DNA of 64,000 nt from Psychrilyobacter atlanticus DSM 19335 (GTDB taxonomy: Bacteria > Fusobacteriota > Fusobacteriia > Fusobacteriales > Fusobacteriaceae), in contig NZ_KE384547.1 of the NCBI RefSeq assembly GCF_000426625.1, positions 542,986-606,985 on the forward strand, written 5' to 3'. Shown here piece by piece: positions 1-64,000 of the stretch; positions within the stretch are counted from its first letter, which is position 1; the number at the start of each line of letters is the position of its first letter. The translations under genes and the position numbers were made by a program. The notes beneath the pieces were generated by a model that saw only the letters and a list, made by a program, of their open reading frames with translations, was not told the DNA's origin and did not search any database.

Positions 1-15
1 GGAGTTAAATAAATT

Positions 16-708
16 ATGGTAGTATTAGGAATCGATGCTTCTACTAAAACAGGTAGTGTAGCATTATATGATAGTGAGATAGGCATTTTATCAGAAATAA
101 ATGCAAATATAAGATTGAATCATTCAGATTCGTTGATGTCAATAGTAGACATGGTATTTGATCTGGCAAAACTTAAGCCAAAGGATATAGACAGAGTGGC
201 TGTCAGTATAGGGCCTGGGTCATTTACAGGGATAAGAGTAGGAGTAGGAACAGCCAAAGGATTAGCTTATAGTATCGGCTGCGATATTGTAGGAGTAAAT
301 GAATTGGATATCCTTGCACGTACAATATCACAAACTTCTAATAAAATTATGTCCCTTATAGATGCTAGAAAGGGAAGGGTATACTATTCTGTCTATGAAT
401 ATAATGGGGATAAAATAGAAAATGTATCTCACTATGGAGCTGAGGAATTAAAATTAATATTAGAAGGTTATAAAGATGAAAAAATAACCTTTACAGGTGA
501 TGGAAGTATCGTTTATAAGGAAATAATAGATGAAGTTATGGGAGAAAATGCCATATATAATTTAAAATCTAACTCAATGGTAAGAGCAGGAATAATGGCT
601 GAGATGGCAGTAGAAAAAGATGCAGATAATCTGTATACATTGGAGCCATATTATATCTCAAAAACTCAGGCAGAGAGGGAAAAAGAAGCCAGAGAAAAGA
701 AAAAATAA
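16..708 (+). CDS. tsaB: TsaB, tRNA threonylcarbamoyladenosine (t6A) synthesis protein
   Basis: This 230-residue protein is the TsaB partner of TsaD in making t6A at position 37 of ANN-decoding tRNAs. The N-terminus has the ASKHA-fold start VLGIDAST. The family motif GPGSFTGIRVG lies at about residues 66-76 and HSDSL at 36-40. Length is normal for TsaB (about 220-240). It lacks the metal-binding histidines of TsaD, as expected for the non-catalytic partner. GGAG at bases 1-4 can serve as ribosome binding site for the ATG at 16. The C-terminus is rich in Lys and Glu. The gene is the first in the window, so any upstream operon partner is not visible. Confidence 0.93.
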   Translation: MVVLGIDASTKTGSVALYDSEIGILSEINANIRLNHSDSLMSIVDMVFDLAKLKPKDIDRVAVSIGPGSFTGIRVGVGTAKGLAYSIGCDIVGVNELDILARTISQTSNKIMSLIDARKGRVYYSVYEYNGDKIENVSHYGAEELKLILEGYKDEKITFTGDGSIVYKEIIDEVMGENAIYNLKSNSMVRAGIMAEMAVEKDADNLYTLEPYYISKTQAEREKEAREKKK

Positions 709-716
709 ATTTTTGA

Positions 717-779
717 CCCTCATCCTCTTAGGTTTCTCCCTAGTTAGGGAGAGAGTGGCCAAAGGCCGAGAGAGGGTGT
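717..779. repeat. REP-like palindromic intergenic element
   Basis: The gap between tsaB and the next gene holds nested inverted repeats: CTCCCTA-GT-TAGGGAG at about 736-751, GGCC-AAA-GGCC at about 757-767, and outer arms rich in CCTC/GAGG (CATCCTCT near 721 and AGAGAGGGTG near 769). This resembles the REP-type palindromes found between genes in many bacteria. There is no T tract, so it is not a standard terminator, although it could fold in the 3' end of the tsaB mRNA. No second copy was seen in the window. Confidence 0.5.
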
Positions 780-826
780 AATTCTAATTATAAATTATTA
801 GTTTCATAGGCAATAAAGGAGGATTT

Positions 827-2161
827 ATGAGGATAGTTATTATAGGTGGAGTAGCAGCAGGAATGAGTGCAGCAGCAAAGGCTAAAAGGATGGCTAAAAA
901 TTCAGAGGTTATAGTATATGAAAAGGGAAGCATCGTATCTTTTGGAGCCTGTGGGTTGCCCTACTATGTAGGAGATTTCTTTGATAACCCCCAAGGGATG
1001 ATTGCCAGGACTCCAGAGCAGTTTAGGGAATCTGGTGTAGAAGTAAATATAAATCATGAGGTTTTAAAGGTAGACCCAGAGAAAAAAATAGTAATAGTTA
1101 AAAATTTAGAAACAGATGAAATTTTTGAAAGTTCATACGATAAATTGATGGTAGCTACAGGTGCTAATGCTGTTTTACCACCAGTTGAAGGGATAAAAAT
1201 GTTAAAAAACATTTTCACATTAAAATCTATAGATGATGGAATAGATTTAAAGAAAGCCATGATGAAAGAGGAAAATAAAGAGATTTTGGTAATTGGTGCT
1301 GGGTATATAGGGATAGAGGTTGTAGAAGCAGCAAAACAATTAGGAAAAAATGTCAGAGTTATCCAACGTGGGAAAAGGGTAATGTCAGCTTCTTTTGATA
1401 GTGAGATAACAGATCTTATGGAAGAAGAGATCAGATCACATGGTGTAGATCTTCATTTAGAAGAGGTTGTAAAAAAAATAGAAGGTAATGTCAGGGTAGA
1501 AAGAGTTATTACCGACAAGGGTGAATATAGGGCTGATATAGTAGTAATAGCAACTGGAGTAAGACCTGCAACAGGATTCCTGAAGGATACAGGGATTGAG
1601 ATGGATAGGGGAGCTATCATAATAGATGAAGAGGGAAAAACATCTGTAGATGGTATCTATTCCGCTGGAGACTGTGCAATGGTATATCATAAAGTCAGAA
1701 AGAAAAATGTGTATATTCCACTGGCTACTACAGCTAATAAAATTGGAAGAGTTGTAGGAGAAAATTTAGCTGGAGCTAAAAATAAATTTAGTGGTACTCT
1801 GGGATCTGCCTGTATCAAGGTAATGGATTTAGAAGCTGGAAGAACAGGAATAACAGAAACAGATGCTAAGTTAGATGGGATAAACTATAAAACTATCTTA
1901 GTAAAGGACAAAAATCAAACTAATTATTATCCGGGACAGGAGAATATTTTCGTAAAATTAATATATGATGCCGAAACTAAGGTTATTTTAGGAGGGCAGA
2001 TCATAGGAAAAAATGGAGCTGTGCTGAGGGTAGATGTAATTGCCATGGCAGTTGCTACAAAGATGAAAACTTCGGAATTAGGAATGATGGATTTTTGCTA
2101 CGCTCCTCCATTTGCGAGAACTTGGGATGTACTCAATGTAAGTGGAAATGTAGCTAAATAG
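827..2161 (+). CDS. CoA-disulfide reductase / NADH oxidase-like flavoprotein
   Basis: This 444-residue pyridine nucleotide-disulfide oxidoreductase has an FAD-binding GGVAAGMSAA motif at the N-terminus and a second dinucleotide-binding motif, GAGYIGIE, near residue 155. The C-terminal dimerisation domain is of the Nox/CoADR type. A single active-site Cys (C42, in FGACGLPYY) replaces the CxxxxC pair of glutathione-reductase-type enzymes, as in CoA-disulfide reductases and water-forming NADH oxidases. The likely role is oxygen or thiol redox defence in the cytoplasm, using NAD(P)H. AAAGGAGG sits 5 bases before the ATG. The sequence does not separate CoADR from Nox or a persulfide reductase; no C-terminal rhodanese domain is present. 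Confidence 0.85.
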   Translation: MRIVIIGGVAAGMSAAAKAKRMAKNSEVIVYEKGSIVSFGACGLPYYVGDFFDNPQGMIARTPEQFRESGVEVNINHEVLKVDPEKKIVIVKNLETDEIFESSYDKLMVATGANAVLPPVEGIKMLKNIFTLKSIDDGIDLKKAMMKEENKEILVIGAGYIGIEVVEAAKQLGKNVRVIQRGKRVMSASFDSEITDLMEEEIRSHGVDLHLEEVVKKIEGNVRVERVITDKGEYRADIVVIATGVRPATGFLKDTGIEMDRGAIIIDEEGKTSVDGIYSAGDCAMVYHKVRKKNVYIPLATTANKIGRVVGENLAGAKNKFSGTLGSACIKVMDLEAGRTGITETDAKLDGINYKTILVKDKNQTNYYPGQENIFVKLIYDAETKVILGGQIIGKNGAVLRVDVIAMAVATKMKTSELGMMDFCYAPPFARTWDVLNVSGNVAK

Positions 2162-2163
2162 AT

Positions 2164-2199
2164 AAAAAAATACACCTTGAAATTCAAGGTGTATTTTTT
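2164..2199. terminator. Bidirectional intrinsic terminator between convergent genes
   Basis: A perfect 12-bp stem, AATACACCTTGA / TCAAGGTGTATT with loop AAT (2169-2195), has an A run before it and a T run after it. It therefore works for the plus-strand flavoprotein gene ending at 2161 and the minus-strand gene ending at 2212. Confidence 0.92.
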
Positions 2200-2211
2200 A
2201 TTGGGTATATA

Positions 2212-2907
2212 TTATTTAGTTTCTTCTACAGATCCTTCTTCGTTTTGAGGTTGCTGCTCAGGAATAGGTCTTCCAAACATCCATTCCATTTCCCTTCTTA
2301 ATCCAGTAAGGTCATATTCATTCCCTTCAAGAGTAAGTGTATTGTTTTCAGGGAATAAGATATGATCTTCTTCCAGCTTTTCATTGACATCTAAACTTAG
2401 TTGTAATTTTACACTAGTTTCTAGGTCTACCGGTTTGAAGTCACTTTTGATAGTTTTGATGATCTTTTCTTTAGAAGATAAGATTGCTTCTACTTCTCCA
2501 TCTCCAAATTGTCTCTTAGGTGGATAAGATGTAGTAAATAGAGTCTCAGTCAGTAAGAATTTTAATCCGCTAGGAGTTTTTTCTAAGATATCTAATGTAT
2601 ATGCTCCTCTTTCAGAAATAACAAATTTTTCAATGTTAATAACTTTTCTACCTTGACCAAACATATCTCTAGGAACTGGTAATTCACCACTAGATAACAA
2701 TTCGTCACTAGGACTGTTGATCCTCATCTCAAAGTTGGTATCTCTATTTAATCCTTCAAATGCTAAGTATATAGATAGTTTAGGCATTCCAATTGGAAAA
2801 ATAGGCTGAACCAAAGTATCGAATTGTCCCGCTATATCAAACCCACGACTTTGAGGATTGAATTTTGTTACATGTGATGTTAAGCAATGCTTTAATTTAA
2901 TTGACAT
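2212..2907 (-). CDS. Conserved hypothetical protein, possible DUF6941-like
   Basis: This 231-residue soluble protein has no signal peptide and no membrane segment. Residues about 1-110 (LKHCLTSHVTKFNPQSRGFD followed by a beta-rich stretch with PIGMPKLSIYLAF) have the look of small domains annotated as DUF6941, which begin with a similar line about what the protein does to a flow of information. That match is from memory and weak. The C-terminus is acidic and rich in Gln, Glu and Pro (PEQQPQNEEGSVEETK), likely disordered. AGGAGAG precedes the ATG. In its 5' leader lies AGGGG-AATTA-CCCCT (2926-2940), a short palindrome right before the ribosome binding site that could be an operator or a translational hairpin. 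No function is claimed. Confidence 0.6.
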   Translation of the reverse strand: MSIKLKHCLTSHVTKFNPQSRGFDIAGQFDTLVQPIFPIGMPKLSIYLAFEGLNRDTNFEMRINSPSDELLSSGELPVPRDMFGQGRKVINIEKFVISERGAYTLDILEKTPSGLKFLLTETLFTTSYPPKRQFGDGEVEAILSSKEKIIKTIKSDFKPVDLETSVKLQLSLDVNEKLEEDHILFPENNTLTLEGNEYDLTGLRREMEWMFGRPIPEQQPQNEEGSVEETK

Positions 2908-3001
2908 AATATCTCTCCTTTTGACAGGGGAATTACCCCTATATTTTATTATTTAGGGAATCATAAAATTTATGAAGTAAATAAAAATTATAAAAACCTG
3001 A

Positions 3002-3033
3002 ATTGTGCTTGTCTAGATGCAACGTCACGTTGC
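3002..3033. repeat. Short dispersed repeat, copy 1 of 5 (CAACGTCACGTTG core)
   Basis: The core GCAACG-TCA-CGTTGC is a 6-bp hairpin preceded by ATTGTGCTTGTCTAGAT. A near copy lies at 7412-7443 and shorter ones at 42228-42249, 44454-44473 and 14653-14674. It stands just downstream of the minus-strand lipoprotein gene. The T run is on the plus side only, so it is not a terminator for that gene. Confidence 0.6.
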
Positions 3034-3036
3034 TTT

Positions 3037-3603
3037 TTATTTAGAGTATAGATCTAAGATCTTACTCATATTTTGAATTTCTTCAGCTGTTACTGTTGTT
3101 GTTGCAGACCTGTCATCGACCTCACTATAATACTTTATCTTCCCATGATTATTAGCAATCATTTTTTTCAGGGCTTCGATCTCTTGAGGTTTTAAAGCAA
3201 ATGCAATATATTCCTCGATGGAATCCACAAGGTTTGATTTATCTCTCCAAAAAGCTGTATTTAATTTTCTAGCCATAAAATCCATATGATAAGTTTCACC
3301 GGAAATTAGATCAAGTCCGTTCATATATAACCACTCATCGCCTCTATATTTTAAAGCTAAATATAGAGTCTTTTCTTGGGTCTTTTTATCTTCTTTCAAT
3401 ACTAAAAAGTGCTGATTCTCATAAACTGAATATTTTGCCTTTTTCTTGGTATATTTCCATTGTTCACTATCTTTAACATAAATAGTGGAGTCTTCCTTAC
3501 TCTTACTATATCCTTTTTCAATATTTCTGACATAGGTGTTTTTAGAACAACCTATAAAGGAAAGTAAGATGGTTAAAAGTAATATTTTTTTTAAAATTTT
3601 CAT
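3037..3603 (-). CDS. Hypothetical lipoprotein
   Basis: This 188-residue protein starts with a lipoprotein signal: KILKKILLL, a hydrophobic core and the lipobox LLSFIGC, with Cys at about residue 19. After cleavage and lipidation it would be anchored in the inner or outer membrane. The mature part is Lys-rich and mixed alpha/beta, with no motif I recognise. It contains a Tyr/Trp-rich stretch (YLALKYRGDEWLYMNGLDL) and ends in a short helix. GGAGG lies before the ATG. It is followed by the dispersed repeat at 3002-3033 rather than by a clear terminator. It is not obviously linked in function to the neighbouring cca gene. Confidence 0.75.
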   Translation of the reverse strand: MKILKKILLLTILLSFIGCSKNTYVRNIEKGYSKSKEDSTIYVKDSEQWKYTKKKAKYSVYENQHFLVLKEDKKTQEKTLYLALKYRGDEWLYMNGLDLISGETYHMDFMARKLNTAFWRDKSNLVDSIEEYIAFALKPQEIEALKKMIANNHGKIKYYSEVDDRSATTTVTAEEIQNMSKILDLYSK

Positions 3604-3727
3604 AAATCCTCCTAATCATTCTAGTACAAGAATATCATAATTAGATATTTTTGTAAATATTCAAGCCTTTTCTTTGTCATTCTGTTAAAGTTTGTATTTT
3701 AACAGGTTAAAGCTGATATTTTGACTC

Positions 3728-5020
3728 TTAATTTTTAATCTTAGGTTCTCTGCATCTGATTATTTCTCTTGCTTCTTCAACACTGACAAATTTCTCCTCC
3801 AACTGTAATCTATACAGGTAGTTTAAGATCTTTTTAAATTCTTTTCCACTTTTGTAACCCCATGAAAGGAGGTGTCTTCCATTGACTAAAGGTGTTAGGT
3901 CATCCTTTATCTCGTGATAGATAGAATCTATCTTTTTGATGTTTTCCAGTTCCTCGGAGTTGTCTAATCGTCCCCTTCCTAAAACATCAGCTTCATAGAC
4001 TTTTAGGAGTTTGGGTATGCTGACTTTGACAGCTAACTTCCTTATAGTGACCTTATTGACCTTGTTGTTTAGCATAAGTATCAATGGAGAAACGTGATAA
4101 AAAATTAAATCAGCTGCAGAAGATATAAGTTTTTTGTTGTTTGTAAATTTATCTATCAGATCTAAAAACATATCTCTGGATGCCTTGGTATGACCTTTAA
4201 AATGAGTGTCTTGTGTGATGTTTTTTCCAATATCGTGAAATAAAAGAGCTATCATAAGTTCTATTGTTCTTTCAGATGGTTTTAAGACATCAAGGGTCAT
4301 AAGGGTGTGGGTAAAAACATCTCCCTCAGGATGGAAAATTTTATCTTGGATCACTTTTTTTGAACGGTAGAGGTTAGGGAAGAGGATCTCTACTCCTCCA
4401 GTGTCATCTAACAGTCTGAAAGTTTTAGAAGGTTTTTTGTGGTTTAAAAGGATTTTTTCTAATTCTCCCATGATCCTTTCCTTTGGAATGCTTTGAATGA
4501 GGTGAAAATTTGTTGAGATCAGCTTTTTTAAATCCTCTGAAAGTTCAAAGTCCAGTCTACCTGCCAGCTCAATGGTTCTAAATAACCTGAGGGGATCTTC
4601 TAAAAATGTTTCCCGGTCTACATAGTATAAAACTTTATTTTCCAGATCTAACTTCCCTCTATAAAGATCTATAGTCTGATCTGTCAGAGGGTTATAATAG
4701 AGGGAATTGATGGTCAAATCCCTGTTTAGAATGGAAGTTTCGATCTTCAAAGAGGGATTAAATCCATTTTCATCTCTAGGTAAAGTAATTTCTAAATTAT
4801 TTATAAGGTAAACCTTATAGAGGGTACCAACTAATTTCCACCTGCCAAAATTATTTAATATTTTTTCTATCTGTTCAGGAGAAACTCCTAAAATCTCTAT
4901 GTCTATATTTGAATTTTCATCCATGGGTTTGTTGTAGAGAAAAAAATCTCTCACAGCTCCTCCTACGATATACAGGCACCCATTTATTTTTTTTATCTCT
5001 TTAGCTAATTCTATATACAT
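3728..5020 (-). CDS. cca: CCA tRNA nucleotidyltransferase / poly(A) polymerase family with HD domain
   Basis: This 430-residue class II nucleotidyltransferase adds or repairs the 3' CCA of tRNAs. The N-terminal catalytic domain begins with YIVGGAVRD. It is followed by the neck and body domain ([14 protein letters not shown]; tRNA- and NTP-recognition) and a C-terminal HD domain (LLFHDIGK) like that of HD-containing Cca. The usual carboxylate motif of this family (as in KDIDIEVFG) reads SNIDIEILG here, so the first Asp of DxD appears to be Asn (codon AAT). Either the alignment slips by two and the DIE pair serves, or activity is altered. AAGGAG precedes the ATG. It is transcribed towards the lipoprotein gene. 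Confidence 0.85.
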
Positions 5021-5282
5021 CTTAACTCCTTTAGTTTTTTCTATATAATAATTATACCTCAGGTAGGAGTGATTTAAAACTTTTTTATCTTATTCATTTG
5101 TATCTGTTTCGATTAGTTGTGATAGTTAGGTTCCCTTGTAATTCTATCTCATGGAGAATTGGTGGATAGGTATAATTAATAGTTTTGGAATATCCTTATT
5201 AAGAATAAACTAAGATATAGTTGTTTAGCCTAAAGAGATTGGTGATTAAAAAGGTAATGAAAAACGAGTGTTATCCTAAACC

Positions 5283-5349
5283 TTGACTTTTAAAATAATA
5301 GATGTTATATTACACTAGTAATTAATTAGAAAGGTCAAATTTTTGACCT
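5283..5349 (+). promoter_or_regulatory. Promoter and palindrome upstream of the FadL-type porin
   Basis: A -35 TTGACT (5283-5288) and -10 TATATT (5306-5311) are 17 bases apart. About 20 bases past the likely start of transcription lies AGGTCAAA-TT-TTTGACCT (5332-5349), an 8-bp inverted repeat that could bind a dimeric regulator; the TetR-type gene downstream at 6751 is a candidate. The rest of the 5021-5377 gap shows no gene. Confidence 0.6.
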
Positions 5350-5377
5350 ATAAAAAAAGGGGAAGAAGGAGAAATAA

Positions 5378-6604
5378 ATGAAGAAAATATTATTTGGATG
5401 CATAGCTTTATTAAGCACGGCATCATATGGAGCCAGTGTAGATGCACTTGCTAATTCAACACCGGCATATATGGGGAATCCAGCTCAAAATGCTACATTA
5501 ACAACAGAAGCGGCTTATTATAATCCGGCAGGTTTAGTTCACTTAGAGGATGGTAACTATATATCTGTAGGTGGACAACTATCTAACATCACTTATGAGA
5601 TGGAAAAAGGTGGAGAAAACTACAAGGCTAACGACCCATTAGGACTTATACCTAACTTAAGTTATATCCATAAAAGTGGAGACTGGGCATTTTATGGTAA
5701 CACTGGAGGAGCCGCAGGAGGACCTACTTTAGACTATGAGGATGGAGTGCCTTTATTAGACAATTTATTAGGTACGGGGACAGGAACTGTTGAGGGGAAA
5801 AATGCTTATGCCATGGCGAACCTTGGTGCAGCATACAGATTAAACAATGAATGGTCGGTAGCGGCAGGGGTAAAATATATCTATGCTCAAAGAAATATTG
5901 AGATAGAAACATCTAAGGATGCAAATTTAACACCACTTCCAATACCTAAATATGCTGTAGATGGTACTTATGACGCCGAGAGAACAGCTCAAGGATTCGG
6001 TGGGACATTTGGTATAAACTACAGGCCTAACGACAGATTGAATATGGCAATGACTTATAATACAAAAGTTAAGCTGGAATTTGAAGCAGATTCAAAAGGA
6101 ACTGGAAATTTAGGAGCAATGTTACCTACGATAGCATCAAATCCGGCAGGGGCAGCGTTAGCTCCAATCATTGATGGGGACAAAAGATGGAGAGACCTAC
6201 CTGCTGAATTAAAGTACGGGGTAGCTTATAAGATGACTGATAAGTGGACTGTAATGGGTGGAGGAAACTACTATTTCGTTTCAGAGGCTGATACAGATGG
6301 TAAAGATGGATTTAAAAATGGATGGGAAGTTAATGTAGGTACAGAATATCAAGTGTCTGAAAGATGGACTCTGACTACTGGATATAACTATGCAGAGACA
6401 GGTGCAACTGATGAAACGTTTAATGATACTGAATTTGCATTAGATTCACACATATTTACTGCAGGAGCTAAGTTCCAACAGACTCCTAACTTAGAGTGGA
6501 CATTCTCAACAATGTATGTAGATTATATCGATCATGAAGTTGACGGAGTAAATTACAAAAAAAATATAATTGCTACTGGAATAAGTGCAGCATATAAATT
6601 TTAA
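5378..6604 (+). CDS. OmpP1/FadL/TodX family outer-membrane transporter
   Basis: This 408-residue porin of the FadL family carries hydrophobic substrates such as long-chain fatty acids across the outer membrane. A signal peptide (KKILFGCIALLSTASYGA) ends at about residue 19. The mature N-terminus has the hatch-type region with YNPAGLVHLEDGN, the NPAG signature of this family. The rest is alternating beta strands with many Tyr, Trp and Gly, ending in the C-terminal aromatic residue pattern AYKF typical of beta-barrels assembled by BamA. GGAAGAAGGAG precedes the ATG. The start is backed by the promoter at 5283 and the gene ends in a strong terminator. The position before a TetR-type regulator suggests substrate-dependent control. 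Confidence 0.88.
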   Translation: MKKILFGCIALLSTASYGASVDALANSTPAYMGNPAQNATLTTEAAYYNPAGLVHLEDGNYISVGGQLSNITYEMEKGGENYKANDPLGLIPNLSYIHKSGDWAFYGNTGGAAGGPTLDYEDGVPLLDNLLGTGTGTVEGKNAYAMANLGAAYRLNNEWSVAAGVKYIYAQRNIEIETSKDANLTPLPIPKYAVDGTYDAERTAQGFGGTFGINYRPNDRLNMAMTYNTKVKLEFEADSKGTGNLGAMLPTIASNPAGAALAPIIDGDKRWRDLPAELKYGVAYKMTDKWTVMGGGNYYFVSEADTDGKDGFKNGWEVNVGTEYQVSERWTLTTGYNYAETGATDETFNDTEFALDSHIFTAGAKFQQTPNLEWTFSTMYVDYIDHEVDGVNYKKNIIATGISAAYKF

Positions 6605-6610
6605 TTATTT

Positions 6611-6638
6611 AGGGGACCCCTCGTGGGGTTCCCTTTTA
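6611..6638 (+). terminator. Intrinsic terminator of the porin gene
   Basis: The stem GGGGACCCC / GGGGTTCCC closes a TCGT loop and is followed by TTTTAT, directly after the porin stop codon. Confidence 0.88.
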
Positions 6639-6693
6639 TATAAAATTACAGCTAAAATTTAGTTGTGATTTGCAATCTTATATAGAATAGTAG

Positions 6694-6722
6694 TTGAAAA
6701 AATAAAAAACAAGTGTTATAAT
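6694..6722 (+). promoter_or_regulatory. Sigma-70-type promoter of the TetR-type gene
   Basis: TTGAAA (6694-6699) and TATAAT (6717-6722) are separated by 17 bases. The start of transcription would fall near 6730, about 20 bases before the ATG at 6751. Confidence 0.8.
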
Positions 6723-6750
6723 ACAAAAAAATAAAAATGGAGGGGGAAGA

Positions 6751-7332
6751 ATGCCTAAAAAACCTATATTCACAAGAGAACAAATAATAGACAAAGCTTT
6801 TGGTATGTTAGAGAGGGGTAGTTTGGAAAATATAACAGCTAGAAGTTTAGCCAAGGAATTGAACTGTTCTCCTGCTCCCATCTATGGTTTATTTATGTCT
6901 ATGGATGAATTGAAAAAAGAATTGATAAATAGAGCCAAAAATCTATTTTTGACATATGTAAGTAAGGAAAAAGAGGAGGTACCATTTCTTAATATAGGAA
7001 TGGGTATCTGTAAATTTGCAAGGGAAGAAAAACCATTGTTTAAATCTATATTTTTAAGAAACAGTTCATACAGTACATTGATATCTGAATTTCATAAGAT
7101 TATTTTTGAGGAGATGAAAAAAGATGAAAGATTTGATAGTCTTCCTGCTGATGTTAAAGAAACACTGACTATTGATTGCTGGACATATGCTCATGGTCTC
7201 TCTACTCTTATTGCGACGGGATATTTTAAGACGCCATCAGATAACTTTATAAGAAGAAGACTGATCAGTGGACCTGCATCAATTATCTATTTTCACCTAG
7301 GTGTAGAAAAAGAAAAACAATTAAATAAATAA
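6751..7332 (+). CDS. TetR/AcrR-type transcriptional regulator
   Basis: This 193-residue protein has an N-terminal helix-turn-helix of TetR type: FTREQIIDKAFGMLERGSLE, then ITARSLAKELNCSPAPIYGLF at about residues 27-48. A mainly helical ligand-binding and dimer domain follows. The HTH is close to those of regulators with the spelling SPAPIYGLFxSMDELK. It has its own promoter and terminator, so it is monocistronic. The ligand is unknown. Its position after the FadL-type porin suggests control of lipid or hydrophobic compound uptake, which is inference only. GGAGGGGG precedes the ATG. Confidence 0.88.
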   Translation: MPKKPIFTREQIIDKAFGMLERGSLENITARSLAKELNCSPAPIYGLFMSMDELKKELINRAKNLFLTYVSKEKEEVPFLNIGMGICKFAREEKPLFKSIFLRNSSYSTLISEFHKIIFEEMKKDERFDSLPADVKETLTIDCWTYAHGLSTLIATGYFKTPSDNFIRRRLISGPASIIYFHLGVEKEKQLNK

Positions 7333-7335
7333 AAA

Positions 7336-7367
7336 AAATGAGCAAAATAATTTGCTCATTTTTTTAT
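7336..7367 (+). terminator. Intrinsic terminator of the TetR-type gene
   Basis: AATGAGCAAA-ATAA-TTTGCTCATT (7338-7361) is followed by a run of T. The A run before the stem could also serve the other strand. Confidence 0.9.
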
Positions 7368-7411
7368 GATCGAAAAATTTATATAATAAATAAAATATTA
7401 TATGAATCTAG

Positions 7412-7443
7412 ATTGTGTTTTTCTGGATACAACGTCATGTTGC
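7412..7443. repeat. Short dispersed repeat, copy 2 of 5
   Basis: ATTGTGTTTTTCTGGATAC followed by AACGTCATGTTGC closely matches copy 1 at 3002-3033 and lies at the same place relative to a minus-strand stop codon (rlpA ends at 7450). Confidence 0.6.
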
Positions 7444-7449
7444 TAAAAT

Positions 7450-7887
7450 TTAGTGTTTATATCTAAAAGTATTTGAAGTATCTAAAATAGTAACTTCGAC
7501 ATTTAAAACTCCGGCTCCTAAGGGAGCTATTTTTTTGAAGGCAGCTCTGCTCAGATCGATCATTCGACCCTTTACATAGGGACCTCTGTCATTTATTTTA
7601 ACTTTTACAGATTTTCCATTGTCTAAGTTTTTTACTCTGACAATAGTGCCAAAGGGCAATGTTTTATTGGCAGCAGTTAAATTATACATATTATATTTTT
7701 CCCCACTGGCTGTTTTCTTCCCGTGGAAGTAATCTCCGTACCAAGAAGCCTTCCCTTTGATGGTGTTACCTGTTTTAAATCTGGAGTTTTTCACATGGGA
7801 TTGAGAATATGACACGGTTTTCTTTGGGGTGCTGCTGCAGCCTACTAAAGTGGCGGCGATAATTATAACTAATATTAATTTTTTCAT
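7450..7887 (-). CDS. rlpA: RlpA family septal-ring lipoprotein (DPBB domain)
   Basis: This 145-residue lipoprotein has the lipobox ATLVGC at residue about 17. Its double-psi beta-barrel domain is clear: [19 protein letters not shown], then [17 protein letters not shown] and [16 protein letters not shown] with the catalytic-type Asp of RlpA lytic transglycosylases. RlpA proteins cleave denuded (naked) glycan strands of peptidoglycan at the division site. This version lacks the C-terminal SPOR domain, so septal targeting would need another signal. AGGAGAG precedes the ATG. It is read on the minus strand after hydF. Confidence 0.9.
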
Positions 7888-7943
7888 TTTGAAATACTCT
7901 CCTAATTTTATCTATAGACTATACTATGACCATGGTTGATTTT

Positions 7944-9173
7944 TTATTTCGACTTCCATATTTCATTTACTTCTGGAAAGGGCTTTAGAGCTCTATCTAG
8001 GATGCCATAGAGAGCAGCTATACACAGACCATAGTTTAAGATTGGAACTCCTTCACGATAGCTTATATCTATTCTCCCTAACATCTCTTTTCTGTTTAGT
8101 GTGCATCCTCCGCAATGGATAACTAATTTATAATCTTTTAAATTTTCAGGGTATTCCCTTCCTGCTACAATATCAAAATCTATTCCGGTATTGATCTTCT
8201 CACCTATCCATTTAGGAATCTTATATCTGCCTATATCATCTTTTTGAACATGATGGGTACAGGCTTCTGAAACCAAAAACTTGTCTCCATTTTCAAGTGA
8301 CATAAGCGTTTTAGCTCCATCTATCATCTTACTTAAGTCACCTTTATATCTGGCGAAAAGGATAGAAAATGAAGTCAAAAGAACGTTGTCTGGAACTATA
8401 GCTGAAACTCTTTCGAAAGCCTGGGAATCTGTAATAACCAGTTTAGGAGGGTTCTTTAACCCGTCTAAAGTAGCCTGTAATTCAGTATCTTTACAAGTAT
8501 GGATGATTCCGCTGTTATCTAGGATGTCTCTCATGGTCTGCACTTGGGGTAGAATTATACGACCTTTGGGCATACCGGTATCGATAGGAATAACTAAAAC
8601 AATATGATCACCACTCTCTATAAGATCTCCTAAGATACTAGGACTTTCGAATTCTTGAGGAGAGTGCTGTATGATCAGTCCCTTCATATCTTCCATCCTG
8701 TCTTTTTGTTCGGCGGATAAATTTATATATGGATATTCTAAAGTTTCTAATTCGGTTAAAAAATCAGAATTTGGTTTTTTTATATCTGCTTTATTTATAA
8801 CTACTATAAATGGAGTATTATTTTTCTTTAATATATCGATGATGTTGTAATCAAATTCTAAAAACCCATTGTAGTCAACTGTGATAAGGGCTATATCGGT
8901 TTTTCTTACAACTTCCATAGTTTTCTTTATACGCAGATCTCCTAATGCACCGACATCATCTATTCCGGCTGTATCTATAAGAACACATGGTCCGATAGGG
9001 AGGATCTCCATAGCTTTATAGATGGGGTCAGTTGTTGTTCCTGCAAAATCAGAGACGATAGCCAGGTTTTGTCCTGTAATTGCATTGATCAGTGTGGATT
9101 TCCCCATATTTCTTTTTCCGAAAATAGAGATATGTAGTCTGTTTGAACTTGGAGTTTTATTTAAATTTGACAT
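7944..9173 (-). CDS. hydF: HydF, [FeFe]-hydrogenase H-cluster maturation GTPase
   Basis: This 409-residue protein is the scaffold and GTPase that carries the di-iron subcluster to the hydrogenase. The N-terminal G domain has Walker A GKRNMGKST (about 19-27), the switch FAGTTTDP, DTAGIDD and NKAD. The C-terminal FeS domain has CTHH and, about 50 residues later, HCGGC; these are the cluster ligands of HydF. It implies an [FeFe]-hydrogenase elsewhere, typical of fermenters. HydE and HydG are not adjacent. The ATG at 9173 is chosen because GAGGTGATT lies just before it; an in-frame GTG three codons upstream sits inside that ribosome binding site. Confidence 0.93.
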   Translation of the reverse strand: MSNLNKTPSSNRLHISIFGKRNMGKSTLINAITGQNLAIVSDFAGTTTDPIYKAMEILPIGPCVLIDTAGIDDVGALGDLRIKKTMEVVRKTDIALITVDYNGFLEFDYNIIDILKKNNTPFIVVINKADIKKPNSDFLTELETLEYPYINLSAEQKDRMEDMKGLIIQHSPQEFESPSILGDLIESGDHIVLVIPIDTGMPKGRIILPQVQTMRDILDNSGIIHTCKDTELQATLDGLKNPPKLVITDSQAFERVSAIVPDNVLLTSFSILFARYKGDLSKMIDGAKTLMSLENGDKFLVSEACTHHVQKDDIGRYKIPKWIGEKINTGIDFDIVAGREYPENLKDYKLVIHCGGCTLNRKEMLGRIDISYREGVPILNYGLCIAALYGILDRALKPFPEVNEIWKSK

Positions 9174-9239
9174 TGAAATCACCTCTTAAATATATTTTGA
9201 TCACAATATTCTTAATTTATGGATATAAATTTTAGGGAT

Positions 9240-9330
9240 ATTTGTGATGCCCTTTACGGGTAACGCAAAGTTCTATGTTTTAATTTAAAAAACTAATAGC
9301 TACTTTGGTGATGCCCTTTACGGGTATTTA
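9240..9330 (+). repeat. Dispersed repeat with GTGATGCCC-x-CGGGTA ends, copy 1
   Basis: GTGATGCCCTTTACGGGTA occurs at about 9244-9262 and again at 9308-9326. Between them are ACGCAAAGTTCTATGTTTT and CTAATAGCTACTTTGG. The same two blocks with the same spacing occur on the minus strand at 44713-44780. The rest of the 9183-9622 gap shows no gene before the yceD promoter. Confidence 0.75.
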
Positions 9331-9563
9331 ATATATTATATCGTTAATTGACCTATAATGTAAATATTTTGATTGAAATAAAATAACATACGTTATATAA
9401 TAGTAGGTGGATTGGACATTTATAATAGAATAAATTACCTTATTAAAATAAATTTAGTTGCAAATTATTTTTAGTAAACTAAGTTTAGACCGAAAAGGTT
9501 GGCAGGAATAACTATTGGGTTAAAAAATGAGACAAAATAAAAACCTTTGTTAAGAAAATTTAC

Positions 9564-9592
9564 TTGACAAAGATTGGAAAGTTTAATATAAT
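9564..9592 (+). promoter_or_regulatory. Consensus promoter of the yceD-rpmF-fab cluster
   Basis: TTGACA (9564-9569) and TATAAT (9587-9592) with 17 bases between them match the housekeeping consensus exactly. It precedes the first gene of the long plus-strand series. Confidence 0.9.
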
Positions 9593-9622
9593 GCATAGGT
9601 AACATTATAGAGGTGAAGTGAC

Positions 9623-10114
9623 TTGAAAAAAAATATTGATCAGTTAAAAATGAAAAGAGAAACTAAATTTCAATTTACAGAGACGTTAGAAGATATTCTA
9701 ATAGAAGGAGCAGTAGTTCCCAAAGTAGATGTAGATTACTTATTAGAATTAGTTGAAGGTGAGGTCATCATTAGAGGTGAATATACAGCTTTTGTAAAGA
9801 CTAATTGTGTTAGGTGTTTAGATGAGATTGAAGTAAAAGTTTCTGGAGAATTTTTCGGAGATTACAAAGAAACTAAAGATTATGATGAGTATATCGAATC
9901 TCTAGGTAAGGAAGCACAAGTATTAGATGACATGGTAGAAGAGTTAGTTGATGGCGAGGTGGATATAAGTTCTTTAGTAAGAGATTATATTATTTTGGAT
10001 ATGCCTCAATTTCCAGCCTGTGAACCAGAATGTGGTGGGTTAGAAGAACTAGAAAAATATCGTGACAGTGGTATAGACTCCAGATGGCAAAAGCTACTGG
10101 ACTTAAAGAATTAA
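9623..10114 (+). CDS. yceD: YceD family (DUF177) protein, ribosome-biogenesis linked
   Basis: This 163-residue protein is of the DUF177/YceD family, which almost always precedes rpmF. It has the family's cysteine pairs: TNCVRCLD in the middle and PACEPECGG near the C-terminus, with an acidic stretch between. Members are linked to 23S rRNA accumulation in plants and bacteria. The start is TTG at 9623, preceded by GAGGTGAAGTG; the usual length of the family supports this start. It shares the consensus promoter at 9564 with rpmF, 41 bases downstream. Confidence 0.85.
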   Translation: MKKNIDQLKMKRETKFQFTETLEDILIEGAVVPKVDVDYLLELVEGEVIIRGEYTAFVKTNCVRCLDEIEVKVSGEFFGDYKETKDYDEYIESLGKEAQVLDDMVEELVDGEVDISSLVRDYIILDMPQFPACEPECGGLEELEKYRDSGIDSRWQKLLDLKN

Positions 10115-10155
10115 TAATTTATTATAATTAAAATAAAAGTTAGGAGGGGAATATA

Positions 10156-10338
10156 ATGGCAGTACCTAAGAAGAAAACATCAAAAGCTAAGAAAAACATG
10201 AGAAGATCGCACCACGCTTTAAAAGGAACTAACTTAGCTACGTGTTCTAACTGTGGAGCTCCAAAGAGACCTCACAGAGTATGTTTAGAATGTGGAAGTT
10301 ACAAAGGTAAGCAAGTTTTAACTAACGAAGCTGAATAA
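10156..10338 (+). CDS. rpmF: 50S ribosomal protein L32
   Basis: This 60-residue protein begins [20 protein letters not shown], as L32 does. It retains the four-cysteine zinc site (CSNCGAPK...CLECGSYKG), so it is the zinc-binding C+ type. AGGAGGGG precedes the ATG. A strong hairpin follows at 10351-10372, so only part of the transcripts would reach plsX. Confidence 0.97.
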
Positions 10339-10350
10339 TCTTTGAGAAAA

Positions 10351-10380
10351 AAGGTAAGAGTATTCTTACCTTTTTTTTAT
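10351..10380 (+). terminator. Intrinsic terminator after rpmF
   Basis: AAGGTAAGA-GTAT-TCTTACCTT is followed by eight T. It separates rpmF from plsX and may allow partial readthrough. Confidence 0.88.
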
Positions 10381-10471
10381 ATAAAAATAAATGATAAAGC
10401 GAAAAAACAAGGGAAAAAAAATGAAAAAATATGGTAGGATAGAGTTAGAAGTAAGAAAAGGGGTGAGAATA

Positions 10472-11488
10472 TTGAAAATAGCATTAGACGCTATGGGTGG
10501 TGACTATGCTCCCTTAGAAACAGTAAAGGGTGCAGTGGAAGCTATCGGTGAAAATAAAAATATCCGTGTGATCCTTGTAGGGAAGGAAGAACTTATAAAA
10601 CAGGAACTATTAAAGTATAGTTATGATGAGGATAGAATAAAGATAAAGAACGCGACAGAAGTAATAGAAATGGATGAAAAGACATCTCCTACAGTAGCTG
10701 TAAGAGCTAAAAAAGATGCATCTATGAATGTGGCTTTAGAGATGGTAAAAAATGGGGAAGCAACAGCTTGTATATCAGCTGGAAACACAGGGGCTCTTAT
10801 GACTGCAAGTCAATTGAAGTTAAAGAGGATTAAAGGGGTTCTGAGACCTGCTATAACAACGGTATTCCCGGCAAACGATAATAAACATATAGTACTGCTT
10901 GATGCAGGAGCAAACGCTGATTGTAAGCCGGAGTACCTGGATCAATTTGCCACTATGGCAAACGAATATGCTAAGGTATTATTGAATATAGAAAGTCCTA
11001 GAGTTGGATTACTTAATATAGGAGAGGAAGATGGTAAGGGAAATGAACTTACTAAATCTGCATTCTACCTATTGAAAGAAAACAAAAATATAAATTTTTG
11101 CGGGAATATAGAAACTCGTGAGATGACCAACGGAACTGTAGATGTAGTGGTAACAGATGGATTTACAGGAAATATAGTTCTAAAGACAGCAGAGGGAACG
11201 GTTCATTTTATGAAAAATATCATAAAAGACGGTGTGCATAAAAGTCTTTTGGCAAAAATAGGAGCATTACTTATGAGTTCTGTATTCAAAGAGATGAAGA
11301 AACAATCTGATTCATCGGAATATGGAGGAGCATTATTCATGGGACTTAATGGGATATCTATAAAGGCGCATGGGAACTCAGATTCAAAAGCTATAAAAAA
11401 TGCTATCTTAGTTGGGAATAAATTTGCAGAAAACAACTTTATAGAAAGTTTAAAAAAGGTAATTGGAGGAAAAAATGAAAACTATTAA
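10472..11488 (+). CDS. plsX: PlsX, phosphate acyltransferase
   Basis: The protein converts acyl-ACP and phosphate to acyl-phosphate, the donor for PlsY in phospholipid synthesis. From a TTG at 10472 it has 338 residues and begins with the family start KIALDAMGGDYAP, with GGGGTGAG at suitable distance. Longer in-frame starts (ATG at 10391 or 10421) would add a basic N-terminus not seen in PlsX, so they are rejected. Motifs include ISAGNTGALM and VVTDGFTGNIVLKT. The end overlaps fabH by 14 bases, suggesting translational coupling. Confidence 0.92.
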   Translation: MKIALDAMGGDYAPLETVKGAVEAIGENKNIRVILVGKEELIKQELLKYSYDEDRIKIKNATEVIEMDEKTSPTVAVRAKKDASMNVALEMVKNGEATACISAGNTGALMTASQLKLKRIKGVLRPAITTVFPANDNKHIVLLDAGANADCKPEYLDQFATMANEYAKVLLNIESPRVGLLNIGEEDGKGNELTKSAFYLLKENKNINFCGNIETREMTNGTVDVVVTDGFTGNIVLKTAEGTVHFMKNIIKDGVHKSLLAKIGALLMSSVFKEMKKQSDSSEYGGALFMGLNGISIKAHGNSDSKAIKNAILVGNKFAENNFIESLKKVIGGKNENY

Positions 11489-12470
11489 AAGTTTTGGAAT
11501 ATTGGGAATAGGAACCTATGTCCCTGAAAAGATAATGACAAATTTTGATTTGGAAAAAATAGTAGATACTTCAGATGCGTGGATACAAAAAATGACAGGT
11601 ATAAAAGAGAGAAGGATAGCTGCGGAAAATGAAGCTACCTCAGATCTTGCCTATAATGCAGCGGTAAAGGCTTTGGAGTCATCTAATACAAAAGCGGAAG
11701 ACTTAGATCTAATAGTGGTGGCTACGATGACACCGGACTATTTTACTCCGTCTGTATCGGCTATATTACAAAAAAGATTAGGTGCACACCATGCAGCAGC
11801 TTTTGATTTAGGTGCGGCTTGTAGTGGTTTTGTATATGGATTAGAAGCTGGAGGAAACTTTATAGCTACTGGTATGTATAAAAAAGTGTTGGTAATAGGT
11901 GCAGAAGTATTCTCTAGGATTTTAGATTGGGAAGACAGAAATACCTGTGTGTTGTTTGGCGATGGAGCAGCAGCAGCAGTGTTAGGAGAGGTAGAAGAAG
12001 ACTATGGGATCATAGGTTCTCACCTAGGTGCTGACGGAGACTTGGATGATGTATTGGTTATCCCAGCAGGTGGATCTAGAACTCCTTCAACTCATGAAAC
12101 AGTAGATAATAGATCTCACTACCTTAAGATGAAAGGGCCGGAAGTTTTTAAATTTGCTGTAAAAGCAATGCCTGGGGCAGTGGAAAAAGTATTGGCAAAC
12201 ACAGGTATAAATATAGATGAATTAGAATTGATTGTACCTCATCAAGCTAATATGAGAATTATAAATTCAGCAGCAAAAAGGTTAGGGTTTCCAGCGGAAA
12301 AGTTTGTGATTAATTTAGATAAATACGGAAATACTTCAGCGGCTTCTGTTGGTTTAGCATTGGGAGAAGCAGTGGAAAAAGGAATGATTAAAAAAGGTGA
12401 TAATATAGCATTAGTAGGCTTTGGAGCTGGATTAACGTATGCATCATGTGTTATGAAATGGGCTTATTAA
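11475..12470 (+). CDS. fabH: FabH, 3-oxoacyl-ACP synthase III
   Basis: This 331-residue condensing enzyme starts fatty-acid synthesis from acyl-CoA and malonyl-ACP. The catalytic triad is visible: Cys at about 116 (DLGAACSGF), His in VPHQANMRI and Asn in YGNTSAAS. The ATG at 11475 has GGAGG 5 bases upstream; an in-frame TTG at 11463 lies before that ribosome binding site and is rejected. It overlaps the plsX end. The next gene, fabD, has its own promoter. Confidence 0.95.
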   Translation: MKTIKSFGILGIGTYVPEKIMTNFDLEKIVDTSDAWIQKMTGIKERRIAAENEATSDLAYNAAVKALESSNTKAEDLDLIVVATMTPDYFTPSVSAILQKRLGAHHAAAFDLGAACSGFVYGLEAGGNFIATGMYKKVLVIGAEVFSRILDWEDRNTCVLFGDGAAAAVLGEVEEDYGIIGSHLGADGDLDDVLVIPAGGSRTPSTHETVDNRSHYLKMKGPEVFKFAVKAMPGAVEKVLANTGINIDELELIVPHQANMRIINSAAKRLGFPAEKFVINLDKYGNTSAASVGLALGEAVEKGMIKKGDNIALVGFGAGLTYASCVMKWAY

Positions 12471-12481
12471 TCATACAAAAT

Positions 12482-12523
12482 TTGACATAACAGGTGTTAT
12501 ATGATATAAATTACAGGTGTTAT
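12482..12523 (+). promoter_or_regulatory. fabD promoter with a direct repeat
   Basis: TTGACA (12482-12487) and TATAAA (12505-12510) are 17 bases apart. ACAGGTGTTAT occurs twice, at about 12490-12500 (in the spacer) and 12513-12523 (at the start of transcription), 23 bases centre to centre, about two helical turns. This is a candidate operator for a fatty-acid-responsive regulator. Confidence 0.65.
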
Positions 12524-12539
12524 GAATAGAGGAGGGATT

Positions 12540-13433
12540 ATGTCGAAAATAGCGTTTATATATCCAGGACAAGGAACACAATATGTTGGAATGGGTAAAG
12601 AATTATACGAAACAAATGAGATGGCTAAAAAATATTTCGATGAAATTTTTGAGAGCTTAGAATTAGATCTAAAAGAAACTATGTTTAATGGACCTGAGGA
12701 GAAATTAAAACAAACAAAATATACACAACCTGCCATAGTAACTATGTCATTGGTATTGACTAAGTTATTAAAGGACAGTGGAATAGAAGCAGACTACGTG
12801 GCAGGACATTCATTGGGTGAATATTCAGCCTTAGGAGCTGCTAACGTATTATCTACTTTTGATACAGTAAGATTAACTGCCCTTAGAGGGGAGATTATGA
12901 ATGAAGTTTCAGGAGAAGTAGATGGAACTATGGCAGCTATCATAGGACTGGAATCAGCTAAGATTGAGGAAATCTGTAAAAATATAGATGGAATAGTAGA
13001 AGCTGTAAACTACAATGAGCCTAAGCAGACTGTAATAGCAGGATCAAAAGATGCTATTGATACAGCGTGTGAAGAATTAAAGGAAGCAGGTGCTAGAAGA
13101 GCTATGGTATTAGCTGTATCTGGACCATTCCATTCATCACTCATGAAACCTGCAGGAGATAAATTAAAAGCTGACTTTGATAAATTTAACTTTAAAGAAG
13201 GAAATATTGAAGTATTATCTAATACAGGAGTAGAGTTTTTAAAAGATGCTGAAAAAATAAAGGAAGAATTATACCACCAAACTTTTGGTCCTGTAAGATG
13301 GGTTGAAATAATTGAAAAATTAAGAGACACTGGAGTAACTAAATTCTACGAGATTGGTCCTGGAAAAGTATTGAAAGGATTAGTTAGAAAGATAGATAAA
13401 ACTTTAGAAGTGGTGAATGTCGAATCAATATAA
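12540..13433 (+). CDS. fabD: FabD, malonyl-CoA:ACP transacylase
   Basis: This 297-residue enzyme loads malonate on ACP. The nucleophile Ser (about 91) is in GHSLGEY, preceded by IYPGQGTQ at the N-terminus, with GPFHSSLM holding the catalytic His near residue 200. ATG at 12540 follows GAGGAGGG; the upstream in-frame ATG at 12522 lies before this ribosome binding site. The C-terminal segment VLKGLVRKI has a near copy of its DNA in the gap that follows (see findings). Confidence 0.95.
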   Translation: MSKIAFIYPGQGTQYVGMGKELYETNEMAKKYFDEIFESLELDLKETMFNGPEEKLKQTKYTQPAIVTMSLVLTKLLKDSGIEADYVAGHSLGEYSALGAANVLSTFDTVRLTALRGEIMNEVSGEVDGTMAAIIGLESAKIEEICKNIDGIVEAVNYNEPKQTVIAGSKDAIDTACEELKEAGARRAMVLAVSGPFHSSLMKPAGDKLKADFDKFNFKEGNIEVLSNTGVEFLKDAEKIKEELYHQTFGPVRWVEIIEKLRDTGVTKFYEIGPGKVLKGLVRKIDKTLEVVNVESI

Positions 13434-13470
13434 AACCTTTATAATTAAGGGGTACTAGAGTTGTTTCTAG

Positions 13471-13498
13471 AAAGTATTGAAAAGATTAGTTAGAAAAA
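13471..13498 (+). repeat. Partial duplication of the fabD 3' end
   Basis: Bases 13471-13498 match 13365-13392 inside fabD in 26 of 28 positions, starting AAAGTATTGAAA. It lies out of any gene between fabD and fabG. Confidence 0.65.
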
Positions 13499-13520
13499 CA
13501 ATTGAGGAGGTATTTGTAGA

Positions 13521-14270
13521 ATGATTAATTTAAAAGGTAAAGTTGCGGTAATTACTGGATCAAGTAGAGGGATAGGTAAATCTGTTGCTGAAAAATTAGC
13601 AGAAGCAGGAGCCAATATCGTAATTACAGATATATTAGTGGAAGCAGGAGAAGCTACAGCTAAAGAAATAGCTGAAAAATACAATGTAGAAACATTATTT
13701 GTTGAAAGTAATGTTACAAATTCTGAAAGTTGTGTAGCATTAGCTAAAGCTACAATGGAAAAATTTGGAAGAGTGGATGTATTGGTAAACAATGCCGGAA
13801 TCACAAGAGATGGATTATTCATGAGAATGAAGGAAATTGATTTTGATCTAGTTATTGATATCAACTTAAAGGGTGCTTTCAACACGACTCAAGCATTTTA
13901 TAGAACAATGACTAAACAAAGAACAGGAAGCATAATCAACATGGCTTCAGTAGTAGGACTTATGGGTAACGCAGGTCAAGTGAACTACTCGGCTTCAAAA
14001 GCAGGATTAATTGGAATGACTAAATCTTTAGCGAGAGAAGCTGCGAAAAGAAGTGTAAGAGTAAACGCTATAGCTCCAGGATATATTCAATCAGAAATGA
14101 CTGATGTTTTAAGCCCGGAAGCTAAAGAAATGATGATGAGAAATGTTCCTTTAGAAACAATGGGAACTCCAGCAGATGTAGCTAACGCAGTGTTATTTTT
14201 AGCATCGGATTTATCATCATACATAACAGGTCAAACCCTAAGTGTAAACGGTGGAATGATAATGCAATAA
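13521..14270 (+). CDS. fabG: FabG, 3-oxoacyl-ACP reductase
   Basis: This 249-residue short-chain dehydrogenase reduces 3-oxoacyl-ACP with NADPH. It has the cofactor motif TGSSRGIGK at 12-20, NNAGITRDG, catalytic Ser in INMASVVG and the YSASKAG catalytic Tyr/Lys. The end reads GGMIMQ, close to other FabG proteins. GAGGAGG lies before the ATG with a slightly long gap. The position between fabD and acpP is the usual fab-cluster order. Confidence 0.95.
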   Translation: MINLKGKVAVITGSSRGIGKSVAEKLAEAGANIVITDILVEAGEATAKEIAEKYNVETLFVESNVTNSESCVALAKATMEKFGRVDVLVNNAGITRDGLFMRMKEIDFDLVIDINLKGAFNTTQAFYRTMTKQRTGSIINMASVVGLMGNAGQVNYSASKAGLIGMTKSLAREAAKRSVRVNAIAPGYIQSEMTDVLSPEAKEMMMRNVPLETMGTPADVANAVLFLASDLSSYITGQTLSVNGGMIMQ

Positions 14271-14349
14271 AACCTTTTAAAGGTTGAAAAAATGTATAAA
14301 ATTTGTTATTATTATATATAGTAAACTTAAAATTCAAGGAGGAAAAATT

Positions 14350-14574
14350 ATGTTAGATAAAATTAAAGAAGTAATAGTAGATCAATTAGGTGTAGACGCG
14401 GATCAAGTAACTTTAGAGGCGAACTTCATCGACGATTTAGGAGCAGATTCATTAGATACAGTTGAATTAATCATGGCATTCGAAGAAGAATTCGATATCG
14501 AAATTCCTGATGCAGATGCTGAAAAGATCAAAACTGTTCAAGACGTAGTTAACTTCGTAGAAGCGACTAAATAA
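14350..14574 (+). CDS. acpP: Acyl carrier protein
   Basis: This acidic 74-residue protein carries the growing chain on 4'-phosphopantetheine attached to Ser34 in [10 protein letters not shown]. The ATG at 14350 is preceded by AAGGAGG and gives the standard ACP length; the longer in-frame reading from 14284 adds a non-ACP sequence. A terminator follows. Confidence 0.97.
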
Positions 14575-14584
14575 AAGATTATAG

Positions 14585-14614
14585 ATAGGGGAGTTATATC
14601 CCCTATTATTTTTT
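14585..14614 (+). terminator. Intrinsic terminator after acpP
   Basis: ATAGGGG-AGTTATAT-CCCCTAT is followed by a T-rich run. It separates abundant acpP message from fabF. Confidence 0.8.
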
Positions 14615-14652
14615 ATTTTTAAGAAGTTATAAAATTAAAATTTATAGTTAAC

Positions 14653-14674
14653 TAGAGGCAGCATTATGTTGCTC
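14653..14674. repeat. Short dispersed repeat, divergent copy
   Basis: ACTAGAGGCAGCATTATGTT followed by GCTC resembles the repeat at 3002-3033 and 7412-7443 (TCTAGATGCAACGTCACGTT), with the same flank T-rich stretch. It lies in the acpP-fabF gap. The rest of that gap shows no gene. Confidence 0.4.
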
Positions 14675-14788
14675 TTTATTTAAAAAACTGTCTGTAGATT
14701 AGATGTGATAATAGAAAATCAACAATTGGTAGGAAGCTACAATTTAGAGGTAGTTATTTAAAAAACTTAAATATTATGAGGTGAAGAA

Positions 14789-16030
14789 ATGAGAAGAGTT
14801 GTAATTACTGGGGTAGGAATGATAACTGCACTAGGAACAGGGGTAGAAAAATCTTGGGCTAAAATAAAAGCTGGAGAGTGCGGAATAAAGAGAATAGAGA
14901 GTTTTGATACTGAAAATACATCGGTAAAGATAGCAGGAGAAGTAACTGACTTCAATCCTACAGATTTTGGGATCGAAAAAAAAGAAGTTAAGAAATTAGC
15001 TAGAAATACACAATTTGCCATAGCAGCAGCTAAGATGGCTTTAGAAGATGCGAAGTTTGAGATAACTGAAGAAAATGCAACTTCTGTAGGAACTATTGTT
15101 AGTTCTGGAATTGGTGGAATGGAAGTTTTTGAAAACCAACATAAAACTTTATTAAACAAAGGTGCTAGAAGAGTATCACCATTTACAATACCTGCAATGA
15201 TAGCTAATATGGCTTCTGGAAATGTAGGGATATATACTGGTGCTAAGGGACCGAATAAAACTATAGTAACAGCATGTGCTGCTGGAACTCACTCAATCGG
15301 AGACGCTTTTGAGATGATAAAATATGGAAAAGTGGATACTATGATAGCTGGTGGAACTGAAGCTTGTATCACAGAATTTGCAATCACAGGTTTTGCTAAC
15401 ATGAAAGCATTATCTACTAGAAACGATGAACCTTTAAAAGCATCTAGACCATTTAACGTGGATAGAGATGGATTTGTAATGGGAGAGGGGTCAGGAATCT
15501 TAATCTTAGAAGAATTAGAGCAGGCTAAAGCCCGTGGAGCAAAGATATATGCCGAGATGGTAGGATATGGAGAAACTTGTGACGCACATCATATCACTTC
15601 CCCTGGACCAGGTGGAGAGGGAGCAGCAAGAGCTATTGAGATGGCTTTAAAGCAAGGAAATATAGATAAGAATACAGTTGACTACATCAACGCACATGGA
15701 ACTTCTACACCAGCTAATGACAGATTGGAAACAGCAGCTATAAAGACTGTTTTTGGAGATCATGCTAAAGAATTAGCAGTATCATCTACTAAGGGGTCTA
15801 CAGGTCATGCACTTGGAGCAGCAGGTGGAATTGAAGGTGTAATATTAGCATTAGGAATAGATGAAGGAATAATGCCTCCAACTATCAACTATGAGAATCC
15901 AGATGAAGAATGTGATTTAGATTACGTTCCAAACGAAGCTAGAAACAAGGAAATAAGAGTAGGAATGTCTACATCATTAGGATTTGGTGGACATAACGCA
16001 GTAATAGTTATGAAAAAATACGAGAACTAA
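14789..16030 (+). CDS. fabF: FabF, 3-oxoacyl-ACP synthase II
   Basis: This 413-residue elongation condensing enzyme has the active-site Cys at about 163 (TACAAGTHS) and the two histidines in INAHGTST and STGHALGAAGG. It starts RRVVITGVGMITALG as typical for FabF. AGGTGAAG precedes the ATG. fabZ, an enoyl reductase and acetyl-CoA carboxylase genes are not in the window. Confidence 0.96.
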   Translation: MRRVVITGVGMITALGTGVEKSWAKIKAGECGIKRIESFDTENTSVKIAGEVTDFNPTDFGIEKKEVKKLARNTQFAIAAAKMALEDAKFEITEENATSVGTIVSSGIGGMEVFENQHKTLLNKGARRVSPFTIPAMIANMASGNVGIYTGAKGPNKTIVTACAAGTHSIGDAFEMIKYGKVDTMIAGGTEACITEFAITGFANMKALSTRNDEPLKASRPFNVDRDGFVMGEGSGILILEELEQAKARGAKIYAEMVGYGETCDAHHITSPGPGGEGAARAIEMALKQGNIDKNTVDYINAHGTSTPANDRLETAAIKTVFGDHAKELAVSSTKGSTGHALGAAGGIEGVILALGIDEGIMPPTINYENPDEECDLDYVPNEARNKEIRVGMSTSLGFGGHNAVIVMKKYEN

Positions 16031-16054
16031 AAATAATATACTAAGGGTGGGAAA

Positions 16055-16762
16055 ATGAAAAAATACTTGGAATTAGAAAAAATTCTAGGTCACACTTTTA
16101 AGGATGAAAAACTTTTAAAACATGCCTTACTTCATAGATCTTATGGAAATGAAAATAAGGAATATAAAAAAATAAGCAACGAGAGACTAGAACTGTTAGG
16201 AGACGCAGTTCTAGATCTTGTCGTTACTGAATATTTATATAAAAATTTTAAAGAATCCTCAGAGGGTGACTTAGCTAAATTAAAATCAATGGTAGTAAGT
16301 GAACCGGTATTGGCAAAAATATCAAGAAAATTAAAATTAGGTAAATACCTATTCCTAAGCAAGGGAGAGGAAGTTACTGGTGGAAGAGATAGATCTTCAA
16401 TTTTAGGAGATGTATTTGAGTCGGTATTAGGAGCTATCTATCTAGATTCAGATTTAGAGACAGCTAGAAAATACGGGTTATCTCACCTAGTTTATGAGAT
16501 AGAGCATATCTATGAAAATGATGAGTTGATAGATTTTAAAACAGCACTACAAGAATACAGCCAAAGAAAATATAAGGAAGTACCTACCTATGAACTTATA
16601 GGTGAAGATGGGCCAGATCATGCTAAATTTTTTAAGATAGGTGTATTTATGAATAAAAAATTAGTGGGTTCAGGAGAGGGAAGAAATAAAAAAACAGCAG
16701 AGCAGAAAGCCGCGAAACATGCCTGTGACAGTTTGGGAATAAAATACATTGAAACATTATAA
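16055..16762 (+). CDS. rnc: Ribonuclease III
   Basis: This 235-residue double-strand-specific endonuclease processes rRNA and mRNA. It has the signature ERLELLGDAVLD at about 43-54, the second acidic motif GDVFESVLGA near 112-121, and a C-terminal dsRNA-binding domain (about 155-228, ending KTAEQKAAKHACDSL). It lies 24 bases after fabF and overlaps the next gene by 14 bases. GGGTGGG precedes the ATG. Confidence 0.96.
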   Translation: MKKYLELEKILGHTFKDEKLLKHALLHRSYGNENKEYKKISNERLELLGDAVLDLVVTEYLYKNFKESSEGDLAKLKSMVVSEPVLAKISRKLKLGKYLFLSKGEEVTGGRDRSSILGDVFESVLGAIYLDSDLETARKYGLSHLVYEIEHIYENDELIDFKTALQEYSQRKYKEVPTYELIGEDGPDHAKFFKIGVFMNKKLVGSGEGRNKKTAEQKAAKHACDSLGIKYIETL

Positions 16763-17780
16763 TATTCCGATATTTATTAGTCATTTTGGATGTCCCCATA
16801 CCTGTGTATTTTGTAATCAAGTAAAAATAAATGGCAGGGAAACTGATGTCACATGTTCTGATATTGAGGAAATAATAGAAGAATATTTAGAGATTCTACC
16901 AAAAGATTCAGAAAAAGAAGTAGCTTTTTTTGGTGGAACCTTTACAGGAATTGACAAGAGGATACAGGAAGGCTATTTAGCTACAGTTAAACCATATATC
17001 GATAGAGGCCTTGTAGATGGGATTAGATTATCTACAAGACCTGATTATATTAATGAAAAGATATTGGACCTCCTTTTGAAATATGGTGTTACAACTATAG
17101 AATTAGGAGTCCAGTCTCTAGATGATGAGGTCTTGGCTAAGTCAGAAAGAGGTTATAAATCTGATATAGTAGAAGCGGCATCTACTTTAATAAAAAATTA
17201 TGGTTTTAAATTAGGAATACAAGTAATGCCTGGATTGCCTGGATCTACTAATGAGATAGATCTCGATACAGCAAAAAAGGTAGTGAAGATAAAACCAGAT
17301 ATGGTTAGGATATATCCGACATTGGTTATAAATAATACGAAGTTGGAAAAAATGTATTATGATAAGGAATATAGCCCTATGGAGCTAGAAGAATCTATTG
17401 TCAGAGTGTTACCGATCATGATTTTATTTGAACTGAATAATATAAATATAATCAGAGTGGGATTACAACCTTCTGATGATCTATGTGAAGAGGGAGTAAT
17501 TAAAGCAGGACCTTTTCACCCAGCTTTTAAAGAAACTATTGAAACAGAGATCTATGGGAGATTTTTAAGGTCTTTAAATACAGAAACTTTGGATATAGTT
17601 ACCCATGAAAAAAATATCTCTAAAATAGTGGGGATGAAAAAAAAGAATAAGTTGTTTTTTGGAAAGAAGATGACTATAAAGATTGATAATAGTTTATCGC
17701 TGGAAAAAGTAGTAGTAAATAGGATAGAATATACTAGGGAAGAAATCTTAAATAAAATTTTAGAGAGTGGTATATTATGA
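16749..17780 (+). CDS. Elp3/HemN-like radical SAM protein
   Basis: This 343-residue radical SAM protein has the cluster motif CPHTCVFCN at about 15-23 and the glycine motif FFGGTFTGI. The opening HYNIPIFISHFGCPHTCVFC is that of a conserved family next to rnc in anaerobes, often given as an oxygen-independent coproporphyrinogen III oxidase-like or Elp3-like protein; the substrate is unknown. The start is TTG at 16749 inside the end of rnc, supported by the conserved N-terminus, with no clear ribosome binding site, so coupling to rnc is likely. It overlaps the next gene by 4 bases. Confidence 0.82.
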   Translation: MKHYNIPIFISHFGCPHTCVFCNQVKINGRETDVTCSDIEEIIEEYLEILPKDSEKEVAFFGGTFTGIDKRIQEGYLATVKPYIDRGLVDGIRLSTRPDYINEKILDLLLKYGVTTIELGVQSLDDEVLAKSERGYKSDIVEAASTLIKNYGFKLGIQVMPGLPGSTNEIDLDTAKKVVKIKPDMVRIYPTLVINNTKLEKMYYDKEYSPMELEESIVRVLPIMILFELNNINIIRVGLQPSDDLCEEGVIKAGPFHPAFKETIETEIYGRFLRSLNTETLDIVTHEKNISKIVGMKKKNKLFFGKKMTIKIDNSLSLEKVVVNRIEYTREEILNKILESGIL

Positions 17781-19252
17781 ATCAAATAATAATAAGTATA
17801 AGTGATTTTGAGGAGAGAGCAGCTCTTGTAGAAGGGGAAAAACTTACAGAATTTTTTATACAAAGGAACGAACAAAATCGAATAAATGGGAATATATATA
17901 AGGCTAGAGTAGCTAATGTATTACCTGGAATGGAATCAGCATTTTTGGATATTGGCTTAGAAAAAAATGCTTTTTTGCATGTCCGGGATCTGCGTGAATT
18001 TGAGGAAAAATACCTGAATGGTGTAGAAAACAGCAATAGACCTATAGAAGACATCTTGAGTGTAGGAGATGAAATAATAGTTCAGATAGTGAAGGAACCT
18101 AGAGGTGACAAGGGTGCCCGTGTAACTACTCATTACACTATACCGGGGAAATATCTAGTATTGATGCCAAATGATAGTCATATTGCTATCTCTCAAAAGA
18201 TAAAGGATACCCAAGAGAGAGAGAGGTTAGAAACCCTTATAGATAATATAAAACCCAAAGAGATGGGTGTTATTATAAGGACTGCAGCTAAAGATAAAAA
18301 TAATCTTCATTTTGAAAAAGAGGTTGAATATTTAGTAAAAAAATGGAAAAATATAGAAAATAGGTTTAAAAAAAGTAAGGTAGGAGAGGTTCTATACCAG
18401 GATAATGATATGGTCACAAGAACTGTAAGGGATGTCTTTTCCAATCAGATAGACGAATTAATAATAGATGATGAGGAGAAGTACTGGGAGATAGTAGACT
18501 ATGTTAAGGCCTTTTCGGACAATACATTTAAAACCAAGGTAAAATTATTTCAAAGTTCCCTTCATATATTTGATCACTACAATGTAACTAGGGGATTGGA
18601 GACTGCTTTAAATGAAAAGGTATGGCTGGATTGCGGGGGATACTTGATCATCCAAAAGACAGAAGCTCTCATAAGTATAGATGTAAATACAGGTAGAAAT
18701 ACAGGGGTAATGAACCTAGAAGATACTGTAGTGGAAACTAATATCGAAGCGGCAAGAGAGATTGCAATACAGCTGAGACTGAGAAATTTGAGTGGTATTA
18801 TTATCATAGATTTTATAGATATGAAGGTTGAGAAGGACAAGCTGAAAGTAGTGGAAGTACTGGAAGAAAGTTTGAAAAAGGATAGGATAAAAAATAATAT
18901 CATTCATTTTACAGACCTTGGTTTAGTAGAGATGACAAGAAAAAGACAGGGGAGCCCCCTGGCTAAGTACTACCAAAAACCTTGTCCATGCTGTGACGGA
19001 ACAGGAACAGTGAAATCGAAAGAGAGTATAATCCTAGATATAATGAGAGAGATAAGGGAAATAGCAGAAGATAGCGATATTAAATTGATAAAACTGACAA
19101 CAAGTGTGGAGTTATACAACTTCATTTGTGAGGCTTATATTGAATTTATAAAAGGCTATTTAAAATTACGTAAAAAGGAATTTATCCTGAAAAAAAATAA
19201 GAAAAATGAAGAAAAAAACAATAATGACTATGAGATAGTAATGGAGATGTAA
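17777..19252 (+). CDS. rng: Ribonuclease G/E family protein
   Basis: This 491-residue endonuclease has an N-terminal S1 RNA-binding domain (about 35-125), RNase H-like and DNase I-like regions with the metal-binding Asp residues in ISIDVNTGR and IIIDFIDM, and the Zn-link CPCCDGTGTV. It has no long C-terminal degradosome scaffold, so RNase G-type. It processes 16S rRNA 5' end and mRNA. The Lys/Asn-rich tail is likely flexible. The order rnc-radSAM-rng is tight. Confidence 0.9.
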   Translation: MNQIIISISDFEERAALVEGEKLTEFFIQRNEQNRINGNIYKARVANVLPGMESAFLDIGLEKNAFLHVRDLREFEEKYLNGVENSNRPIEDILSVGDEIIVQIVKEPRGDKGARVTTHYTIPGKYLVLMPNDSHIAISQKIKDTQERERLETLIDNIKPKEMGVIIRTAAKDKNNLHFEKEVEYLVKKWKNIENRFKKSKVGEVLYQDNDMVTRTVRDVFSNQIDELIIDDEEKYWEIVDYVKAFSDNTFKTKVKLFQSSLHIFDHYNVTRGLETALNEKVWLDCGGYLIIQKTEALISIDVNTGRNTGVMNLEDTVVETNIEAAREIAIQLRLRNLSGIIIIDFIDMKVEKDKLKVVEVLEESLKKDRIKNNIIHFTDLGLVEMTRKRQGSPLAKYYQKPCPCCDGTGTVKSKESIILDIMREIREIAEDSDIKLIKLTTSVELYNFICEAYIEFIKGYLKLRKKEFILKKNKKNEEKNNNDYEIVMEM

Positions 19253-19253
19253 G

Positions 19254-19760
19254 ATGAAAAAAATAGTAGCAGTATGTGCAGGAAGTTTTGACCCTATAAC
19301 TAAGGGACATTTGGATATTATAAAGCGTGCCAGTAAGTTTTCAAATAAATTGATAGTGGGAATTTTGAACAGCCACAATAAAAAATATTGGTTCAATTTA
19401 GAGGAAAGAAAAGCATTGGTTGAAAAATGTTTATCGGAATTTGATAATATAGAAGTAAAGACTTTTGATGGATTGTTGGTAGATTTTGTTTTACAAAATA
19501 AGGCTAATATTGTAGTGAGAGGGTTACGGGCAGTTTCGGATTATGAATATGAACTCCAACTGGCTCTTACAAATAAATCTCTTTCAGATAATCAGGTGGA
19601 AACAATATTCTTACCTGGATCAAGGGAAAGTTTATACCTCAGTGCCAGCCTGGTAAGGGAAGTAGCACTCCATGGCGGAAAGATAGATGAATTTATTTCG
19701 CCGGAGATAGTAGCTGATGTAAAAGAAAGAGCAAAAAAGATAAAAGATGGATCTCAGTAG
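19254..19760 (+). CDS. coaD: Phosphopantetheine adenylyltransferase
   Basis: This 168-residue enzyme makes dephospho-CoA from 4'-phosphopantetheine and ATP. The nucleotidyl-transferase motif GSFDPITKGHLD (10-21) has the TxGH site, followed by VRGLRAVSDYEYELQ and the ISSS-like SREXXXLSASLVRE segment. It sits one base after rng. Its presence near the fab genes fits supply of the ACP cofactor. Confidence 0.95.
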   Translation: MKKIVAVCAGSFDPITKGHLDIIKRASKFSNKLIVGILNSHNKKYWFNLEERKALVEKCLSEFDNIEVKTFDGLLVDFVLQNKANIVVRGLRAVSDYEYELQLALTNKSLSDNQVETIFLPGSRESLYLSASLVREVALHGGKIDEFISPEIVADVKERAKKIKDGSQ

Positions 19761-19829
19761 AGTGATTTTTTAGAGGTTTATACTTGATTTTGATAATTAT
19801 AAAATATTAAGAATAAAGGGGGTGGGTTC

Positions 19830-21188
19830 ATGGCTAAATTAAAAACTATATATATCTGCTCAGACTGTGGCTATGAATCTTCTAAATGGCTGGGGAAATG
19901 CCCAGAATGTGATAGTTGGGGAACATTAGAGGAAGAAGTGAGTAGTGCTTCTACTAAAAGCAGTGTAAAAAAGAAAATTAAAAATACCAAGGTTGTTAAT
20001 TTTAAAGATGTAGAAGTGGAAAAAAACTATAGATATACTACAAAATTTAATGAGTTTGACAGGGTACTGGGGGGAGGTCTTGTAAAGGGAGCTGTAGTTC
20101 TTTTGACAGGTAACCCAGGAATAGGAAAATCGACCCTGCTTCTGCAAGCGGTAGATCAGTATTCACAGTATGGAGAGGTACTATATATATCTGGTGAGGA
20201 ATCACCATCTCAGGTAAAACATAGGGGAGACAGGTTGGGTTTATCTGGAAACAATATATCTATCATGTCGGAGACAGAGATGGAATCTATCTATGATTAT
20301 GTTATTAGGAAGAAACCTAAGGTGGTAGTGGTAGATTCCATTCAGACTTTATACAGCTCAAACTTTGATTCTATCCCAGGAACTACAACTCAGATAAGAG
20401 AATGTACCTTAAAGATAGTGGAACTGGCAAAAACCCATGATATATCTTTCTTTTTAGTAGGACATATCACCAAAGATGGAAAGGTAGCAGGACCTAAACT
20501 ATTGGAGCATATGGTAGATTCAGTATTGCAGTTTGAGGGAGAAGAGGGACTATTTTATAGGATTTTACGAAGTCTAAAAAATAGATTTGGATCGACCAAT
20601 GAACTTGGAATATTTAATATGGAAGAAAAAGGAATGGTAGAAGTAAAAAATCCTTCGGAATTTTTTCTCAGTGAACGAGATGAAAAAAATGTTGGAAGTA
20701 TAGTGGTGCCAGTATTAGAAGGGACTAAGATATTTTTATTGGAGGTTCAGACTTTAGTGAATGAATCACCCTTTGGAATTCCAAAGAGGGTAGTACAGGG
20801 GTTTGACAGAAATAGAATACAAATACTCAACGCTGTTATGGAAAAAAAAATAGGGTTAAACTTATCCTCCAAGGATGTTTTTGTAAATATTCCAGGGGGA
20901 ATAAAGATCTATGATGGGGCAGCAGATTTAGGAGTAGTAATGGCAATGATCTCTATAACTAAAGGGATAGAGGTTAGTCAAAAAATAGCAGCTCTGGGAG
21001 AACTTGGTTTGCGTGGAGAAATAAGAAAGGTATCCTTTGTAGATAAGAGGCTGAAAGAGTTGGAAAAACTTGGTTTTTCAGGTGTGTATCTGCCTCATTC
21101 TAATAAGAAAGAAATTGAACATAATAGTTATAATTTAAAGATGATATATTTAAAAAATTTAGCAGAACTTGCAGAGAGGATGAGGTGA
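19830..21188 (+). CDS. radA: RadA/Sms DNA repair protein
   Basis: This 452-residue protein is a recombination ATPase that acts on branched DNA. It has the C4 zinc finger (C10, C13, C24, C27), Walker A GNPGIGKST, the RadA-specific KNRFGS motif and a C-terminal Lon-like domain (about 285-450). AAGGGGGTGGG precedes the ATG. Its last codons overlap or touch the start of disA, as in Bacillus and many anaerobes. Confidence 0.95.
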   Translation: MAKLKTIYICSDCGYESSKWLGKCPECDSWGTLEEEVSSASTKSSVKKKIKNTKVVNFKDVEVEKNYRYTTKFNEFDRVLGGGLVKGAVVLLTGNPGIGKSTLLLQAVDQYSQYGEVLYISGEESPSQVKHRGDRLGLSGNNISIMSETEMESIYDYVIRKKPKVVVVDSIQTLYSSNFDSIPGTTTQIRECTLKIVELAKTHDISFFLVGHITKDGKVAGPKLLEHMVDSVLQFEGEEGLFYRILRSLKNRFGSTNELGIFNMEEKGMVEVKNPSEFFLSERDEKNVGSIVVPVLEGTKIFLLEVQTLVNESPFGIPKRVVQGFDRNRIQILNAVMEKKIGLNLSSKDVFVNIPGGIKIYDGAADLGVVMAMISITKGIEVSQKIAALGELGLRGEIRKVSFVDKRLKELEKLGFSGVYLPHSNKKEIEHNSYNLKMIYLKNLAELAERMR

Positions 21189-21190
21189 TT

Positions 21191-22249
21191 ATGGAGCAGA
21201 ATTTAAAGAAAGTATTTTCTCAGGTAACCCCTGGAACAGTATTTAGAGAAGGGTTAGACAATATTTTAGATGCCGGAACCGGTGCTTTAGTAGTTTTGGA
21301 TGCCAATGATACTTTAGGCGATCTGATAGATGGTGGATTTGAATTAAACTGCAGATTTACCCCTCAAAGACTTCATGAGTTATCCAAGATGGATGGAGCC
21401 ATTATTTTAGACGGTAGTGCTGGGAAGATTAAATATGCCAACGTACATTTACAGCCGGATAAATCATTTAAAACCAATGAGAGTGGGACTAGACATAGAA
21501 CTGCTCAAAGGGTAGCCAGGCAGACAGATAATTTAGTTATAGCCATCTCAGAAAGAAGAAATCGGATTACCCTCTATAAGGGAGATTTTAGATATAAGGT
21601 AAAAAACCTGGCTGATATAATGATTGAGGCCAGTCAGGCAATGAAAACTTTTGAGAGGTATAAACATGTGCTTGATAGAGCATTGCAAAATATAACTCTT
21701 TTAGAATTTGACGGGATGGTAACACTTTCAGAGGTTGTGACCGTTCTTCAAAGGTTTGAGATGCTGGTAAGAATAAGGGTAGAAGTGGAACATTCGATAA
21801 TAGAATTAGGGTCAGAGGGAAAATTTTTAGAGATTCAATTGGAGGAACTATTTAAGGGAGTTCTAAAAGAGGAAGAAAACTTCATCAGAGATTATATAAA
21901 TCCAGGGGATGATGAATTTGGAGCAGCAGAAGTAAAGGAAAGACTGCTTGGGCTAGGAGATCTGGAACTTCTAGAATCAGAAAATATAGCAGGGGCACTA
22001 GGATACGGTAGGTCAGCGGCTACCTTTGATATGGAATTAGATACCAAAGGGTACAGAATCTTAAATAAGATAACAAGAATCACAAAAAAAGATACTGAGA
22101 AAATAATTGGTAAATATGAAATCTTATCTAAAATATTGGAATTGACAGAAGAGGAATTGATGGAGATAAGAGGAATCAGTATGTTTAAAGCCAGATCCAT
22201 AAAAAAAGGGATAAAAAGATTAAAAATGACAGCTGAATGGGAAAAATAG
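21191..22249 (+). CDS. disA: DisA, diadenylate cyclase and DNA-integrity scanning protein
   Basis: This 352-residue enzyme makes c-di-AMP from two ATP and pauses on branched DNA. The N-terminal DAC domain holds DGAIILDG and GTRHRTA motifs (ATP/metal binding), followed by a helical linker and a C-terminal HhH DNA-binding region (EEELMEIRGISMFKARSIKKG). The ATG at 21191 has GAGGTGATT directly upstream, complementary to the 16S 3' end; an in-frame GTG at 21185 lies within this site. It is translationally coupled to radA. Confidence 0.94.
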   Translation: MEQNLKKVFSQVTPGTVFREGLDNILDAGTGALVVLDANDTLGDLIDGGFELNCRFTPQRLHELSKMDGAIILDGSAGKIKYANVHLQPDKSFKTNESGTRHRTAQRVARQTDNLVIAISERRNRITLYKGDFRYKVKNLADIMIEASQAMKTFERYKHVLDRALQNITLLEFDGMVTLSEVVTVLQRFEMLVRIRVEVEHSIIELGSEGKFLEIQLEELFKGVLKEEENFIRDYINPGDDEFGAAEVKERLLGLGDLELLESENIAGALGYGRSAATFDMELDTKGYRILNKITRITKKDTEKIIGKYEILSKILELTEEELMEIRGISMFKARSIKKGIKRLKMTAEWEK

Positions 22250-22256
22250 ATAATAA

Positions 22257-22298
22257 AAAAAAGCTAATTTCTATAATAGGAATTAGCTTTTTTTTATA
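22257..22298 (+). terminator. Intrinsic terminator after disA
   Basis: AAAGCTAATT and AATTAGCTTT pair around an 11-base loop (22259-22290), followed by T8. Confidence 0.9.
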
Positions 22299-22338
22299 AA
22301 ATGTTATATACTCTTGAAAAAGAAAAGGGGGAGGGGAA

Positions 22339-22890
22339 ATGAAAAATTTAGGAACTAAAACTTTAATACATGAAAATTTTATTTTAAGGAAATTTAAGTT
22401 AGGTGATGAATATGGTATGTTTAAAAATTATTGTAATGATGAAAAAGTAACAGAATATATAACATGGGATCCCCATAAAGATATTAAATTAACAAAAGAA
22501 CTTCTGACATCGTGGATAACTGAATATAGTGATACAGGATACAGATGGGCAATAGAGATAGACGATGAAGTAGTGGGAAGTATTGATTTAGTAAAGCAGG
22601 ATTTAGATGAGAAAGTAGGAGAAATAGGGTATTGTTTAGGATCAAAATTTTGGGATAAAAAAATAATGACAAATGCTTTAAATCTAATGATGGATTACCT
22701 TTTTAATGAGGTAGGGTTTGAAAAACTAAGTGCCAGGCACATAGTTGAAAATCCAAATTCAGGAAGAGTAATGATAAATAACAATATGAAACATACAAAA
22801 ATTGAAGAAATATCAATAAAAACTTTGAAAAGTTTACAGAAAATAAAAGTTTATGAGTTAGATAAAAAAAGTTTTATGAAATTTAGATAA
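22339..22890 (+). CDS. GNAT family N-acetyltransferase, RimJ/RimL-like
   Basis: This 183-residue protein matches the Acetyltransf_3 group: LILRKFKLGDEYGMFKNYCND at the N-terminus, AIEIDDEVVGSIDL, EIGYCLGSKFW, then a C-terminal stretch NPNSGRVMINNNMKHTK. In the acetyl-CoA loop the usual WGKGY pattern reads WDKKI, so the glycine of the pyrophosphate-binding loop is missing; the protein may be divergent or weakly active. GGGGGAGGGG precedes the ATG. It stands alone between two terminators. Confidence 0.75.
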   Translation: MKNLGTKTLIHENFILRKFKLGDEYGMFKNYCNDEKVTEYITWDPHKDIKLTKELLTSWITEYSDTGYRWAIEIDDEVVGSIDLVKQDLDEKVGEIGYCLGSKFWDKKIMTNALNLMMDYLFNEVGFEKLSARHIVENPNSGRVMINNNMKHTKIEEISIKTLKSLQKIKVYELDKKSFMKFR

Positions 22891-22892
22891 TA

Positions 22893-22930
22893 AAAAAAGC
22901 TAGAAAATCATAGATTTTCTAGCTTTTATA
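22893..22930. terminator. Bidirectional terminator between GNAT gene and thrS
   Basis: A perfect 14-bp stem, AAAGCTAGAAAATC / GATTTTCTAGCTTT with loop ATA (22896-22926), has an A run before and T after. It ends both the plus-strand GNAT gene and the minus-strand thrS. Confidence 0.92.
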
Positions 22931-22937
22931 TTATATA

Positions 22938-24851
22938 TTAGTTATCAAATTTTACTTTAGCTTCCTCTACGATCATAGAAATAAAGTCGTTTAATTTCAT
23001 AGTTTCTTGATCTTTTGAACCAAATCTTCTTACATTTACTTCATTAGCTTCAGCTTCAGATTTTCCTAAGATTAATTGAACAGGAATCTTGAATTTACCA
23101 TTAGCTTCTCTGATCTTATATCCTATTTTTTCTGCTCTGTCATCTAACTCACATCTGATCCCAACTTTAGCTAATTCAGCCATAACTTCCTTAGCATATG
23201 GAACTACTTCATCATTTAGAGTAAGTAATTTTATTTGTGTAGGAGCTAACCATAATGGGAATGCACCTGCAAAATGTTCGATTAAGATTCCGATAAATCT
23301 TTCAACTGAACCATAAACTACTCTATGGACCATAACTGGTCTATGCTTTTCTCCATCTTCTCCAATATAGTTCATATCAAATCTTTCTGGAAGATTAAAG
23401 TCAAGTTGGATAGTTCCACATTGCCATTCTCTACCTAAACAATCTTTGATTTTGAAGTCTAACTTAGGACCATAAAATGCTCCATCTCCTGGATTTAATT
23501 TATAATCTAATCCAATTTTTTTCATAGCTCCTTCTAGTGCTGATTCAGCTTTATCCCATATATCGTCGGATCCAATAGCCTTTTCAGGTTTAGTAGATAG
23601 TTCGATATGGTATTCGAATCCAAATAATTTATTGTAGAATTTGTCGATCAAGTTGATAACTCCTATGATCTCTTCTTCAATTTGGTCTGGAGTCATAAAG
23701 ATATGAGCGTCGTCCTGTGTGAAGTTTCTAACTCTGAATAATCCGTGTAATGCACCAGAGAATTCATGTCTATGTACGATACCTAATTCACCCATTCTAA
23801 TAGGGAAATCCTTATAAGAATGTAATCCGTGTTTGTATACTAAAACACTTCCAGGACAGTTCATAGGTTTTATAGCAAATTCATGTTTATCTATCTCAGA
23901 AAGATACATGTTTTCTTTATAGTTAAACCAGTGGCCAGAAGTTTCCCATAACTCTTTATTAAGCATGATAGGAGTTCTAACTTCTTGATATCCGGCATTT
24001 CTATGCTCTGATTTCCAAAGGTCTTCTAATACATTTCTTAATTCCATTCCTTTTGGTAACCAGAATGGGAATCCTGGACCATATTCACTCATGAAGAATA
24101 GGTCTAACTCTTTACCTAATTTTCTATGATCTCTTTTTTCAGCTTCTTCTAAGAATTTTAGGTGTAGTTTTAATGCTTTATCTGAATCAAAAGCTATACC
24201 ATAGATTCTTTGTAACATCTTGTTAGAAGAATCTCCTCTCCAGTAAGCTCCAGCTACTGACATAAGTTTAAATGATTTTAAATATCTAGTAGAAGGTACA
24301 TGAGGTCCAAGACATAGGTCTGTAAATTCACCTTGAGAATATAGAGTAAGAGCTCCTACTGCAATATCAGTAATGATCTCTACTTTGTAGTCCTCTCCTG
24401 CTTCTTTAAACTTTGCTATTGCATCTTCTTTAGAGATATTTTCTTTAGTTATCTTAATGTCTTCCTTAACTAGTTTTTTCATCTCAGCTTCAATTTTAGC
24501 TAAGTCTTCCTCTGTAAATTGTTCTTTAGGGTCGAAGTCGTAGTAGAATCCGTATTCTATAGACGGCCCTATAGCTACTTTAGTTTCAGGGAAAAGTCTG
24601 ATTACAGCTTGAGCCATAAGATGTGCAGTGGAATGTCTAATTATCTCTATTCCCTCTTCACTGTTAGGCATGATAAGTTCTACAGCAGCGTCTTCTGAAG
24701 CCATTGTAGTCATATCTACTAATTTTCCATCGACCTTTGCTGCTACAGCATTTTTAGCTAGTGAGTTACTTATACTTTTGGCAATTTGAAACATGTTTAC
24801 TGGAGCATCAAATTCTTTGATATCCCCGCTTGGTAAAGTTATCTTAATCAT
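22938..24851 (-). CDS. thrS: Threonyl-tRNA synthetase
   Basis: This 637-residue enzyme charges tRNA-Thr. It has the N-terminal TGS domain (about 1-60), the editing domain with HSTAHLMAQA, the class II core with MNCPGSVLVYKHG (a zinc-ligand Cys) and motif 3, and the C-terminal anticodon-binding domain (LLTLNDE to the end). ATG at 24851 has GAGGAGTGATG upstream; a longer reading from 24911 runs through the attenuator hairpin and is rejected. The 5' leader carries a Thr-rich leader peptide, an alternative hairpin and a terminator (see next entries), so synthesis likely rises when charged tRNA-Thr is short. Confidence 0.97.
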   Translation of the reverse strand: MIKITLPSGDIKEFDAPVNMFQIAKSISNSLAKNAVAAKVDGKLVDMTTMASEDAAVELIMPNSEEGIEIIRHSTAHLMAQAVIRLFPETKVAIGPSIEYGFYYDFDPKEQFTEEDLAKIEAEMKKLVKEDIKITKENISKEDAIAKFKEAGEDYKVEIITDIAVGALTLYSQGEFTDLCLGPHVPSTRYLKSFKLMSVAGAYWRGDSSNKMLQRIYGIAFDSDKALKLHLKFLEEAEKRDHRKLGKELDLFFMSEYGPGFPFWLPKGMELRNVLEDLWKSEHRNAGYQEVRTPIMLNKELWETSGHWFNYKENMYLSEIDKHEFAIKPMNCPGSVLVYKHGLHSYKDFPIRMGELGIVHRHEFSGALHGLFRVRNFTQDDAHIFMTPDQIEEEIIGVINLIDKFYNKLFGFEYHIELSTKPEKAIGSDDIWDKAESALEGAMKKIGLDYKLNPGDGAFYGPKLDFKIKDCLGREWQCGTIQLDFNLPERFDMNYIGEDGEKHRPVMVHRVVYGSVERFIGILIEHFAGAFPLWLAPTQIKLLTLNDEVVPYAKEVMAELAKVGIRCELDDRAEKIGYKIREANGKFKIPVQLILGKSEAEANEVNVRRFGSKDQETMKLNDFISMIVEEAKVKFDN

Positions 24852-24888
24852 CTTTACATCACTCCTCAATTTTTTTATATAATTTAAT

Positions 24889-24933
24889 TTTTTTCTAAAA
24901 AAAGAACCCACCTAGATCATATCTAGATGGGTT
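24889..24933 (-). terminator. Attenuator terminator in the thrS leader
   Basis: On the minus strand the stem AACCCATCTAGAT / ATCTAGGTGGGTT (13 pairs with one G-U, loop ATG) is followed by CTTTTTTT. It lies 38 bases upstream of the thrS start and downstream of the leader peptide, so it would stop transcription before thrS unless its left arm is trapped by the segment at 24949-24958. Confidence 0.88.
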
Positions 24934-25008
24934 AAATATTTTTTCATTCCAGACAGATACAAAACTTATATTTTTACAAAGGAAATAAGATCTGTATATT
25001 TACAAATC

Positions 25009-25047
25009 CTAAATAAAAGTATCCGTTGTGGTGGTAAGTAATCTCAT
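25009..25047 (-). CDS. Threonine-rich leader peptide of thrS (12 codons)
   Basis: The minus-strand frame ATG AGA TTA CTT ACC ACC ACA ACG GAT ACT TTT ATT TAG encodes MRLLTTTTDTFI, with five Thr in 12 codons, four in a row. AGGAG lies 8 bases before the ATG. It is the first open frame after the consensus promoter at 25086-25114. The last Thr codons (25019-25026) can pair with 24953-24960, and that segment can instead pair with the left arm of the terminator. This is the layout of amino-acid leader-peptide attenuators such as those of the enteric thr operon. I cannot show that it is translated. Confidence 0.82.
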   Translation of the reverse strand: MRLLTTTTDTFI

Positions 25048-25085
25048 AGTCTAAGCTCCTACTGAAATATTATTATTATCTGGAA

Positions 25086-25114
25086 ATTCTAACATATTTT
25101 GTTCAATATGTCAA
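25086..25114 (-). promoter_or_regulatory. Consensus promoter of the thrS leader
   Basis: On the minus strand TTGACA (25114-25109) and TAGAAT (25091-25086) are 17 bases apart. It lies just after the stop codon of the lptD-like gene, giving a leader transcript of about 230 bases before thrS. Confidence 0.88.
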
Positions 25115-25122
25115 AAGGTGTA

Positions 25123-28100
25123 TTATTTCTTTGGTTCATCTACTTCTACTCCACTACCAAGCCATAAGTTAGGAGTCATACTTCCATCTTTATCCTTGTA
25201 TCCGATTCCGAAGAGAGGATTTGTTGGGAATGTAAGGAGAGTAAATTGAACAGCTAAACGATCATCATATGATCCTGTATTTCTGTCGTAATCTTTGGTG
25301 TATCCCACAGACCATTCATAGTATCCCATTTCTTTCCCAAGATAAACACCATATTCATCTTCATCGTTAAGTTCAGTTTTATAGGATAATTTTATGTTCC
25401 ATCCCTGGCTGGGTTTTCCTATACCGGCTCGCATTCTGAATTCGTGTTCCTGTTTGGTAAGGTTTCTATCGTAGTTGTTGTTAAAATTAGCTTCTTCACG
25501 ATATGTATATCCCAGACCAAATCTTTTATAGGAACCGTAAACATCTCCCTCTAATTCCTTTAAACTTCCGAAGAAGTCATTACTTTGGCTGTAGGCTTCA
25601 CGGTGTACCTTTGCCATAAGGGAAAGGGTGAAGTATTTTTTATATTCTGGACGATTCATCTCCTCAAACATTATAGAATTAAGGCTAAAGTCCAATTGGT
25701 TATCATTTCTCTCATTTAAAATTTGTTTTACCCGACTTATCTCGGCAGGAGTGATCTCTAATTTTTCTTTGTTATACTCAGCTGCAGCATAACTTCTAAG
25801 CTCCTCATCGGTAAACCTTTTATCCCTGTATTCATATCTGAATGAAACCTGATCTGAAGAAAAATTCTTTAAATCTTTTGACGGCCCATACTTATAGATA
25901 CCATAGGTAGCACGATAGAAGTGTTCCACCTCTCCTCCATTTAGATAACTGGCACCGATGATGTCGTTTTTAACATTAAAAGTTTCTGAGTTATTGTCTA
26001 TTCTTTCATCGGAGGCATGGGTATAGGTAAGGTTGTACACATCCAGGTCATCTTTGATCTCAATTCCATATGTACTTTCCGATACCTTTTCATTTGCGTC
26101 ATAATTATAATTTGGATCGGTACTAGGAATATTTTGAGATTCCATTAGGGTATAATCAATTTTTTCATGACCATAATAGAACCTATAATTTTCATTTATA
26201 TAGTAACTACCACCAAATTTATTGCTGGTAAGGTCATTATATTCATCATCAAAGGCATAGCCACTAGGCGTAAGTTCTCCACGGGTGTATCTTTTGTCCA
26301 AATCATAGTATAAATTTAACTTTTTCTCATCATTGACTAAAAAGTCTATGTTGTTGGTAAAGAGGTCTCCTCTTTTTACACCTCTGTCAAAGCCGTCATT
26401 ACTCTGTTTATAACCAGCAGTATAGATAGTTGTAGTATTTCCAAGATCTAATGTAACCTTATCTTTGAATTCATTTACGCTATCCTTATTTTTCAACCTA
26501 ACTTGTCCATTATATGTAGAGTCACCATTACGGCTTCCATTATCGTAGGAGTAAAGCTGACCAAAATAATGGAATTCGTTGTTTAATTTGAGGTCTATAT
26601 CTCTAAAATGGTTGTTGGTATTATCTAAGATGGTAACTTTATGATTGAAATCCATCTGATGCCGTAGAGATGAGTCTCCCCCGCTGTTATCACCAGTATA
26701 GGAATCATACCCTTTGGTATAACTATCATATCTTAGATTATACTTCAATCCCACTTCACCTAGGTAACCTAAGTTAAGTCTTTTGTCTTCCAGCTCGATT
26801 TGAGCAAAATCCGATTCATTGATATAGATATTATAGGCATCATTTTCTGCTACCTCATTATAATTATATATTCCTTCTCTGTCCCAAAACTCGTCTTTGG
26901 TCTTTCCGAAGGTAAGTTCTAACCTATATTGTTCATAGAAAAATTCAGTAGCAACCTTATCTTCACTACTTTTACTGTAGATAATATTCTCTTCCTTGTT
27001 ATATTGCTGATCTCTTTTGTTGAAATCAGGATTATTTGAACCACTTGCTTCTCTGAAGGGATCATTGTCTAAATTTAATTCCTTTTCAGACCTGAGACTG
27101 TCAAACTTCACCTTATAGGTTGCTCCGCTGCTGCCGAGATCGTATTCTCCAAGGTGTAATTTGATCTTATCGCTGTCATCTTTATCGTATTCATATACAG
27201 ACCAAGGAACATAGTTTATACTTCCACCCTGAAGTTTTGTGATGTCCTCTAAGTCAGGACTACGCTCCCAGGATCTGAGTTTTCTCAGTTTATCCCCGCT
27301 TTCATGGTCGTAGGCAAAATCTATCTTAGCTTCCTTTAGGTTGAATGCAAATCCAAAATTTTCACGTCTAGACTGATTATCGTCTTCCTTAGATGTAGAA
27401 CCAGGATCCAAATCTTTTAGGTAGTCATAGTAGGCAGAAATCATATAATCGTCGTTATCTTTAGTAAAACCAAGATCAGTATATAGTTTATGGTCTAGCT
27501 GAGAACCAAAAGAGGCGTCATCCATTCGGTCATCAACTAATTGTCTGTATGCATCTTCTCCTCCAGCTAACATCTTAACTTTAGAGTGAAGGGTAATATC
27601 ATTTCTTTCACCTATATTTTTAAATTCAGAATCCAAGGTGATAAAATTAATGGATTCCCCATCGTTTCTTTCTTTGTCATCATAGTAACCATCTCTTTCT
27701 AAATCGTCTCTATAATCTTCTAAAGCACTTATCTTATTTACAGTTGTACTTTGAAGTCCTAATTTTAAATAACCGTTATCATTTTTATATTCATGATTGG
27801 CAGCTAGATCCCACCTGTCATCGACAGAACTGTCTTTTTTTACTACCAATAGGTCATCAGCAGTAACTAGACCTTTTCCATAATCTCCTAGATCATACCA
27901 GTTTTCAAATCTTCCAACTAGTAACCCTAATTGATCAGCGAACTTAGGAGCTATACCACCTTTAAAGTATTTACTGTTATTATCTCCGTAGTTTACACCA
28001 CTGGATATGTGAAATCCATAATCGGTTTTATCTCCCCAGACAGGGAAAAGAGGTACTTTGGAACCTTGTCTTATATTGACTGCATACCAAGGGAACCAGC

Positions 28101-28779
28101 CTACCTTATGACCACTTATATATAGGTCTATATCTTGAAATTCAGCCTTATTATCTGGGACTATCTTTAATTTTTTAGTCTCAAGATAATATCCGCCCTT
28201 TTTATAATCCCCAGTTTCTAAGATGCTAAAATCAGTAGTAAACCAGGCATTTTTCAGGGTGAATGCTTCTTCATTATATTCTCCTACTTCTCCACCAAAG
28301 TATATCCTATCGTTAGGAGCTTCGGCACCTGTTACAGCACCTACTTCCATATAGGAAATGCTGTCATAGTATTTTAAGGTACTACTGTCCAATGAAAGGA
28401 GAGTTTTTTGGGAATCAATTCTGGCCTGATTAGAACCATCTCCCATCTCTATTCTGACATCTCCAGTAGCCGTAACTATATTTGAGTCCTTATCTCTTTT
28501 GAAACCAAAGGCTTGTAGTTTTAAGCCTTGGTACTTAAATTTTACCCCACCATCAGCTGTTAAGGTATCGTTCTTTGTATCGATAACTAAGCTTTCGCTA
28601 GAGATCGCAGCTCCATCACTGGAGGAATTAACTTTACTTATATCGTTTACAGTTGAAAAAAGCCCTGCTGAGGCCGCCTTATTTAGGTCATTTCCAAATC
28701 CCGGTTCTTTTGCACCAAAGGATATTTGAACAACACAAAATAGGAGGATAGCAAGGGTTTTTGAGTTTGAATTTTTCAT
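25123..28779 (-). CDS. lptD: LptD-like outer-membrane protein (LPS assembly)
   Basis: This 1218-residue protein has a signal peptide (residues about 1-22, ending in FG-A), an OstA/LptA-like beta-jellyroll at about 55-160 (LVIDTKNDTLTADGGVKF, ATGDVRIEM), and then a long, Tyr-, Asp- and Gly-rich region that looks like a beta-barrel. The segment YISGHKVGWFPWYAVNIRQG and following KTDYGFHISSG match the LptD region between jellyroll and barrel. It would insert lipopolysaccharide in the outer leaflet. It is longer than Escherichia coli LptD (about 780). The Cys pairs that form LptD disulfides in enterics are absent. The call is by domain order and motifs. Confidence 0.7.
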   Translation of the reverse strand: MKNSNSKTLAILLFCVVQISFGAKEPGFGNDLNKAASAGLFSTVNDISKVNSSSDGAAISSESLVIDTKNDTLTADGGVKFKYQGLKLQAFGFKRDKDSNIVTATGDVRIEMGDGSNQARIDSQKTLLSLDSSTLKYYDSISYMEVGAVTGAEAPNDRIYFGGEVGEYNEEAFTLKNAWFTTDFSILETGDYKKGGYYLETKKLKIVPDNKAEFQDIDLYISGHKVGWFPWYAVNIRQGSKVPLFPVWGDKTDYGFHISSGVNYGDNNSKYFKGGIAPKFADQLGLLVGRFENWYDLGDYGKGLVTADDLLVVKKDSSVDDRWDLAANHEYKNDNGYLKLGLQSTTVNKISALEDYRDDLERDGYYDDKERNDGESINFITLDSEFKNIGERNDITLHSKVKMLAGGEDAYRQLVDDRMDDASFGSQLDHKLYTDLGFTKDNDDYMISAYYDYLKDLDPGSTSKEDDNQSRRENFGFAFNLKEAKIDFAYDHESGDKLRKLRSWERSPDLEDITKLQGGSINYVPWSVYEYDKDDSDKIKLHLGEYDLGSSGATYKVKFDSLRSEKELNLDNDPFREASGSNNPDFNKRDQQYNKEENIIYSKSSEDKVATEFFYEQYRLELTFGKTKDEFWDREGIYNYNEVAENDAYNIYINESDFAQIELEDKRLNLGYLGEVGLKYNLRYDSYTKGYDSYTGDNSGGDSSLRHQMDFNHKVTILDNTNNHFRDIDLKLNNEFHYFGQLYSYDNGSRNGDSTYNGQVRLKNKDSVNEFKDKVTLDLGNTTTIYTAGYKQSNDGFDRGVKRGDLFTNNIDFLVNDEKKLNLYYDLDKRYTRGELTPSGYAFDDEYNDLTSNKFGGSYYINENYRFYYGHEKIDYTLMESQNIPSTDPNYNYDANEKVSESTYGIEIKDDLDVYNLTYTHASDERIDNNSETFNVKNDIIGASYLNGGEVEHFYRATYGIYKYGPSKDLKNFSSDQVSFRYEYRDKRFTDEELRSYAAAEYNKEKLEITPAEISRVKQILNERNDNQLDFSLNSIMFEEMNRPEYKKYFTLSLMAKVHREAYSQSNDFFGSLKELEGDVYGSYKRFGLGYTYREEANFNNNYDRNLTKQEHEFRMRAGIGKPSQGWNIKLSYKTELNDEDEYGVYLGKEMGYYEWSVGYTKDYDRNTGSYDDRLAVQFTLLTFPTNPLFGIGYKDKDGSMTPNLWLGSGVEVDEPKK

Positions 28780-28831
28780 ATCATCATGTCTCCCCTAGTT
28801 TCAAGCAAAATTTTCCTATTATAATTATTAA

Positions 28832-28859
28832 ATTATAGCATAGTTTTTTACAATTTCAA
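28832..28859 (-). promoter_or_regulatory. Promoter of the lptD-like gene
   Basis: On the minus strand TTGAAA (28859-28854) and TATAAT (28837-28832) are 16 bases apart, about 50 bases before the gene start. Confidence 0.7.
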
Positions 28860-28940
28860 ATGTAAGAAACTAAATTTCAATTTAAAAGTCTATAATCTTT
28901 TAAATCCTTAATAAAATTAGCTTGGACTGATTTTTTAGGA

Positions 28941-28966
28941 TAAAAAAAAGGGTCCGAAGACCCTCA
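28941..28966 (-). terminator. Terminator of trxA with UUCG loop
   Basis: On the minus strand AGGGTC-TTCG-GACCCT is followed by T8. The loop is the stable UUCG tetraloop. It directly follows the trxA stop codon. Confidence 0.93.
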
Positions 28967-28969
28967 CTC

Positions 28970-29278
28970 TTAATATGAATTTAATTTTTCACTTAAAGCA
29001 CTTTTTTGAACTAATCCGATTATTTGATCGACAGCTTCTCCATTTTTAAAAGCTATCATAGTAGGTATACTTCTAACACCATATTTTTGAGATAATCCTG
29101 GGTTATCATCTACATTCACTTTAACGATCTTAGCACTAACTTCTTCAGATAATTCATCTAAAATTGGAGCTAACATCTTGCAAGGACCACACCAGTCAGC
29201 ATAAAAATCAACTAAAACAATCCCATCTTGGATAACTGTATCGAAACTAGTTTCATCGGTATATATAACTTTACTCAT
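28970..29278 (-). CDS. trxA: Thioredoxin
   Basis: This 102-residue thioredoxin has the active site WCGPCKML and the cis-Pro loop RSIPTMIAFKNG. The ATG at 29278 is preceded by GGAGGGG; the longer reading from 29332 adds 18 residues not seen in thioredoxins. It reduces protein disulfides in the cytoplasm. The gene is alone, with its own terminator. Confidence 0.95.
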   Translation of the reverse strand: MSKVIYTDETSFDTVIQDGIVLVDFYADWCGPCKMLAPILDELSEEVSAKIVKVNVDDNPGLSQKYGVRSIPTMIAFKNGEAVDQIIGLVQKSALSEKLNSY

Positions 29279-29563
29279 TAAAACCCCTCCTAAATTATGT
29301 TGATTATAAACATCTTTAAGTAATACTAGCATATTAAATATACTGTGTCAAACATTCAATACTTCTAATGTCTTTTCTATTAATGATCACTTTTTCTACA
29401 ATTGTACAGAGGATAAAGAAAGATTAAATGGTGCTTTTTTAAAAAATTATATTTTTTAAAATTAGGTTGAAAATAAAGGAGTTTTCTTGCTCATCCACAT
29501 ATAATTATGTTAAAATTAGGTTATAAAAAAATCTAAAACTAAAATAATTGGAGGTTTAGGAAT

Positions 29564-30562
29564 ATGATATTAATAACAGGAGCATGCGGGTTTATTGCCA
29601 GTGCACTAACTTGGGAATTAAATGAAGGCGGGAGAAATGATATTATCTTATCTGGAGAATTAGAAAAAGAAGATAAGTGGTTAAATATAAGGGATAGAGA
29701 TTATTATGACTGGGTCCACAAAAACGATCTATTTGACTGGCTGGCTGTTCAGGAAAATGCAGCAAAAATAACAGCGGTAGTCCATATGGGTGCATGTTCT
29801 GCAACTACTGAAGCAGATATGGATTTTTTGATGGATAATAACTATGAATATACAAAAAAATTATGGAAATTTTGTACAAAAAGAGATATTAATTATATCT
29901 ATGCTTCTTCTGCTGCTACTTATGGGTTAGGAGAGTTAGGTTATGATGATGATGTAACTCCAGAGGAATTAAAAAAATTAAAACCATTGAATAAATATGG
30001 ATACTCTAAAAAATTCTTTGATGACTGGGCATTTAAGCAGGAGGAAACTCCTAAACAATGGGTTGGAATAAAGTTTTTTAATGTATATGGACCTCAGGAA
30101 TACCATAAAGACAGAATGGCATCTATGGTATTTCACGCATTCAACCAATATAAAAAAGATGGACTTGTAAAATTATTTAAATCTCATAAGGCTGAATATG
30201 AAGATGGAGGTCAGTTAAGGGACTTCGTTTATATAAAAGATGTAGTAAAGGTATTAAAGTTCTTTATAGAGAGTGAGGATAAATCAGGAATCTATAATAT
30301 AGGAACTGGAATCGCCAGAAGCTTTAAAGATCTTGCGTTAAATGCAATAAGAGCAGGTGCAGATGACTATTCATTGGAGGAATCTAAAGTTATAGACTAT
30401 GTACCTATGCCGGAAGACCTTAGAGGAAGATACCAATATTATACTTGTGCAGAGATGAAAAAATTAAAGTCAGTTGGTTATACAGAAAAATTCCATACTT
30501 TAGAAGAGGGAGTAAAGGATTACGTTCAAAATCATTTGGCTAAAGAAAATCCATACCTATAA
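29564..30562 (+). CDS. hldD: ADP-L-glycero-D-manno-heptose 6-epimerase
   Basis: This 332-residue short-chain NAD-dependent epimerase (also called RfaD/WaaD) makes the heptose donor for the LPS inner core. The NAD motif GACGFIASAL is at the N-terminus; MGACSATTE is a signature of HldD; the catalytic YGYSK and FNVYGPQEYHKDRMAS follow. Together with the LptD-like gene it shows that the cell makes heptose-bearing LPS. GGAGG lies before the ATG. A 13-base block, TTAAAATTAGGTT, is found twice in the upstream gap; no firm promoter was assigned. Confidence 0.93.
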   Translation: MILITGACGFIASALTWELNEGGRNDIILSGELEKEDKWLNIRDRDYYDWVHKNDLFDWLAVQENAAKITAVVHMGACSATTEADMDFLMDNNYEYTKKLWKFCTKRDINYIYASSAATYGLGELGYDDDVTPEELKKLKPLNKYGYSKKFFDDWAFKQEETPKQWVGIKFFNVYGPQEYHKDRMASMVFHAFNQYKKDGLVKLFKSHKAEYEDGGQLRDFVYIKDVVKVLKFFIESEDKSGIYNIGTGIARSFKDLALNAIRAGADDYSLEESKVIDYVPMPEDLRGRYQYYTCAEMKKLKSVGYTEKFHTLEEGVKDYVQNHLAKENPYL

Positions 30563-30616
30563 ATTTAAAGGATATTTTGAAGAACTATAGAATAAAAAGA
30601 ATAGTGTTTTAATGAT

Positions 30617-30646
30617 GAAAACAAGGAATTTTGTTCCTTGTTTTTA
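30617..30646 (+). terminator. Intrinsic terminator after hldD
   Basis: AAACAAGGAA / TTCCTTGTTT pair around a short loop, followed by more T. Confidence 0.85.
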
Positions 30647-30694
30647 ATTACAGTTAATAATAGATATTTATTTAGATACCAATATTCATCAATT

Positions 30695-30795
30695 TAAAAA
30701 ATTGAACCGCAAATTACGCAGATGAATGCACTACTTAGAGTATAGAGGATTTTCTCTAATTAGTGAGTATTAGTGTTGATTGGTGGCTAAGTTGT
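30695..30795. repeat. Degenerate repeat stretch (CGCAAATTACGCAGATGAA type)
   Basis: The gap before the next GNAT gene contains ACCGCAAATTACGCAGATGA and TTAGTGTTGATTGGTGGC, the same modules that fill the long intergenic stretches after 39.5 kb. Confidence 0.5.
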
Positions 30796-30845
30796 TTGAT
30801 TTATAATATTAGTGGTTTTAAAAGGATTAAAATAAAATTTAGGGG

Positions 30846-31349
30846 GTGATAGGTATAAAATTAATATTACCTGTAAAAAAACTTGAAAAACAATTTAAAG
30901 AGATAATACTTGATTATCAGAAAGAAGATGAACTTCTGTATTATTCATATATGGATGCAATGAATAATTTTGACGGTTATTTAAAAAGGTTAGAGGAAAT
31001 AAGAAACGGAAGAAATCTGCCTGAAGGCGATGTTGCTACGACTGAATATTGGCTTGTAGATGAAAAAGAGAAAGAAATTAGAGGGATGATAAAGATAAGG
31101 CATGAGATTATACCTGTTCATGGAAATGTAGGTTATGATATACCTCCTAAAAAAAGATTTTTAGGATATGGAACTAATATATTATACCTGGGAATAGAAA
31201 AAGCTAAAGAACTAGGGCTAAGAGAGATAAGAGTTTCCTGTGCTTCTGACAATGAGGGATCAAGAAAAATAATTTTAAAAAATAATGCTGTTTTTATAGG
31301 CTTGGCAGAGGATAACGCTGAATTTTACGAACAATATATAATCAAATAA
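30846..31349 (+). CDS. GNAT family acetyltransferase
   Basis: This protein of up to 167 residues has the acetyl-CoA loop RFLGYGTNIL (RxxGxG type), then LGLREIRVSCASDNEGSRKI and a C-terminal EFYEQYI, close to GNAT proteins annotated with start KLxLPxK. The substrate is unknown. Start choice is open: GTG at 30846 overlaps the ribosome binding site GGGGG, whereas the natural family start is ILPVKK preceded by KL; an ATA at 30855 would sit 8 bases after GGGGGTGAT. It precedes pilT by 15 bases. Confidence 0.75.
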   Translation: MIGIKLILPVKKLEKQFKEIILDYQKEDELLYYSYMDAMNNFDGYLKRLEEIRNGRNLPEGDVATTEYWLVDEKEKEIRGMIKIRHEIIPVHGNVGYDIPPKKRFLGYGTNILYLGIEKAKELGLREIRVSCASDNEGSRKIILKNNAVFIGLAEDNAEFYEQYIIK

Positions 31350-31364
31350 AACAGGGGAGATTTT

Positions 31365-32390
31365 ATGGAATTAAGAAAAGTTTTAGAGAAAGCTAAAGAA
31401 GTTGGAGGGTCAGATGTTCATTTTGTAGTAGGTAGACCACCTATGATAAGAATAAACGGAGAACTGTTAGACACAGGTGATTTTGATAAGATGGTTCCTC
31501 GAAATTTAGAGGATCTAGCTAAAACGATTCTGTCAGAAGATCAATATATAGAGTTTAAAGAACACCATGAATATGATTTTGCTTTTGGAGTATCAGGTCT
31601 TGGAAGGTACAGAGTAAATATCCATATGCAGAGGGGAACAATCGGGATAACTGTCAGAGTTTTGAATACGGAAATTCCTTCCTTCGAACAGTTAAAATTA
31701 CCAGGAACCCTAAAACAATTTACAGAGTATAAAAATGGATTAGTGTTGGTAACAGGACCTACAGGTAGTGGTAAATCAACTACTTTGGCAGCTATGATAG
31801 ATAAGATTAATGGTGAAAAAGCACATCACATAATTACGATAGAAGATCCTATAGAATACCTGCATCCCCACAAGAAAAGTGTGGTAGAACAGAGGGAGAT
31901 CAGGTCGGATACGGCTTCATTTAAAACAGCATTAAAATATATCCTCAGACAAGATCCAGATGTAATTCTTGTAGGAGAGATGAGAGATTTAGAAACTGTA
32001 GAGGCTGCAATAACGGCAGCTGAGACAGGTCATCTAGTTTTTGGAACTCTTCATACAAATAGTGCGGCTAAAACAATAGATAGAATAATAGATGTGTTCC
32101 CGAAAGAGAGACAGGGACAGATCAGATCTCAGCTTTCCACTTCTTTAAGGGGAGTAATAGCTCAGCAGTTGGTTCCACTAAAAGATGGAACTGGTCGAAG
32201 AGTAGCTTTAGAGATATTGGTTGGGACACCAGCTGTAGGAAACCTTATAAGGGAAGGAAAAATTCATCAGATACCGTCTGCCCTACAAACAGGAGCTAGA
32301 TTTGGGATGGTAACAATGGAAAAATCTTTGGAAGAACTATTCGATAAAGGGATCATAACCAGAGAAGAATATAATAATAGAATATTATAA
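31365..32390 (+). CDS. pilT: PilT-type pilus retraction ATPase
   Basis: This 341-residue ATPase powers type IV pilus retraction, twitching and DNA uptake. Walker A is GPTGSGKSTT (about 129-138), the Asp box REIRSDTASFKTALKYILRQ, Walker B DPDVILVGEMRD, and the C-terminal PilT motif (here AVGNLIREGKIHQI for AIRNLIRE). No other pilus genes are adjacent; the ComEA-like gene at 34147 may belong to the same DNA-uptake role. GGGGAG precedes the ATG. Confidence 0.93.
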   Translation: MELRKVLEKAKEVGGSDVHFVVGRPPMIRINGELLDTGDFDKMVPRNLEDLAKTILSEDQYIEFKEHHEYDFAFGVSGLGRYRVNIHMQRGTIGITVRVLNTEIPSFEQLKLPGTLKQFTEYKNGLVLVTGPTGSGKSTTLAAMIDKINGEKAHHIITIEDPIEYLHPHKKSVVEQREIRSDTASFKTALKYILRQDPDVILVGEMRDLETVEAAITAAETGHLVFGTLHTNSAAKTIDRIIDVFPKERQGQIRSQLSTSLRGVIAQQLVPLKDGTGRRVALEILVGTPAVGNLIREGKIHQIPSALQTGARFGMVTMEKSLEELFDKGIITREEYNNRIL

Positions 32391-32424
32391 AAGAGTATGA
32401 TATTTAGGAGAGGAAAGTAAAAAA

Positions 32425-33819
32425 ATGGAAAATATTAAATTAAATTTTGAGATAAAAAAAAATAATTTGAAGGAATTTATTCGTGTTCTTATACCAGAAT
32501 TGGTAGATGAAAAAATAACTATTATGGAAAAAAAATGTGATGAATTCTTAGAATTAGAATTAGAGGCAGCAGGCAAGAAAGTTGTATTTTCGTATGAAAA
32601 TCATCTAGATAGGTTTGAGGACCAGAGGATAGTCATGTCTAAGGTAGGGCTTTTAAAATTGATGGATAAAAAATATCCATGGGGTGGTCTTATCGGTGTA
32701 AGACCTACAAAATTAGTGAGAAGATTTTTCAACCTTTCATACACCTATGAGGAGATTGAAAAACTCTTGTGCGAGCTATATCTAGTGACTCCTAAAAAAG
32801 TAAAATTACTCATAGATGTAGTTAAAAAAGAGATGGAGTTTCTCAATAGAGATCATATAAATATGTATATCGGAATTCCTTATTGTCCCACAAAGTGCAG
32901 ATACTGCTCCTTTGCTTCCTATGAAATGAAGGGAAAAATAGGTAAATACTATGATGAATTTGTAGATACTCTTTTAGAGGAAATAAGTCTTACAGGGGAA
33001 TTTTTAAAGGGAACTTCTAATAAAATTGAATCTCTCTATATTGGAGGAGGAACACCTAGTATATTAACAGAGATTGATATGGAAAGGGTATTGAAAGCGA
33101 TAAAAGGTAATATAAACTTAACTGATTTAAAGGAATTCACCCTAGAAGCTGGAAGGGTCGATACACTTACCTTTAAAAAATTAGATATAATGAAATCTTA
33201 CGGAGTGGAGAGAATTAGTTTGAATCCTCAGACGTTTAATCTGGGAACTTTAGAAAAGTTAAATCGTCCTTTGGATAGGGACAAATTTGATGAGATGTTT
33301 AATTATGCTAAAAAAATAGGTCTTATAATTAATATGGATTTGATATTGGGACTTCCAGGAGAGACTACAGAGGATATTTTATATACTCTGGAGGAATTGA
33401 AAAAATACCCTGCTGAAAATTTGACAACTCATGTGCTTGCATTAAAAAAAGCTTCTGTTTTGTTTAAAGATGTTCAGACGTCTATACCTCTTGACTATGA
33501 GAAAATAGAGAAAAAATTATATGAGGTTACAGAAAGTAAAAATATGAAACCTTACTATATGTACAGGCAGAAAAATAGCCTTGAGTGGGGAGAAAATATG
33601 GGGTTTGCTATAGAGGGAACAGAATCGATATTTAATATTGAGATGATAGAGGAGAATCAATCGACCCTTGGATTAGGAGGAGGAGCAATTACTAAATCTG
33701 TAGTAGCTGAAAGCCTTACAGTAGATAAGATAAAAAGAATCGTAAGTCCCAAAGAGCCTATCGCCTATGTGAGGCAAATGAAGGAAAGGTTACCTAAAAA
33801 ATTGGAGTTATTTAAATAG
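32425..33819 (+). CDS. hemZ: HemZ-like radical SAM protein, coproporphyrinogen dehydrogenase family
   Basis: This 464-residue radical SAM protein has the cluster motif CPTKCRYCSFAS near residue 150, the glycine-rich YIGGGTPSIL and the HemN-type LNPQTFNLGTLEKLNR. The N-terminal 140 residues are the HemZ-specific extension (GLIGVRPTKLVRR). HemZ is named after an oxygen-independent coproporphyrinogen III oxidase role; HemZ-like proteins in bacteria without heme synthesis may act otherwise. AGGAGAGG precedes the ATG. Confidence 0.82.
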   Translation: MENIKLNFEIKKNNLKEFIRVLIPELVDEKITIMEKKCDEFLELELEAAGKKVVFSYENHLDRFEDQRIVMSKVGLLKLMDKKYPWGGLIGVRPTKLVRRFFNLSYTYEEIEKLLCELYLVTPKKVKLLIDVVKKEMEFLNRDHINMYIGIPYCPTKCRYCSFASYEMKGKIGKYYDEFVDTLLEEISLTGEFLKGTSNKIESLYIGGGTPSILTEIDMERVLKAIKGNINLTDLKEFTLEAGRVDTLTFKKLDIMKSYGVERISLNPQTFNLGTLEKLNRPLDRDKFDEMFNYAKKIGLIINMDLILGLPGETTEDILYTLEELKKYPAENLTTHVLALKKASVLFKDVQTSIPLDYEKIEKKLYEVTESKNMKPYYMYRQKNSLEWGENMGFAIEGTESIFNIEMIEENQSTLGLGGGAITKSVVAESLTVDKIKRIVSPKEPIAYVRQMKERLPKKLELFK

Positions 33820-33856
33820 AAGATTTTGATTACTTTATGGGTTCAGACGAAGTAAA

Positions 33857-33950
33857 AAAGATCCAAAGTTTTCGTCTTTGATACGAGATCATTTCTTGGC
33901 TTGATCCAAGAAAAAGATCCAAAGAAAATCAGTGGCTAATAAAAATATTT
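33857..33950. repeat. Truncated copy of the dispersed CAAAGTTT-CTTTGATACG element
   Basis: AGATCCAAAGTTTTCGTCTT then TGATACGAG matches the head of the repeats at 39821, 42751, 46495 and 49372. A shorter AAAGATCCAAAG recurs near 33910. The rest of the 33820-34146 gap shows no gene; an AT-rich inverted stretch lies near 33960-34020. Confidence 0.6.
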
Positions 33951-34146
33951 ATTTTGTATTTTAAAAGATTGAAAAAATCGAAACTCGTGATACTCAGACA
34001 GTCGAGTATTTTTTAAAATCTTTTATTCATACTAACTTTAACAATATTTTTATAATGCCATTAGGAAGATAAAATTGGTGTCTAAAAAAATAGTGTAATT
34101 CATAGTAGAAGAAAAGGTTTTATTTTATATGTGAGAGGTGGGTAGG

Positions 34147-34671
34147 ATGAATCAGAATATTAAGTTAATCATTATAATTACAGTAATATTGATGACGAGT
34201 TTTATTTACAACAAGACAAGACCTGAAAAAAAGAGTATAAAATTAAAAAAAGAGATGATTTTTAGCAGTAGTGATGAAATGGGAAAATTAAATATAAATC
34301 ATGCTGAATTAGAAGATTATTTAAAAGTAGGAATAAGTCTTAGTATTGCTAAAAAAATATTTGAATATAAAGAAATAATAGGAAGGGTAGATAAATTAAA
34401 AGATCTCTCAAGGATAGCCGGTATAGGGGATAAAACTGTAGAAAAGTTATCTAAAAATATAGAGGTAAGAGATGGGGGAACTTTAAATAAATTAAAGATA
34501 AATTCAGCTTCTACTAAGGTATTAAAATATTATGGGTTTACTAAAAAAGAAATAAAAAAAATAGAAACTTATATAGAAAAAAATGATGTGATCTATTCTA
34601 ATATTGAGATGATGGAGATATTAGGGGAGGAAAGATACAGAGTCTATGAAAAAATTATAGAATACAATTAG
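34147..34671 (+). CDS. ComEA-like helix-hairpin-helix protein with membrane anchor
   Basis: This 174-residue protein has one N-terminal membrane segment (about 5-23, LIIIITVILMTSFIY) and then outward-facing HhH motifs: KLNINHAELEDYLKVGISLS and KDLSRIAGIGDKTVEKLS, with a second NSAS-type repeat after. This is the layout of ComEA-type DNA receptors in DNA uptake. The first repeat reads LNINHA for the usual INxNxA. ATG at 34147 with AGGTGGGTAGG upstream is preferred to the GTG at 34138. Confidence 0.75.
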   Translation: MNQNIKLIIIITVILMTSFIYNKTRPEKKSIKLKKEMIFSSSDEMGKLNINHAELEDYLKVGISLSIAKKIFEYKEIIGRVDKLKDLSRIAGIGDKTVEKLSKNIEVRDGGTLNKLKINSASTKVLKYYGFTKKEIKKIETYIEKNDVIYSNIEMMEILGEERYRVYEKIIEYN

Positions 34672-34835
34672 TAGCTAATAAATTATAATTTGAAATGAAT
34701 AACGAAAAATTAAAACTTAGGCATAGAGTTGAATAGAATTAGAATAGGAACTTCATAGAGAGCTTTTCTCTGGATGTTTTTCTTTGATCTCTGTAAAGCA
34801 CTGTGTCAAAAATAAAAGAATAAAAGGTAGGAAAG

Positions 34836-35477
34836 ATGCAGAATTTAGATTTTACAACGATAGATACAATAGGTTTAGTATTGGGGTTATTCTCCGTATT
34901 CATAGGAATAAAATATCCTGACTGGGATTTTAAATTAAAATTAAAACACAGATCCATATTGACTCACAGCCCATTAATTATAGCTTTTTTTGTATATATA
35001 TATATGAAAAAACAGGGTGGATTTTTAGGTTTTGGAGGAGAGCAAGAGATTGGATTTAGGTATTTTATAATGGGGTTTTCCATAGGAATGGGAATACATT
35101 TTCTCTATGACCTATTTCCTAAAGGGTGGAAAGGGAGTGCACTTTTGCACGTTCCAATCTTAAATAGAAAGATAAAAAAATGGGGGAGTATAGTCCTCTT
35201 TGTTTTATTTACTTTGATCTCACTTATGGTAGGAATAAGACTTAGCAGCTCCATAGAAGAAACGATCTTATTTTTAATTTTAGGACTTTTATTACTTGGA
35301 TTAAATCGGAGAAAAGAAGGCAAATTAATAAGACCTACAGGATCTTTTTTATTTTTATTTTTAGGGGTTGCTTCCTATACAGATCCTCATTTTTATAGAT
35401 TTTTGATAAAGAATATAGAATCTCTTTGGACGGCAGGGGAGGCAGGTGTAAAGATAGTCTTCACATTAATTTCATAA
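34836..35477 (+). CDS. Multi-pass membrane protein, DUF457-like
   Basis: This 213-residue protein has about six hydrophobic segments. The motif HRSILTHSPLI, preceded by GIKYPDWDFKLK, resembles the metal-binding DxD / HRxxTHS pattern of the DUF457 (YdjM/YfhO-like) family of membrane metal-dependent hydrolases. A His-containing GIHFLYDLFPKGW follows. The substrate is unknown. AAAGGTAGG precedes the ATG. The following two-component genes start 43 bases later. Confidence 0.65.
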   Translation: MQNLDFTTIDTIGLVLGLFSVFIGIKYPDWDFKLKLKHRSILTHSPLIIAFFVYIYMKKQGGFLGFGGEQEIGFRYFIMGFSIGMGIHFLYDLFPKGWKGSALLHVPILNRKIKKWGSIVLFVLFTLISLMVGIRLSSSIEETILFLILGLLLLGLNRRKEGKLIRPTGSFLFLFLGVASYTDPHFYRFLIKNIESLWTAGEAGVKIVFTLIS

Positions 35478-35520
35478 TAATAGAGGATAATAAAAACAAA
35501 TGGATTTTTAGGAGGAAATT

Positions 35521-36171
35521 ATGAAAATACTTGTTGTAGAGGATGAGGAGAATATAAGAAAAGTAATAAAGAAAATCTTGGAAATAAATGAATTTGAGGT
35601 TTTAGAAGCTAGCGATGGAGCAGAAGCTATGGATATATTCTACAGAGAGAAAGTAGATTTAATTGTATTGGACTGGATGCTGCCGAAAATAAGCGGTATT
35701 GAAGTACTGAAGATGATCAGGGAAGAATCTAGTCTTCCAATCCTAATGCTTACAGCAAAATCTCAAGAGGACGATGAAGTAGAAGGGCTAGAAGTAGGAG
35801 CAAACGATTATCTAAAGAAACCGTTTAGTTTGAAAATATTAATCACAAGGGTAAAAAAACTACTTAACTTAATAGGTGGAAGGAAAAGGTATGGTGTCTT
35901 AGATATCGACTTAAACAATCATAAGGTGTATATAAAAGGGAAGAACACGAATATATCTCCTAAGGAATTTGAGCTCTTGAATTATTTAATATTAAATAGT
36001 GGAATAGCCTTGAATAGGGAAAAAATATTATCTGATGTATGGGATTTTGCTTACGATGGAGATTATAGAACTGTAGATACCCATATAAAAACCTTGAGAA
36101 AAAAAATTGGTGCTGAACATATAACTACTGTAAGAGGGGTAGGTTATAAATTTGAGGTGGATAAAAGATGA
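35521..36171 (+). CDS. OmpR/PhoB-type response regulator
   Basis: This 216-residue regulator has a receiver domain with the acidic pocket near residues 8-9, phospho-acceptor Asp51 (IVLDWMLPK), and the Lys in LKKPFS, followed by a winged-helix DNA-binding domain (about 125-213, ending HITTVRGVGYKFE). The sensor kinase gene overlaps its end by 4 bases. AGGAGG precedes the ATG. Confidence 0.94.
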   Translation: MKILVVEDEENIRKVIKKILEINEFEVLEASDGAEAMDIFYREKVDLIVLDWMLPKISGIEVLKMIREESSLPILMLTAKSQEDDEVEGLEVGANDYLKKPFSLKILITRVKKLLNLIGGRKRYGVLDIDLNNHKVYIKGKNTNISPKEFELLNYLILNSGIALNREKILSDVWDFAYDGDYRTVDTHIKTLRKKIGAEHITTVRGVGYKFEVDKR

Positions 36172-37544
36172 AATTAAAACTGACTCATAAGGTGTTTATA
36201 TTTTCTTTAGCCCTTGTATCTTTAGTGATAGTTGGTGGGATCTACATAAATAATAACTATTTGGAAGATTTTTACTCTAATAGGAGGATAGCTCAGATAA
36301 AAAAAGTACGTGAACTGATCTCTGAGGGAGTCCCTACAGAGGAAGAGCTCGACACCTATGCACAAAAATATAATATTACAATAAATATGATGGATAGGGT
36401 AAGCCCCAGGCGTATAGCGAGATATCAATTAGATGAAAACAATGAGGGGAACAGGCTAAGCAAACACAGGGGAATGGATCATTTAGAATATTATAAATTA
36501 CTTCCGACAGGACAGTTTATAATTCTAAGGATATCCATGGATTCTATACAGAGTACAGTAGGAATAGTAAATGAATTTTATATCTATGAAGGAATAGCCA
36601 TATTGATAGGGTCACTTTTTTTTGTATATATATTTTCCCTTCATATTACACGGCCTATAATAGCTTTAAATTCTATCATAAGAAGGATGGTGAATATGGA
36701 TTTTTCCTATAGGGCCAATATAAAAAGCGGGGATGAACTGGAAGAATTAGGAGATAATATAAACTTTCTCTCCTCTGAACTGGAAAAAAATATAGGGCAG
36801 CTAAAACTATCCAACATGAAACTTAAAGATGAAGTAGAAAAGAGAAGGAAGATAGATGAACTCAGAAAGGAGTTTATTGCCAGTGTAACCCATGAGATAA
36901 AGACTCCTGTAACGGTAATAAATACCCATGCTGAGATGCTTCTCTATGATTTGGTTGAAAATAAGGAGGAAGGAAAGGAATATCTGAAGACTATTATGTC
37001 TGAGGGAGACAATATAAGCACCCTTTTGAATGAATTAATAAAACTTATAAAGTTAGAGGAAAAAATAGTGGATATAGAGATAGATAAACTAGATTTATTC
37101 GACCTGTTAAGGGAAGAGAGTTCTAAATATAAGATAGATCTCGTAGAGAAAAATGTAAGTTTAATATTAAATTTAGAGGAAGATATGATAGCTTTGGGGG
37201 ACAATTTTAAGATAAGACAGGTTGTAAATAATCTTTTGAGTAATGGAGTGTCCTATGTAGAAAATGGCGGTGAACTCAGAGTTAATTTAGAAACTATAGA
37301 AGATAAAGCAAGGGTAGAGGTAATAAATACAGGATCTTCTATCCCGGAAGATAAGTTAGAAAATATTTGGAAGGCGTTCTACAGAGTGGAGAAATCTAGG
37401 AATAAAAAGTATGGCGGGACAGGTCTTGGGCTCACTATAGTTAATGGGATCTTAGAAAGGCATGGATCAGAATTTGGTGTAGAAAATATAAAAAATGGTG
37501 TAAAATTTTGGTTTACACTGAAAAAAGTATCCAAGGAGGTATAA
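36168..37544 (+). CDS. Membrane sensor histidine kinase
   Basis: This 458-residue kinase has two membrane segments (about 9-26 and 140-158) flanking a small extracytoplasmic sensor of about 110 residues, a HAMP domain (about 160-215), the phospho-acceptor His242 in VTHEIKTP, and a HATPase domain with NNLLSNGVSYV and GTGLGL. It pairs with the regulator before it. The signal is unknown. Confidence 0.93.
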   Translation: MKLKLTHKVFIFSLALVSLVIVGGIYINNNYLEDFYSNRRIAQIKKVRELISEGVPTEEELDTYAQKYNITINMMDRVSPRRIARYQLDENNEGNRLSKHRGMDHLEYYKLLPTGQFIILRISMDSIQSTVGIVNEFYIYEGIAILIGSLFFVYIFSLHITRPIIALNSIIRRMVNMDFSYRANIKSGDELEELGDNINFLSSELEKNIGQLKLSNMKLKDEVEKRRKIDELRKEFIASVTHEIKTPVTVINTHAEMLLYDLVENKEEGKEYLKTIMSEGDNISTLLNELIKLIKLEEKIVDIEIDKLDLFDLLREESSKYKIDLVEKNVSLILNLEEDMIALGDNFKIRQVVNNLLSNGVSYVENGGELRVNLETIEDKARVEVINTGSSIPEDKLENIWKAFYRVEKSRNKKYGGTGLGLTIVNGILERHGSEFGVENIKNGVKFWFTLKKVSKEV

Positions 37545-37546
37545 AC

Positions 37547-37807
37547 GTGGGGAGTCATATGATGAATCATGAGACGATGAATGGATTATCGGGGGGGATT
37601 TATTGGGTCTTTATGTTATTTCGAGGAGTTGCGGGTTTTATTTTCCCTCTAATATTGTTATACTTAGTCTATAGGTTTATGAAGGGAAAAAAAGGAGAAT
37701 TTCTTGAAAAATCAGAAACACCTTTAGAAAGATTGAAGATGAGATTAGTTAAAGGAGAGATAACCAAGGAAGAGTACGAAGAATTAAAAAAAATAATAGA
37801 AGATTAG
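37547..37807 (+). CDS. Small membrane protein with C-terminal SHOCT motif
   Basis: This 86-residue protein has one membrane segment (about 17-40, FMLFRGVAGFIFPLILLYLVY) and a C-terminal SHOCT-type region LERLKMRLVKGEITKEEYEEL. It starts with His- and Met-rich GSHMMNHETMN. GTG at 37547 has AAGGAGG 7 bases upstream; two ATG codons shortly after are possible starts. It lies 2 bases after the kinase, so it is probably part of the same operon and may be a regulatory or target protein. Confidence 0.8.
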   Translation: MGSHMMNHETMNGLSGGIYWVFMLFRGVAGFIFPLILLYLVYRFMKGKKGEFLEKSETPLERLKMRLVKGEITKEEYEELKKIIED

Positions 37808-37822
37808 ATAAAGGAGAGATTT

Positions 37823-39130
37823 ATGGGAAGACCAGGAAAAGTAAAAGGTTTTATAGATAGTGTGATTGGAAAGGCTATAGTTGTAGGAATAGAGGTTTTT
37901 GCTAGAAAAAGTAATGTATCTTTAGAGGATTCATTATCAGAGTTAAAGGAATTATCTCATGCTGCAGGAATAGAAACTGTTTATACAATAAGCCAGAGAA
38001 AGAATAGAATAGAGTCTGGGACTTATTTAGGAAGTGGAAAAATAGAGGAAATAAGGGCTTTGGCGGCTAGGTATGGTGCTGATATCCTCCTTGTAGACGA
38101 TGAACTTTCGGGGATACAGATAAGAAATCTAGAGAGCATATTGGATATGGAGATAATAGATAGAACCAGTTTGATCCTGGATATATTCGCTAACAGAGCT
38201 AAGAGTAAGGAAGGTAAACTACAGGTTGAATTAGCCAGATTGAGATATGAAAAACCTAGGATTGTAGGAGGGAGTAGCCAGCTATCAAAACAAGCCGGAG
38301 GAATAGGATCTAGAGGACTGGGAGAAAAGAAGTTAGAGTTAGATAGGAGAACTATCGATAAGAGGATAAGGGATGTAGAAAGATCGATAGAGGGTTTAAA
38401 AAAACAAAGGGAAGTACAAAAAAATAAAAGAAGAAAGAGTCATCTCCAGACAGTTGCTCTAATTGGATATACAAATGCAGGGAAATCAACTTTGATGAAT
38501 ACTTTCTTAAGGGTGAATAACCCACTCAAGAGTAAACATGAATCACCAGTTGCAGACATGTTATTTGCTACATTGGATCCATTTCACAGAAAAGTAAAAT
38601 TAAAAGATAATCTAGAGTTTATATTGACGGATACAGTTGGGTTTGTGAGTAAATTACCCCATACTCTGGTGGATGCTTTTATGTCAACATTAGAAGAGGT
38701 AAAAGATGCAGATCTACTTTTATATGTGGTAGATGTATCCAATGAGGAGTATGAACACCAATTAAAAGTTACTAAAAACGTAGTAAAGGAGTTAGGAGCA
38801 CAAGAAATTCCATATATAATAGTTCAAAATAAAAAAGATCGATTAGATCCGGAAAAACTTTTAGAAATTATTGATCCCCTAGAAACAACAATACCGATAT
38901 CTGCTTTAAATGGTGATGGACTAGATCAGTTGATCTCTGGAATTGAGGAAAAAATCATGAAGGATTATAGAGTTGTAAACTTGATTATTCCATTTGAAAG
39001 AGGATCTATGGCCAACTATATATTGGAGAATACCAAGGTTGTAGAGCATAAATATTTAGATGATGGACTCCATGTAAGGGCCTATTTAAACGGACACGAT
39101 ATCAATAAATATAATTTATTTTTAGTATAA
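37823..39130 (+). CDS. hflX: HflX GTPase
   Basis: This 435-residue ribosome-binding GTPase has the HflX N-terminal nucleotide-binding and glycine-rich linker (GGSSQLSKQAGGIGSRG), then the G domain with GYTNAGKSTL, DTVGFV and NKKD. It rescues stalled or hibernating ribosomes. It lies 15 bases after the SHOCT gene. AAAGGAG precedes the ATG. Confidence 0.93.
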   Translation: MGRPGKVKGFIDSVIGKAIVVGIEVFARKSNVSLEDSLSELKELSHAAGIETVYTISQRKNRIESGTYLGSGKIEEIRALAARYGADILLVDDELSGIQIRNLESILDMEIIDRTSLILDIFANRAKSKEGKLQVELARLRYEKPRIVGGSSQLSKQAGGIGSRGLGEKKLELDRRTIDKRIRDVERSIEGLKKQREVQKNKRRKSHLQTVALIGYTNAGKSTLMNTFLRVNNPLKSKHESPVADMLFATLDPFHRKVKLKDNLEFILTDTVGFVSKLPHTLVDAFMSTLEEVKDADLLLYVVDVSNEEYEHQLKVTKNVVKELGAQEIPYIIVQNKKDRLDPEKLLEIIDPLETTIPISALNGDGLDQLISGIEEKIMKDYRVVNLIIPFERGSMANYILENTKVVEHKYLDDGLHVRAYLNGHDINKYNLFLV

Positions 39131-39143
39131 AAAGTAAAAATAC

Positions 39144-39172
39144 TTGACAAAATCTAAAGGTCGTAGTATTAT
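39144..39172 (+). promoter_or_regulatory. Promoter of the cold-shock gene
   Basis: TTGACA (39144-39149) and TATTAT (39167-39172) are 17 bases apart. Transcription would start near 39180, leaving about 110 bases of untranslated leader with a short hairpin (AGAAGCCCTTCT region, 39211-39222), as usual for cold-shock mRNAs. Confidence 0.85.
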
Positions 39173-39289
39173 ATAAGAAGTAACAGGAAGTTAACAAAAG
39201 TTTCATTGAGTAAGAAGCCCTTCTGGGATTGAAGTTAAATGGATTTTGAGAAAGCTTTACTGTATTAAAATTTTACGGAGGTAACACAC

Positions 39290-39490
39290 ATGTTAAAAGG
39301 AACAGTTAAATGGTTTAATGACGATAAAGGATTTGGATTTATCCAAGCTGAAGATGGAAACGACTACTTCGCACATTTCTCTCAAATCAACAAAGAAGGA
39401 TTCAAAACTTTAAAAGAAGGGGAAGAAGTAACTTTCGAAATCACTGAAGGTGCTAAAGGTCCTCAAGCTTCAAACATCGAAACTGTATAA
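39290..39490 (+). CDS. cspA: Cold-shock protein, CspA family
   Basis: This 66-residue single cold-shock domain has RNP1 KGFGFI and RNP2 in the spelling YFAHFS (usual VFVHFS). It binds single-stranded RNA and DNA as an RNA chaperone. ACGGAGGT lies before the ATG. The long leader suggests temperature or translation control, and codon choice is clean, as in highly expressed genes. Confidence 0.95.
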
Positions 39491-39507
39491 TTTCTTTATT
39501 TGAAAGT

Positions 39508-39539
39508 TAAGCGATAGATTTATTCTATCGCTTTTTTTT
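39508..39539 (+). terminator. Intrinsic terminator of the cold-shock gene
   Basis: AGCGATAGA-TTTAT-TCTATCGCT (39510-39532) is followed by T8. Confidence 0.92.
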
Positions 39540-39540
39540 A

Positions 39541-40262
39541 TATAAAAAAACTAGTCACGAATTGCACATATGGATACGAAAAAAATTTAGTCGCAGATTA
39601 CGCAGAAAGTGGAGGATTATTTAACCAAGAGAAAAAGATTTCTTAGTGACCTCTCCAGTTATTCTTTGTGAGCTTCGAGTAAGGAATTAGGTTAAAAAAA
39701 TTCGTGATACATTTAAATTTCTTTATTGACTGATAAAGAAACTTATATATTTAATTTTTTTCATTAGTATGAACAAAATTAATACTCATATATCCATCGT
39801 ATACCTTCGTGACAAAAAGGAAAGGTCCAAAGTTTCCGCCTTTGATACGGCTCTATGTTCTTTTTATCTGAAAAAGAAATAGAGGAAAGAAAAGCAGACT
39901 TTTTCTAAATAATGTTATAAAGTGAGACCATGGATCCCCGTTTCTTAGTGAGGTGCCTGATGGGCATAATGGGCACGACGAAACTCGCAAGATATCTGCT
40001 GAGAAGTATGGTAACATCCAGAAAAAGGAATAAAGTCAAAAAAAATAGCTTAAAACCAAGAAAAAGATTTCTTAGTGAATTATTTAGCCTTTCCTTGTGA
40101 ACTTCGTGTAAGGGTTTAGGTTTTTTATCTGTGTAATTCGTGACAAAAAATAGCTCCTGTGTTGTAGCAGTAGGATGTTGTAATTCGTGACAAAAAAGAA
40201 AAGGTTATAAATCAGTGAAAATCCTAGCTATTATCAGACCTGATCCGTGTACCTATGAAATA
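39541..40262. repeat. Intergenic repeat mosaic 1
   Basis: This stretch has no supported gene. It holds TTAGTCGCAGATTACGCAGA near 39588, a CCAAGA-TTTCTTAGTG-GTGAGCTTCG module at 39623-39693 and 40055-40123, the CAAAGTTTCCGCCTTTGATACGG head at 39821-39850 (23 bases with variation between copies), a second-type tail at 39896-40036, a CTCCTGTGTTGTAGCAGTAG module near 40152, and AATCCTAGCTATTATCAGAC near 40219. All recur in later gaps. Confidence 0.75.
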
Positions 40263-40289
40263 CAAAAAAAGTTTTTGACTTTAGATATT

Positions 40290-40324
40290 AAAAAAAGAAG
40301 AGCTTTTAAGATAAAAGCTCTTCT
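40290..40324 (-). terminator. Terminator of the ABC-F gene, overlapping its stop
   Basis: On the minus strand a 13-bp stem (AGAAGAGCTTTTA / TAAAAGCTCTTCT, loop of 3; 40296-40324) is followed by a T run. The stem includes the last codons of the ABC-F gene. Confidence 0.92.
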
Positions 40325-42174
40325 AATTCAAACATTTCTTCCAGTAAATTTTCATAATCTATCTCATTTTTTTCTTTTTCTTCGATTAAATTACCTAATT
40401 TTGTATAATCATCTTGATTTAAAGAGATATCGGTCTCTAAATTATCCAGGGTTTTTAAAAGTTTTGTTTCAAGGTCTTTTAATTTTTTCAGTCTACGCTC
40501 ATCATTTTTTTGTTTTTGATTATCCCTGACTCTGGTATCTACTTTAACTTTTTTTATAACTTCTACGATTGCTTCTGAAGTCTGATCTAAGTAATAATTA
40601 AAATTACCAGGATAATCATACAAAGTTTGATCCTTTAATTCCACAATCCTATTTGCGATTTTATTTAAAAAGTATCTATCGTGGGAAATAAATAGAAGAG
40701 TTCCGTTAAATGAAGCCAGTGTTTCTTCTAAAATTTCTTTAAAATGCAGATCCAAATGATTAGTGGGTTCGTCTAGGATAAGAAGATTGAATCCATTGTT
40801 TATCATGATAGCTAATTTTAACCTGGCTTTTTCTCCTCCACTGAGGGATTCTATTTTTTTATTTAAATCTTCATTATAGAAGTGGAATTTTGCTAAACAT
40901 CTATGAAGTTCAGATTCTTTGACAATACTTTCATTTCTAAAAACATCGATTAGAGTAGCTTGGTAGTCTGTAAATGTGAGGTTTTGGTCGAGATAAGCAA
41001 CCTTTAGGTTGGTTCCGAGAGTAATACCATCGGCTTCATCTAGGATCATCTTTAAAAGTGTAGATTTACCGCTGCCGTTAGAACCTATGATACCCAATTT
41101 TTCACCTAGATACAAATCTAAAGAGATATTTTTAAATAGTAATTTGTCATTTATTCTCTTAGAAATTTTTTCTATTTTAATAACTCTTTTACCACTTCTC
41201 CCCTGGCTGTCAAAATCAAATGAAATGTTTTTTTCTATTTTTGGTTTATCTATTTTTTCCATTTTTTCTATACGTTTTCTCATGTTTTCAGCTTTGATAA
41301 ACATAGATTCGTTATCACCATTACTACCCCAGTGTCTAAATCTTCTAATAGCATCTTCCATCTGTTTGATTTTTTTCTCCTGAGCTAAGAATATTTCTAA
41401 TTCTTTGAGATATCTCCTTTCTTTTTCTACAACGTAGTAACTATAGTTCCCGTTGAATATCTCAGCACCTTTATGATTTAATTCGTAAATTTTATCGATA
41501 GTATTATCTAAAAAATACCTGTCATGGGAGATTAAGAAAATACTTTTTTTATATCCTTTAACAAATTCTTCCAACCATTTTATAGAACTGAGGTCCAGAT
41601 GGTTTGTGGGTTCGTCCAATAGCAATAGATCTGGTTCATCTACCAAAGCTTTAGCAAGAAAAACTCTATTTTTTTCCCCACCACTAAGTTCACTAATCTT
41701 TTTTTTCAAAAATTTGTCAGGAATTTTTAACCCTAATTTAATTTTTTTAATTTTTTCATCTATCTCGTAACCGCCTTGAGATTCAAATTCCTCCTGTAAT
41801 TTACCATAATTTATGAGATCCTCATTATAGGTAGGAGAAGTGTGGTCTTCGATCAGTTTTAAAGAATTGTTAATTTTTCTTTCTAAAGTCAAAAGGTTGT
41901 CGAATCCACTGTATAGAACTTCATTGACATCACTATTTAAAAAACTGGTGAAATCTTGTACTAAATACCCGATTTTAAGATTTTTTTGTAAGGTCAGGTT
42001 CCCACTGCTGTAATCTTCTATTTTAGAGATTATTTTAAAGATAGTTGATTTACCGCTTCCATTTTTGCCGATCAAACCAATTTTTTCACCTTCTATTATT
42101 CTAAGTGATATATCGTCTAATATTAAATTCGAACCATAGTACTTAGTTATTTTATCCATAGTAACTTGTAACAT
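40306..42174 (-). CDS. ABC-F family ATPase
   Basis: This 622-residue soluble protein has two ATP-binding domains without membrane parts: Walker A GKNGSGKST and GSNGSGKST, two LSGGEK signatures, and DEPTNHLDL twice. The linker (about 240-310) has the ABC-F coiled-coil style with EIFLAQEKKIKQME, and the C-terminus from about 540 is a Lys/Glu coiled coil. Such proteins act on the ribosome, in translation rescue or antibiotic protection. The exact subfamily cannot be told. AAGGAG precedes the ATG. Long repeat gaps flank it on both sides. Confidence 0.9.
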   Translation of the reverse strand: MLQVTMDKITKYYGSNLILDDISLRIIEGEKIGLIGKNGSGKSTIFKIISKIEDYSSGNLTLQKNLKIGYLVQDFTSFLNSDVNEVLYSGFDNLLTLERKINNSLKLIEDHTSPTYNEDLINYGKLQEEFESQGGYEIDEKIKKIKLGLKIPDKFLKKKISELSGGEKNRVFLAKALVDEPDLLLLDEPTNHLDLSSIKWLEEFVKGYKKSIFLISHDRYFLDNTIDKIYELNHKGAEIFNGNYSYYVVEKERRYLKELEIFLAQEKKIKQMEDAIRRFRHWGSNGDNESMFIKAENMRKRIEKMEKIDKPKIEKNISFDFDSQGRSGKRVIKIEKISKRINDKLLFKNISLDLYLGEKLGIIGSNGSGKSTLLKMILDEADGITLGTNLKVAYLDQNLTFTDYQATLIDVFRNESIVKESELHRCLAKFHFYNEDLNKKIESLSGGEKARLKLAIMINNGFNLLILDEPTNHLDLHFKEILEETLASFNGTLLFISHDRYFLNKIANRIVELKDQTLYDYPGNFNYYLDQTSEAIVEVIKKVKVDTRVRDNQKQKNDERRLKKLKDLETKLLKTLDNLETDISLNQDDYTKLGNLIEEKEKNEIDYENLLEEMFELEELLS

Positions 42175-42227
42175 CTATATCTCCTTCTAAACTTTGATTT
42201 GTTGTTATATTATTTCTAATTTTTATG

Positions 42228-42249
42228 TCTGGACGCAACGTCATGTTGT
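42228..42249. repeat. Short dispersed repeat, copy 3
   Basis: TCTGGACGCAACGTCATGTT followed by GT matches copies at 3002 and 7412. It lies upstream of the ABC-F gene. Confidence 0.55.
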
Positions 42250-42324
42250 TTAAAATTAGATTGTTGTCTTGAATTCTAGTATATAATAAATCCAGTAAAA
42301 AAGCTAAGTGAAAAAAATTAAGAA

Positions 42325-43140
42325 AATAAATTTTATCACTAAGAAAAGAGATCACGGAGTTACACTGAGAAAACTCTGTGAACCTCAGTGCGCTCCGTGA
42401 CTCTGCGTTGCAAGAATTTAATCTGTGATACATTTAAAATTAAATTTTAGAGTACATTTAATTTTGATAATCGTATATCTTTGATTTTTAATCCATAGAA
42501 ATCTGTGTCAAAAAGAAATTAACCGCGAATGACGCTAATTAGACGAATGAGAAAAACAATTGATGATAAAAAATGTACAATTGAAAATTGAAAATGAAAA
42601 GATAAAAATCTAGTCACGAATTACACTAATTAACCCGAATGAAAAGAAAGTTACACGAAGAAAAAAATGATTTCTTAGTGAGCTCTCTGGCTTATCCTTG
42701 GTGAGCTTCGTGTAAGGAATTAGGTTTTAAAAATCAGTGTCAAAAAAAGAAGGATCTAAAGATTCCATCTTTAATACGGGTCTCTTTTCTCTGTGAAAGA
42801 AAATGAGACGTAAAAGTTCAAGAAGTTTCTAATTGTCTTGGTTAAGTAAGTCACGATCGTCATTGTAGGAACAGTGGGTTGAAGCGGAACGACTATAAAC
42901 TTCACTTTAGATTTAAAAACCAAGAAAAGAAAAGAAAGACTCCTGTGCTGTGGCAGTATATTCTGTAGATTAGTGCTGATCGGTGGCAAAAAGAAGCTTT
43001 TAAATCAGTGAAGATCCTAGTTGTTATCAGACTTGATCTGTGTACCTATGAACTTAAAAAGAGGTAAAATCTAAATAAGAATTTAACCGCGAATGACGCT
43101 AATTAAACGAATGATAAAAACAATTGATAGTTAGTGGCAA
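42325..43140. repeat. Intergenic repeat mosaic 2
   Basis: No supported gene. It includes CACGGAGTTACACTGAGAAA near 42353, ACCGCGAATGACGCTAATTA near 42521 and again near 43085, a TTTCTTAGTG-GTGAGCTTCGTG module at 42651-42726, the full first-type element at 42751-42910 (head plus tail), CTCCTGTGCTGTGGCAGTAT near 42941 and GATCCTAGTTGTTATCAGAC near 43015. Confidence 0.75.
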
Positions 43141-43164
43141 AATAGTTTCTAACTTTGCATATTT

Positions 43165-43193
43165 GAAAAAAGGAGCTTCATAAAAAAGCTCCT
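43165..43193 (-). terminator. Terminator of the ThrE pair
   Basis: On the minus strand AGGAGCTT and AAGCTCCT pair around a loop, followed by TTTTTT. Confidence 0.85.
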
Positions 43194-43205
43194 CTTAACT
43201 TTAAT

Positions 43206-43655
43206 TTAAGACATGTTTCTTGAATGTCTATTTTTTTGTCCGGTCTTAAGAATTCTTACAAGGGATGAAACAACTACTATCCCAAAAGAAAGAGCTCCTG
43301 CTGCAAACATAGTTTCGACACCTTTAAAAACAGCCTTTTCCATATCTTTTTCTAGCATGTAAAACATAGTGTAATATATACCACTTCCAGGAACTAACGG
43401 TATCAATCCACTGATTAGAATCGATGTAACCGGAGTTTTTAAAAATCTGGCTAGGATTTCCGAGCATAGAGTTAAAACAACAGATGGTGCAAAGTAAGAA
43501 AACATCAAAGAGGTGTTGTGTTTAACACAAAGTAAGTAAGTGAACCAACTTACACCTCCTACTAGGGCAGAAAAAAATAAATTTTTCCCCCGAATATTAA
43601 AGATAATACCGAATCCCAAAGTTGCTAAAATAGCTACTAAACTTTGTATAAACAT
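43206..43655 (-). CDS. Threonine/serine exporter, C-terminal half (ThrE, DUF3815)
   Basis: This 149-residue membrane protein has four to five hydrophobic segments and the family motif LIPLVPGSGIYYTMFYMLEKD. It is the second subunit of a split ThrE-type exporter; in Corynebacterium ThrE both halves are fused. The ATG touches the stop codon of the first half, and AGGAGGT lies inside that gene, so the two are coupled. Confidence 0.88.
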   Translation of the reverse strand: MFIQSLVAILATLGFGIIFNIRGKNLFFSALVGGVSWFTYLLCVKHNTSLMFSYFAPSVVLTLCSEILARFLKTPVTSILISGLIPLVPGSGIYYTMFYMLEKDMEKAVFKGVETMFAAGALSFGIVVVSSLVRILKTGQKNRHSRNMS

Positions 43656-44408
43656 CTAAAAAGTACCTCCTGTCATAAGATAACTTATAGCAACACCTGT
43701 TCCTACAGCTAAAGAAGTGGCTACGAGGAGAGCTTCTGCTCCACGAGCCATTCCTGTCATATAATCTCCTGCGATAATATCTCTGATCCCGTTGGTCAAT
43801 GCAAGTCCTGGAACTAATAGCATCAGGGAACCTATGACGGCTTTGTCAGTGTTATCAATTATATGGATTATATGGAGGTAGTGAGCCATAAAAGCGCTGA
43901 GGGCTCCTCCTAATGTGTTTACAAATATTCCATTTAATTCATACTTACTAAAAGAGTAAGAAAGTAGGTATATAGCTCCTCCGATAGGAAGTGTTCCCAG
44001 AAAATCTTGAGCATTCCCTCCAAAAATTAAAGCGAAAGAAGCAGCGGTTGTGCAGTAAAAGATAAAATTAAGGAGCATAGAATATCTGGGAATCTTATCT
44101 ACTGCCTTTAATTTTTCCATGAATTCATTACAGTTGTAGCTATCTGCATCTCTAGCAAGATCGTTTATTTGATGCACCTTCTCCAAGTTAACTGTTCTGG
44201 ATCTTATACGGATAACATTTGAGAGAGTTACATCATCTTTTGTAACCGATACTATAATACCACTCAAGGTAGCAAAACAATCGGCTGTAGCATTATGGAG
44301 TTCAGAGATTCGAGTTACTGCATCCTCGGCTCTATAAGTCTCCCCTCCGTTTTCTAAGATCATTTTTCCTGCATAGGAAGCTATTTTAAGTATTTTATTT
44401 AATGTCAT
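43656..44408 (-). CDS. Threonine/serine exporter, N-terminal half (ThrE, DUF1212)
   Basis: This 250-residue protein has a cytoplasmic N-terminal part (residues 1-110, ASYAGKMILENGGETYRAED) and about five membrane segments with LMLLVPGLALTNGIRD, the mirrored form of the motif in the partner. It would export Thr and Ser by proton motive force. ATG at 44408 follows GGGGGG; an in-frame start seven codons upstream lies before it. The link between Thr export and the thrS attenuator in the same window is only suggestive. Confidence 0.9.
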   Translation of the reverse strand: MTLNKILKIASYAGKMILENGGETYRAEDAVTRISELHNATADCFATLSGIIVSVTKDDVTLSNVIRIRSRTVNLEKVHQINDLARDADSYNCNEFMEKLKAVDKIPRYSMLLNFIFYCTTAASFALIFGGNAQDFLGTLPIGGAIYLLSYSFSKYELNGIFVNTLGGALSAFMAHYLHIIHIIDNTDKAVIGSLMLLVPGLALTNGIRDIIAGDYMTGMARGAEALLVATSLAVGTGVAISYLMTGGTF

Positions 44409-44453
44409 TTTGACCCCCCAATTTAACATGTTTTTTATAGTTGAATTTAATTT

Positions 44454-44473
44454 AAATGTAACGTCATATTGCC
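44454..44473. repeat. Short dispersed repeat, copy 4
   Basis: AAATGTAACGTCATATTGCC has the CAACGTCATGTTGC core in a degenerate form, upstream of the ThrE pair. Confidence 0.4.
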
Positions 44474-44514
44474 TTTTTATTATATCATATTGAGACCTTT
44501 TGAATATAGAGGAA

Positions 44515-44985
44515 AATAAAAGAATTTGACACAGAGTTCACCAAGAGGAAAAGAAAAAAATAAACAAGAATCTAACCGCGAATAATGCCAAGGATACAAA
44601 TAAACATTTAAAAAATTTGACACGGAGATACACTGAGGAAAAAAAGAGAACACGGAGAAAGACTTAGTCACGAATTAACACGAAAAAGCATAGAACGCGA
44701 ATGTATAAATACACTACCCGATATGGGCATCACCAAAGTAGCTATTAGTTTTCTAGCGAAAACATAGAACTTTGCGTCCACGGATAGAAGCTATGAAAAA
44801 GCAGGATTTTAATTTTTAGTTAAAATTAAGAAAAAATAGGGTGATCTGTGGAGATTATCGATTTTCTGTGTACCTCGTAGAGGTTCGTGTTCTATTTAAT
44901 TAATGGTAAAGAAGGCTTATGTGCTGTAGTAGTGAGAGTTTTTGAAATTAGTGTAAATTGGTGGCAAAAAATAATTTCTCACTAA
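44515..44985. repeat. Intergenic repeat mosaic 3
   Basis: No supported gene. GACACGGAGATACACTGAGG near 44618, AACCGCGAATAATGCC near 44573, a minus-strand copy of the 9240-9330 element at 44713-44780, CACGGATAGAAGCTATGAAA at 44780-44799 (also at about 50031), and a TGTGCTGTAGTAGTG module near 44920 ending in GTAAATTGGTGGCAAAAA. Confidence 0.72.
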
Positions 44986-45039
44986 CTCTCTTCAATTCAT
45001 TTATTTGTTTTTCATATAAATACAATATTATTTAGATAT

Positions 45040-45068
45040 TTTAAATAATTGTGAAAAATTAGTATAAT
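45040..45068 (+). promoter_or_regulatory. Probable promoter of the symporter gene
   Basis: TTTAAA (45040-45045) and TATAAT (45063-45068) are 17 bases apart, about 75 bases before the ATG. The -35 is a weak match. Confidence 0.5.
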
Positions 45069-45143
45069 CATATTATAATTTTTAACTGGATTAAAGTATA
45101 TCGCATAAGAATAAATGTTTTATTGATTAAAGGGGATGAAAAG

Positions 45144-46376
45144 ATGAAAAAAATAAGTAACAGTACAATGATATTGATAGCGATGGTTCTAGGTATCCTA
45201 GCAGGAGCATTTTTAGGAGAAAAAGGTGTGATCTTTGCACCATTAGGAAATATTTTTATTAGCTTGATCAAGATGCTGGTTATACCTTTGGTATTTTTTA
45301 GTATTATTTCTGGGGCAGCGGCATTGGGGAAAACTAAATCAGCAGGGAAAGTTGGAGTATTTACAATAGTTTATTATTTAGGTACATCAGCAATATCTGT
45401 TGTATTAGGGTTATTGGCAGGGAATATCTTTAAGCCAGGTTTAGGTGTAAAGGTTCCGGCTTCACTGATGACAGATGCTACTACATATGCAGAAAATTCC
45501 AATGTAGCCGGGTTTTGGGATACAATCCAAGGAATTATCCCTGGAAACCCATTTGAATCATTGGTGAGTGGAAATATCTTGCAGATATTATTCTTTGCAC
45601 TATTCTTCGGAATAGCGCTATCTACAATGGATGAGAAAAAGCAAAAACCAGTAACGGATATTTTGGATACTGTAAATGATGGGATGATATGGATGATAAA
45701 AAAAGTATTGGTCATTGCACCATTAGGAGTTTTTGGATTGATGACTAATTCAATTGCGTTATTCGGTATGGATATAATGGTATTAGTTCTTAAATTATTA
45801 GCTGTTTTCAGTGGAACATTGGGAATAATTCATTTTATCGTGATCCCTATGTTGGTAAAAGTGTTAGGCGGGATGAACCCACTGACTTTCTTAAAAGGAA
45901 TGAAGGAAACTCAGATATTAGCATTTGCTTCAGCTTCTTCAATGGCTACGTTGCCTATAAATAAACAGGAATGCGAAGAATTGGGTGTAAAGCAAGAGGT
46001 GACGTCATTTGTATTACCGTTAGGAGCTACAATTAATATGAATGGAAATGCTATGTTATATGCGTTGACAGCGGTATTCTTTGCTCAAATGTTTGGGGTA
46101 GAATTGGGAATGGCTCAGTATACGGCAATAATTTTAACTTCTGTATTGGGAGCAATTGGAACAGCAGGGGTTCCAGGACCTGCATTATTGGTAGTAGCAG
46201 TATTGGTAGCAGCAGGAATTCCAGTAACAGCACTACCACTTATCTTTGGGGTAGATAGATTGTTTGATATGATGAGAACTTCTACAAATGTATTAGGAGA
46301 TGCTTCTTGTGCTATAATCGTGGAAAAGATGATAATAGAGGAATCGGCAAAAGAATCGGTATTGAAGGAAGCATAA
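45144..46376 (+). CDS. Dicarboxylate/amino acid:cation symporter (DAACS family)
   Basis: This 410-residue membrane carrier of the GltP/DctA/GltT fold takes up acidic amino acids or C4-dicarboxylates with Na+ or H+. It has eight expected helices, the serine-rich hairpin (FASASSMATLPI) and the substrate and cation site NMNGNAMLYAL with GAIGTAGVPGPAL. ATG at 45144 follows AAAGGGGATG; an in-frame TTG at 45123 lies before the ribosome binding site. A Na+-coupled carrier would suit a marine fusobacterium. Confidence 0.9.
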   Translation: MKKISNSTMILIAMVLGILAGAFLGEKGVIFAPLGNIFISLIKMLVIPLVFFSIISGAAALGKTKSAGKVGVFTIVYYLGTSAISVVLGLLAGNIFKPGLGVKVPASLMTDATTYAENSNVAGFWDTIQGIIPGNPFESLVSGNILQILFFALFFGIALSTMDEKKQKPVTDILDTVNDGMIWMIKKVLVIAPLGVFGLMTNSIALFGMDIMVLVLKLLAVFSGTLGIIHFIVIPMLVKVLGGMNPLTFLKGMKETQILAFASASSMATLPINKQECEELGVKQEVTSFVLPLGATINMNGNAMLYALTAVFFAQMFGVELGMAQYTAIILTSVLGAIGTAGVPGPALLVVAVLVAAGIPVTALPLIFGVDRLFDMMRTSTNVLGDASCAIIVEKMIIEESAKESVLKEA

Positions 46377-46388
46377 ATTGAAATAGAT

Positions 46389-46428
46389 TAAAAGAGGATT
46401 TGAAATTTTTTCAAATCCTCTTTTAGTT
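46389..46428 (+). terminator. Terminator of the symporter gene
   Basis: AAAAGAGGATTTGA and TCAAATCCTCTTTT pair around a T-rich loop (46390-46424); more T follow. Confidence 0.88.
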
Positions 46429-46439
46429 TTGGTTAAAGC

Positions 46440-47145
46440 TAAGAAAAAACTTTTGGTCACAGATAAACTTAAAAAAATAAAATCTGTGACAAAAAAAGTT
46501 CCAAAGTTTCCGTCTTTGATACGAGTTACTTTTTCTCTTGAAAGAAAAATTAACGAAAAAGTTCAAGAAGGTTTATAATGGTCTTTGCATTGTAAGACAC
46601 GATCGTCATTGTAGAAACAGCGGGCTGAAGCGCAACGACTATAAACTTCGATTTAAAGTCAAAAGATTCTTAAGCTTCCTCGTTAGTGTGTTTTCAACGA
46701 GTATTAAAATTAAACTTATTGAATATTAATTTATAAATGTTGACTAAACATGAAAGACGAAGCAATAACCTCTGGTTCTAACCCCAAAAAAGCTTTTATC
46801 TGTGATACATTTAATTTTTATAGTCGTATATCTTAGGTTTTTAATCCATAGAAATCTGTGTCAAAAAATAAAACTTCTTTGTTATGGCAGTAAAATTTTT
46901 CAAATCTGCGACAAAAAACTCTGGGAATCTCAGTGTTCTCTGCGTCTCTGTGTTGAGGGGCTTTCTCAATCTGTGAAAATTAGAGAGTTTTCTGTGTATT
47001 TCGATAGAGATTCGCGTTCTATGGATTAGGAGTCAAATTCAAAGTCAGATTTTAGTCTGTGTCAAAGATATTATTTACCAAGGCTCCTATGTTGTGGCAG
47101 TAAAGTTCTATAGATTTGTGTAAATTGGTGGCAAAAAAGTGATAA
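46440..47145. repeat. Intergenic repeat mosaic 4
   Basis: No supported gene. A full first-type element lies at 46495-46658. Also present are TTTAATTTTTATAGTCGTAT near 46810 (with a match near 42455), TCAGTGTTCTCTGCGTCTCT near 46930, and CTCCTATGTTGTGGCAGTAA near 47084. Several short open frames here are readings of the repeats. Confidence 0.75.
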
Positions 47146-47223
47146 TCTAGTTTTATCAAAAAATTAAAAGTTGAGATGGAAGTGAAAATTTGATATAATA
47201 CTTTTAATGTAAAGAAAAAACAC

Positions 47224-47252
47224 TTGACATAATGGTGGAGATATATTATAAT
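47224..47252 (+). promoter_or_regulatory. Consensus promoter of ylxM-ffh-rpsP
   Basis: TTGACA (47224-47229) and TATAAT (47247-47252) are exactly 17 bases apart, 13 bases before the ylxM start; the transcript would have a very short leader. Confidence 0.92.
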
Positions 47253-47265
47253 ACAGGGGTAAATT

Positions 47266-47580
47266 ATGGAATTAAATGAATTTTTAGAAATTTCGATACT
47301 TTTAGGTTACTACGGGAACCTTTTAAGTGATAAACAGAGAACCTATATGGAAGAGCACTTTGAAGATGATTATTCTCTTTCTGAGATTGCAAAATCTCAC
47401 GGTATCAGCAGACAAGCAGTCTATGATAACATCAAGAGGGGAATTAAAATTCTGAAAGGGTATGAAGAAAAAATAGGGTTCCTAAAGAGAGAAAAAGAAA
47501 TAAGACAGAGTTTGAAAGAACTAAAGGCAAATTATAGTGAAGCAAAGTTAGACAGCTTAATAGCAAGTTTTGATATATAA
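47266..47580 (+). CDS. ylxM: YlxM-type helix-turn-helix protein (UPF0122)
   Basis: This 104-residue protein has the sigma-70 region 4-like HTH YSLSEIAKSHGISRQAVYD at about 43-61, a helical C-terminus, and is directly upstream of ffh, the standard neighbour. It is thought to modulate the signal-recognition particle pathway. ACAGGGG precedes the ATG. Confidence 0.9.
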   Translation: MELNEFLEISILLGYYGNLLSDKQRTYMEEHFEDDYSLSEIAKSHGISRQAVYDNIKRGIKILKGYEEKIGFLKREKEIRQSLKELKANYSEAKLDSLIASFDI

Positions 47581-47590
47581 GAGGTGTTCT

Positions 47591-48928
47591 ATGTTAGATA
47601 ATTTAGGAAATAAATTCCAAGGAATATTTAAAAAGGTAAGGGGACATGGAAAATTAACAGAGGATAATATAAAGGCTGCCTTAAAAGAAGTAAGGTTGTC
47701 ATTATTAGAAGCTGATGTTAACTACCGTGTAGTAAAGGACTTTGTAAATAAAATAAAGGAAAAAGCTGTAGGAGAAAATACACTTAGTGGTATCAATCCT
47801 GGACAGCAATTTATAAAAATCGTAAATGATGAATTAACAGAACTATTAGGTGGGACAAATGCGAGATTAACTAAGGCTCACAGAGGTCCGACAATAATCA
47901 TGTTAGCTGGATTGCAGGGAGCAGGTAAAACTACCTTTGCAGCTAAGTTAGCAAAATATTTGAAAAAAAATGGAGAGAAACCGTTTTTAGTAGGGGCAGA
48001 CGTATATAGACCGGCAGCTATGAAACAACTTCAAGTTTTAGGAGACCAGATTGGTGTACCTGTATATTACGAAGAAGGAAGTAAAGACGCTGTAGGTATT
48101 TGTCAAGCTGGTGTAAAAAAAGCCAGAGCCGAAGAAGCAACTTATATAATCCTGGATACAGCAGGAAGACTCCATATAGATGAAGGTCTTATGGAAGAGT
48201 TAAATCAGATAAGAAAAAAAGTCAGACCTCAAGAAATACTATTAGTAGTAGATGCAATGATTGGTCAAGATGCAGTTAATTTAGCAAGCAGTTTCAACGA
48301 AACTTTAAGTATAGATGGTGTAGTATTAACAAAGTTAGATGGAGACACCAGAGGTGGATCTGCGCTATCAATCAAAGCAGTAGTTGGAAAGCCGATTAAA
48401 TTTATTGGTGTAGGAGAAAAGCTAGAGGATATCGAATTATTTCATCCTGAAAGATTAGTATCTAGAATCCTAGGAATGGGAGATGTGGTTTCCTTGGTTG
48501 AAAGAGCTCAAGGTGCCATAGATGAAGATGAAGCTAAGTTACTAGAAGAAAAATTAAGAAAGCAAGAATTTGATTTAGAAGATTTTCTAAAGCAATTACA
48601 AAATATAAAGAAAATGGGACCTATTGGAAATATCTTGAAGATGTTACCAGGAGTAGGAGATCTAGGAGATCTAGCACCAGCTGAAAAAGAGATGAAAAAA
48701 ACAGAAGCAATTATTCAGTCTATGACTGTAGAAGAAAGAAGAAAACCAAAAGTTATAAATGCCAGTAGAAAGAAAAGAATAGCTAGAGGATCTGCTACCC
48801 AAGTTCATGACATAAATAAGATGTTAAAGCAATTTGAACAAATGAAGGGTATGATGAAGATGTTCAGCGGTGGTAAAGGGATGCCTGGAATGCCTAAGAT
48901 GGGTAAAGGGTTCAAATTACCGTTTTAA
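47591..48928 (+). CDS. ffh: Signal recognition particle protein Ffh
   Basis: This 445-residue GTPase binds signal sequences and 4.5S RNA. It has N domain, G domain with GLQGAGKTT, DTAGR and TKLDGD, and a Met-rich M domain ending GMPKMGKGFKLPF. ATG at 47591 follows GAGGTG; an in-frame ATA-like start 7 codons upstream is rejected. It ends 56 bases before rpsP. Confidence 0.96.
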   Translation: MLDNLGNKFQGIFKKVRGHGKLTEDNIKAALKEVRLSLLEADVNYRVVKDFVNKIKEKAVGENTLSGINPGQQFIKIVNDELTELLGGTNARLTKAHRGPTIIMLAGLQGAGKTTFAAKLAKYLKKNGEKPFLVGADVYRPAAMKQLQVLGDQIGVPVYYEEGSKDAVGICQAGVKKARAEEATYIILDTAGRLHIDEGLMEELNQIRKKVRPQEILLVVDAMIGQDAVNLASSFNETLSIDGVVLTKLDGDTRGGSALSIKAVVGKPIKFIGVGEKLEDIELFHPERLVSRILGMGDVVSLVERAQGAIDEDEAKLLEEKLRKQEFDLEDFLKQLQNIKKMGPIGNILKMLPGVGDLGDLAPAEKEMKKTEAIIQSMTVEERRKPKVINASRKKRIARGSATQVHDINKMLKQFEQMKGMMKMFSGGKGMPGMPKMGKGFKLPF

Positions 48929-48984
48929 AACACAAATTATAATAAATTATTAAATAAATTAAAATGAGAAAAGGAGAAATAATT

Positions 48985-49248
48985 ATGTTAAAGATTAGAT
49001 TAACTAGATTAGGAAGCAAGAAGAGACCTGTTTACAGAGTAGTAGCAATGGAAGCATTACAAAAAAGAGATGGAAAGGCAATAGCTTACTTAGGTAACTA
49101 CTATCCATTAGAAGATTCTAAAGTAGTATTAAAAGAGGAAGAAATCTTAAGATTATTAGGAAACGGAGCTCAACCTACGAGAACTGTTAAATCTTTATTA
49201 ACTAAAGCTGGAATCTGGGCTAAGTTTGAAGAATCAAAGAAAAACTAA
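48985..49248 (+). CDS. rpsP: 30S ribosomal protein S16
   Basis: This 87-residue protein starts MLKIRLTRLGSKKRPVYR, as S16 does. AAGGAG precedes the ATG at 48985. The longer reading from 48964 adds seven residues across the ribosome binding site. The usual partners rimM, trmD and rplS do not follow; a terminator and a long repeat gap do instead. Confidence 0.97.
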   Translation: MLKIRLTRLGSKKRPVYRVVAMEALQKRDGKAIAYLGNYYPLEDSKVVLKEEEILRLLGNGAQPTRTVKSLLTKAGIWAKFEESKKN

Positions 49249-49266
49249 TTTTATTTTATAAAATTT

Positions 49267-49296
49267 AAAAAGAACCCGAAAGGGTTCTTTTTTTTA
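49267..49296 (+). terminator. Terminator of rpsP with GAAA loop
   Basis: AAAGAACCC-GAAA-GGGTTCTTT (49269-49290) is followed by T. The loop is a stable GNRA tetraloop. Confidence 0.92.
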
Positions 49297-49314
49297 GAAA
49301 AATAATTATAGATA

Positions 49315-50185
49315 TGTTTTAGTTGGGAATTAAACAGAAAAAATATAATCTCTGTAATCTACGATAAAAAGAAAAATCCAAAGTTTCCGCCTTTGATACG
49401 GCTATGTTTCTTTTCGTGAGTCACATTTAAATTTATTTCTTTATTGAGTATAAACAAATTTAATACTCATGAATTGAAACGAGAAAGTAACCGCAAGGGT
49501 CATCACCAAAATATCTAGAGATTATTACATAATCTAAGAATTTTGAGAAAAAGCTCACTTTTTCTAAATAATGTTAATAAGTGAGACCATGGATACCCAT
49601 TTCTTAGTGGGGTGCCTGACGGGCATGGAGGGTTCGACGAAACTCGCAAGAGATATTTTGAGAAGTAGGATCACATCTAGAAAAAGGAATGTACTCAAGA
49701 TTTCAAAGTCAGAACCTAGTCAGTGGTAAAGGCAGCAGGTTCTAACCAAGAAATAGAAGCTTTAAGACCTGTGTAAATTAGAAATTTTTAGTGTATCTCG
49801 ATAGAGATTAGGCGTTCAAAGGGTAAAATCTATAAATTCATACACAGTGATCAAAGACCTAACCTTGGACACGGAGATATACAGAGGGAAAAGAGAGCAC
49901 GGAAAAAGAAATGGTCGCGAATGACACAAATTGATACGAAAAAAATCTCTGTGAAACTCTCATCTTATCTCAGAGAAACTCTGTGTTCCTAAAAAAAGAG
50001 AAAAAGATAGCACGCGGATGTTATTACATACACGGATAGAAGCTATGAATAAACAGGATTTTATTGTTTTTGGTTAAAACCAAGAAAAAAAGATTTCTTA
50101 GTGTGCTTTCTGACCTACCCTTTGTGATCTTAGTGATGAGATTGGGTTTGTAATCTGTGCACCTATAGATCTATTGGAGGGGATA
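49315..50185. repeat. Intergenic repeat mosaic 5
   Basis: No supported gene. The element head lies at 49372-49401 and the second-type tail at 49551-49696. Also present are GACACGGAGATATACAGAGG near 49868, CGCGAATGACACAAATTGAT near 49916, CACGGATAGAAGCTATGAAT near 50031, and an AAGATTTCTTAGTG module at 50078-50150. Confidence 0.75.
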
Positions 50186-50240
50186 AAACACATATAACTT
50201 AAAAATAACTTAAAAAAAGCAGTGTTTTATGATAGTATGG

Positions 50241-50262
50241 TTATACGATTAAACCGTATAAT
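50241..50262 (+). promoter_or_regulatory. Palindrome with TATAAT upstream of the polysaccharide locus
   Basis: TTATACG-ATTAAAC-CGTATAA (50241-50261) is a 7-bp inverted repeat. The right arm overlaps TATAAT (50257-50262), so a regulator bound here could control a -10 element; the -35 is poor. It lies 100 bases before the Wzz-like gene, the first gene of the locus. Confidence 0.5.
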
Positions 50263-50360
50263 ATTAAACTTTGATTTTTTGTTTATAAAAGGTAAAATAT
50301 AAGATAGAATCTATTGAAATTATGATATAATGGAAGGAAAAGATTGATTGGAGGAGAGAG

Positions 50361-51305
50361 ATGAGTAAAGAAATTTTAAAGCAGGAAGGAAGAGGTTATG
50401 AGGATGAGATAAACTTAGTAGATCTGCTGAAGATATTGATAAAAAATAAGGGATTAATATTATTAACGACTATAATAATTACAGCTTTTAGTATAGGAGG
50501 TGCTCTGTATATTAGATCTAATAAGATAAATAGATTTGGACAGAATTTTATATTGAAAACTTTAGCTGATAGTTACTATGGAAAGAAAGCACAGTTAAAA
50601 ATAAAAAGTTTTAATGTGGAAGAGATGTTGTTAGATGATGGTATGGTAGATAAATTTTATGCTAATGAGGATTTTAATGAATATTATTTGGAGAAAATGA
50701 AAAATGAAAAAACTACTTCAGATGAGAGAAGAAAATTTTTAAATGATTCCATTGAATTGAAGGGAATAACAGAAAATAAAAAAATTAAATACTATACATT
50801 GAATACAACAATAAAAGATGAGGTGCTCAGTAAAAAAATGGTCGGGTTGTACCTAAGTATTATAAATCTAAAAAAAGTAACACTTATAAAAGATGCAATA
50901 GCAGAGGAAGAGTCTTTAGTTTTACAGAAAAGAGATCTATATGGTGAAAGAGTTAAAGGTGATGAAAAGAAGATAGCAGAGATAATAAAGAATCAATCGG
51001 TTTCAATATTGGAAAACCAGAATGTGATGTCTATTTTGACAATTACCAATCCGACCTTGATCCAAGAAATGAATAGTAATAAGGAATTATATAGTAAGTA
51101 TTATGAGCAAGCTATAGGAATAAAAGGGGTAAAAGAAAATAAGAACTTAGATCAACAGGTTGAGAAAATATCATCTATCTATAAAATAGAAGAGAAAAGT
51201 AAAGCTAAGATGATAGTAGCTATAGGGCTTATATTGGGGTTGTTCTTAGGGATCTTTTTAGCCTTTATGAAGGAGTTCTTTGCAAATATAGATTTGAAGA
51301 ACTAA
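50361..51305 (+). CDS. Wzz-like polysaccharide chain-length determinant
   Basis: This 314-residue protein has two membrane segments (about 33-52 and 284-303) and a periplasmic, helix-rich middle part, the usual topology of Wzz/polysaccharide co-polymerase proteins. The N-terminal part EINLVDLLKILIKNKGLILL matches the Wzz family start. No kinase domain follows the second membrane segment. It sets chain length with a Wzy polymerase, such as that at 60952. GGAGGAGAG precedes the ATG. It is separated from the next gene by a repeat gap of 540 bases. Confidence 0.85.
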   Translation: MSKEILKQEGRGYEDEINLVDLLKILIKNKGLILLTTIIITAFSIGGALYIRSNKINRFGQNFILKTLADSYYGKKAQLKIKSFNVEEMLLDDGMVDKFYANEDFNEYYLEKMKNEKTTSDERRKFLNDSIELKGITENKKIKYYTLNTTIKDEVLSKKMVGLYLSIINLKKVTLIKDAIAEEESLVLQKRDLYGERVKGDEKKIAEIIKNQSVSILENQNVMSILTITNPTLIQEMNSNKELYSKYYEQAIGIKGVKENKNLDQQVEKISSIYKIEEKSKAKMIVAIGLILGLFLGIFLAFMKEFFANIDLKN

Positions 51306-51309
51306 AGAG

Positions 51310-51740
51310 AGATACTTTTTTGTCGCAGATTACGCAGAGAAATGCGGATTATAACCAAGAAAAAATAAATCTTGGACACGGAGATACAGTGAGGGAAAAA
51401 AAGAGAACACAGAGAAAGAAATAGTCACGAATGACACAAATTAATACGAAAAAAATCTCTGTGAACCTCTCGTGTTATCTCAGAGAAACTCTGTGTCAAA
51501 AAGAAAAAGACTTCTGTGGAATAGCGATAGGATAATTTACTACTTGTATATTATTCGTGTAATTTGTGACGAAAGTTTGGATTTTAAGTTTTAATCAGTA
51601 AAGGTCCTAGCTATTAATCAGGTTTTATCAATGTATCTTTGAATTCAAAGGGAATAGAACACGGATACTCCGCATACACGGAAAGAACTACAATAATCAC
51701 GGATGTCTGTGAGGAGCGAAGATTCCTGTTTGCTATTAAA
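51310..51740. repeat. Intergenic repeat mosaic 6
   Basis: No supported gene. TTTGTCGCAGATTACGCAGA near 51319, GACACGGAGATACAGTGAGG near 51375, CACGAATGACACAAATTAAT near 51425, CTCTGTGAACCTCTCGTG near 51454, and GTCCTAGCTATTAATCAG near 51606. It splits the Wzz-like gene from the sugar transferase. Confidence 0.7.
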
Positions 51741-51847
51741 TGTGGTAAAAATATGGTAAAATATATAGGAAATATTTCACTTTTTAATGAAGTGTTGAGA
51801 TAAAGATCTACTTGGGTAGATTAGAAAAGATAGTAAAAAGGAGAGAA

Positions 51848-53143
51848 ATGAGACATAATAAAAACACACTTACAAGAATTATATTTTTTACAATTATATA
51901 TCTAACTTATTATAAGTTATTCAGAGTATTTCATAGATCAGATAATTTAGCTTTTTATATTATGTTTTTAATTATGGGGTTATCCTATTATCTTGTAGGT
52001 TACTTAGATTTTAGTAATGGGAAGATCACAAAAAAAGATATAGTATATTCAGTAGCAATAAATTTTATTTTAGGTGGAATAAACTATGTTTTTACAGGAA
52101 GTAAAAAAGAATTCACTGTATTTATTGTGATGATAATAGTAGCGAATTTAGTTAAATGTTTATTGGCGAGTTTAAATAAAAGTAGAATAAATGTTCTTTT
52201 GACGGGAGAAAATAAACTAACTAATAAAATAAAAAAAAGTATTGTTAAATCTGATAGGTATGTTTATGTAGGAAAGTGCTGTAGTGAAAATATAGAGAAT
52301 TTAAAAGAAATTGTCTTTGAAAAAAAAATAGATATGATAATAATAACAGAAAAATCTATTCTAAGAGATTACCAAAATTTACTGTTGGATCTTAAATTAA
52401 AAGGGATAAAGATACAGACCTACTGGCAGTTTAATGAAGAAACCGAGGGGAAAATTGATGTTACTAAGATCGATGAAAAATGGTTGATTTATAGTGTTGG
52501 TTTTAACATCCTTCATAACAGTCTTCAAAGAAGGGTTAAAAGATTATTTGATATAGTAGTAGCAACTTTAATAGCTATCCCAGCTTTTCCAATAATGGTG
52601 ATAACTGCTATCTTGTTAAAGATAATAGGGCTAATAGATAAAAAAGAGTCTGGGCCCCTATTATTTTGTCAGATGAGGGTAGGATTAGGGAACGAACCTT
52701 TTAAGATGTATAAGCTTCGAAGTATGATAACTAAGGAACACTGGGCAGCGGTAGGTTTTGATCCGGAAAAGGAAAGTTGGACAACTATAGGAGATCCTAG
52801 GGTTACGAAATTAGGTAATTTTTTAAGGAAAACTAGATTAGATGAGTTACCACAGTTGTTAAATGTATTTCGAGGAGATATGTCTTTTGTAGGACCAAGA
52901 CCAGAAAGTGTAGTTTATGTGGAGGAGCTGGAAAAAACAATCCCGTTTTATAATTTGAGACATAGTGTACAACCTGGATTAACAGGATGGGCACAGGTAA
53001 TGTATCCCTATGGGGCTACTGTAGAAGATTCGCTGAGAAAGCTGGAGTTTGATCTTTACTATATAAAATATCAAAACTTTGTTCTAGATTTAGGGATATT
53101 TTTTAAAACGGTGAAGACGGTGTTGTTTGGAAGAGGAAGGTAG
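51848..53143 (+). CDS. Initiating undecaprenyl-phosphate sugar transferase (WbaP/WcaJ type)
   Basis: This 431-residue protein loads the first sugar phosphate on undecaprenyl phosphate. It has four N-terminal membrane segments (about 10-115), a nucleotide-binding-like middle part, a fifth membrane segment (about 230-260, FDIVVATLIAIPAFPIMV) and the catalytic domain with MYKLRSM, TRLDELPQLLNVFRGDMS and VGPRPE. ATG at 51848 follows AAGGAGAG; the TTG at 51812 is rejected. The sugar is unknown. Confidence 0.9.
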   Translation: MRHNKNTLTRIIFFTIIYLTYYKLFRVFHRSDNLAFYIMFLIMGLSYYLVGYLDFSNGKITKKDIVYSVAINFILGGINYVFTGSKKEFTVFIVMIIVANLVKCLLASLNKSRINVLLTGENKLTNKIKKSIVKSDRYVYVGKCCSENIENLKEIVFEKKIDMIIITEKSILRDYQNLLLDLKLKGIKIQTYWQFNEETEGKIDVTKIDEKWLIYSVGFNILHNSLQRRVKRLFDIVVATLIAIPAFPIMVITAILLKIIGLIDKKESGPLLFCQMRVGLGNEPFKMYKLRSMITKEHWAAVGFDPEKESWTTIGDPRVTKLGNFLRKTRLDELPQLLNVFRGDMSFVGPRPESVVYVEELEKTIPFYNLRHSVQPGLTGWAQVMYPYGATVEDSLRKLEFDLYYIKYQNFVLDLGIFFKTVKTVLFGRGR

Positions 53144-53191
53144 TCTGCCTTCACAAGACGTACAAAAAATGTATAAAAGAATGGAGGAAAT

Positions 53192-54004
53192 ATGGAAAAA
53201 TTTTCAGTTTTGATGTCGGTATATAAAAATGAAAAAGCTGAATATATGAAGTTAGCTTTGGAAAGCATCTATACAGAACAAATATTAAAACCAAATGAGA
53301 TAGTATTAGTTCAAGACGGCCCTCTTACAAAGGAACTTTACGAATTAATAAATAAATATAAAGAAAAATATAAAGGGATTTTAAAAATTGTATCTTTAAA
53401 AAAAAATATGGGGTTAGGAAATGCATTAAATATAGGTTTAAAAAAATGCTCATATGAGATAGTGGCTAGAATGGATACTGATGATATAGCTTTTCCTGAA
53501 AGGTTTGAAAAGCAAATCCCTTATATAAGCAAAAATAAAGAATTGGGAGTGCTCGGAAGCTCTTTATTGGAATTTGAAGGAACTAAAGATAATATATTGG
53601 CAGAAAAAAAAGCACCAATTAAAAATATAGATAAATATATAAAATTTAGGAATCCGATAAATCATCCAACTGTAGTATTTAGAAAATCAGAAGTTTTAGC
53701 TGTAGGGAGTTATAAAGAAATAAATTTATTTGAAGACTATTATTTATGGGCTAGAATGTATATGAATAATAGTAAAATAGAAAATTTAGGAGATGTGTTA
53801 TTATATTTTAGATCATCAATAGAAACGTATGAAAGACGTGGTGGTTGGAAATATGTAAGAGCTGAGTGTAGTTTACAAAAAGAATTTTTTAAAATAAATT
53901 TAATTAATCTAAGTGAGTATATTAGAAATATAATAATAAGGAATTTAGGGAAAATAGTTCCAAATAGAATAAGGAAAATAATTTATTTAGAGTTATTGAG
54001 GTAA
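53192..54004 (+). CDS. Family 2 glycosyltransferase
   Basis: This 270-residue enzyme has a GT-A fold: FSVLMSVYKNEKAEYM at the start, IVLVQDGPL, the metal-binding MDTDDIAFPERF and NHPTVVFRKSEV. No membrane segment is seen, so it likely works on the lipid-linked sugar at the inner face. Donor and acceptor are unknown. GGAGG precedes the ATG. Confidence 0.9.
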   Translation: MEKFSVLMSVYKNEKAEYMKLALESIYTEQILKPNEIVLVQDGPLTKELYELINKYKEKYKGILKIVSLKKNMGLGNALNIGLKKCSYEIVARMDTDDIAFPERFEKQIPYISKNKELGVLGSSLLEFEGTKDNILAEKKAPIKNIDKYIKFRNPINHPTVVFRKSEVLAVGSYKEINLFEDYYLWARMYMNNSKIENLGDVLLYFRSSIETYERRGGWKYVRAECSLQKEFFKINLINLSEYIRNIIIRNLGKIVPNRIRKIIYLELLR

Positions 54005-54071
54005 ATGTATTAGGATATAACGAAAAGTAAATAATAATATATTAAAATCAAATAAAAAATTGAGGTGGAGT

Positions 54072-55250
54072 ATGCCAAAGCTTAAACCATTTAAGGGGTA
54101 TAGATTAAAAAATGAGAATCTTAATAAGTTAGTTCATTTAAATCATAGTTCTTTGAATAAACTGAAAATATTAGAAAAAGAGAAATTAGTTAGATTAGGA
54201 ACTGTAAATGGAAAAATGTCAGATCATATAGAACTTTTAGATAGAGAAAAAGATATTTATTATAATGATTTTTTAGTCAAAGATCTTGAAGATAGTTACT
54301 ATATATATTCGTATGGAGATTTAATAACTAAAAAAGAATATAGAGGGATTCTTGGGAAGGTTCTTGTCAGAGACTATTTAAATGGTAATATAAAAACCCA
54401 TGAATTAACAAGAGATGAAAAAATTACAGATATGGTAAAAAATTTGAAAAACTTTAATAGTGAAACAGCACCTGTATTTTTAACATTTAAGAAACAAGGT
54501 AAAATAGATGAACTATTATTCAGATATTCAAAGGATTCTAACTTAATTCATACAGTGATAATGGGGAATATAGAGAAAAAAATATGGAAAATCTCTAAAA
54601 AAGAGGAAATAGAGCAAATTCAAAAAGAATTTAAAAAAATAGAGACATTTTATATAGCTGACGGACATCATAGATCTTATTCGAAAAGCAAATATAGTGT
54701 AGATAGTAATTTTCTGGCAGTAGTTTTTTCAGAAGATCAAATAGAAGTATTGGATTATAATAGATTAGTAGTCGATTTTAATGGGAGAAACTTAGACGAT
54801 ATTTTTGAAGAGATTGAAAAGGATTTTGAGTTGATAAAAACATCAAAATCAGAAATTTTATGTAGATCTAAGAATGATTTTGTAATATATGTGAATAAAA
54901 CTTGGAATTTATTTAACTTAAGAAAAGGTATAAGAGAAAGCTTAAAAGAAGTAGAAGAGAAATTAGATGTATCAATACTTCAAAATTATGTATTAGATCC
55001 AATATTTGATATAAAAAATCCAACAAGAGATAAAAGAATAAAGTTTTTTGGTGGTTTAGGGCACAAAGAGAAATTAGTGAAAGAAGCAGATAAAGAAAAT
55101 GGAGTTGCATTTTTTCTTTACCCTACAGGAAAAGAAGAGTTTTTTCAAATAGCTGACCAAAATAAGATAATGCCTCCAAAATCTACATGGTTTGAACCTA
55201 AAATAGCATCAGGAATAATAATTCATAAATACAAAGAGGGTGAAGAATAA
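54072..55250 (+). CDS. DUF1015 family protein
   Basis: This 392-residue soluble protein starts PKLKPFKGYR, has the family motif FYIADGHHRSYSK near residue 195 and ends with MPPKSTWFEPKIASGI, the hallmarks of DUF1015. No function is established that I can name with certainty. It shares one base with the next gene (TAATG), and the third gene overlaps the second, so the three form a tightly coupled cassette in the polysaccharide locus. A role in preparing a small phosphorylated amino compound is possible. ATG at 54072 follows GAGGTGGAG. Confidence 0.85.
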   Translation: MPKLKPFKGYRLKNENLNKLVHLNHSSLNKLKILEKEKLVRLGTVNGKMSDHIELLDREKDIYYNDFLVKDLEDSYYIYSYGDLITKKEYRGILGKVLVRDYLNGNIKTHELTRDEKITDMVKNLKNFNSETAPVFLTFKKQGKIDELLFRYSKDSNLIHTVIMGNIEKKIWKISKKEEIEQIQKEFKKIETFYIADGHHRSYSKSKYSVDSNFLAVVFSEDQIEVLDYNRLVVDFNGRNLDDIFEEIEKDFELIKTSKSEILCRSKNDFVIYVNKTWNLFNLRKGIRESLKEVEEKLDVSILQNYVLDPIFDIKNPTRDKRIKFFGGLGHKEKLVKEADKENGVAFFLYPTGKEEFFQIADQNKIMPPKSTWFEPKIASGIIIHKYKEGEE

Positions 55251-57070
55251 TGCAAGGACTGATATTAGCAGCAGGAATGGGAAATAGACTGGGTGAATAT
55301 ACTAACGATAACACTAAGTGTATGGTAGAAGTTAATGGAAATAGATTAATAGATCTAGCTTTAGAAAAATTATATAACTGCGGCGTTAGAAAAACAATTA
55401 TGGTTATAGGATATAAAGGTGAGAATGTAAAGAAGTACCTGGGGTCAAACTATAAAGAAATGGAAATAGAATATGTTGAAAATGATGTCTATAATAAAAC
55501 AAATAATATCTATTCATTGTGGCTTGCAAAAGATAAGCTAATTGAAGATGACACAATATTAATTGAAAGTGATTTAATATTCGACGAGAAAATATTAAGG
55601 GATTTAATTGAAAGTAACGACAAAAATAGTGCTGTTGTATCAAAATTTGAAAGATGGATGGACGGAACTGTAACAGTGTTAAATAAAAAGCGAGAAATTG
55701 TAAGTTTTATTCCAGGAGTAAACTTTGATTGGGCAGCAACAAAAGAGTATTATAAAACTGTAAATATTTATAAGTTTTCCAAAGAGTTTTCTGAAAATAC
55801 GTATGTTCCATTTTTGGAAGCATATATAAAAACCTTAGGAAATAATGAATATTATGAGCAAGTTTTAAGAGTAATATCCCAGTTGACAGAAGTAGATTTT
55901 AAAGCACACATATTAACTGAAGAAAAATGGTACGAGATTGATGATGCTCAAGATTTAGATATAGCTGGTGCTATATTTGCCAAGGGAGAAGAAAAATTAG
56001 AGAAATTTCAAAAAAGATATGGAGGTTACTGGAGATTTCCAAGAGTAAAAGATTTTTGTTATTTAGTAAATCCTTATTTTCCTAACAAAGAGATGTTAGA
56101 TGAATTTAAATATAACTTTGATACATTATTATCTGAGTATCCTTCTGGTCAAGGGGTTCAAAATTTATTAGCAGGAAAGATGTTTGCTTGTAATCCTAAA
56201 AATATAATTGTAGGAAATGGAGCCGCAGAATTGATAAAAATAATAACTAATGAGATCGAAGGGAAATTTGGAGTTATATTCCCTACATTTAATGAATATC
56301 CTGAAAGGATAGGCTACGATAGAGTGGAACAGTTTATACCTAAAAATAATGAATTTAAATATTCTTCTGATGAATTAATCGAGTTTTCTAAAACAATAAA
56401 AGCATTAATCCTTATAAATCCAGATAATCCAAGTGGACACTTTTTAAGAAAAGAAGATATCATTAAAATCTTAGACTCTTTTGAAGAAACAGGTCAATAC
56501 TTAATTCTAGATGAATCATTTGTAGATTTTGCAGGGAAAGAGGAGATGTACTCAGCTATTGATAATGAATTAATGAATAGGTATAAAAATTTAATAGTTA
56601 TTAAAAGTATCAGTAAAAGCTATGGAGTACCTGGATCAAGGCTGGGAATACTGGCAACAGCTAATAAAAATATAATGGATAAGGTAAAAAAAGAAGTATC
56701 TATTTGGAATATTAACTCATTTGGAGAGTATTTTTTGCAAATATTTGGGAAGTATTCAAAAGTATATTTAAAGGCTTGTCACCAAATTGCGAATGAGAGA
56801 GATAGATTTTATGGCGAATTACAAAATATAAGTTTTTTAAATGTAGTTCCATCAAAAGCTAATTATTTCTTGTGTGAATTAACTAATGATTTTACAGCAA
56901 CGCAACTTGCAACTAAATTATTGAATGATGACGATCTATATATAAAAGATTTAACGGGAAAGATAGGAATTGAAGGGGAAAAATATATCAGGTTAGCTGT
57001 AAGGGATAAAAGTGATAATGATTATCTTTTAGAAAAACTAAAAGGGGTTGAATTTAAAAGTGAAAGATAA
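55250..57070 (+). CDS. Fusion of LicC-like nucleotidyltransferase and HisC/CobD-like PLP enzyme
   Basis: This 606-residue protein has two parts. Residues 1-235 are a nucleotidyltransferase (GLILAAGMGNRLGEY, TKCMVEVNG, ESDLIFDE) close to phosphocholine or sugar-phosphate cytidylyltransferases. Residues about 255-600 are a fold-type I PLP enzyme of the aminotransferase I/II class, with LINPDNPSG, LDESFVDFAG and the PLP-lysine motif SISKSYGVPGSRLGI. That class includes HisC, and CobD, a phosphothreonine decarboxylase. The likely job is to make an amino-alcohol phosphate and activate it with CTP for transfer to a polysaccharide. Overlap with the first and third genes indicates one operon. Confidence 0.85.
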   Translation: MQGLILAAGMGNRLGEYTNDNTKCMVEVNGNRLIDLALEKLYNCGVRKTIMVIGYKGENVKKYLGSNYKEMEIEYVENDVYNKTNNIYSLWLAKDKLIEDDTILIESDLIFDEKILRDLIESNDKNSAVVSKFERWMDGTVTVLNKKREIVSFIPGVNFDWAATKEYYKTVNIYKFSKEFSENTYVPFLEAYIKTLGNNEYYEQVLRVISQLTEVDFKAHILTEEKWYEIDDAQDLDIAGAIFAKGEEKLEKFQKRYGGYWRFPRVKDFCYLVNPYFPNKEMLDEFKYNFDTLLSEYPSGQGVQNLLAGKMFACNPKNIIVGNGAAELIKIITNEIEGKFGVIFPTFNEYPERIGYDRVEQFIPKNNEFKYSSDELIEFSKTIKALILINPDNPSGHFLRKEDIIKILDSFEETGQYLILDESFVDFAGKEEMYSAIDNELMNRYKNLIVIKSISKSYGVPGSRLGILATANKNIMDKVKKEVSIWNINSFGEYFLQIFGKYSKVYLKACHQIANERDRFYGELQNISFLNVVPSKANYFLCELTNDFTATQLATKLLNDDDLYIKDLTGKIGIEGEKYIRLAVRDKSDNDYLLEKLKGVEFKSER

Positions 57071-58016
57071 AAATAAATCTTTAGTTTTAAGTTATAGTGA
57101 TATAAAAGAAATGAAATTGTCTATAAAAAATATAATAGATGAGATTAAAAGCACAGTAGTAAAGCATGCAAATAATGAGGTTTATTTAGAGCCTAAAATC
57201 ACTTTAAGACCTCGAGAAGGACAATTTTATACAGCTATGCCAGGTGGAATAAAAGATGAATATTTAGGGTTAAAGTTAATAGAAAGATTTGATAAAAGTG
57301 AAAATACTCCAGGAATATTTGGTACACTATTACTAAATGATGAGAAGACAGGGAAGCTACTTTCAATTATGGATGCGACATGGTTGACTTCAATAAGAAC
57401 AGGTGCTATAGCAGCTATAACTATGGAGAAATTAGCCCAAAAAGGCTTTGATTCTATATCTATAATTGGATTAGGAAATACAGCTATGGCTTCTTTAATT
57501 TGTATAAAAGAAATTTTTCCTGATTTAAAGAAAATTAATATCCTAGCATATAAAGATGCTCACAATAGATTTATGAAGAGATTTGAAGGCTATGATTTTG
57601 AATTTAATGTTTACGAAGATTTAGAGTCTGTTATAAAAGCTAGTAAGGTAGTAATAACTAGTGTTACTTATGCAGGTAAACCCTTTGTGAAAAAGGAATG
57701 GCTACAAGATGGAGTGTTAGCTATTCCTATTCATGCAAGAGGATGGCAAGAATGTGATCCTTATTTTGATAAAGTTTATACAGACGATTATGGACATACA
57801 AAACATTTTATTCCAAACTTGACTGCAGAACTAGGAGAAGTAGTAGCAGGATATAAAAAAGGGAGAGAAAGCGATGCAGAAAAAATAATTGCTTATAATA
57901 TAGGAATGGCAATAGATGATATAGCTGTAGCTAAACTGATATATAAGAAAGCTTTAATAGAGAAAAAAGGAGTATATATAGATATCGCAGATTATAATGA
58001 AGAATATTATGTTTAG
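57060..58016 (+). CDS. Ornithine cyclodeaminase / mu-crystallin family protein
   Basis: This 318-residue NAD(P)-dependent protein has the family start (LSYSDIKEM), GGIKDEYLGLKLIERF, the substrate-loop SIMDATWLTSIRTGA and the dinucleotide motif IIGLGNTAMAS. The family includes ornithine cyclodeaminase, imine reductases, alanine dehydrogenase and the SbnB amino-acid dehydrogenase, so the substrate is open. GTG at 57060 lies 12 bases after GGGG; TTG at 57048 lies directly next to it, so the start is uncertain by four codons. It overlaps the end of the fusion gene. It ends at TAG, but the same frame remains open for 70 codons after it. Confidence 0.82.
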   Translation: MKDKNKSLVLSYSDIKEMKLSIKNIIDEIKSTVVKHANNEVYLEPKITLRPREGQFYTAMPGGIKDEYLGLKLIERFDKSENTPGIFGTLLLNDEKTGKLLSIMDATWLTSIRTGAIAAITMEKLAQKGFDSISIIGLGNTAMASLICIKEIFPDLKKINILAYKDAHNRFMKRFEGYDFEFNVYEDLESVIKASKVVITSVTYAGKPFVKKEWLQDGVLAIPIHARGWQECDPYFDKVYTDDYGHTKHFIPNLTAELGEVVAGYKKGRESDAEKIIAYNIGMAIDDIAVAKLIYKKALIEKKGVYIDIADYNEEYYV

Positions 58017-58234
58017 AATTATAGTAGAATTTTAAGGTGTGTAGATAGTCTAAACATAAATAATGTTGTTAATTGGGCACAAGATAATATGGGAAAAGAA
58101 TATTTAATTAACAATAAGATAAATCCCAATAATAAAGAGGGATTGTATCCACAAAATTCAGGTATTAAAACAAAAGAAGAGTTAATTAAGTATCTAAATG
58201 AAAAATATGGAGAAAATTGTAATAAAATTATTTA
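58017..58234 (+). pseudogene. Open frame in phase after the ornithine-cyclodeaminase-like stop
   Basis: After the TAG at 58014-58016 the same frame is open for about 72 codons to a TAG near 58234 (NYSRILRCVDSLNINNVVNW and on to YGENCNKII). It has no start codon with ribosome binding site that I favour. It may be a broken C-terminal piece of another gene. I do not recognise it. Confidence 0.35.
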
Positions 58235-58321
58235 GAAAACTTGGTTTAATGGCAGAGATTTTAAAAATCTATAGTATTTTGAGATATCTATTTATAAAAT
58301 TATAAGAATTCAAAATGTAAT

Positions 58322-58352
58322 AAGGATCAGAAGAAGTACTCTTCTGATCCAA
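58322..58352. repeat. Perfect 11-bp inverted repeat
   Basis: GGATCAGAAGA-AGTAC-TCTTCTGATCC lies between the two gene remnants. The flanks are A-rich on the right, and there is no clear T run, so it may be a terminator weak on both strands or a leftover of a mobile element. Confidence 0.5.
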
Positions 58353-58439
58353 AAAGTTCAAATTACAAATATTCATTTTTGAGAGAAAATACTCTCGTTT
58401 ACTGTGCTACAAATTTGTATGAAATATTAGAAATATAAT

Positions 58440-58694
58440 TAGGTTAAAAAAACTTTACATTTAGAAACATGGTGTGAAGAAGATGACATAAGATACTTTG
58501 AAAGATATCAAGAAAAGCATATCTTTAAATAAACTAATATTTTTCCTCTGAAAAAATATAAATTTTACAATGTAGAAGTATTAGGTCCGACTACAGACAA
58601 AATTTTAATATATTTATATGGCTCTGACTATAGGGGTGTTTTTTATAAAAAAGTATCATTTTATAAAAAAGAAAATTTTATTAAAAGATTTTAA
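58440..58694 (+). pseudogene. Decayed LicD-family gene
   Basis: The frame starting after a TAG at 58440 reads KTLHLETWCEEDDIRYFERY then QEKHIFK, a stop at 58530-58532, and in the same frame TNIFPLKKYKFYNVEVLGPT, ending YLYGSDYRGVFYKKVSFYKK with a stop at 58692-58694. IFPLKKYKF and YLYGSDY are typical of the C-terminal part of LicD proteins. The N-terminal catalytic part (the DYGTLLG and acidic motif) is missing. It is thus a truncated gene with an internal stop, the third LicD-type sequence in the locus. Confidence 0.65.
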
Positions 58695-58759
58695 AGCTGT
58701 CAAAATAGAGATGAATTTTTAATAATTAAAATCATAAAAAATAAGCAAAAGGACAAATT

Positions 58760-60220
58760 ATGAAAAAGAGTATTACAAAAAATTTTATATATAGCATGTT
58801 GTTAAATATAATGAACTTGGTAGTTCCTATTTTAATAACTCCATTTATTTTTAAAAAATTAGGTCCTGAAAGTATAGGAGAAGTAGAATTTACTTATTCA
58901 TTAGCAAAATATTTTTTAATAATAGCAACATTTGGAACATTAACTTATGGGTTAAGAGAATTAAGTAAAGTGAAAGATAATAAAAAACAAAGTAATTTAG
59001 TATTTTCAGAGATTTATTCTATTAAAATACTAATGACATTATTATGCACAGCAACCTATTATGTATATGTATATATACAATTTAGAGAGAAAGAAACCTA
59101 TGGGTTATTTTTAATTTTAGGTGGATTAATAATTTCTAATTTATTCAATATAGAATGGGTGAATAGAGCATATGAAAACTTTAAATTTATAGCTATAAAA
59201 ACTATCATAATAAGATTAATCTACATAATTCTTATAGTTTTATTAATAAAAGATAAAAATTCTAAGCAATTATATTTAAGTTTAATAGTTATCAATGAAA
59301 TGTTAAATTATATAGTTAGTTATATATATATATTTAAAAATAATATTTCTTATAGAGTTAAAGATGTGAAAATCTCTAATTTAAAGTATCACTTTAAATT
59401 ATTGCTAGTAATAGTTTTAATGATTAATGCAAATGTATTGTATACACAATTTGATAAAATAATGTTAGGGTTTTATTCTACTAAAAATGAAGTTGCATAT
59501 TATTCAATAGGACAAAAAGTTATGGGGATAAGCTATACAATAGTAATGACAATGGTATCAGTAAGTGTGCCTAGGCTTTCATATTATTTAGCAAATGAAA
59601 AAGAAAAATATTATAAGTTACTAAATAAATTAATTGAATTTTTATCATTATTAGTAATACCGATGTCTATAGGTATAATAGGATTGAGCAAGGAAATAAT
59701 ATTATTCTTTGGAGGAACTCAATATTTGGAAGCGGATTTGTCAATTAAATATTTTGGATTTAGGCTTGTAGTTGCAGGAGCGGCAGGAATACTAAATGGT
59801 CAAATATTATTTTTGCATAAAAAAGAAAAAATAATATTTAAGTTTTTGGTAATCTCAGGGATATTAAATGTAATTTTAAAATTCAGTTTAATAAGGTTTG
59901 AAAATTTAAATTCTTCAACGGCTATTTTAACAACAATAATAGCTGAAATATTTTGTATATCTTTATATTATTCTTATATAATTAAAAAGCTAAAAATAAG
60001 TTTAAATAGATATAAAGCAATAAGAACATATGTAGTTATAAGTTTTGCTTTTATACCAACTATTTACTTTATAAAACAATTTTCATTTCAATATATATTA
60101 ACAATAATTTTTTCGATTATAGTTTGTATAGTGATATATACTATAGGATTATTAATGGCAAAAGATAAATCGTTTTTAGAAATAATAAAGATAATTAATA
60201 GAAAATTTAAAAGGAGATAA
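58760..60220 (+). CDS. Wzx-type polysaccharide flippase
   Basis: This 486-residue membrane protein of the MATE/Wzx fold has about 12-14 hydrophobic helices. The start KNFIYSMLLNIMNLVVPILI and the segment FKKLGPESIGEVEFTYSLAKYF are as in O-antigen and capsule flippases. It moves the lipid-linked repeat unit across the inner membrane. Very AT-rich. ATG has weak GGACAAATT upstream. It is followed after one base by a LicD gene. Confidence 0.9.
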   Translation: MKKSITKNFIYSMLLNIMNLVVPILITPFIFKKLGPESIGEVEFTYSLAKYFLIIATFGTLTYGLRELSKVKDNKKQSNLVFSEIYSIKILMTLLCTATYYVYVYIQFREKETYGLFLILGGLIISNLFNIEWVNRAYENFKFIAIKTIIIRLIYIILIVLLIKDKNSKQLYLSLIVINEMLNYIVSYIYIFKNNISYRVKDVKISNLKYHFKLLLVIVLMINANVLYTQFDKIMLGFYSTKNEVAYYSIGQKVMGISYTIVMTMVSVSVPRLSYYLANEKEKYYKLLNKLIEFLSLLVIPMSIGIIGLSKEIILFFGGTQYLEADLSIKYFGFRLVVAGAAGILNGQILFLHKKEKIIFKFLVISGILNVILKFSLIRFENLNSSTAILTTIIAEIFCISLYYSYIIKKLKISLNRYKAIRTYVVISFAFIPTIYFIKQFSFQYILTIIFSIIVCIVIYTIGLLMAKDKSFLEIIKIINRKFKRR

Positions 60221-60221
60221 T

Positions 60222-60941
60222 ATGCTAATTGAATTAAAAAGTAAATTTAAAAAAATATGTTTTAAATTAGGAATATCAAATTTAGGGAAAAAAATATATT
60301 TAGTATTATTTTCTAAATGTTTTGAAAATAATTTAAATAAAAATTTCAAAAAAAATGGTGAAGAAATCCTTAGAAAATTATACAATGCATTTGATGAAGT
60401 GGGATTAAAATGTTGGTTAGATTATGGAACGTTACTGGGTTATGTAAGAGAAAAAGACTTTATTTCCCATGATTTAGATATCGATGTTTCTACTTTATTA
60501 TCTAATAAAGGGGAAGAGTTACAAATAGCTTTAGAAAATCAAGGATTTAAAAAAGTTGCTGATCTAGAAATAGACAATGGAAAGTATGGGGCAGAAGAAA
60601 CATATAGATATAAAGGTGTCGATTTTGATATATTTTTTTATAGAGAGCATGAAGGTAAATATTTGACACACGGTTTTACAAGAAAAGATAATTTAACTTG
60701 GGACGAGACAGAAAAAAAATTAGGAGGATTAATTGTCAGAGAGTTAACATTTTCCTTGTTCGAATTGGAAAAAATTAACTTTAAAGGGGTCCAATGTTAT
60801 ATTCCCTCAAATGCAGAGCAACACTTAGAGGAACATTATGGTTCAGGATATATAAAACCTGATGATAATTATGAAGCTAAAAAACAAAATAGAAAGACAT
60901 TAAATAAAAAAATAGGAAAAATTAAATTAAATATAAAATGA
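60222..60941 (+). CDS. LicD family phosphotransferase
   Basis: This 239-residue protein is of the LicD family, which transfers phosphocholine or similar groups from a CDP donor to a saccharide. The nucleotidyltransferase-fold motif is WLDYGTLLGYVREKDFISHD then LDIDVS, near residues 66-90, with VDFDIFFY as a third acidic motif and EHYGSGYIKPDD at the end. It begins with a short basic, hydrophobic stretch (KFKKICFKLGISNLGKKIYL). AGGAG precedes the ATG. The donor may be made by the fusion at 55250. Confidence 0.87.
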   Translation: MLIELKSKFKKICFKLGISNLGKKIYLVLFSKCFENNLNKNFKKNGEEILRKLYNAFDEVGLKCWLDYGTLLGYVREKDFISHDLDIDVSTLLSNKGEELQIALENQGFKKVADLEIDNGKYGAEETYRYKGVDFDIFFYREHEGKYLTHGFTRKDNLTWDETEKKLGGLIVRELTFSLFELEKINFKGVQCYIPSNAEQHLEEHYGSGYIKPDDNYEAKKQNRKTLNKKIGKIKLNIK

Positions 60942-60951
60942 AGGTGTATAA

Positions 60952-62142
60952 ATGAGAATAAAAATAGAAGAAGTTATTTTAATCCTAGGGACTATTTTAT
61001 GTCCACTGTTATTTTTCCCATTAATATTTTTAGAAAGCTTAGTGAATAAAGAAATAAAAAAAAAATTCATATTTTCATTAGGAATTTTAGCATATCTGTA
61101 TATTCCTACAACATTTGACGATTTAAGTAGAATTTATATTGAGTATGAAACTCTAATAATAGATCAATGGGTAGACATTTTTAATAGAAAAGATTTTTTT
61201 CTACCTCTAACAATCTATTTAAAAAATCGATTTTGGTTTAGTAAAGAATTAATGCCGTTTTTAGCATTAATAGTAATTTATGGAAGTAGTTTTAAAATAT
61301 TTAATAAATTAGTTGAAGTTAAATCTAAATCTAAAATTAAAATAATTGAGTTTCTGTTTTTATTTTTATTACTCTTTACGAATTTGATACCAAGAGATAT
61401 AATAACAAAAGTTCGAATGCCATTGTCGTTAGGAATTATTTTATATTCTATCTATATAAGAGTGTATGAAAATAAAAAAAATAAAGCTATAATAATTTCT
61501 ATTTTTGCTTTTACGACTCATTATTCATCAATAGTATATGTTTTTTTATGCTCATTTTTAGGAAATAAAAAAATAAAAAAAATGATCGATGTGTTATTCT
61601 GTATCTCACCTTTATTTTATTTATTAACTCCTAAACTATTATATACTTTACTACAATTTTTACCTATTCCTTCAAAATTTGATCGATCGATCTATACGTA
61701 TACATTAGGTAGCTATGGAATAGGATATGAGAAGGCAATAAATGCAAAGATTTATAGTTATACATATAATTTAGTAGGATATTTTAATTTATTATATTTA
61801 TTTTTATTTAAAGGAAAATCTAAACTAAGACCATATGCAAAGGGGTTATGGGTATTTGGAAGTATATTTCACGTGGTTAATAATTTATTTTTTAGATTTT
61901 CGTTTCTACCAAGAATATTAACTGTTTTAGTCATGGTTGATGAGTATTTAATAGAGAATAAAAAAACTAAATGTAAATATGAATATATGATTTTTTATTT
62001 ATTAGTATCAATAATTTTATTTTCATTGACATTATACATGATGCGGGAAAGTATTTTAGAGAGTTGGATAAAAAAATGTTATTACAATATAATAATGGTA
62101 TTTAATAATAATATTAAAATAAATGAATTTATAATAAAGTAA
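60952..62142 (+). CDS. EpsG/Wzy-like polysaccharide polymerase
   Basis: This 396-residue membrane protein has about 10 helices and a periplasmic-loop style seen in EpsG-type Wzy polymerases (TTFDDLSRIYIEYETLI near residue 45-61, then PRDIITKVRMPLSLGIILYS). Wzy proteins have low identity, so the call rests on topology and on its place between Wzx and glycan-modifying genes. It would join repeat units at the periplasmic face, with chain length set by the Wzz-like protein. GAAGGTG precedes the ATG. Confidence 0.75.
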   Translation: MRIKIEEVILILGTILCPLLFFPLIFLESLVNKEIKKKFIFSLGILAYLYIPTTFDDLSRIYIEYETLIIDQWVDIFNRKDFFLPLTIYLKNRFWFSKELMPFLALIVIYGSSFKIFNKLVEVKSKSKIKIIEFLFLFLLLFTNLIPRDIITKVRMPLSLGIILYSIYIRVYENKKNKAIIISIFAFTTHYSSIVYVFLCSFLGNKKIKKMIDVLFCISPLFYLLTPKLLYTLLQFLPIPSKFDRSIYTYTLGSYGIGYEKAINAKIYSYTYNLVGYFNLLYLFLFKGKSKLRPYAKGLWVFGSIFHVVNNLFFRFSFLPRILTVLVMVDEYLIENKKTKCKYEYMIFYLLVSIILFSLTLYMMRESILESWIKKCYYNIIMVFNNNIKINEFIIK

Positions 62143-62159
62143 AAGTTTGGAGGGAACAA

Positions 62160-63182
62160 ATGAATGAAGAAATTGATGTGATAATAATATGGGTTGATGG
62201 GAATGACCCTAAGTGGTATAGAGAATTTTTAAAATATAGCCCTCAAAAAATAGATACCTCAAATAGTAAATCAAGATTTAGAGATTTTGGAACCTTGAAG
62301 TATGTTTTTAGAGGGATCGATAAATGTATTCCATGGGTAAGGAAGATACATTTTGTTACTTCAGGTCATAAACCAGAGTGGTTAAATGTAAATCATCCCC
62401 AAATTAATTTTGTAACACATAAAGAAATGTTTTATGAGAAGAAACACCTACCAGTGTTTAATTCAAGTGCTATTGAATTAAACTTTCTAGGAATTAAAGA
62501 TCTTGCTGACAAGTTTATATATTTTAATGATGATATGTTAATTTTAAAGAAAACTTCTCAAGAAAGGTTTTTTAAAAATAATTTACCAGTAGACTTTCTA
62601 CTCCAAGGGGTTCCTAGAAGAGGGAAGCTCTATAAAAAATTTATTTCAAATTCTTTATGGGTTGATGCAATTAATAATAATATAGATCTAATCAATAAGT
62701 TTTTTAATAAGAAAGAACAAGTGGAACAGAACAAAGAAAAGTATGTTTTTAAAGAGTATGGCTTTAAAAATATACTAAAAAACAAAATCTCTAATATAGT
62801 TTCAAAATATTATCACTTTGAACACTATCACCATCCTCAGCCATATTTAAAAAGAACATTGGAGGAAGTTTTTAAAGAATACAAAGGTGAGATATTGCTA
62901 ACAAGTTCTCAAAAGTTTAGAAGTAAAACAGATTTGACACAATATATTTATAGATATTGGCACCTTGTAAAGGGAGAATTTAATCCACATTATGAAAAGG
63001 ATTTTAAAACTTATAATGTATCTTCAAAAGAAGTAGCGGATCAATGCATAGAGGGGTTGAAAAAATATAGATTTGTATGTATAAATGATGATCCTAACCT
63101 TAAAGAATATGACTTAATAAAAAAGAACATTACAGAAGAGCTAGATAAAATTTTCCCTAAAAATTCTCAATATGAATTATAA
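62160..63182 (+). CDS. Stealth family sugar-phosphate transferase
   Basis: This 340-residue protein has the Stealth blocks: CR1 IDVIIIWVDGNDPKW at the start, CR2 (FRDFGTLKYVFRGIDKCIPW, then NFVTHKEMF, FNDDMLIL), CR3 with HYHHPQPYLKRTLEEVF, and CR4-like WHLVKGEFNPHY. Stealth proteins are hexose-1-phosphoryl transferases related to GlcNAc-1-phosphotransferase, which build phosphodiester-linked capsules. GGAGGG precedes the ATG. Confidence 0.9.
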   Translation: MNEEIDVIIIWVDGNDPKWYREFLKYSPQKIDTSNSKSRFRDFGTLKYVFRGIDKCIPWVRKIHFVTSGHKPEWLNVNHPQINFVTHKEMFYEKKHLPVFNSSAIELNFLGIKDLADKFIYFNDDMLILKKTSQERFFKNNLPVDFLLQGVPRRGKLYKKFISNSLWVDAINNNIDLINKFFNKKEQVEQNKEKYVFKEYGFKNILKNKISNIVSKYYHFEHYHHPQPYLKRTLEEVFKEYKGEILLTSSQKFRSKTDLTQYIYRYWHLVKGEFNPHYEKDFKTYNVSSKEVADQCIEGLKKYRFVCINDDPNLKEYDLIKKNITEELDKIFPKNSQYEL

Positions 63183-63201
63183 GGGATAAGAGGAGAATAA
63201 T

Positions 63202-63879
63202 ATGGAGTATATAAAGGATATTATAAGTAAATTGGGGTTATTTAATTTAATAAAAAAAATATTTAGAAAGCCTTTATTAAAATATAAATCAGCAAGATTT
63301 CATAAAAATTCTGAAGATGTCTTAAAAAAAATATATGAAATTATGAAAGAAAGTAACTTTCAACTTTGGTTTGAGTATGGGACATTATTAGGGGCAGTAA
63401 GAGAAAATGACTTCATAAAGCATGATTATGATTTGGATTTTGGAATGAAATATGAAGCTAATAAGATAGAAAAAATTGGTGAAAAATTATTAGCGAATGG
63501 GTTTAAAAGAGTTAGGAGGATAGCTTTAAAGGATAAGGTAATGGAAGAAACATACAGTTTAAATGGAGTTTTTTTAGATATATTTTATTTCTTAGAATCA
63601 GAAGAAAACTTTATAGGGTATGTATTTGAAGCAGAAAAAAATATGAGTTTTAATGAAACAATAAAGCAAAAAGGAGGATTAATAACGAATGAACTTAAAC
63701 TAACAAAATTTTCTTTAGAAAAAATTAAATTTAAAGGTTTAGACGTTTTAATCCCTAGAAATTCAGATGAACATCTAAAAGAGTGTTATGGTAAAAATTA
63801 TATGATACCGAATAGTAATTGGCAACCGTGTCACAATAATAGGCGAAAAAAAATAGAAATATTAGGAAAATTAAAGTGA
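63202..63879 (+). CDS. LicD family phosphotransferase, second copy
   Basis: This 225-residue paralog of the protein at 60222 has WFEYGTLLGAVRENDFIKHD then YDLDFG (about 51-77), VFLDIFYF and ECYGKNYMIPN near the end. The first acidic residue pair differs (EYG for DYG). The N-terminal stretch KDIISKLGLFNLIKKIFRK is similar in style to that of the paralog. AGGAG precedes the ATG. Two paralogs suggest two acceptor positions or two donors. Confidence 0.87.
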   Translation: MEYIKDIISKLGLFNLIKKIFRKPLLKYKSARFHKNSEDVLKKIYEIMKESNFQLWFEYGTLLGAVRENDFIKHDYDLDFGMKYEANKIEKIGEKLLANGFKRVRRIALKDKVMEETYSLNGVFLDIFYFLESEENFIGYVFEAEKNMSFNETIKQKGGLITNELKLTKFSLEKIKFKGLDVLIPRNSDEHLKECYGKNYMIPNSNWQPCHNNRRKKIEILGKLK

Positions 63880-63884
63880 AAATT

Positions 63885-63955
63885 ACTGTTTTGTGGAGGA
63901 GGTCCAGAAAAGTCTGCAAATAGAGAAATACTTCCTATGATAATTTCTTAATACC
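63885..63955 (+). pseudogene. Short frame resembling the start of a sugar-modifying protein
   Basis: After the second LicD gene the frame AAA TTA CTG TTT TGT GGA GGA GGT reads KLLFCGGGPEKSANREILPM then IIS and a stop. The start KLLFCGGG recalls N-termini of some glycosyltransferases. It is too short for a gene and likely a remnant. The window ends 45 bases later. Confidence 0.25.
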
Positions 63956-64000
63956 ATAAAAATTTATGAGTTTTCATTAATTCAAGTACAAGTTTAAAAT

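Follow-up and report, generated by a model that had tools for sequence, protein, structure and literature searches.

The leader of thrS in the window, by which we mean the whole 64,000-nucleotide stretch of Psychrilyobacter atlanticus DNA that was analyzed, very probably attenuates transcription by a ribosome-mediated mechanism, with a short open reading frame (ORF) containing a run of Thr codons serving to sense charged tRNA-Thr. It is also a likely member of a modular family whose leaders, for different amino acids, have one RNA core in common, made of segments A, B, and C and a terminator D:E. The parts of these leaders, their conservation, their alternative pairings, and the fit between leader codons and downstream genes are direct observations. 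A preliminary description had already taken the region before thrS for a Thr leader-peptide transcription attenuator, and this remains the best reading of it. Textbooks present leader-peptide attenuation as a collection of leaders that each belong to one operon and are not related to one another; in the present case, a common core seems to be used by His, Tyr, Trp, Thr/Ile, Pro, and aromatic amino acid genes through exchange of the codon run. A shared core opens a direct route to asking how attenuators spread and shift specificity, and it provides a testable answer to the role of an orphan riboswitch candidate from the literature that has over 900 members.

The thrS leader and its counterparts in related genomes

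All parts of the leader lie on the minus strand, in the order 1218-amino acid ORF, promoter-like site, leader ORF, hairpin, conserved segment, terminator, and thrS, the regulated gene (22938–24851), which encodes threonine–tRNA ligase (NCBIfam TIGR00418, 734 bits against a cut-off of 384). The 1218-amino acid ORF gave no NCBIfam match at 1e-5 and no Pfam match at 0.01. The promoter-like site (25086–25114) consists of TTGACA at 25114–25109, a 17-nt spacer, and TAGAAT ending at 25086, with TG before the −10 box. It lies where the preliminary description placed a promoter and agrees with 11 of 12 consensus positions, but it is a consensus match only, with no mapped transcription start, and because comparable matches are frequent in this AT-rich region (33 observed versus 27.7 expected in shuffles), the promoter on its own is no proof. 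The Shine-Dalgarno (SD) sequence AGGAG (25056–25060) precedes a leader ORF of 12 codons and a stop, MRLLTTTTDTFI (25009–25047; ATG 25047–25045, stop 25011–25009), likewise as first described, in which codons 5 to 8 form the run ACC ACC ACA ACG (25024–25035) and a fifth Thr codon, ACT, stands at 25020–25018. Segment P, ACGGATAC (25019–25026), is predicted by folding to be able to pair with segment C when free of the ribosome. Arm A (25001–25011) begins at the leader stop codon and pairs with arm B (24986–24996) in an 11-bp hairpin (25011–24986) with an AATA loop, a pairing supported by family covariation. B has as its partner either A or the first half of C, AGTTTTGTATCTGTCTGGA (24948–24966), and C in turn either B or arm D. 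Arm D (24921–24933) is the 5′ arm of the terminator and the target of C, and arm E (24905–24917) is the 3′ arm. The terminator stem (24933–24905) has the 13 pairs claimed for it, with a 3-nt loop, and is followed by a C nucleotide and a T7 tract (24897–24903), as expected of an intrinsic terminator. The window leader folds better than 200 of 200 shuffles (z −3.5).

A stable hairpin in a leader before thrS also recalls E. coli, in which ThrRS binds a tRNA-like hairpin in its own leader. Autogenous control of this kind, for which E. coli ThrRS is a known case in the part of the source available to us (PMC2965389), is nonetheless highly improbable here. The AATA loop of A:B in the window is no anticodon loop, the same core stands before genes that do not encode synthetases (putP, asd, and DAHP synthase), and ThrRS binding would leave the Thr run and the terminator unexplained.

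The gene thrS is present in all 61 genomes of the family (Fusobacteriaceae) and in 97 of 98 genomes of the phylum; 98 thrS loci were taken and 94 upstream regions scanned, three loci being without a tblastn start and one ending at a contig edge, and a part missing from the thrS locus at a contig end was taken from L063. The comparison with relatives that the preliminary description had proposed did find Thr-rich frames before thrS there: in 13 of the 61 Fusobacteriaceae genomes, from five genera and with differing peptides, the gene comes after an SD-preceded leader ORF in which a stretch of 8 residues contains at least 4 Thr. No such leader was found in the 33 scanned genomes outside the family, and by the same scan the leader is absent from most Fusobacteriaceae genomes (46 of 61). 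The window's genus, g1, has MRLLTTTTDTFI in 7 of 8 genomes, two of them with one substitution; the corresponding leaders are MNSYMIKSTTTTSTTS in g14 (1 of 1 genome), MLGYFSSTTKTTI in g10 (1 of 1), MLYGVFFDTTTTLTNK in g9 (3 of 3, one a variant), where the Thr codons vary at the third position and Thr itself is kept, and MFKITTTTTNTFYRFGLVR in g12 (1 of 3). A sixth genus, g8, carries MNKFINIQITYTAK, with two Thr codons only (2 of 2). Behind all 15 thrS leaders stands a terminator-like hairpin, with −11.6 to −22.4 kcal/mol, plus a T run. As a control, SD-preceded ORFs in leaderless genomes hold 0 to 3 Thr in 8 residues (94 thrS upstream regions scanned), the one exception, L030, being an out-of-frame ORF with 4 Thr in 8 inside the upstream gene. 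Among the loci listed for the remaining genera, thrS usually follows the upstream gene at a short distance, with no leader in between. The sole genome of the window's genus that lacks the thrS leader (G057, locus L008) has another gene directly upstream of thrS, suggesting that the attenuator was lost or that the contig is misassembled. One of the g9 genomes, G041, was identified as Ilyobacter polytropus DSM 2926, its second replicon sharing 2800 identical bases with NC_014633.1.

In Firmicutes, thrS is usually controlled by a T-box. A T-box riboswitch that reads uncharged tRNA-Thr directly can be discounted almost entirely at the present locus: the check for a T-box (RF00230) that had been proposed along with the attenuator returned none at the window's thrS, at either the gathering or a relaxed threshold, and none at thrS in eight further-searched loci, even though T-box matches occur elsewhere in 14 of the 61 family genomes, G000 included (2 over the cut-off). 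In G000, the only T-box among the matches listed lies on another contig, upstream of asnS. The likeness between the two systems is that one RNA scaffold is re-targeted between amino acids, which the T-box achieves through one specifier codon; the difference is that the T-box binds uncharged tRNA itself, whereas the sensor of the thrS leader would be the ribosome on the leader peptide.

Alternative pairings and the position of the ribosome

In all six genera, the Thr run is followed by the A:B hairpin (in g12 partly within the leader frame) and then by segment C, which is able to pair with B or D. C is complementary to both B and D beyond what is found for shuffled linkers (Fisher p 3.5e-5 over six genera). 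Tested leader by leader against shuffled linkers, C:D is weak and mostly nonsignificant (p 0.009–0.35), and the convincing evidence for it comes from joint and family-wide tests only. The preliminary description had proposed C:D as an antiterminator, and the pairing is kept across the family: when arms were swapped between members, cognate pairs gave −12.4 and swapped pairs −9.4 kcal/mol (n = 35, one per gene and genus, p 5e-5). Cognate arms also paired better for A:B (−11.9 versus −8.7; n = 23, p 1e-4) and for B:C (−11.6 versus −8.6; n = 23, p 1e-4). These p values are optimistic because the sequences are related, and kinship beyond one member per gene and genus was ignored. A:B covaries across the family, with 89% of cells paired and 35 double-change cells versus 13 in shuffles on an alignment fitted to the A:B helix, and 18 double changes versus 6.5 on an unfitted alignment. 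For B:C, the first 18 sequences gave no excess of covariation over shuffles and 37 distinct rows gave a moderate one (78% paired, 22 double changes versus 11); covariation of B:C is weak by itself. A terminator hairpin of −12 kcal/mol or lower is present in 61 of 63 core members and in 0 of 158 shuffled tails; a looser rule met by all 63 members was also passed by 103 of the 158 shuffled tails, and the −12 kcal/mol cut was therefore used.

Folding was modeled in the state in which D has been made and E has not, with the cost of freeing D as the measure. Over the six genera, freeing D costs most with a ribosome on the Thr codons, in comparison both with no ribosome (Fisher p 1.3e-5) and with a ribosome at the stop codon (p 0.004); with other genus representatives, the same comparisons gave p 1.3e-4 and 0.05. 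The antiterminator was stronger with a ribosome in the cognate run than with one at the stop in 28 of 35 core members, and stronger than without a ribosome in 29 of 35. For the window's genus, folding gives no termination-favoring effect of a ribosome at the stop codon: in L001, the cost of freeing D is 7.1 with the ribosome at the stop versus 6.1 in the Thr run, whatever footprint edge is used, L005 and L007 behave like L001 in that the stop is not lower, and L004 is about equal. In this genus, the folding model would have the off state rest on untranslated Thr codons pairing with C, the pairing named in the preliminary description. Once the full-length RNA is folded to equilibrium, D:E prevails in almost every state of almost every leader, L040 being the exception, so the model needs kinetics.

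These results bear on the two-way scheme of P:C against C:D first put forward for this locus. The complementarity of ACGGATAC (25026–25019) to GTATCTGT (24960–24953) is present at exactly those positions, and pairing between the Thr codons and C is consistent with a default state without translation, as judged from the six-genus comparison of a Thr stall with no ribosome. The proposed 10-bp pairing of ATCTGTCTGG with CCATCTAGAT contains two central mismatches, and registers that use loop bases are equally good. The scheme captured part of the switch and missed the post-stop hairpin A:B, which emerges from the family comparison as a central element, and the alternative B:C. Taken alone as a full model, from a single genus, it leaves the conserved post-stop hairpin unexplained, and it was retained as a part.

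The order of events and the transcriptional response to threonine are inferred, in the absence of expression, 5′-end, or ribosome data. At low charged tRNA-Thr, the ribosome would stall on codons 5 to 8, covering P and leaving A free to form A:B. With A:B formed, C would be free to pair with D, no terminator would arise, and thrS would be transcribed. With ample Thr, a ribosome at the stop codon would cover A, B would take part of C, and D:E would form, a step that folding does not support in the window's genus. Without translation, P may pair with C and D:E may again form. The lack of a stop-codon switch in the folding of the window's genus leaves some room for a leader that acts on translation or RNA decay, or that is a fixed terminator for the upstream gene, with no ribosome-dependent termination, and an intergenic terminator may do no more than stop the transcript of the gene before it. 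We consider this very unlikely, since an SD-preceded Thr ORF stands before the terminator in all six genera, TTGACA boxes upstream of that ORF were seen by eye in five of the six (the tool scan covered the window only), and C and D coevolve.

One core before genes for several amino acids

The leaders of hisZ, tyrS, thrS, and most trpS genes have a core in common, in the order stop codon, GGGTTTGTATC (A), loop, GATACAAACCC (B), T-rich tail, GGGTTTGTATCTATGGTGG (C), and terminator. A covariance model built from 18 such leaders, thrS included (R1), was searched in nine genomes and gave 30 matches with E below 0.004, 16 of them training sequences and 14 new. The conserved core of the window (A, B, tail, and C; 24948–25014) matches R1 with 54 bits, thrS being part of its training. 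In all 14 new matches, an SD-preceded ORF comes to its end no more than 3 nt from the core and contains a run of codons plausible for the gene (in L356, two Pro codons only), and the first match without a leader appears at E 0.005. A model built from hisZ, tyrS, and trpS leaders only, with no thrS leader in training (R3), ranks the window leader first (24948–25015, 28.8 bits, E 8e-4; the next match has 13.6 bits). Over 61 thrS loci, true thrS leaders fill the top 11 places among the matches to R3 (E 5e-5 to 0.15); the leaders of g12 and g10 stand at chance level (E 0.5–0.7), and those of g8 are absent from the matches listed.

A core model from 38 members (R2), applied with E up to 0.02 per genome and strict filters, has matches in 61 of the 98 genomes of Fusobacteriota, and in 18 of the 29 genera; a few of these are expected to be chance matches. 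We inspected 99 matches outside the training set, a subset of all R2 matches. An automatic rule, requiring an SD-preceded ORF with its stop at most 4 nt from the core and at least three of one of His, Trp, Thr, Pro, or Tyr in eight residues, was met by 59 of the 99 (40 fail) versus 80 of 20,000 random positions; a slightly different version of the rule passed 50 of 99. One of the 59, L393 before trpS, passes by virtue of Tyr and has only two Trp codons. By eye, the leader codons are plausible for the gene in 74 of the 99 (16 of 19, 48 of 60, and 10 of 20 in three sets). These 74 include several with two fitting codons only (NPMVP before PutP; WW before trpS or a transporter), five whose stop lies 12–15 nt inside the core, two (L419 and L424) with no gene left on the stretch, and five before sodium-dependent transporters of unknown substrate, of which two were tested. 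Because leader codons name an amino acid, they provide hints on the substrates of such poorly annotated transporters. The other 25 failed by eye; four of them showed fitting codons on closer inspection (L403, L433, and, with Pro codons before PutP, L396 and L439), and the rest are chance matches, cut contigs, or unclear cases such as L409 and L412, which have Cys codons before ABC transporter genes.

The genes behind the core differ widely. The new R1 matches comprise His codons before an amino acid ABC binding protein (4) and before hisZ (3, one partly masked), Tyr codons before tyrS (1), two Pro codons before PutP (1), the Thr/Ile leader MFRLTITTTIIIM before aspartate-semialdehyde dehydrogenase (3), and the Trp-Tyr-Phe-Tyr run MASQNLTNWYFYYYFRN before DAHP synthase (2). 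PutP, asd, and DAHP synthase scored above their NCBIfam cut-offs, and HisZ was the best match, below its cut-off. The substrate of the binding protein is not resolved by NCBIfam, so that a His transporter is inferred from the leader; other downstream genes were assigned by sequence likeness to the tested ones, without individual tests. Upstream regions of other tRNA synthetase genes were scanned in six genomes, in which tyrS has a Tyr-run leader in 5 of 5 genomes where found (e.g., MKFNDNQTYYYYY in G000), hisZ has a His-run leader in 3 of 3, and cognate leaders also precede some valS and trpS genes and one leuS. For ileS, metG, pheS, serS, proS, hisS, aspS, lysS, and asnS, this six-genome scan showed no cognate leader of a comparable kind. 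In other genera, tyrS is preceded by at least 4 Tyr in 8 residues at only 3 of 30 loci (G024, G025, and G026, all g5).

Several leaders and core matches stand apart from this pattern or add to it. The valS genes of G041, G040, and G000 (L187, L185, and L189) have Val-rich leader ORFs (MPKNRVVKVVVKQTS, MIEFLAVVKVVKNNILFLK, and MKRVEVKVNHILIKLI) with terminator-like hairpins; these leaders are without the shared core by eye and are possibly a second, unrelated attenuator type. Also without the core by eye are the trpS of G000 (L222), with a Trp-run leader, VSKRFTWWWRNLSNNFNTVSSK, and a terminator, and the leuS of G053 (L201), with a Leu-run ORF before it. The T-box match upstream of asnS in G000 (L275, G000:C3:1020955-1021128) scores 73 bits, below the cut-off of 93, and this genome seems to combine T-box control with leader-peptide control among its tRNA synthetase genes. 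In genus g3, core matches precede a 347-amino acid dehydrogenase-like gene (L403, L422, L433, and L437); the leader frame FWFMYYF of L403 and L433, which those of L422 and L437 appear to resemble, is an aromatic cluster that may name the pathway. In family f4, a leader scaffold, MKRFREAM or MKRFRESM, carries the ends HHHR, CSHRC, and CMS at L407 (G081), L409 (G085), and L412 (G084) and precedes ABC transporter genes that differ between the loci, MKRFREAM-HHHR standing before an amino acid ABC binding protein and MKRFREAM-CMS before a MetN-like gene. This scaffold with differing ends may be a natural codon swap. In Ilyobacter polytropus, a sub-threshold match to the glycine-GGAnGA riboswitch (98.5 of 110 bits; L358:605-753) lies between the Thr/Ile leader and asd.

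Known attenuators and the trpB motif

Leader-peptide attenuators are known in proteobacteria for trp, his, thr, leu, and pheST, and the E. coli thr leader resembles the Thr/Ile leader found before asd in fusobacteria. The proteobacterial systems likewise combine a leader with a codon run, mutually exclusive helices, and an intrinsic terminator; they differ in that each operon has a separate Rfam leader family, whereas the fusobacterial core serves at least eight kinds of gene. An article by Lopatovskaya et al. (2010) is said to treat attenuation of aminoacyl-tRNA genes and may contain thrS predictions. In the literature searched, from which subscription papers, including that of Lopatovskaya et al. 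2010, were mostly out of scope, no thrS or tyrS leader attenuator was found for fusobacteria. Rfam Thr_leader (RF00506) and other leader families are listed in the accessible part of PMC3766115. The statement in the preliminary description that no such case was known for thrS has to be corrected, as a weak thrS leader, thrL, has been predicted in Streptomyces lividans TK24 and read as Thr-dependent (PMC8079986, available in part). It too is a leader ORF before thrS, but as far as that partial source goes it has two Thr in 18 residues and no clear terminator, belongs to another phylum, and has no shared core shown. Further leader-ORF attenuators of tRNA synthetase or DAHP synthase genes, each cited from a source available in part, are those of trpS and leuS in Streptomyces (PMC1262725) and uORFC-8-2 (cysS, Rhodobacterales) and uORFC-13-1 (aroF, Acholeplasma) (PMC8632094); they differ from the present family in serving one gene and clade each, with no exchange of codon runs on one core.

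No Rfam family, leader families included, matched at gathering in the window or in 11 loci, and Thr_leader RF00506 gave no match at gathering in the window and none at E up to 10 in 24850–25130. Relaxed Rfam searches at thrS returned scattered low matches plus the trpB motif (RF04312), which in the window overlaps B:C and the terminator (24896–24998; 33.6 bits, below the gathering threshold of 59; E 0.0035 in 281 bases). Searches of other loci also brought up RF04312, in 7 of 16 at E up to 1 and in 6 of 18 at E up to 0.1, and all core members tested fall below its cut-off, the best with 51.7 of 59 bits. According to the available part of its description (Narunsky et al. 2024, PMC11109978), the trpB motif (SRC-39-1) is classed as a strong candidate for a riboswitch; it counts over 900 members, found in Firmicutes and Fusobacteria and in most cases located ahead of an amino acid-type ABC transporter. 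The B:C hairpin is the counterpart of P1 of the motif, the terminator that of its second hairpin, and C that of the “anti-terminator in the right shoulder of P1” noted there (PMC11109978). Arm A and a cognate leader ORF are not mentioned for the motif in the portion of PMC11109978 available, nor is the motif itself mentioned in the available portions of PMC8632094, PMC8040213, and PMC6429828.

The trpB motif was published as a riboswitch candidate, whereas we propose a modular leader-peptide attenuator. If B:C and the terminator instead bound a metabolite, the small ORFs would be incidental, an explanation that gains something from the filing of the motif as a strong riboswitch candidate (PMC11109978, in part) and from the sub-threshold matches to RF04312 in the window and in other members. 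We nevertheless give it very little credence. The codon runs vary with the downstream gene on an unchanged RNA core, a single ligand could hardly report the status of His, Tyr, Thr, Pro, and Trp, and the core amounts to little beyond short helices, A being almost identical to C. A classic attenuator is not excluded by the authors of the motif themselves, in the part of their text available (PMC11109978). We think it likely that in Fusobacteria, and perhaps in the Firmicutes that carry the trpB motif, one attenuator core is a plug-in platform on which a swap of the codon run re-targets the amino acid and the ribosome acts as the sensor, with the trpB candidate representing its OFF state.

The RF04312 consensus had a single clear match in a collection of plasmids, at E 4e-5 in Fusobacterium vincentii. 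R2 matched this element on the opposite strand only, with 19.6 bits, and no trp gene lies behind it, the nearest same-strand ORFs of at least 90 amino acids starting at distances of about 0.3 and 1.8 kb. Just upstream of the element stands MKQILTTTMRYWQNWHR, an SD-preceded ORF that contains two Trp codons. The 2.1-Mb F. vincentii “plasmid” record that holds it, NZ_CP084075.1 (L449), is probably a chromosome.

Follow-up and report, generated by a model that had tools for sequence, protein, structure and literature searches.

A candidate serine-derived donor pathway for LicD, possibly of opine type, in a polysaccharide locus of Psychrilyobacter atlanticus

Introduction

In the Lic-1 system (LicA, LicB, LicC, LicD), a CTP-dependent enzyme of the LicC type makes a CDP donor, from which LicD moves a phospho-amine onto a glycan. 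In C. jejuni, the capsule phosphoserine decarboxylase Cj1436 provides a surface polysaccharide with ethanolamine phosphate made from serine phosphate (PMC12409886, PMC11800397), the group being joined as an amide with the involvement of neither CDP nor LicD. The Type A flagellar glycan of C. difficile (CD0241-CD0244) carries a phospho-amino acid brought in via a proposed CDP-linked donor (PMC10714395); here the amino acid is threonine, N-methylated and not decarboxylated, and the system employs a TagF-like transferase instead of LicD and has no PLP fusion. A cytidylyltransferase joined to a PLP enzyme is known from PntC-AEPT (6pd1/6pd2), where the PLP part is a class V transaminase. Finally, makers of N-(1-carboxyalkyl) amines are found both among the opine dehydrogenases (ODH; Octopine_DH, PF02317) and in the OCD family, the latter represented by tauropine dehydrogenase (PMC3840593, PMC4113996).

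Here we consider a polysaccharide locus of Psychrilyobacter atlanticus DSM 19335, situated in a stretch of 64,000 nucleotides that is referred to below as the window. The locus resembles Lic-1 in its LicC-type enzyme and its two LicD genes, and differs from it in that serine, by way of a fused PLP decarboxylase, is the proposed source of the amine. With Cj1436 it would share, as far as the descriptions allow comparison, ethanolamine phosphate derived from phosphoserine and destined for a surface polysaccharide.

Results

Organization of the locus

All the genes that an earlier note had named in this DNA are present where it placed them, as judged by Pfam profile matches (Table 1). The three genes of the central cassette (DUF1015, the nucleotidyltransferase-PLP fusion and the OCD-like gene) overlap or abut; the open reading frame list starts the last of them at TTG 57048, and GTG 57060 is the likelier start. 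The third, decayed LicD claimed by the same note is weakly upheld as a C-terminal piece (HMM E 0.013; by blastx, E 6e-5 with a small collection of LicD proteins and 0.002 with all neighbour proteins), and upstream of it lies a decayed C-terminus of an opine dehydrogenase, which had been overlooked.

Table 1. Features of the polysaccharide locus (positions in the window)
Feature	Position	Strand	Evidence
Bac_transf, initiating sugar-phosphate transferase of the polysaccharide locus	51812..53143	+	PF02397 5e-59
GT2 glycosyltransferase	53192..54004	+	PF00535 9e-22
DUF1015, proposed free L-serine kinase	54072..55250	+	PF06245 8e-47
Nucleotidyltransferase-PLP fusion	55250..57070	+	PF12804/PF00483 plus PF00155, 6e-29
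OCD/mu-crystallin-family reductase, candidate enzyme for opine-type N-(1-carboxyalkyl) products	57060..58016	+	PF02423 3e-42
Opine dehydrogenase C-terminus, decayed	about 58041..58199	+	blastp plus shuffles
LicD C-terminus, decayed	58443..58691	+	HMM, blastx
Wzx flippase	58760..60220	+	PF01943 3e-21
LicD phosphotransferase 1	60222..60941	+	PF04991 3e-12
Wzy-type polymerase (EpsG family)	60952..62142	+	PF14897 7e-8
Stealth phosphotransferase, CR1-CR4	62160..63182	+	PF11380 1e-40 plus PF17101-PF17103
LicD phosphotransferase 2	63202..63879	+	PF04991 4e-10

The usual choline genes are indeed missing from the locus, as had been claimed: the whole genome yields no match to the choline-kinase family to which LicA belongs (PF01633), and the LicB choline permease is not found in the locus.

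The fusion protein

The nucleotidyltransferase half of the fusion (residues 1 to about 240) finds its best solved matches in LicC and PntC. For the PLP half (residues about 263-600), the best match both by sequence and by structure is SMUL_1544 (6oux), a stand-alone enzyme of norcobamide synthesis, which, over the 343 residues that were aligned, has the same sequence as a protein bearing the annotation serine-O-phosphate decarboxylase. The PLP domain of the window protein shows 34% identity to SMUL_1544, and in the tree the two split together from CobD and HisC with support of 98/98. They also have in common the DESF, IWN-type and RxxxR motifs of the active region, which HisC does not share, and DESF is present in 90 of 90 fusions. 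The scores of the PLP half against the NCBIfam profiles of CobD (TIGR01140, 154.9 bits) and HisC (TIGR01141, 133.3 bits) lie far below the respective cut-offs of 290.55 and 276.55, which counts against the assignment. The best matches, the tree and the motifs lend moderate support to a predicted phosphoserine decarboxylase, and we propose from the sequence that the fusion as a whole would turn phosphoserine and CTP into CDP-ethanolamine.

What other amine could the fusion supply? The PLP half could act as a transaminase as in PntC-AEPT, which is built of the same two parts, the donor then being a CDP- or CMP-linked amine obtained from an aldehyde or a keto-phosphate (2-aminoethylphosphonate or serinol phosphate). 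PEP mutase adjoins the fusion in some Spirochaetota loci, where a transaminase role is conceivable, and two loci, L055 and L102, have both PEP mutase and phosphonopyruvate decarboxylase beside it. Only L055, L073, L090 and L102 were used as PEP mutase loci, each with a phosphonopyruvate-decarboxylase-like gene alongside; the PEPM profile matches in L043, L045 and L064 were left out as probably cytidylyltransferase-like only. L102 has, however, a second nucleotidyltransferase gene for the phosphonate, and the PLP family of the window fusion is a different one, nearest to a CobD-like decarboxylase. The window locus itself is devoid of phosphonate genes: neither the genes from 48000 to 64000 nor the open frames of the 19 kb downstream, the latter read by eye, include a PEP mutase. 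We consider the transaminase explanation improbable.

Phosphothreonine could alternatively be the substrate, giving a donor of 1-aminopropan-2-ol phosphate, as CobD, a threonine-phosphate decarboxylase, is related to the PLP half, and the flagellar glycan of C. difficile bears phosphothreonine (PMC10714395). The motifs and the tree of the PLP half nevertheless favour a serine-phosphate enzyme, and the conserved neighbours of DUF1015 are serine genes, which makes a threonine-derived group highly improbable.

DUF1015 as a candidate serine kinase

When the DUF1015 profile was compared with the PDB, free serine kinases were the only solved relatives found (best E 0.0019). The likeness to SerK (5x0b/e/j, 1vk1) consists of two motifs, DGHHR and a C-terminal PKT, which occur in the same order in both families (E 0.0019-0.17), together with one pairwise profile match (hhalign 86%, P 4.9e-6, with controls under 0.4%); the similarity is remote, and DUF1015 is much longer than SerK. 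AlphaFold modelling from three sequences reached a pLDDT of 49, too poor for use, and the fold search gave nothing usable. Further scans of viral contigs revealed no DUF1015 relatives.

The genomic distribution of the family points in the same direction. DUF1015 adjoins serC in the serC-serA neighbourhood of 9/9 Bacteroidota, and among Fusobacteriales it is present in 3/3 genomes with the fusion versus 6/93 without it. SerC is absent from all four Fusobacteriota having the fusion, and in Fusobacteriota without SerC it is the fusion that DUF1015 adjoins. We infer that DUF1015 would have to accompany the fusion only in genomes with no other source of phosphoserine. Its assignment as a kinase of free L-serine is moderately supported by the sequence comparisons and the gene neighbourhoods.

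Neighbours of the fusion across genomes

The earlier note would have counted a cassette lying mainly apart from licD against its reading. The exact set of three genes is found in two Fusobacteriota genomes only, that of the window and G021, while the core genes recur in numerous gut bacteria. In 53 of the 91 loci of the core fusion a LicD gene lies no more than three genes away, with enrichment at positions -1, +1 and +2 (p 1e-20). This proximity recurs in several phyla and far exceeds the frequency of LicD elsewhere in the same loci, which argues against the fusion serving lipid or small-molecule synthesis with LicD nearby by accident. Such a role is suggested by plasmids of Erwinia, Rahnella, Priestia and Agrobacterium, where a CDP-alcohol phosphatidyltransferase takes the place of LicD beside the fusion; as a general explanation we regard it as the least probable of those considered.

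Exchange of reductases beside the fusion

In the same 91 loci, counted with separate profiles for ODH and LicD, ODH occupies position +1 of the fusion in 34 and OCD adjoins the fusion in 16, both being present in one only; most of the loci behind these ODH and OCD numbers belong to related Bacteroidota. The fusion-OCD pair is carried, for instance, by B. cellulosilyticus (L070). The two families thus swap in one gene slot. Three proteins in which ODH is fused to LicD were also found, and we know of no earlier description of either reductase family acting in a pathway with LicD or joined to it.

The window appears to preserve a trace of such an exchange. The ODH remnant has only opine dehydrogenases among its eight best blastp hits (lowest E 3.6e-5), and the top score was reached by none of 1000 shuffles, though the whole-protein ODH HMM does not detect it. 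The order of an OCD-like gene followed by a decayed ODH end and then a decayed LicD end suggests that one reductase replaced the other, and the OCD-like reductase seems to have taken over from ODH in this locus. In G021 (L131), whose OCD gene lies in the same gene set and is 61% identical to that of the window, the gap beside OCD holds no ODH remnant.

The OCD protein of the window belongs to OCD_Mu_crystall (PF02423), outside the Octopine_DH family, so its likeness to ODH is one of functional analogy only. Its best-scoring NCBIfam family is the archaeal alanine dehydrogenase, at 142.1 bits against a cut-off of 409.15; with SbnB it reaches 110.8 bits against 326.9. That top score is among the reasons to consider a simpler scheme, in which the same serine route leads to CDP-ethanolamine without an opine, LicD moves plain phosphoethanolamine, and the OCD or ODH enzyme acts otherwise, for example by supplying or recycling an amino acid like alanine. 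Since both reductases are missing in 40 of the 91 loci, the reductase is an optional component, which also agrees with plain phosphoethanolamine. The presence of two unrelated reductase families in one slot and the three ODH-LicD fusions speak against this scheme, as they tie the reduction to the transferred group, and we find it rather unlikely. Formation of an opine, deduced from the gene replacement, is most likely the role of the OCD-like enzyme.

Discussion

The role of the cassette as maker of a CDP-activated donor for LicD is well supported. What could be the sequence of reactions? DUF1015 would phosphorylate free L-serine to O-phospho-L-serine, which the PLP half of the fusion would decarboxylate to phosphoethanolamine, and the nucleotidyltransferase half would then combine the latter with CTP to give CDP-ethanolamine. 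The OCD-family enzyme, or ODH in other genomes, would condense a 2-keto acid, probably pyruvate, with the amino group of either phosphoethanolamine or CDP-ethanolamine and reduce the resulting imine to an N-(1-carboxyalkyl), or opine, derivative. Finally, the polysaccharide that the locus assembles would receive the phospho-opine on one of its sugars through the action of LicD. Each of these reactions, the order of the decarboxylation, activation and condensation steps and the identity of the keto acid are what we infer, and we give the whole route from serine through the phospho-opine to LicD an even chance of being correct.

N-(1-carboxyethyl)ethanolamine phosphate, a group of this kind, is a component of some Proteus O-antigens, for which we found no confirmation in the open-access texts that were searched.

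The proposal in the earlier note of a new donor pathway for LicD is supported and narrowed to phosphoserine and phosphoethanolamine, with an OCD-like enzyme that most likely forms an opine. Of the two sources it had offered in place of choline, the amino acid is retained, while the evidence leads away from a keto-phosphate such as dihydroxyacetone phosphate. A more general proposition is tentative, and to our minds slightly more doubtful than not: that N-(1-carboxyalkyl)-phosphoethanolamine, made from serine with DUF1015 as the kinase, the fusion as decarboxylase and cytidylyltransferase, OCD and ODH as interchangeable reductases and LicD as the transferase, is a widespread and undescribed glycan decoration in Fusobacteriota and many gut Bacteroidota.

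If the pathway is as proposed, DUF1015 would gain a function as a free serine kinase, and LicD proteins encoded without choline genes would gain a defined substrate. Surface groups of this kind often determine recognition by antibodies, lectins and phages, and an amino-acid-like phosphate would be predicted on the polysaccharides of common gut bacteria.

Organization of the locus

The gene and domain calls on the window bear out the genes and coordinates of the earlier note, which had placed a likely new phospho-substituent pathway in this polysaccharide locus. The genome, of 3.54 Mb, is from Fusobacteriota. Within the three-gene cassette, the DUF1015 gene and the nucleotidyltransferase-PLP fusion share base 55250 and the OCD-family gene (OCD_Mu_crystall, PF02423) starts inside the fusion's end, an arrangement expected for coupled genes.

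Coordinates of the features in the window and in comparison loci (L-numbers) from other genomes
Feature	Location	Remarks
Polysaccharide locus	window 51812-63879	Order: initiating sugar-phosphate transferase, one GT2 glycosyltransferase, DUF1015, nucleotidyltransferase-PLP fusion, OCD-family, Wzx, LicD, EpsG-type polymerase, Stealth, second LicD
DUF1015	window 54072-55250	
Fusion	window 55250-57070	
OCD-family gene	window 57060-58016	
serC-serA-DUF1015	L137:5912-9440	Fusobacteriota
ODH fused to LicD	L086:11838-14606	Adjoins fusion
ODH fused to LicD	L089:11858-13648	Adjoins fusion
ODH fused to LicD	L109:11818-13617	Adjoins fusion
SAM methyltransferase	L037:9869-11430	At +1 beside fusion, LicD next
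SAM methyltransferase	L042:3821-4510	At +1 beside fusion, LicD next

The fusion protein and its neighbours

Among solved structures, the top matches to residues 1-240 of the fusion are the CTP:phosphocholine cytidylyltransferase LicC and the phosphonate cytidylyltransferase PntC, which outrank the sugar-1-phosphate enzymes. For the PLP half the best match is 6oux, both in sequence (E 2e-47) and in structure (Foldseek rank 1, TM 0.79-0.84 on target, model pLDDT 90). This is SMUL_1544, titled a decarboxylase; over its 343 matched residues it does not differ from a Sulfurospirillum protein that carries the annotation norcobamide serine-O-phosphate decarboxylase. The motif DESF, present in 90/90 fusion proteins, and the near universal (I/L)W also occur in the serine-phosphate enzyme, whereas HisC carries DEAY and PY, and CobD carries DEAF and PW. 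In the PLP-half tree the fusions group with the serine-phosphate enzyme, apart from CobD, HisC and the majority of stand-alone homologs (support 98/98 for the split); one long-branched stand-alone row falls outside. NCBIfam scores for CobD and HisC fall far below both cut-offs, so the PLP half was filed as neither; it probably decarboxylates phosphoserine.

In 84,980 species genomes, at least 571 stretches were found to encode fusion relatives. The top 80 loci (about 70 from Bacteroidota, 8 from Spirochaetota, and 1 each from Verrucomicrobiota and Campylobacterota) were retained and scored together with plasmid and fusobacterial loci, 91 in all. LicD lies within three genes of the fusion in 53/91, and is concentrated at positions -1, +1 and +2 relative to it (44/259 genes vs 16/1081 elsewhere, p 1e-20), the neighbour counts being mostly from related Bacteroidota, so that p values overstate independence. 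A TagF-like CDP-glycerol phosphotransferase is near the fusion in five loci, mostly ones without LicD there. That the cassette makes a CDP donor for LicD is very probable.

PEP mutase and phosphonopyruvate-decarboxylase-like genes adjoin the fusion in L055, L073, L090 and L102, which may combine phosphonate and phosphoserine routes within one locus. On Erwinia, Priestia and Rahnella plasmids (L034, L035, L036) the fusion clusters with a CDP-alcohol phosphatidyltransferase, in part also with ATP-grasp proteins and MFS transporters, and in Priestia with a DXR-like gene; these clusters look like small-molecule pathways. A 2.1 Mb record labelled as a Fusobacterium vincentii plasmid (L033, NZ_CP084075.1) is, from its size and content, probably a mislabelled chromosome.

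A proposed opine step

The idea of an opine step predated the detection of opine dehydrogenases (ODH; Octopine_DH, PF02317) beside the fusion. The +1 gene encodes an ODH-family protein in 34 of the 91 loci, and an OCD protein adjoins the fusion in 16; the two occur together in only one (p 0.002, likewise overstating independence), and three loci have ODH fused to LicD. In the window, a short reading frame directly 3' of the OCD gene resembles the C-terminal 50 residues of ODH. When it was compared with the neighbour proteins of all 91 loci, each of the top eight hits was an ODH (best E 3.6e-5); 0/1000 shuffles attained that score. A LicD C-terminal remnant comes next. Reading on from the fusion, the window has (OCD), the ODH end, the LicD end and Wzx, which parallels the fusion-ODH-LicD-Wzx order of Bacteroidota, for example in L063. 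From this order, and from the OCD/ODH swap between genomes, we infer that OCD assumed the function of ODH in the window locus.

Phosphoethanolamine is similar to taurine. A sponge tauropine dehydrogenase belongs to the OCD family, and in both families the known reaction condenses an amine reductively with a 2-keto acid (PMC3840593, PMC4113996). We consider an opine step somewhat more plausible than its absence; where a methyltransferase holds +1 (L037 and L042), the amine may instead be N-methylated.

A probable source of phosphoserine

A DUF1015 profile built from 14 members and searched against the whole PDB matched four sequences, three of free serine kinase and one of a close homolog, through two motifs in conserved order (E 0.0019 to 0.17). 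Pairwise profile comparison with free serine kinase gave a probability of 86% (P 4.9e-6), against <0.4% for six control proteins. DUF1015 is likely to be a serine kinase. Among 96 Fusobacteriales, it is found in 3/3 genomes with the fusion vs 6/93 without (p 6e-4). SerC is missing from 4/4 Fusobacteriota with the fusion and present in 9/9 such Bacteroidota; other phyla are mixed, several of these genomes being incomplete. The simplest reading is that DUF1015 provides phosphoserine where the usual route is absent.

DUF1015 also lies about 2 kb from serC in 9/9 Bacteroidota genomes tested. The serC-serA-DUF1015 arrangement, conserved across L137 and Bacteroidota loci L140-L149, is a clue to DUF1015 function independent of the cassette.

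Proposed pathway

Serine would be phosphorylated by DUF1015, phosphoserine decarboxylated to phosphoethanolamine, and this converted to CDP-ethanolamine, whose N-(1-carboxyalkyl) form, made in the opine step, LicD would transfer. A search of open-licence papers found no description of the fusion, the ODH-LicD proteins or DUF1015 function. The cassette would work like the Lic-1 pathway, yet it is not a member, since a genome-wide search found no choline-kinase family. PntC-AEPT has the same build as the fusion but a different PLP family, and no phosphonate genes were seen in the window locus. In C. jejuni, Cj1436 converts serine phosphate to ethanolamine phosphate for a capsule, without a CDP step (PMC12409886). 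The published model for C. difficile Type A likewise invokes a CDP-activated phospho-amino acid (PMC10714395), without decarboxylation.
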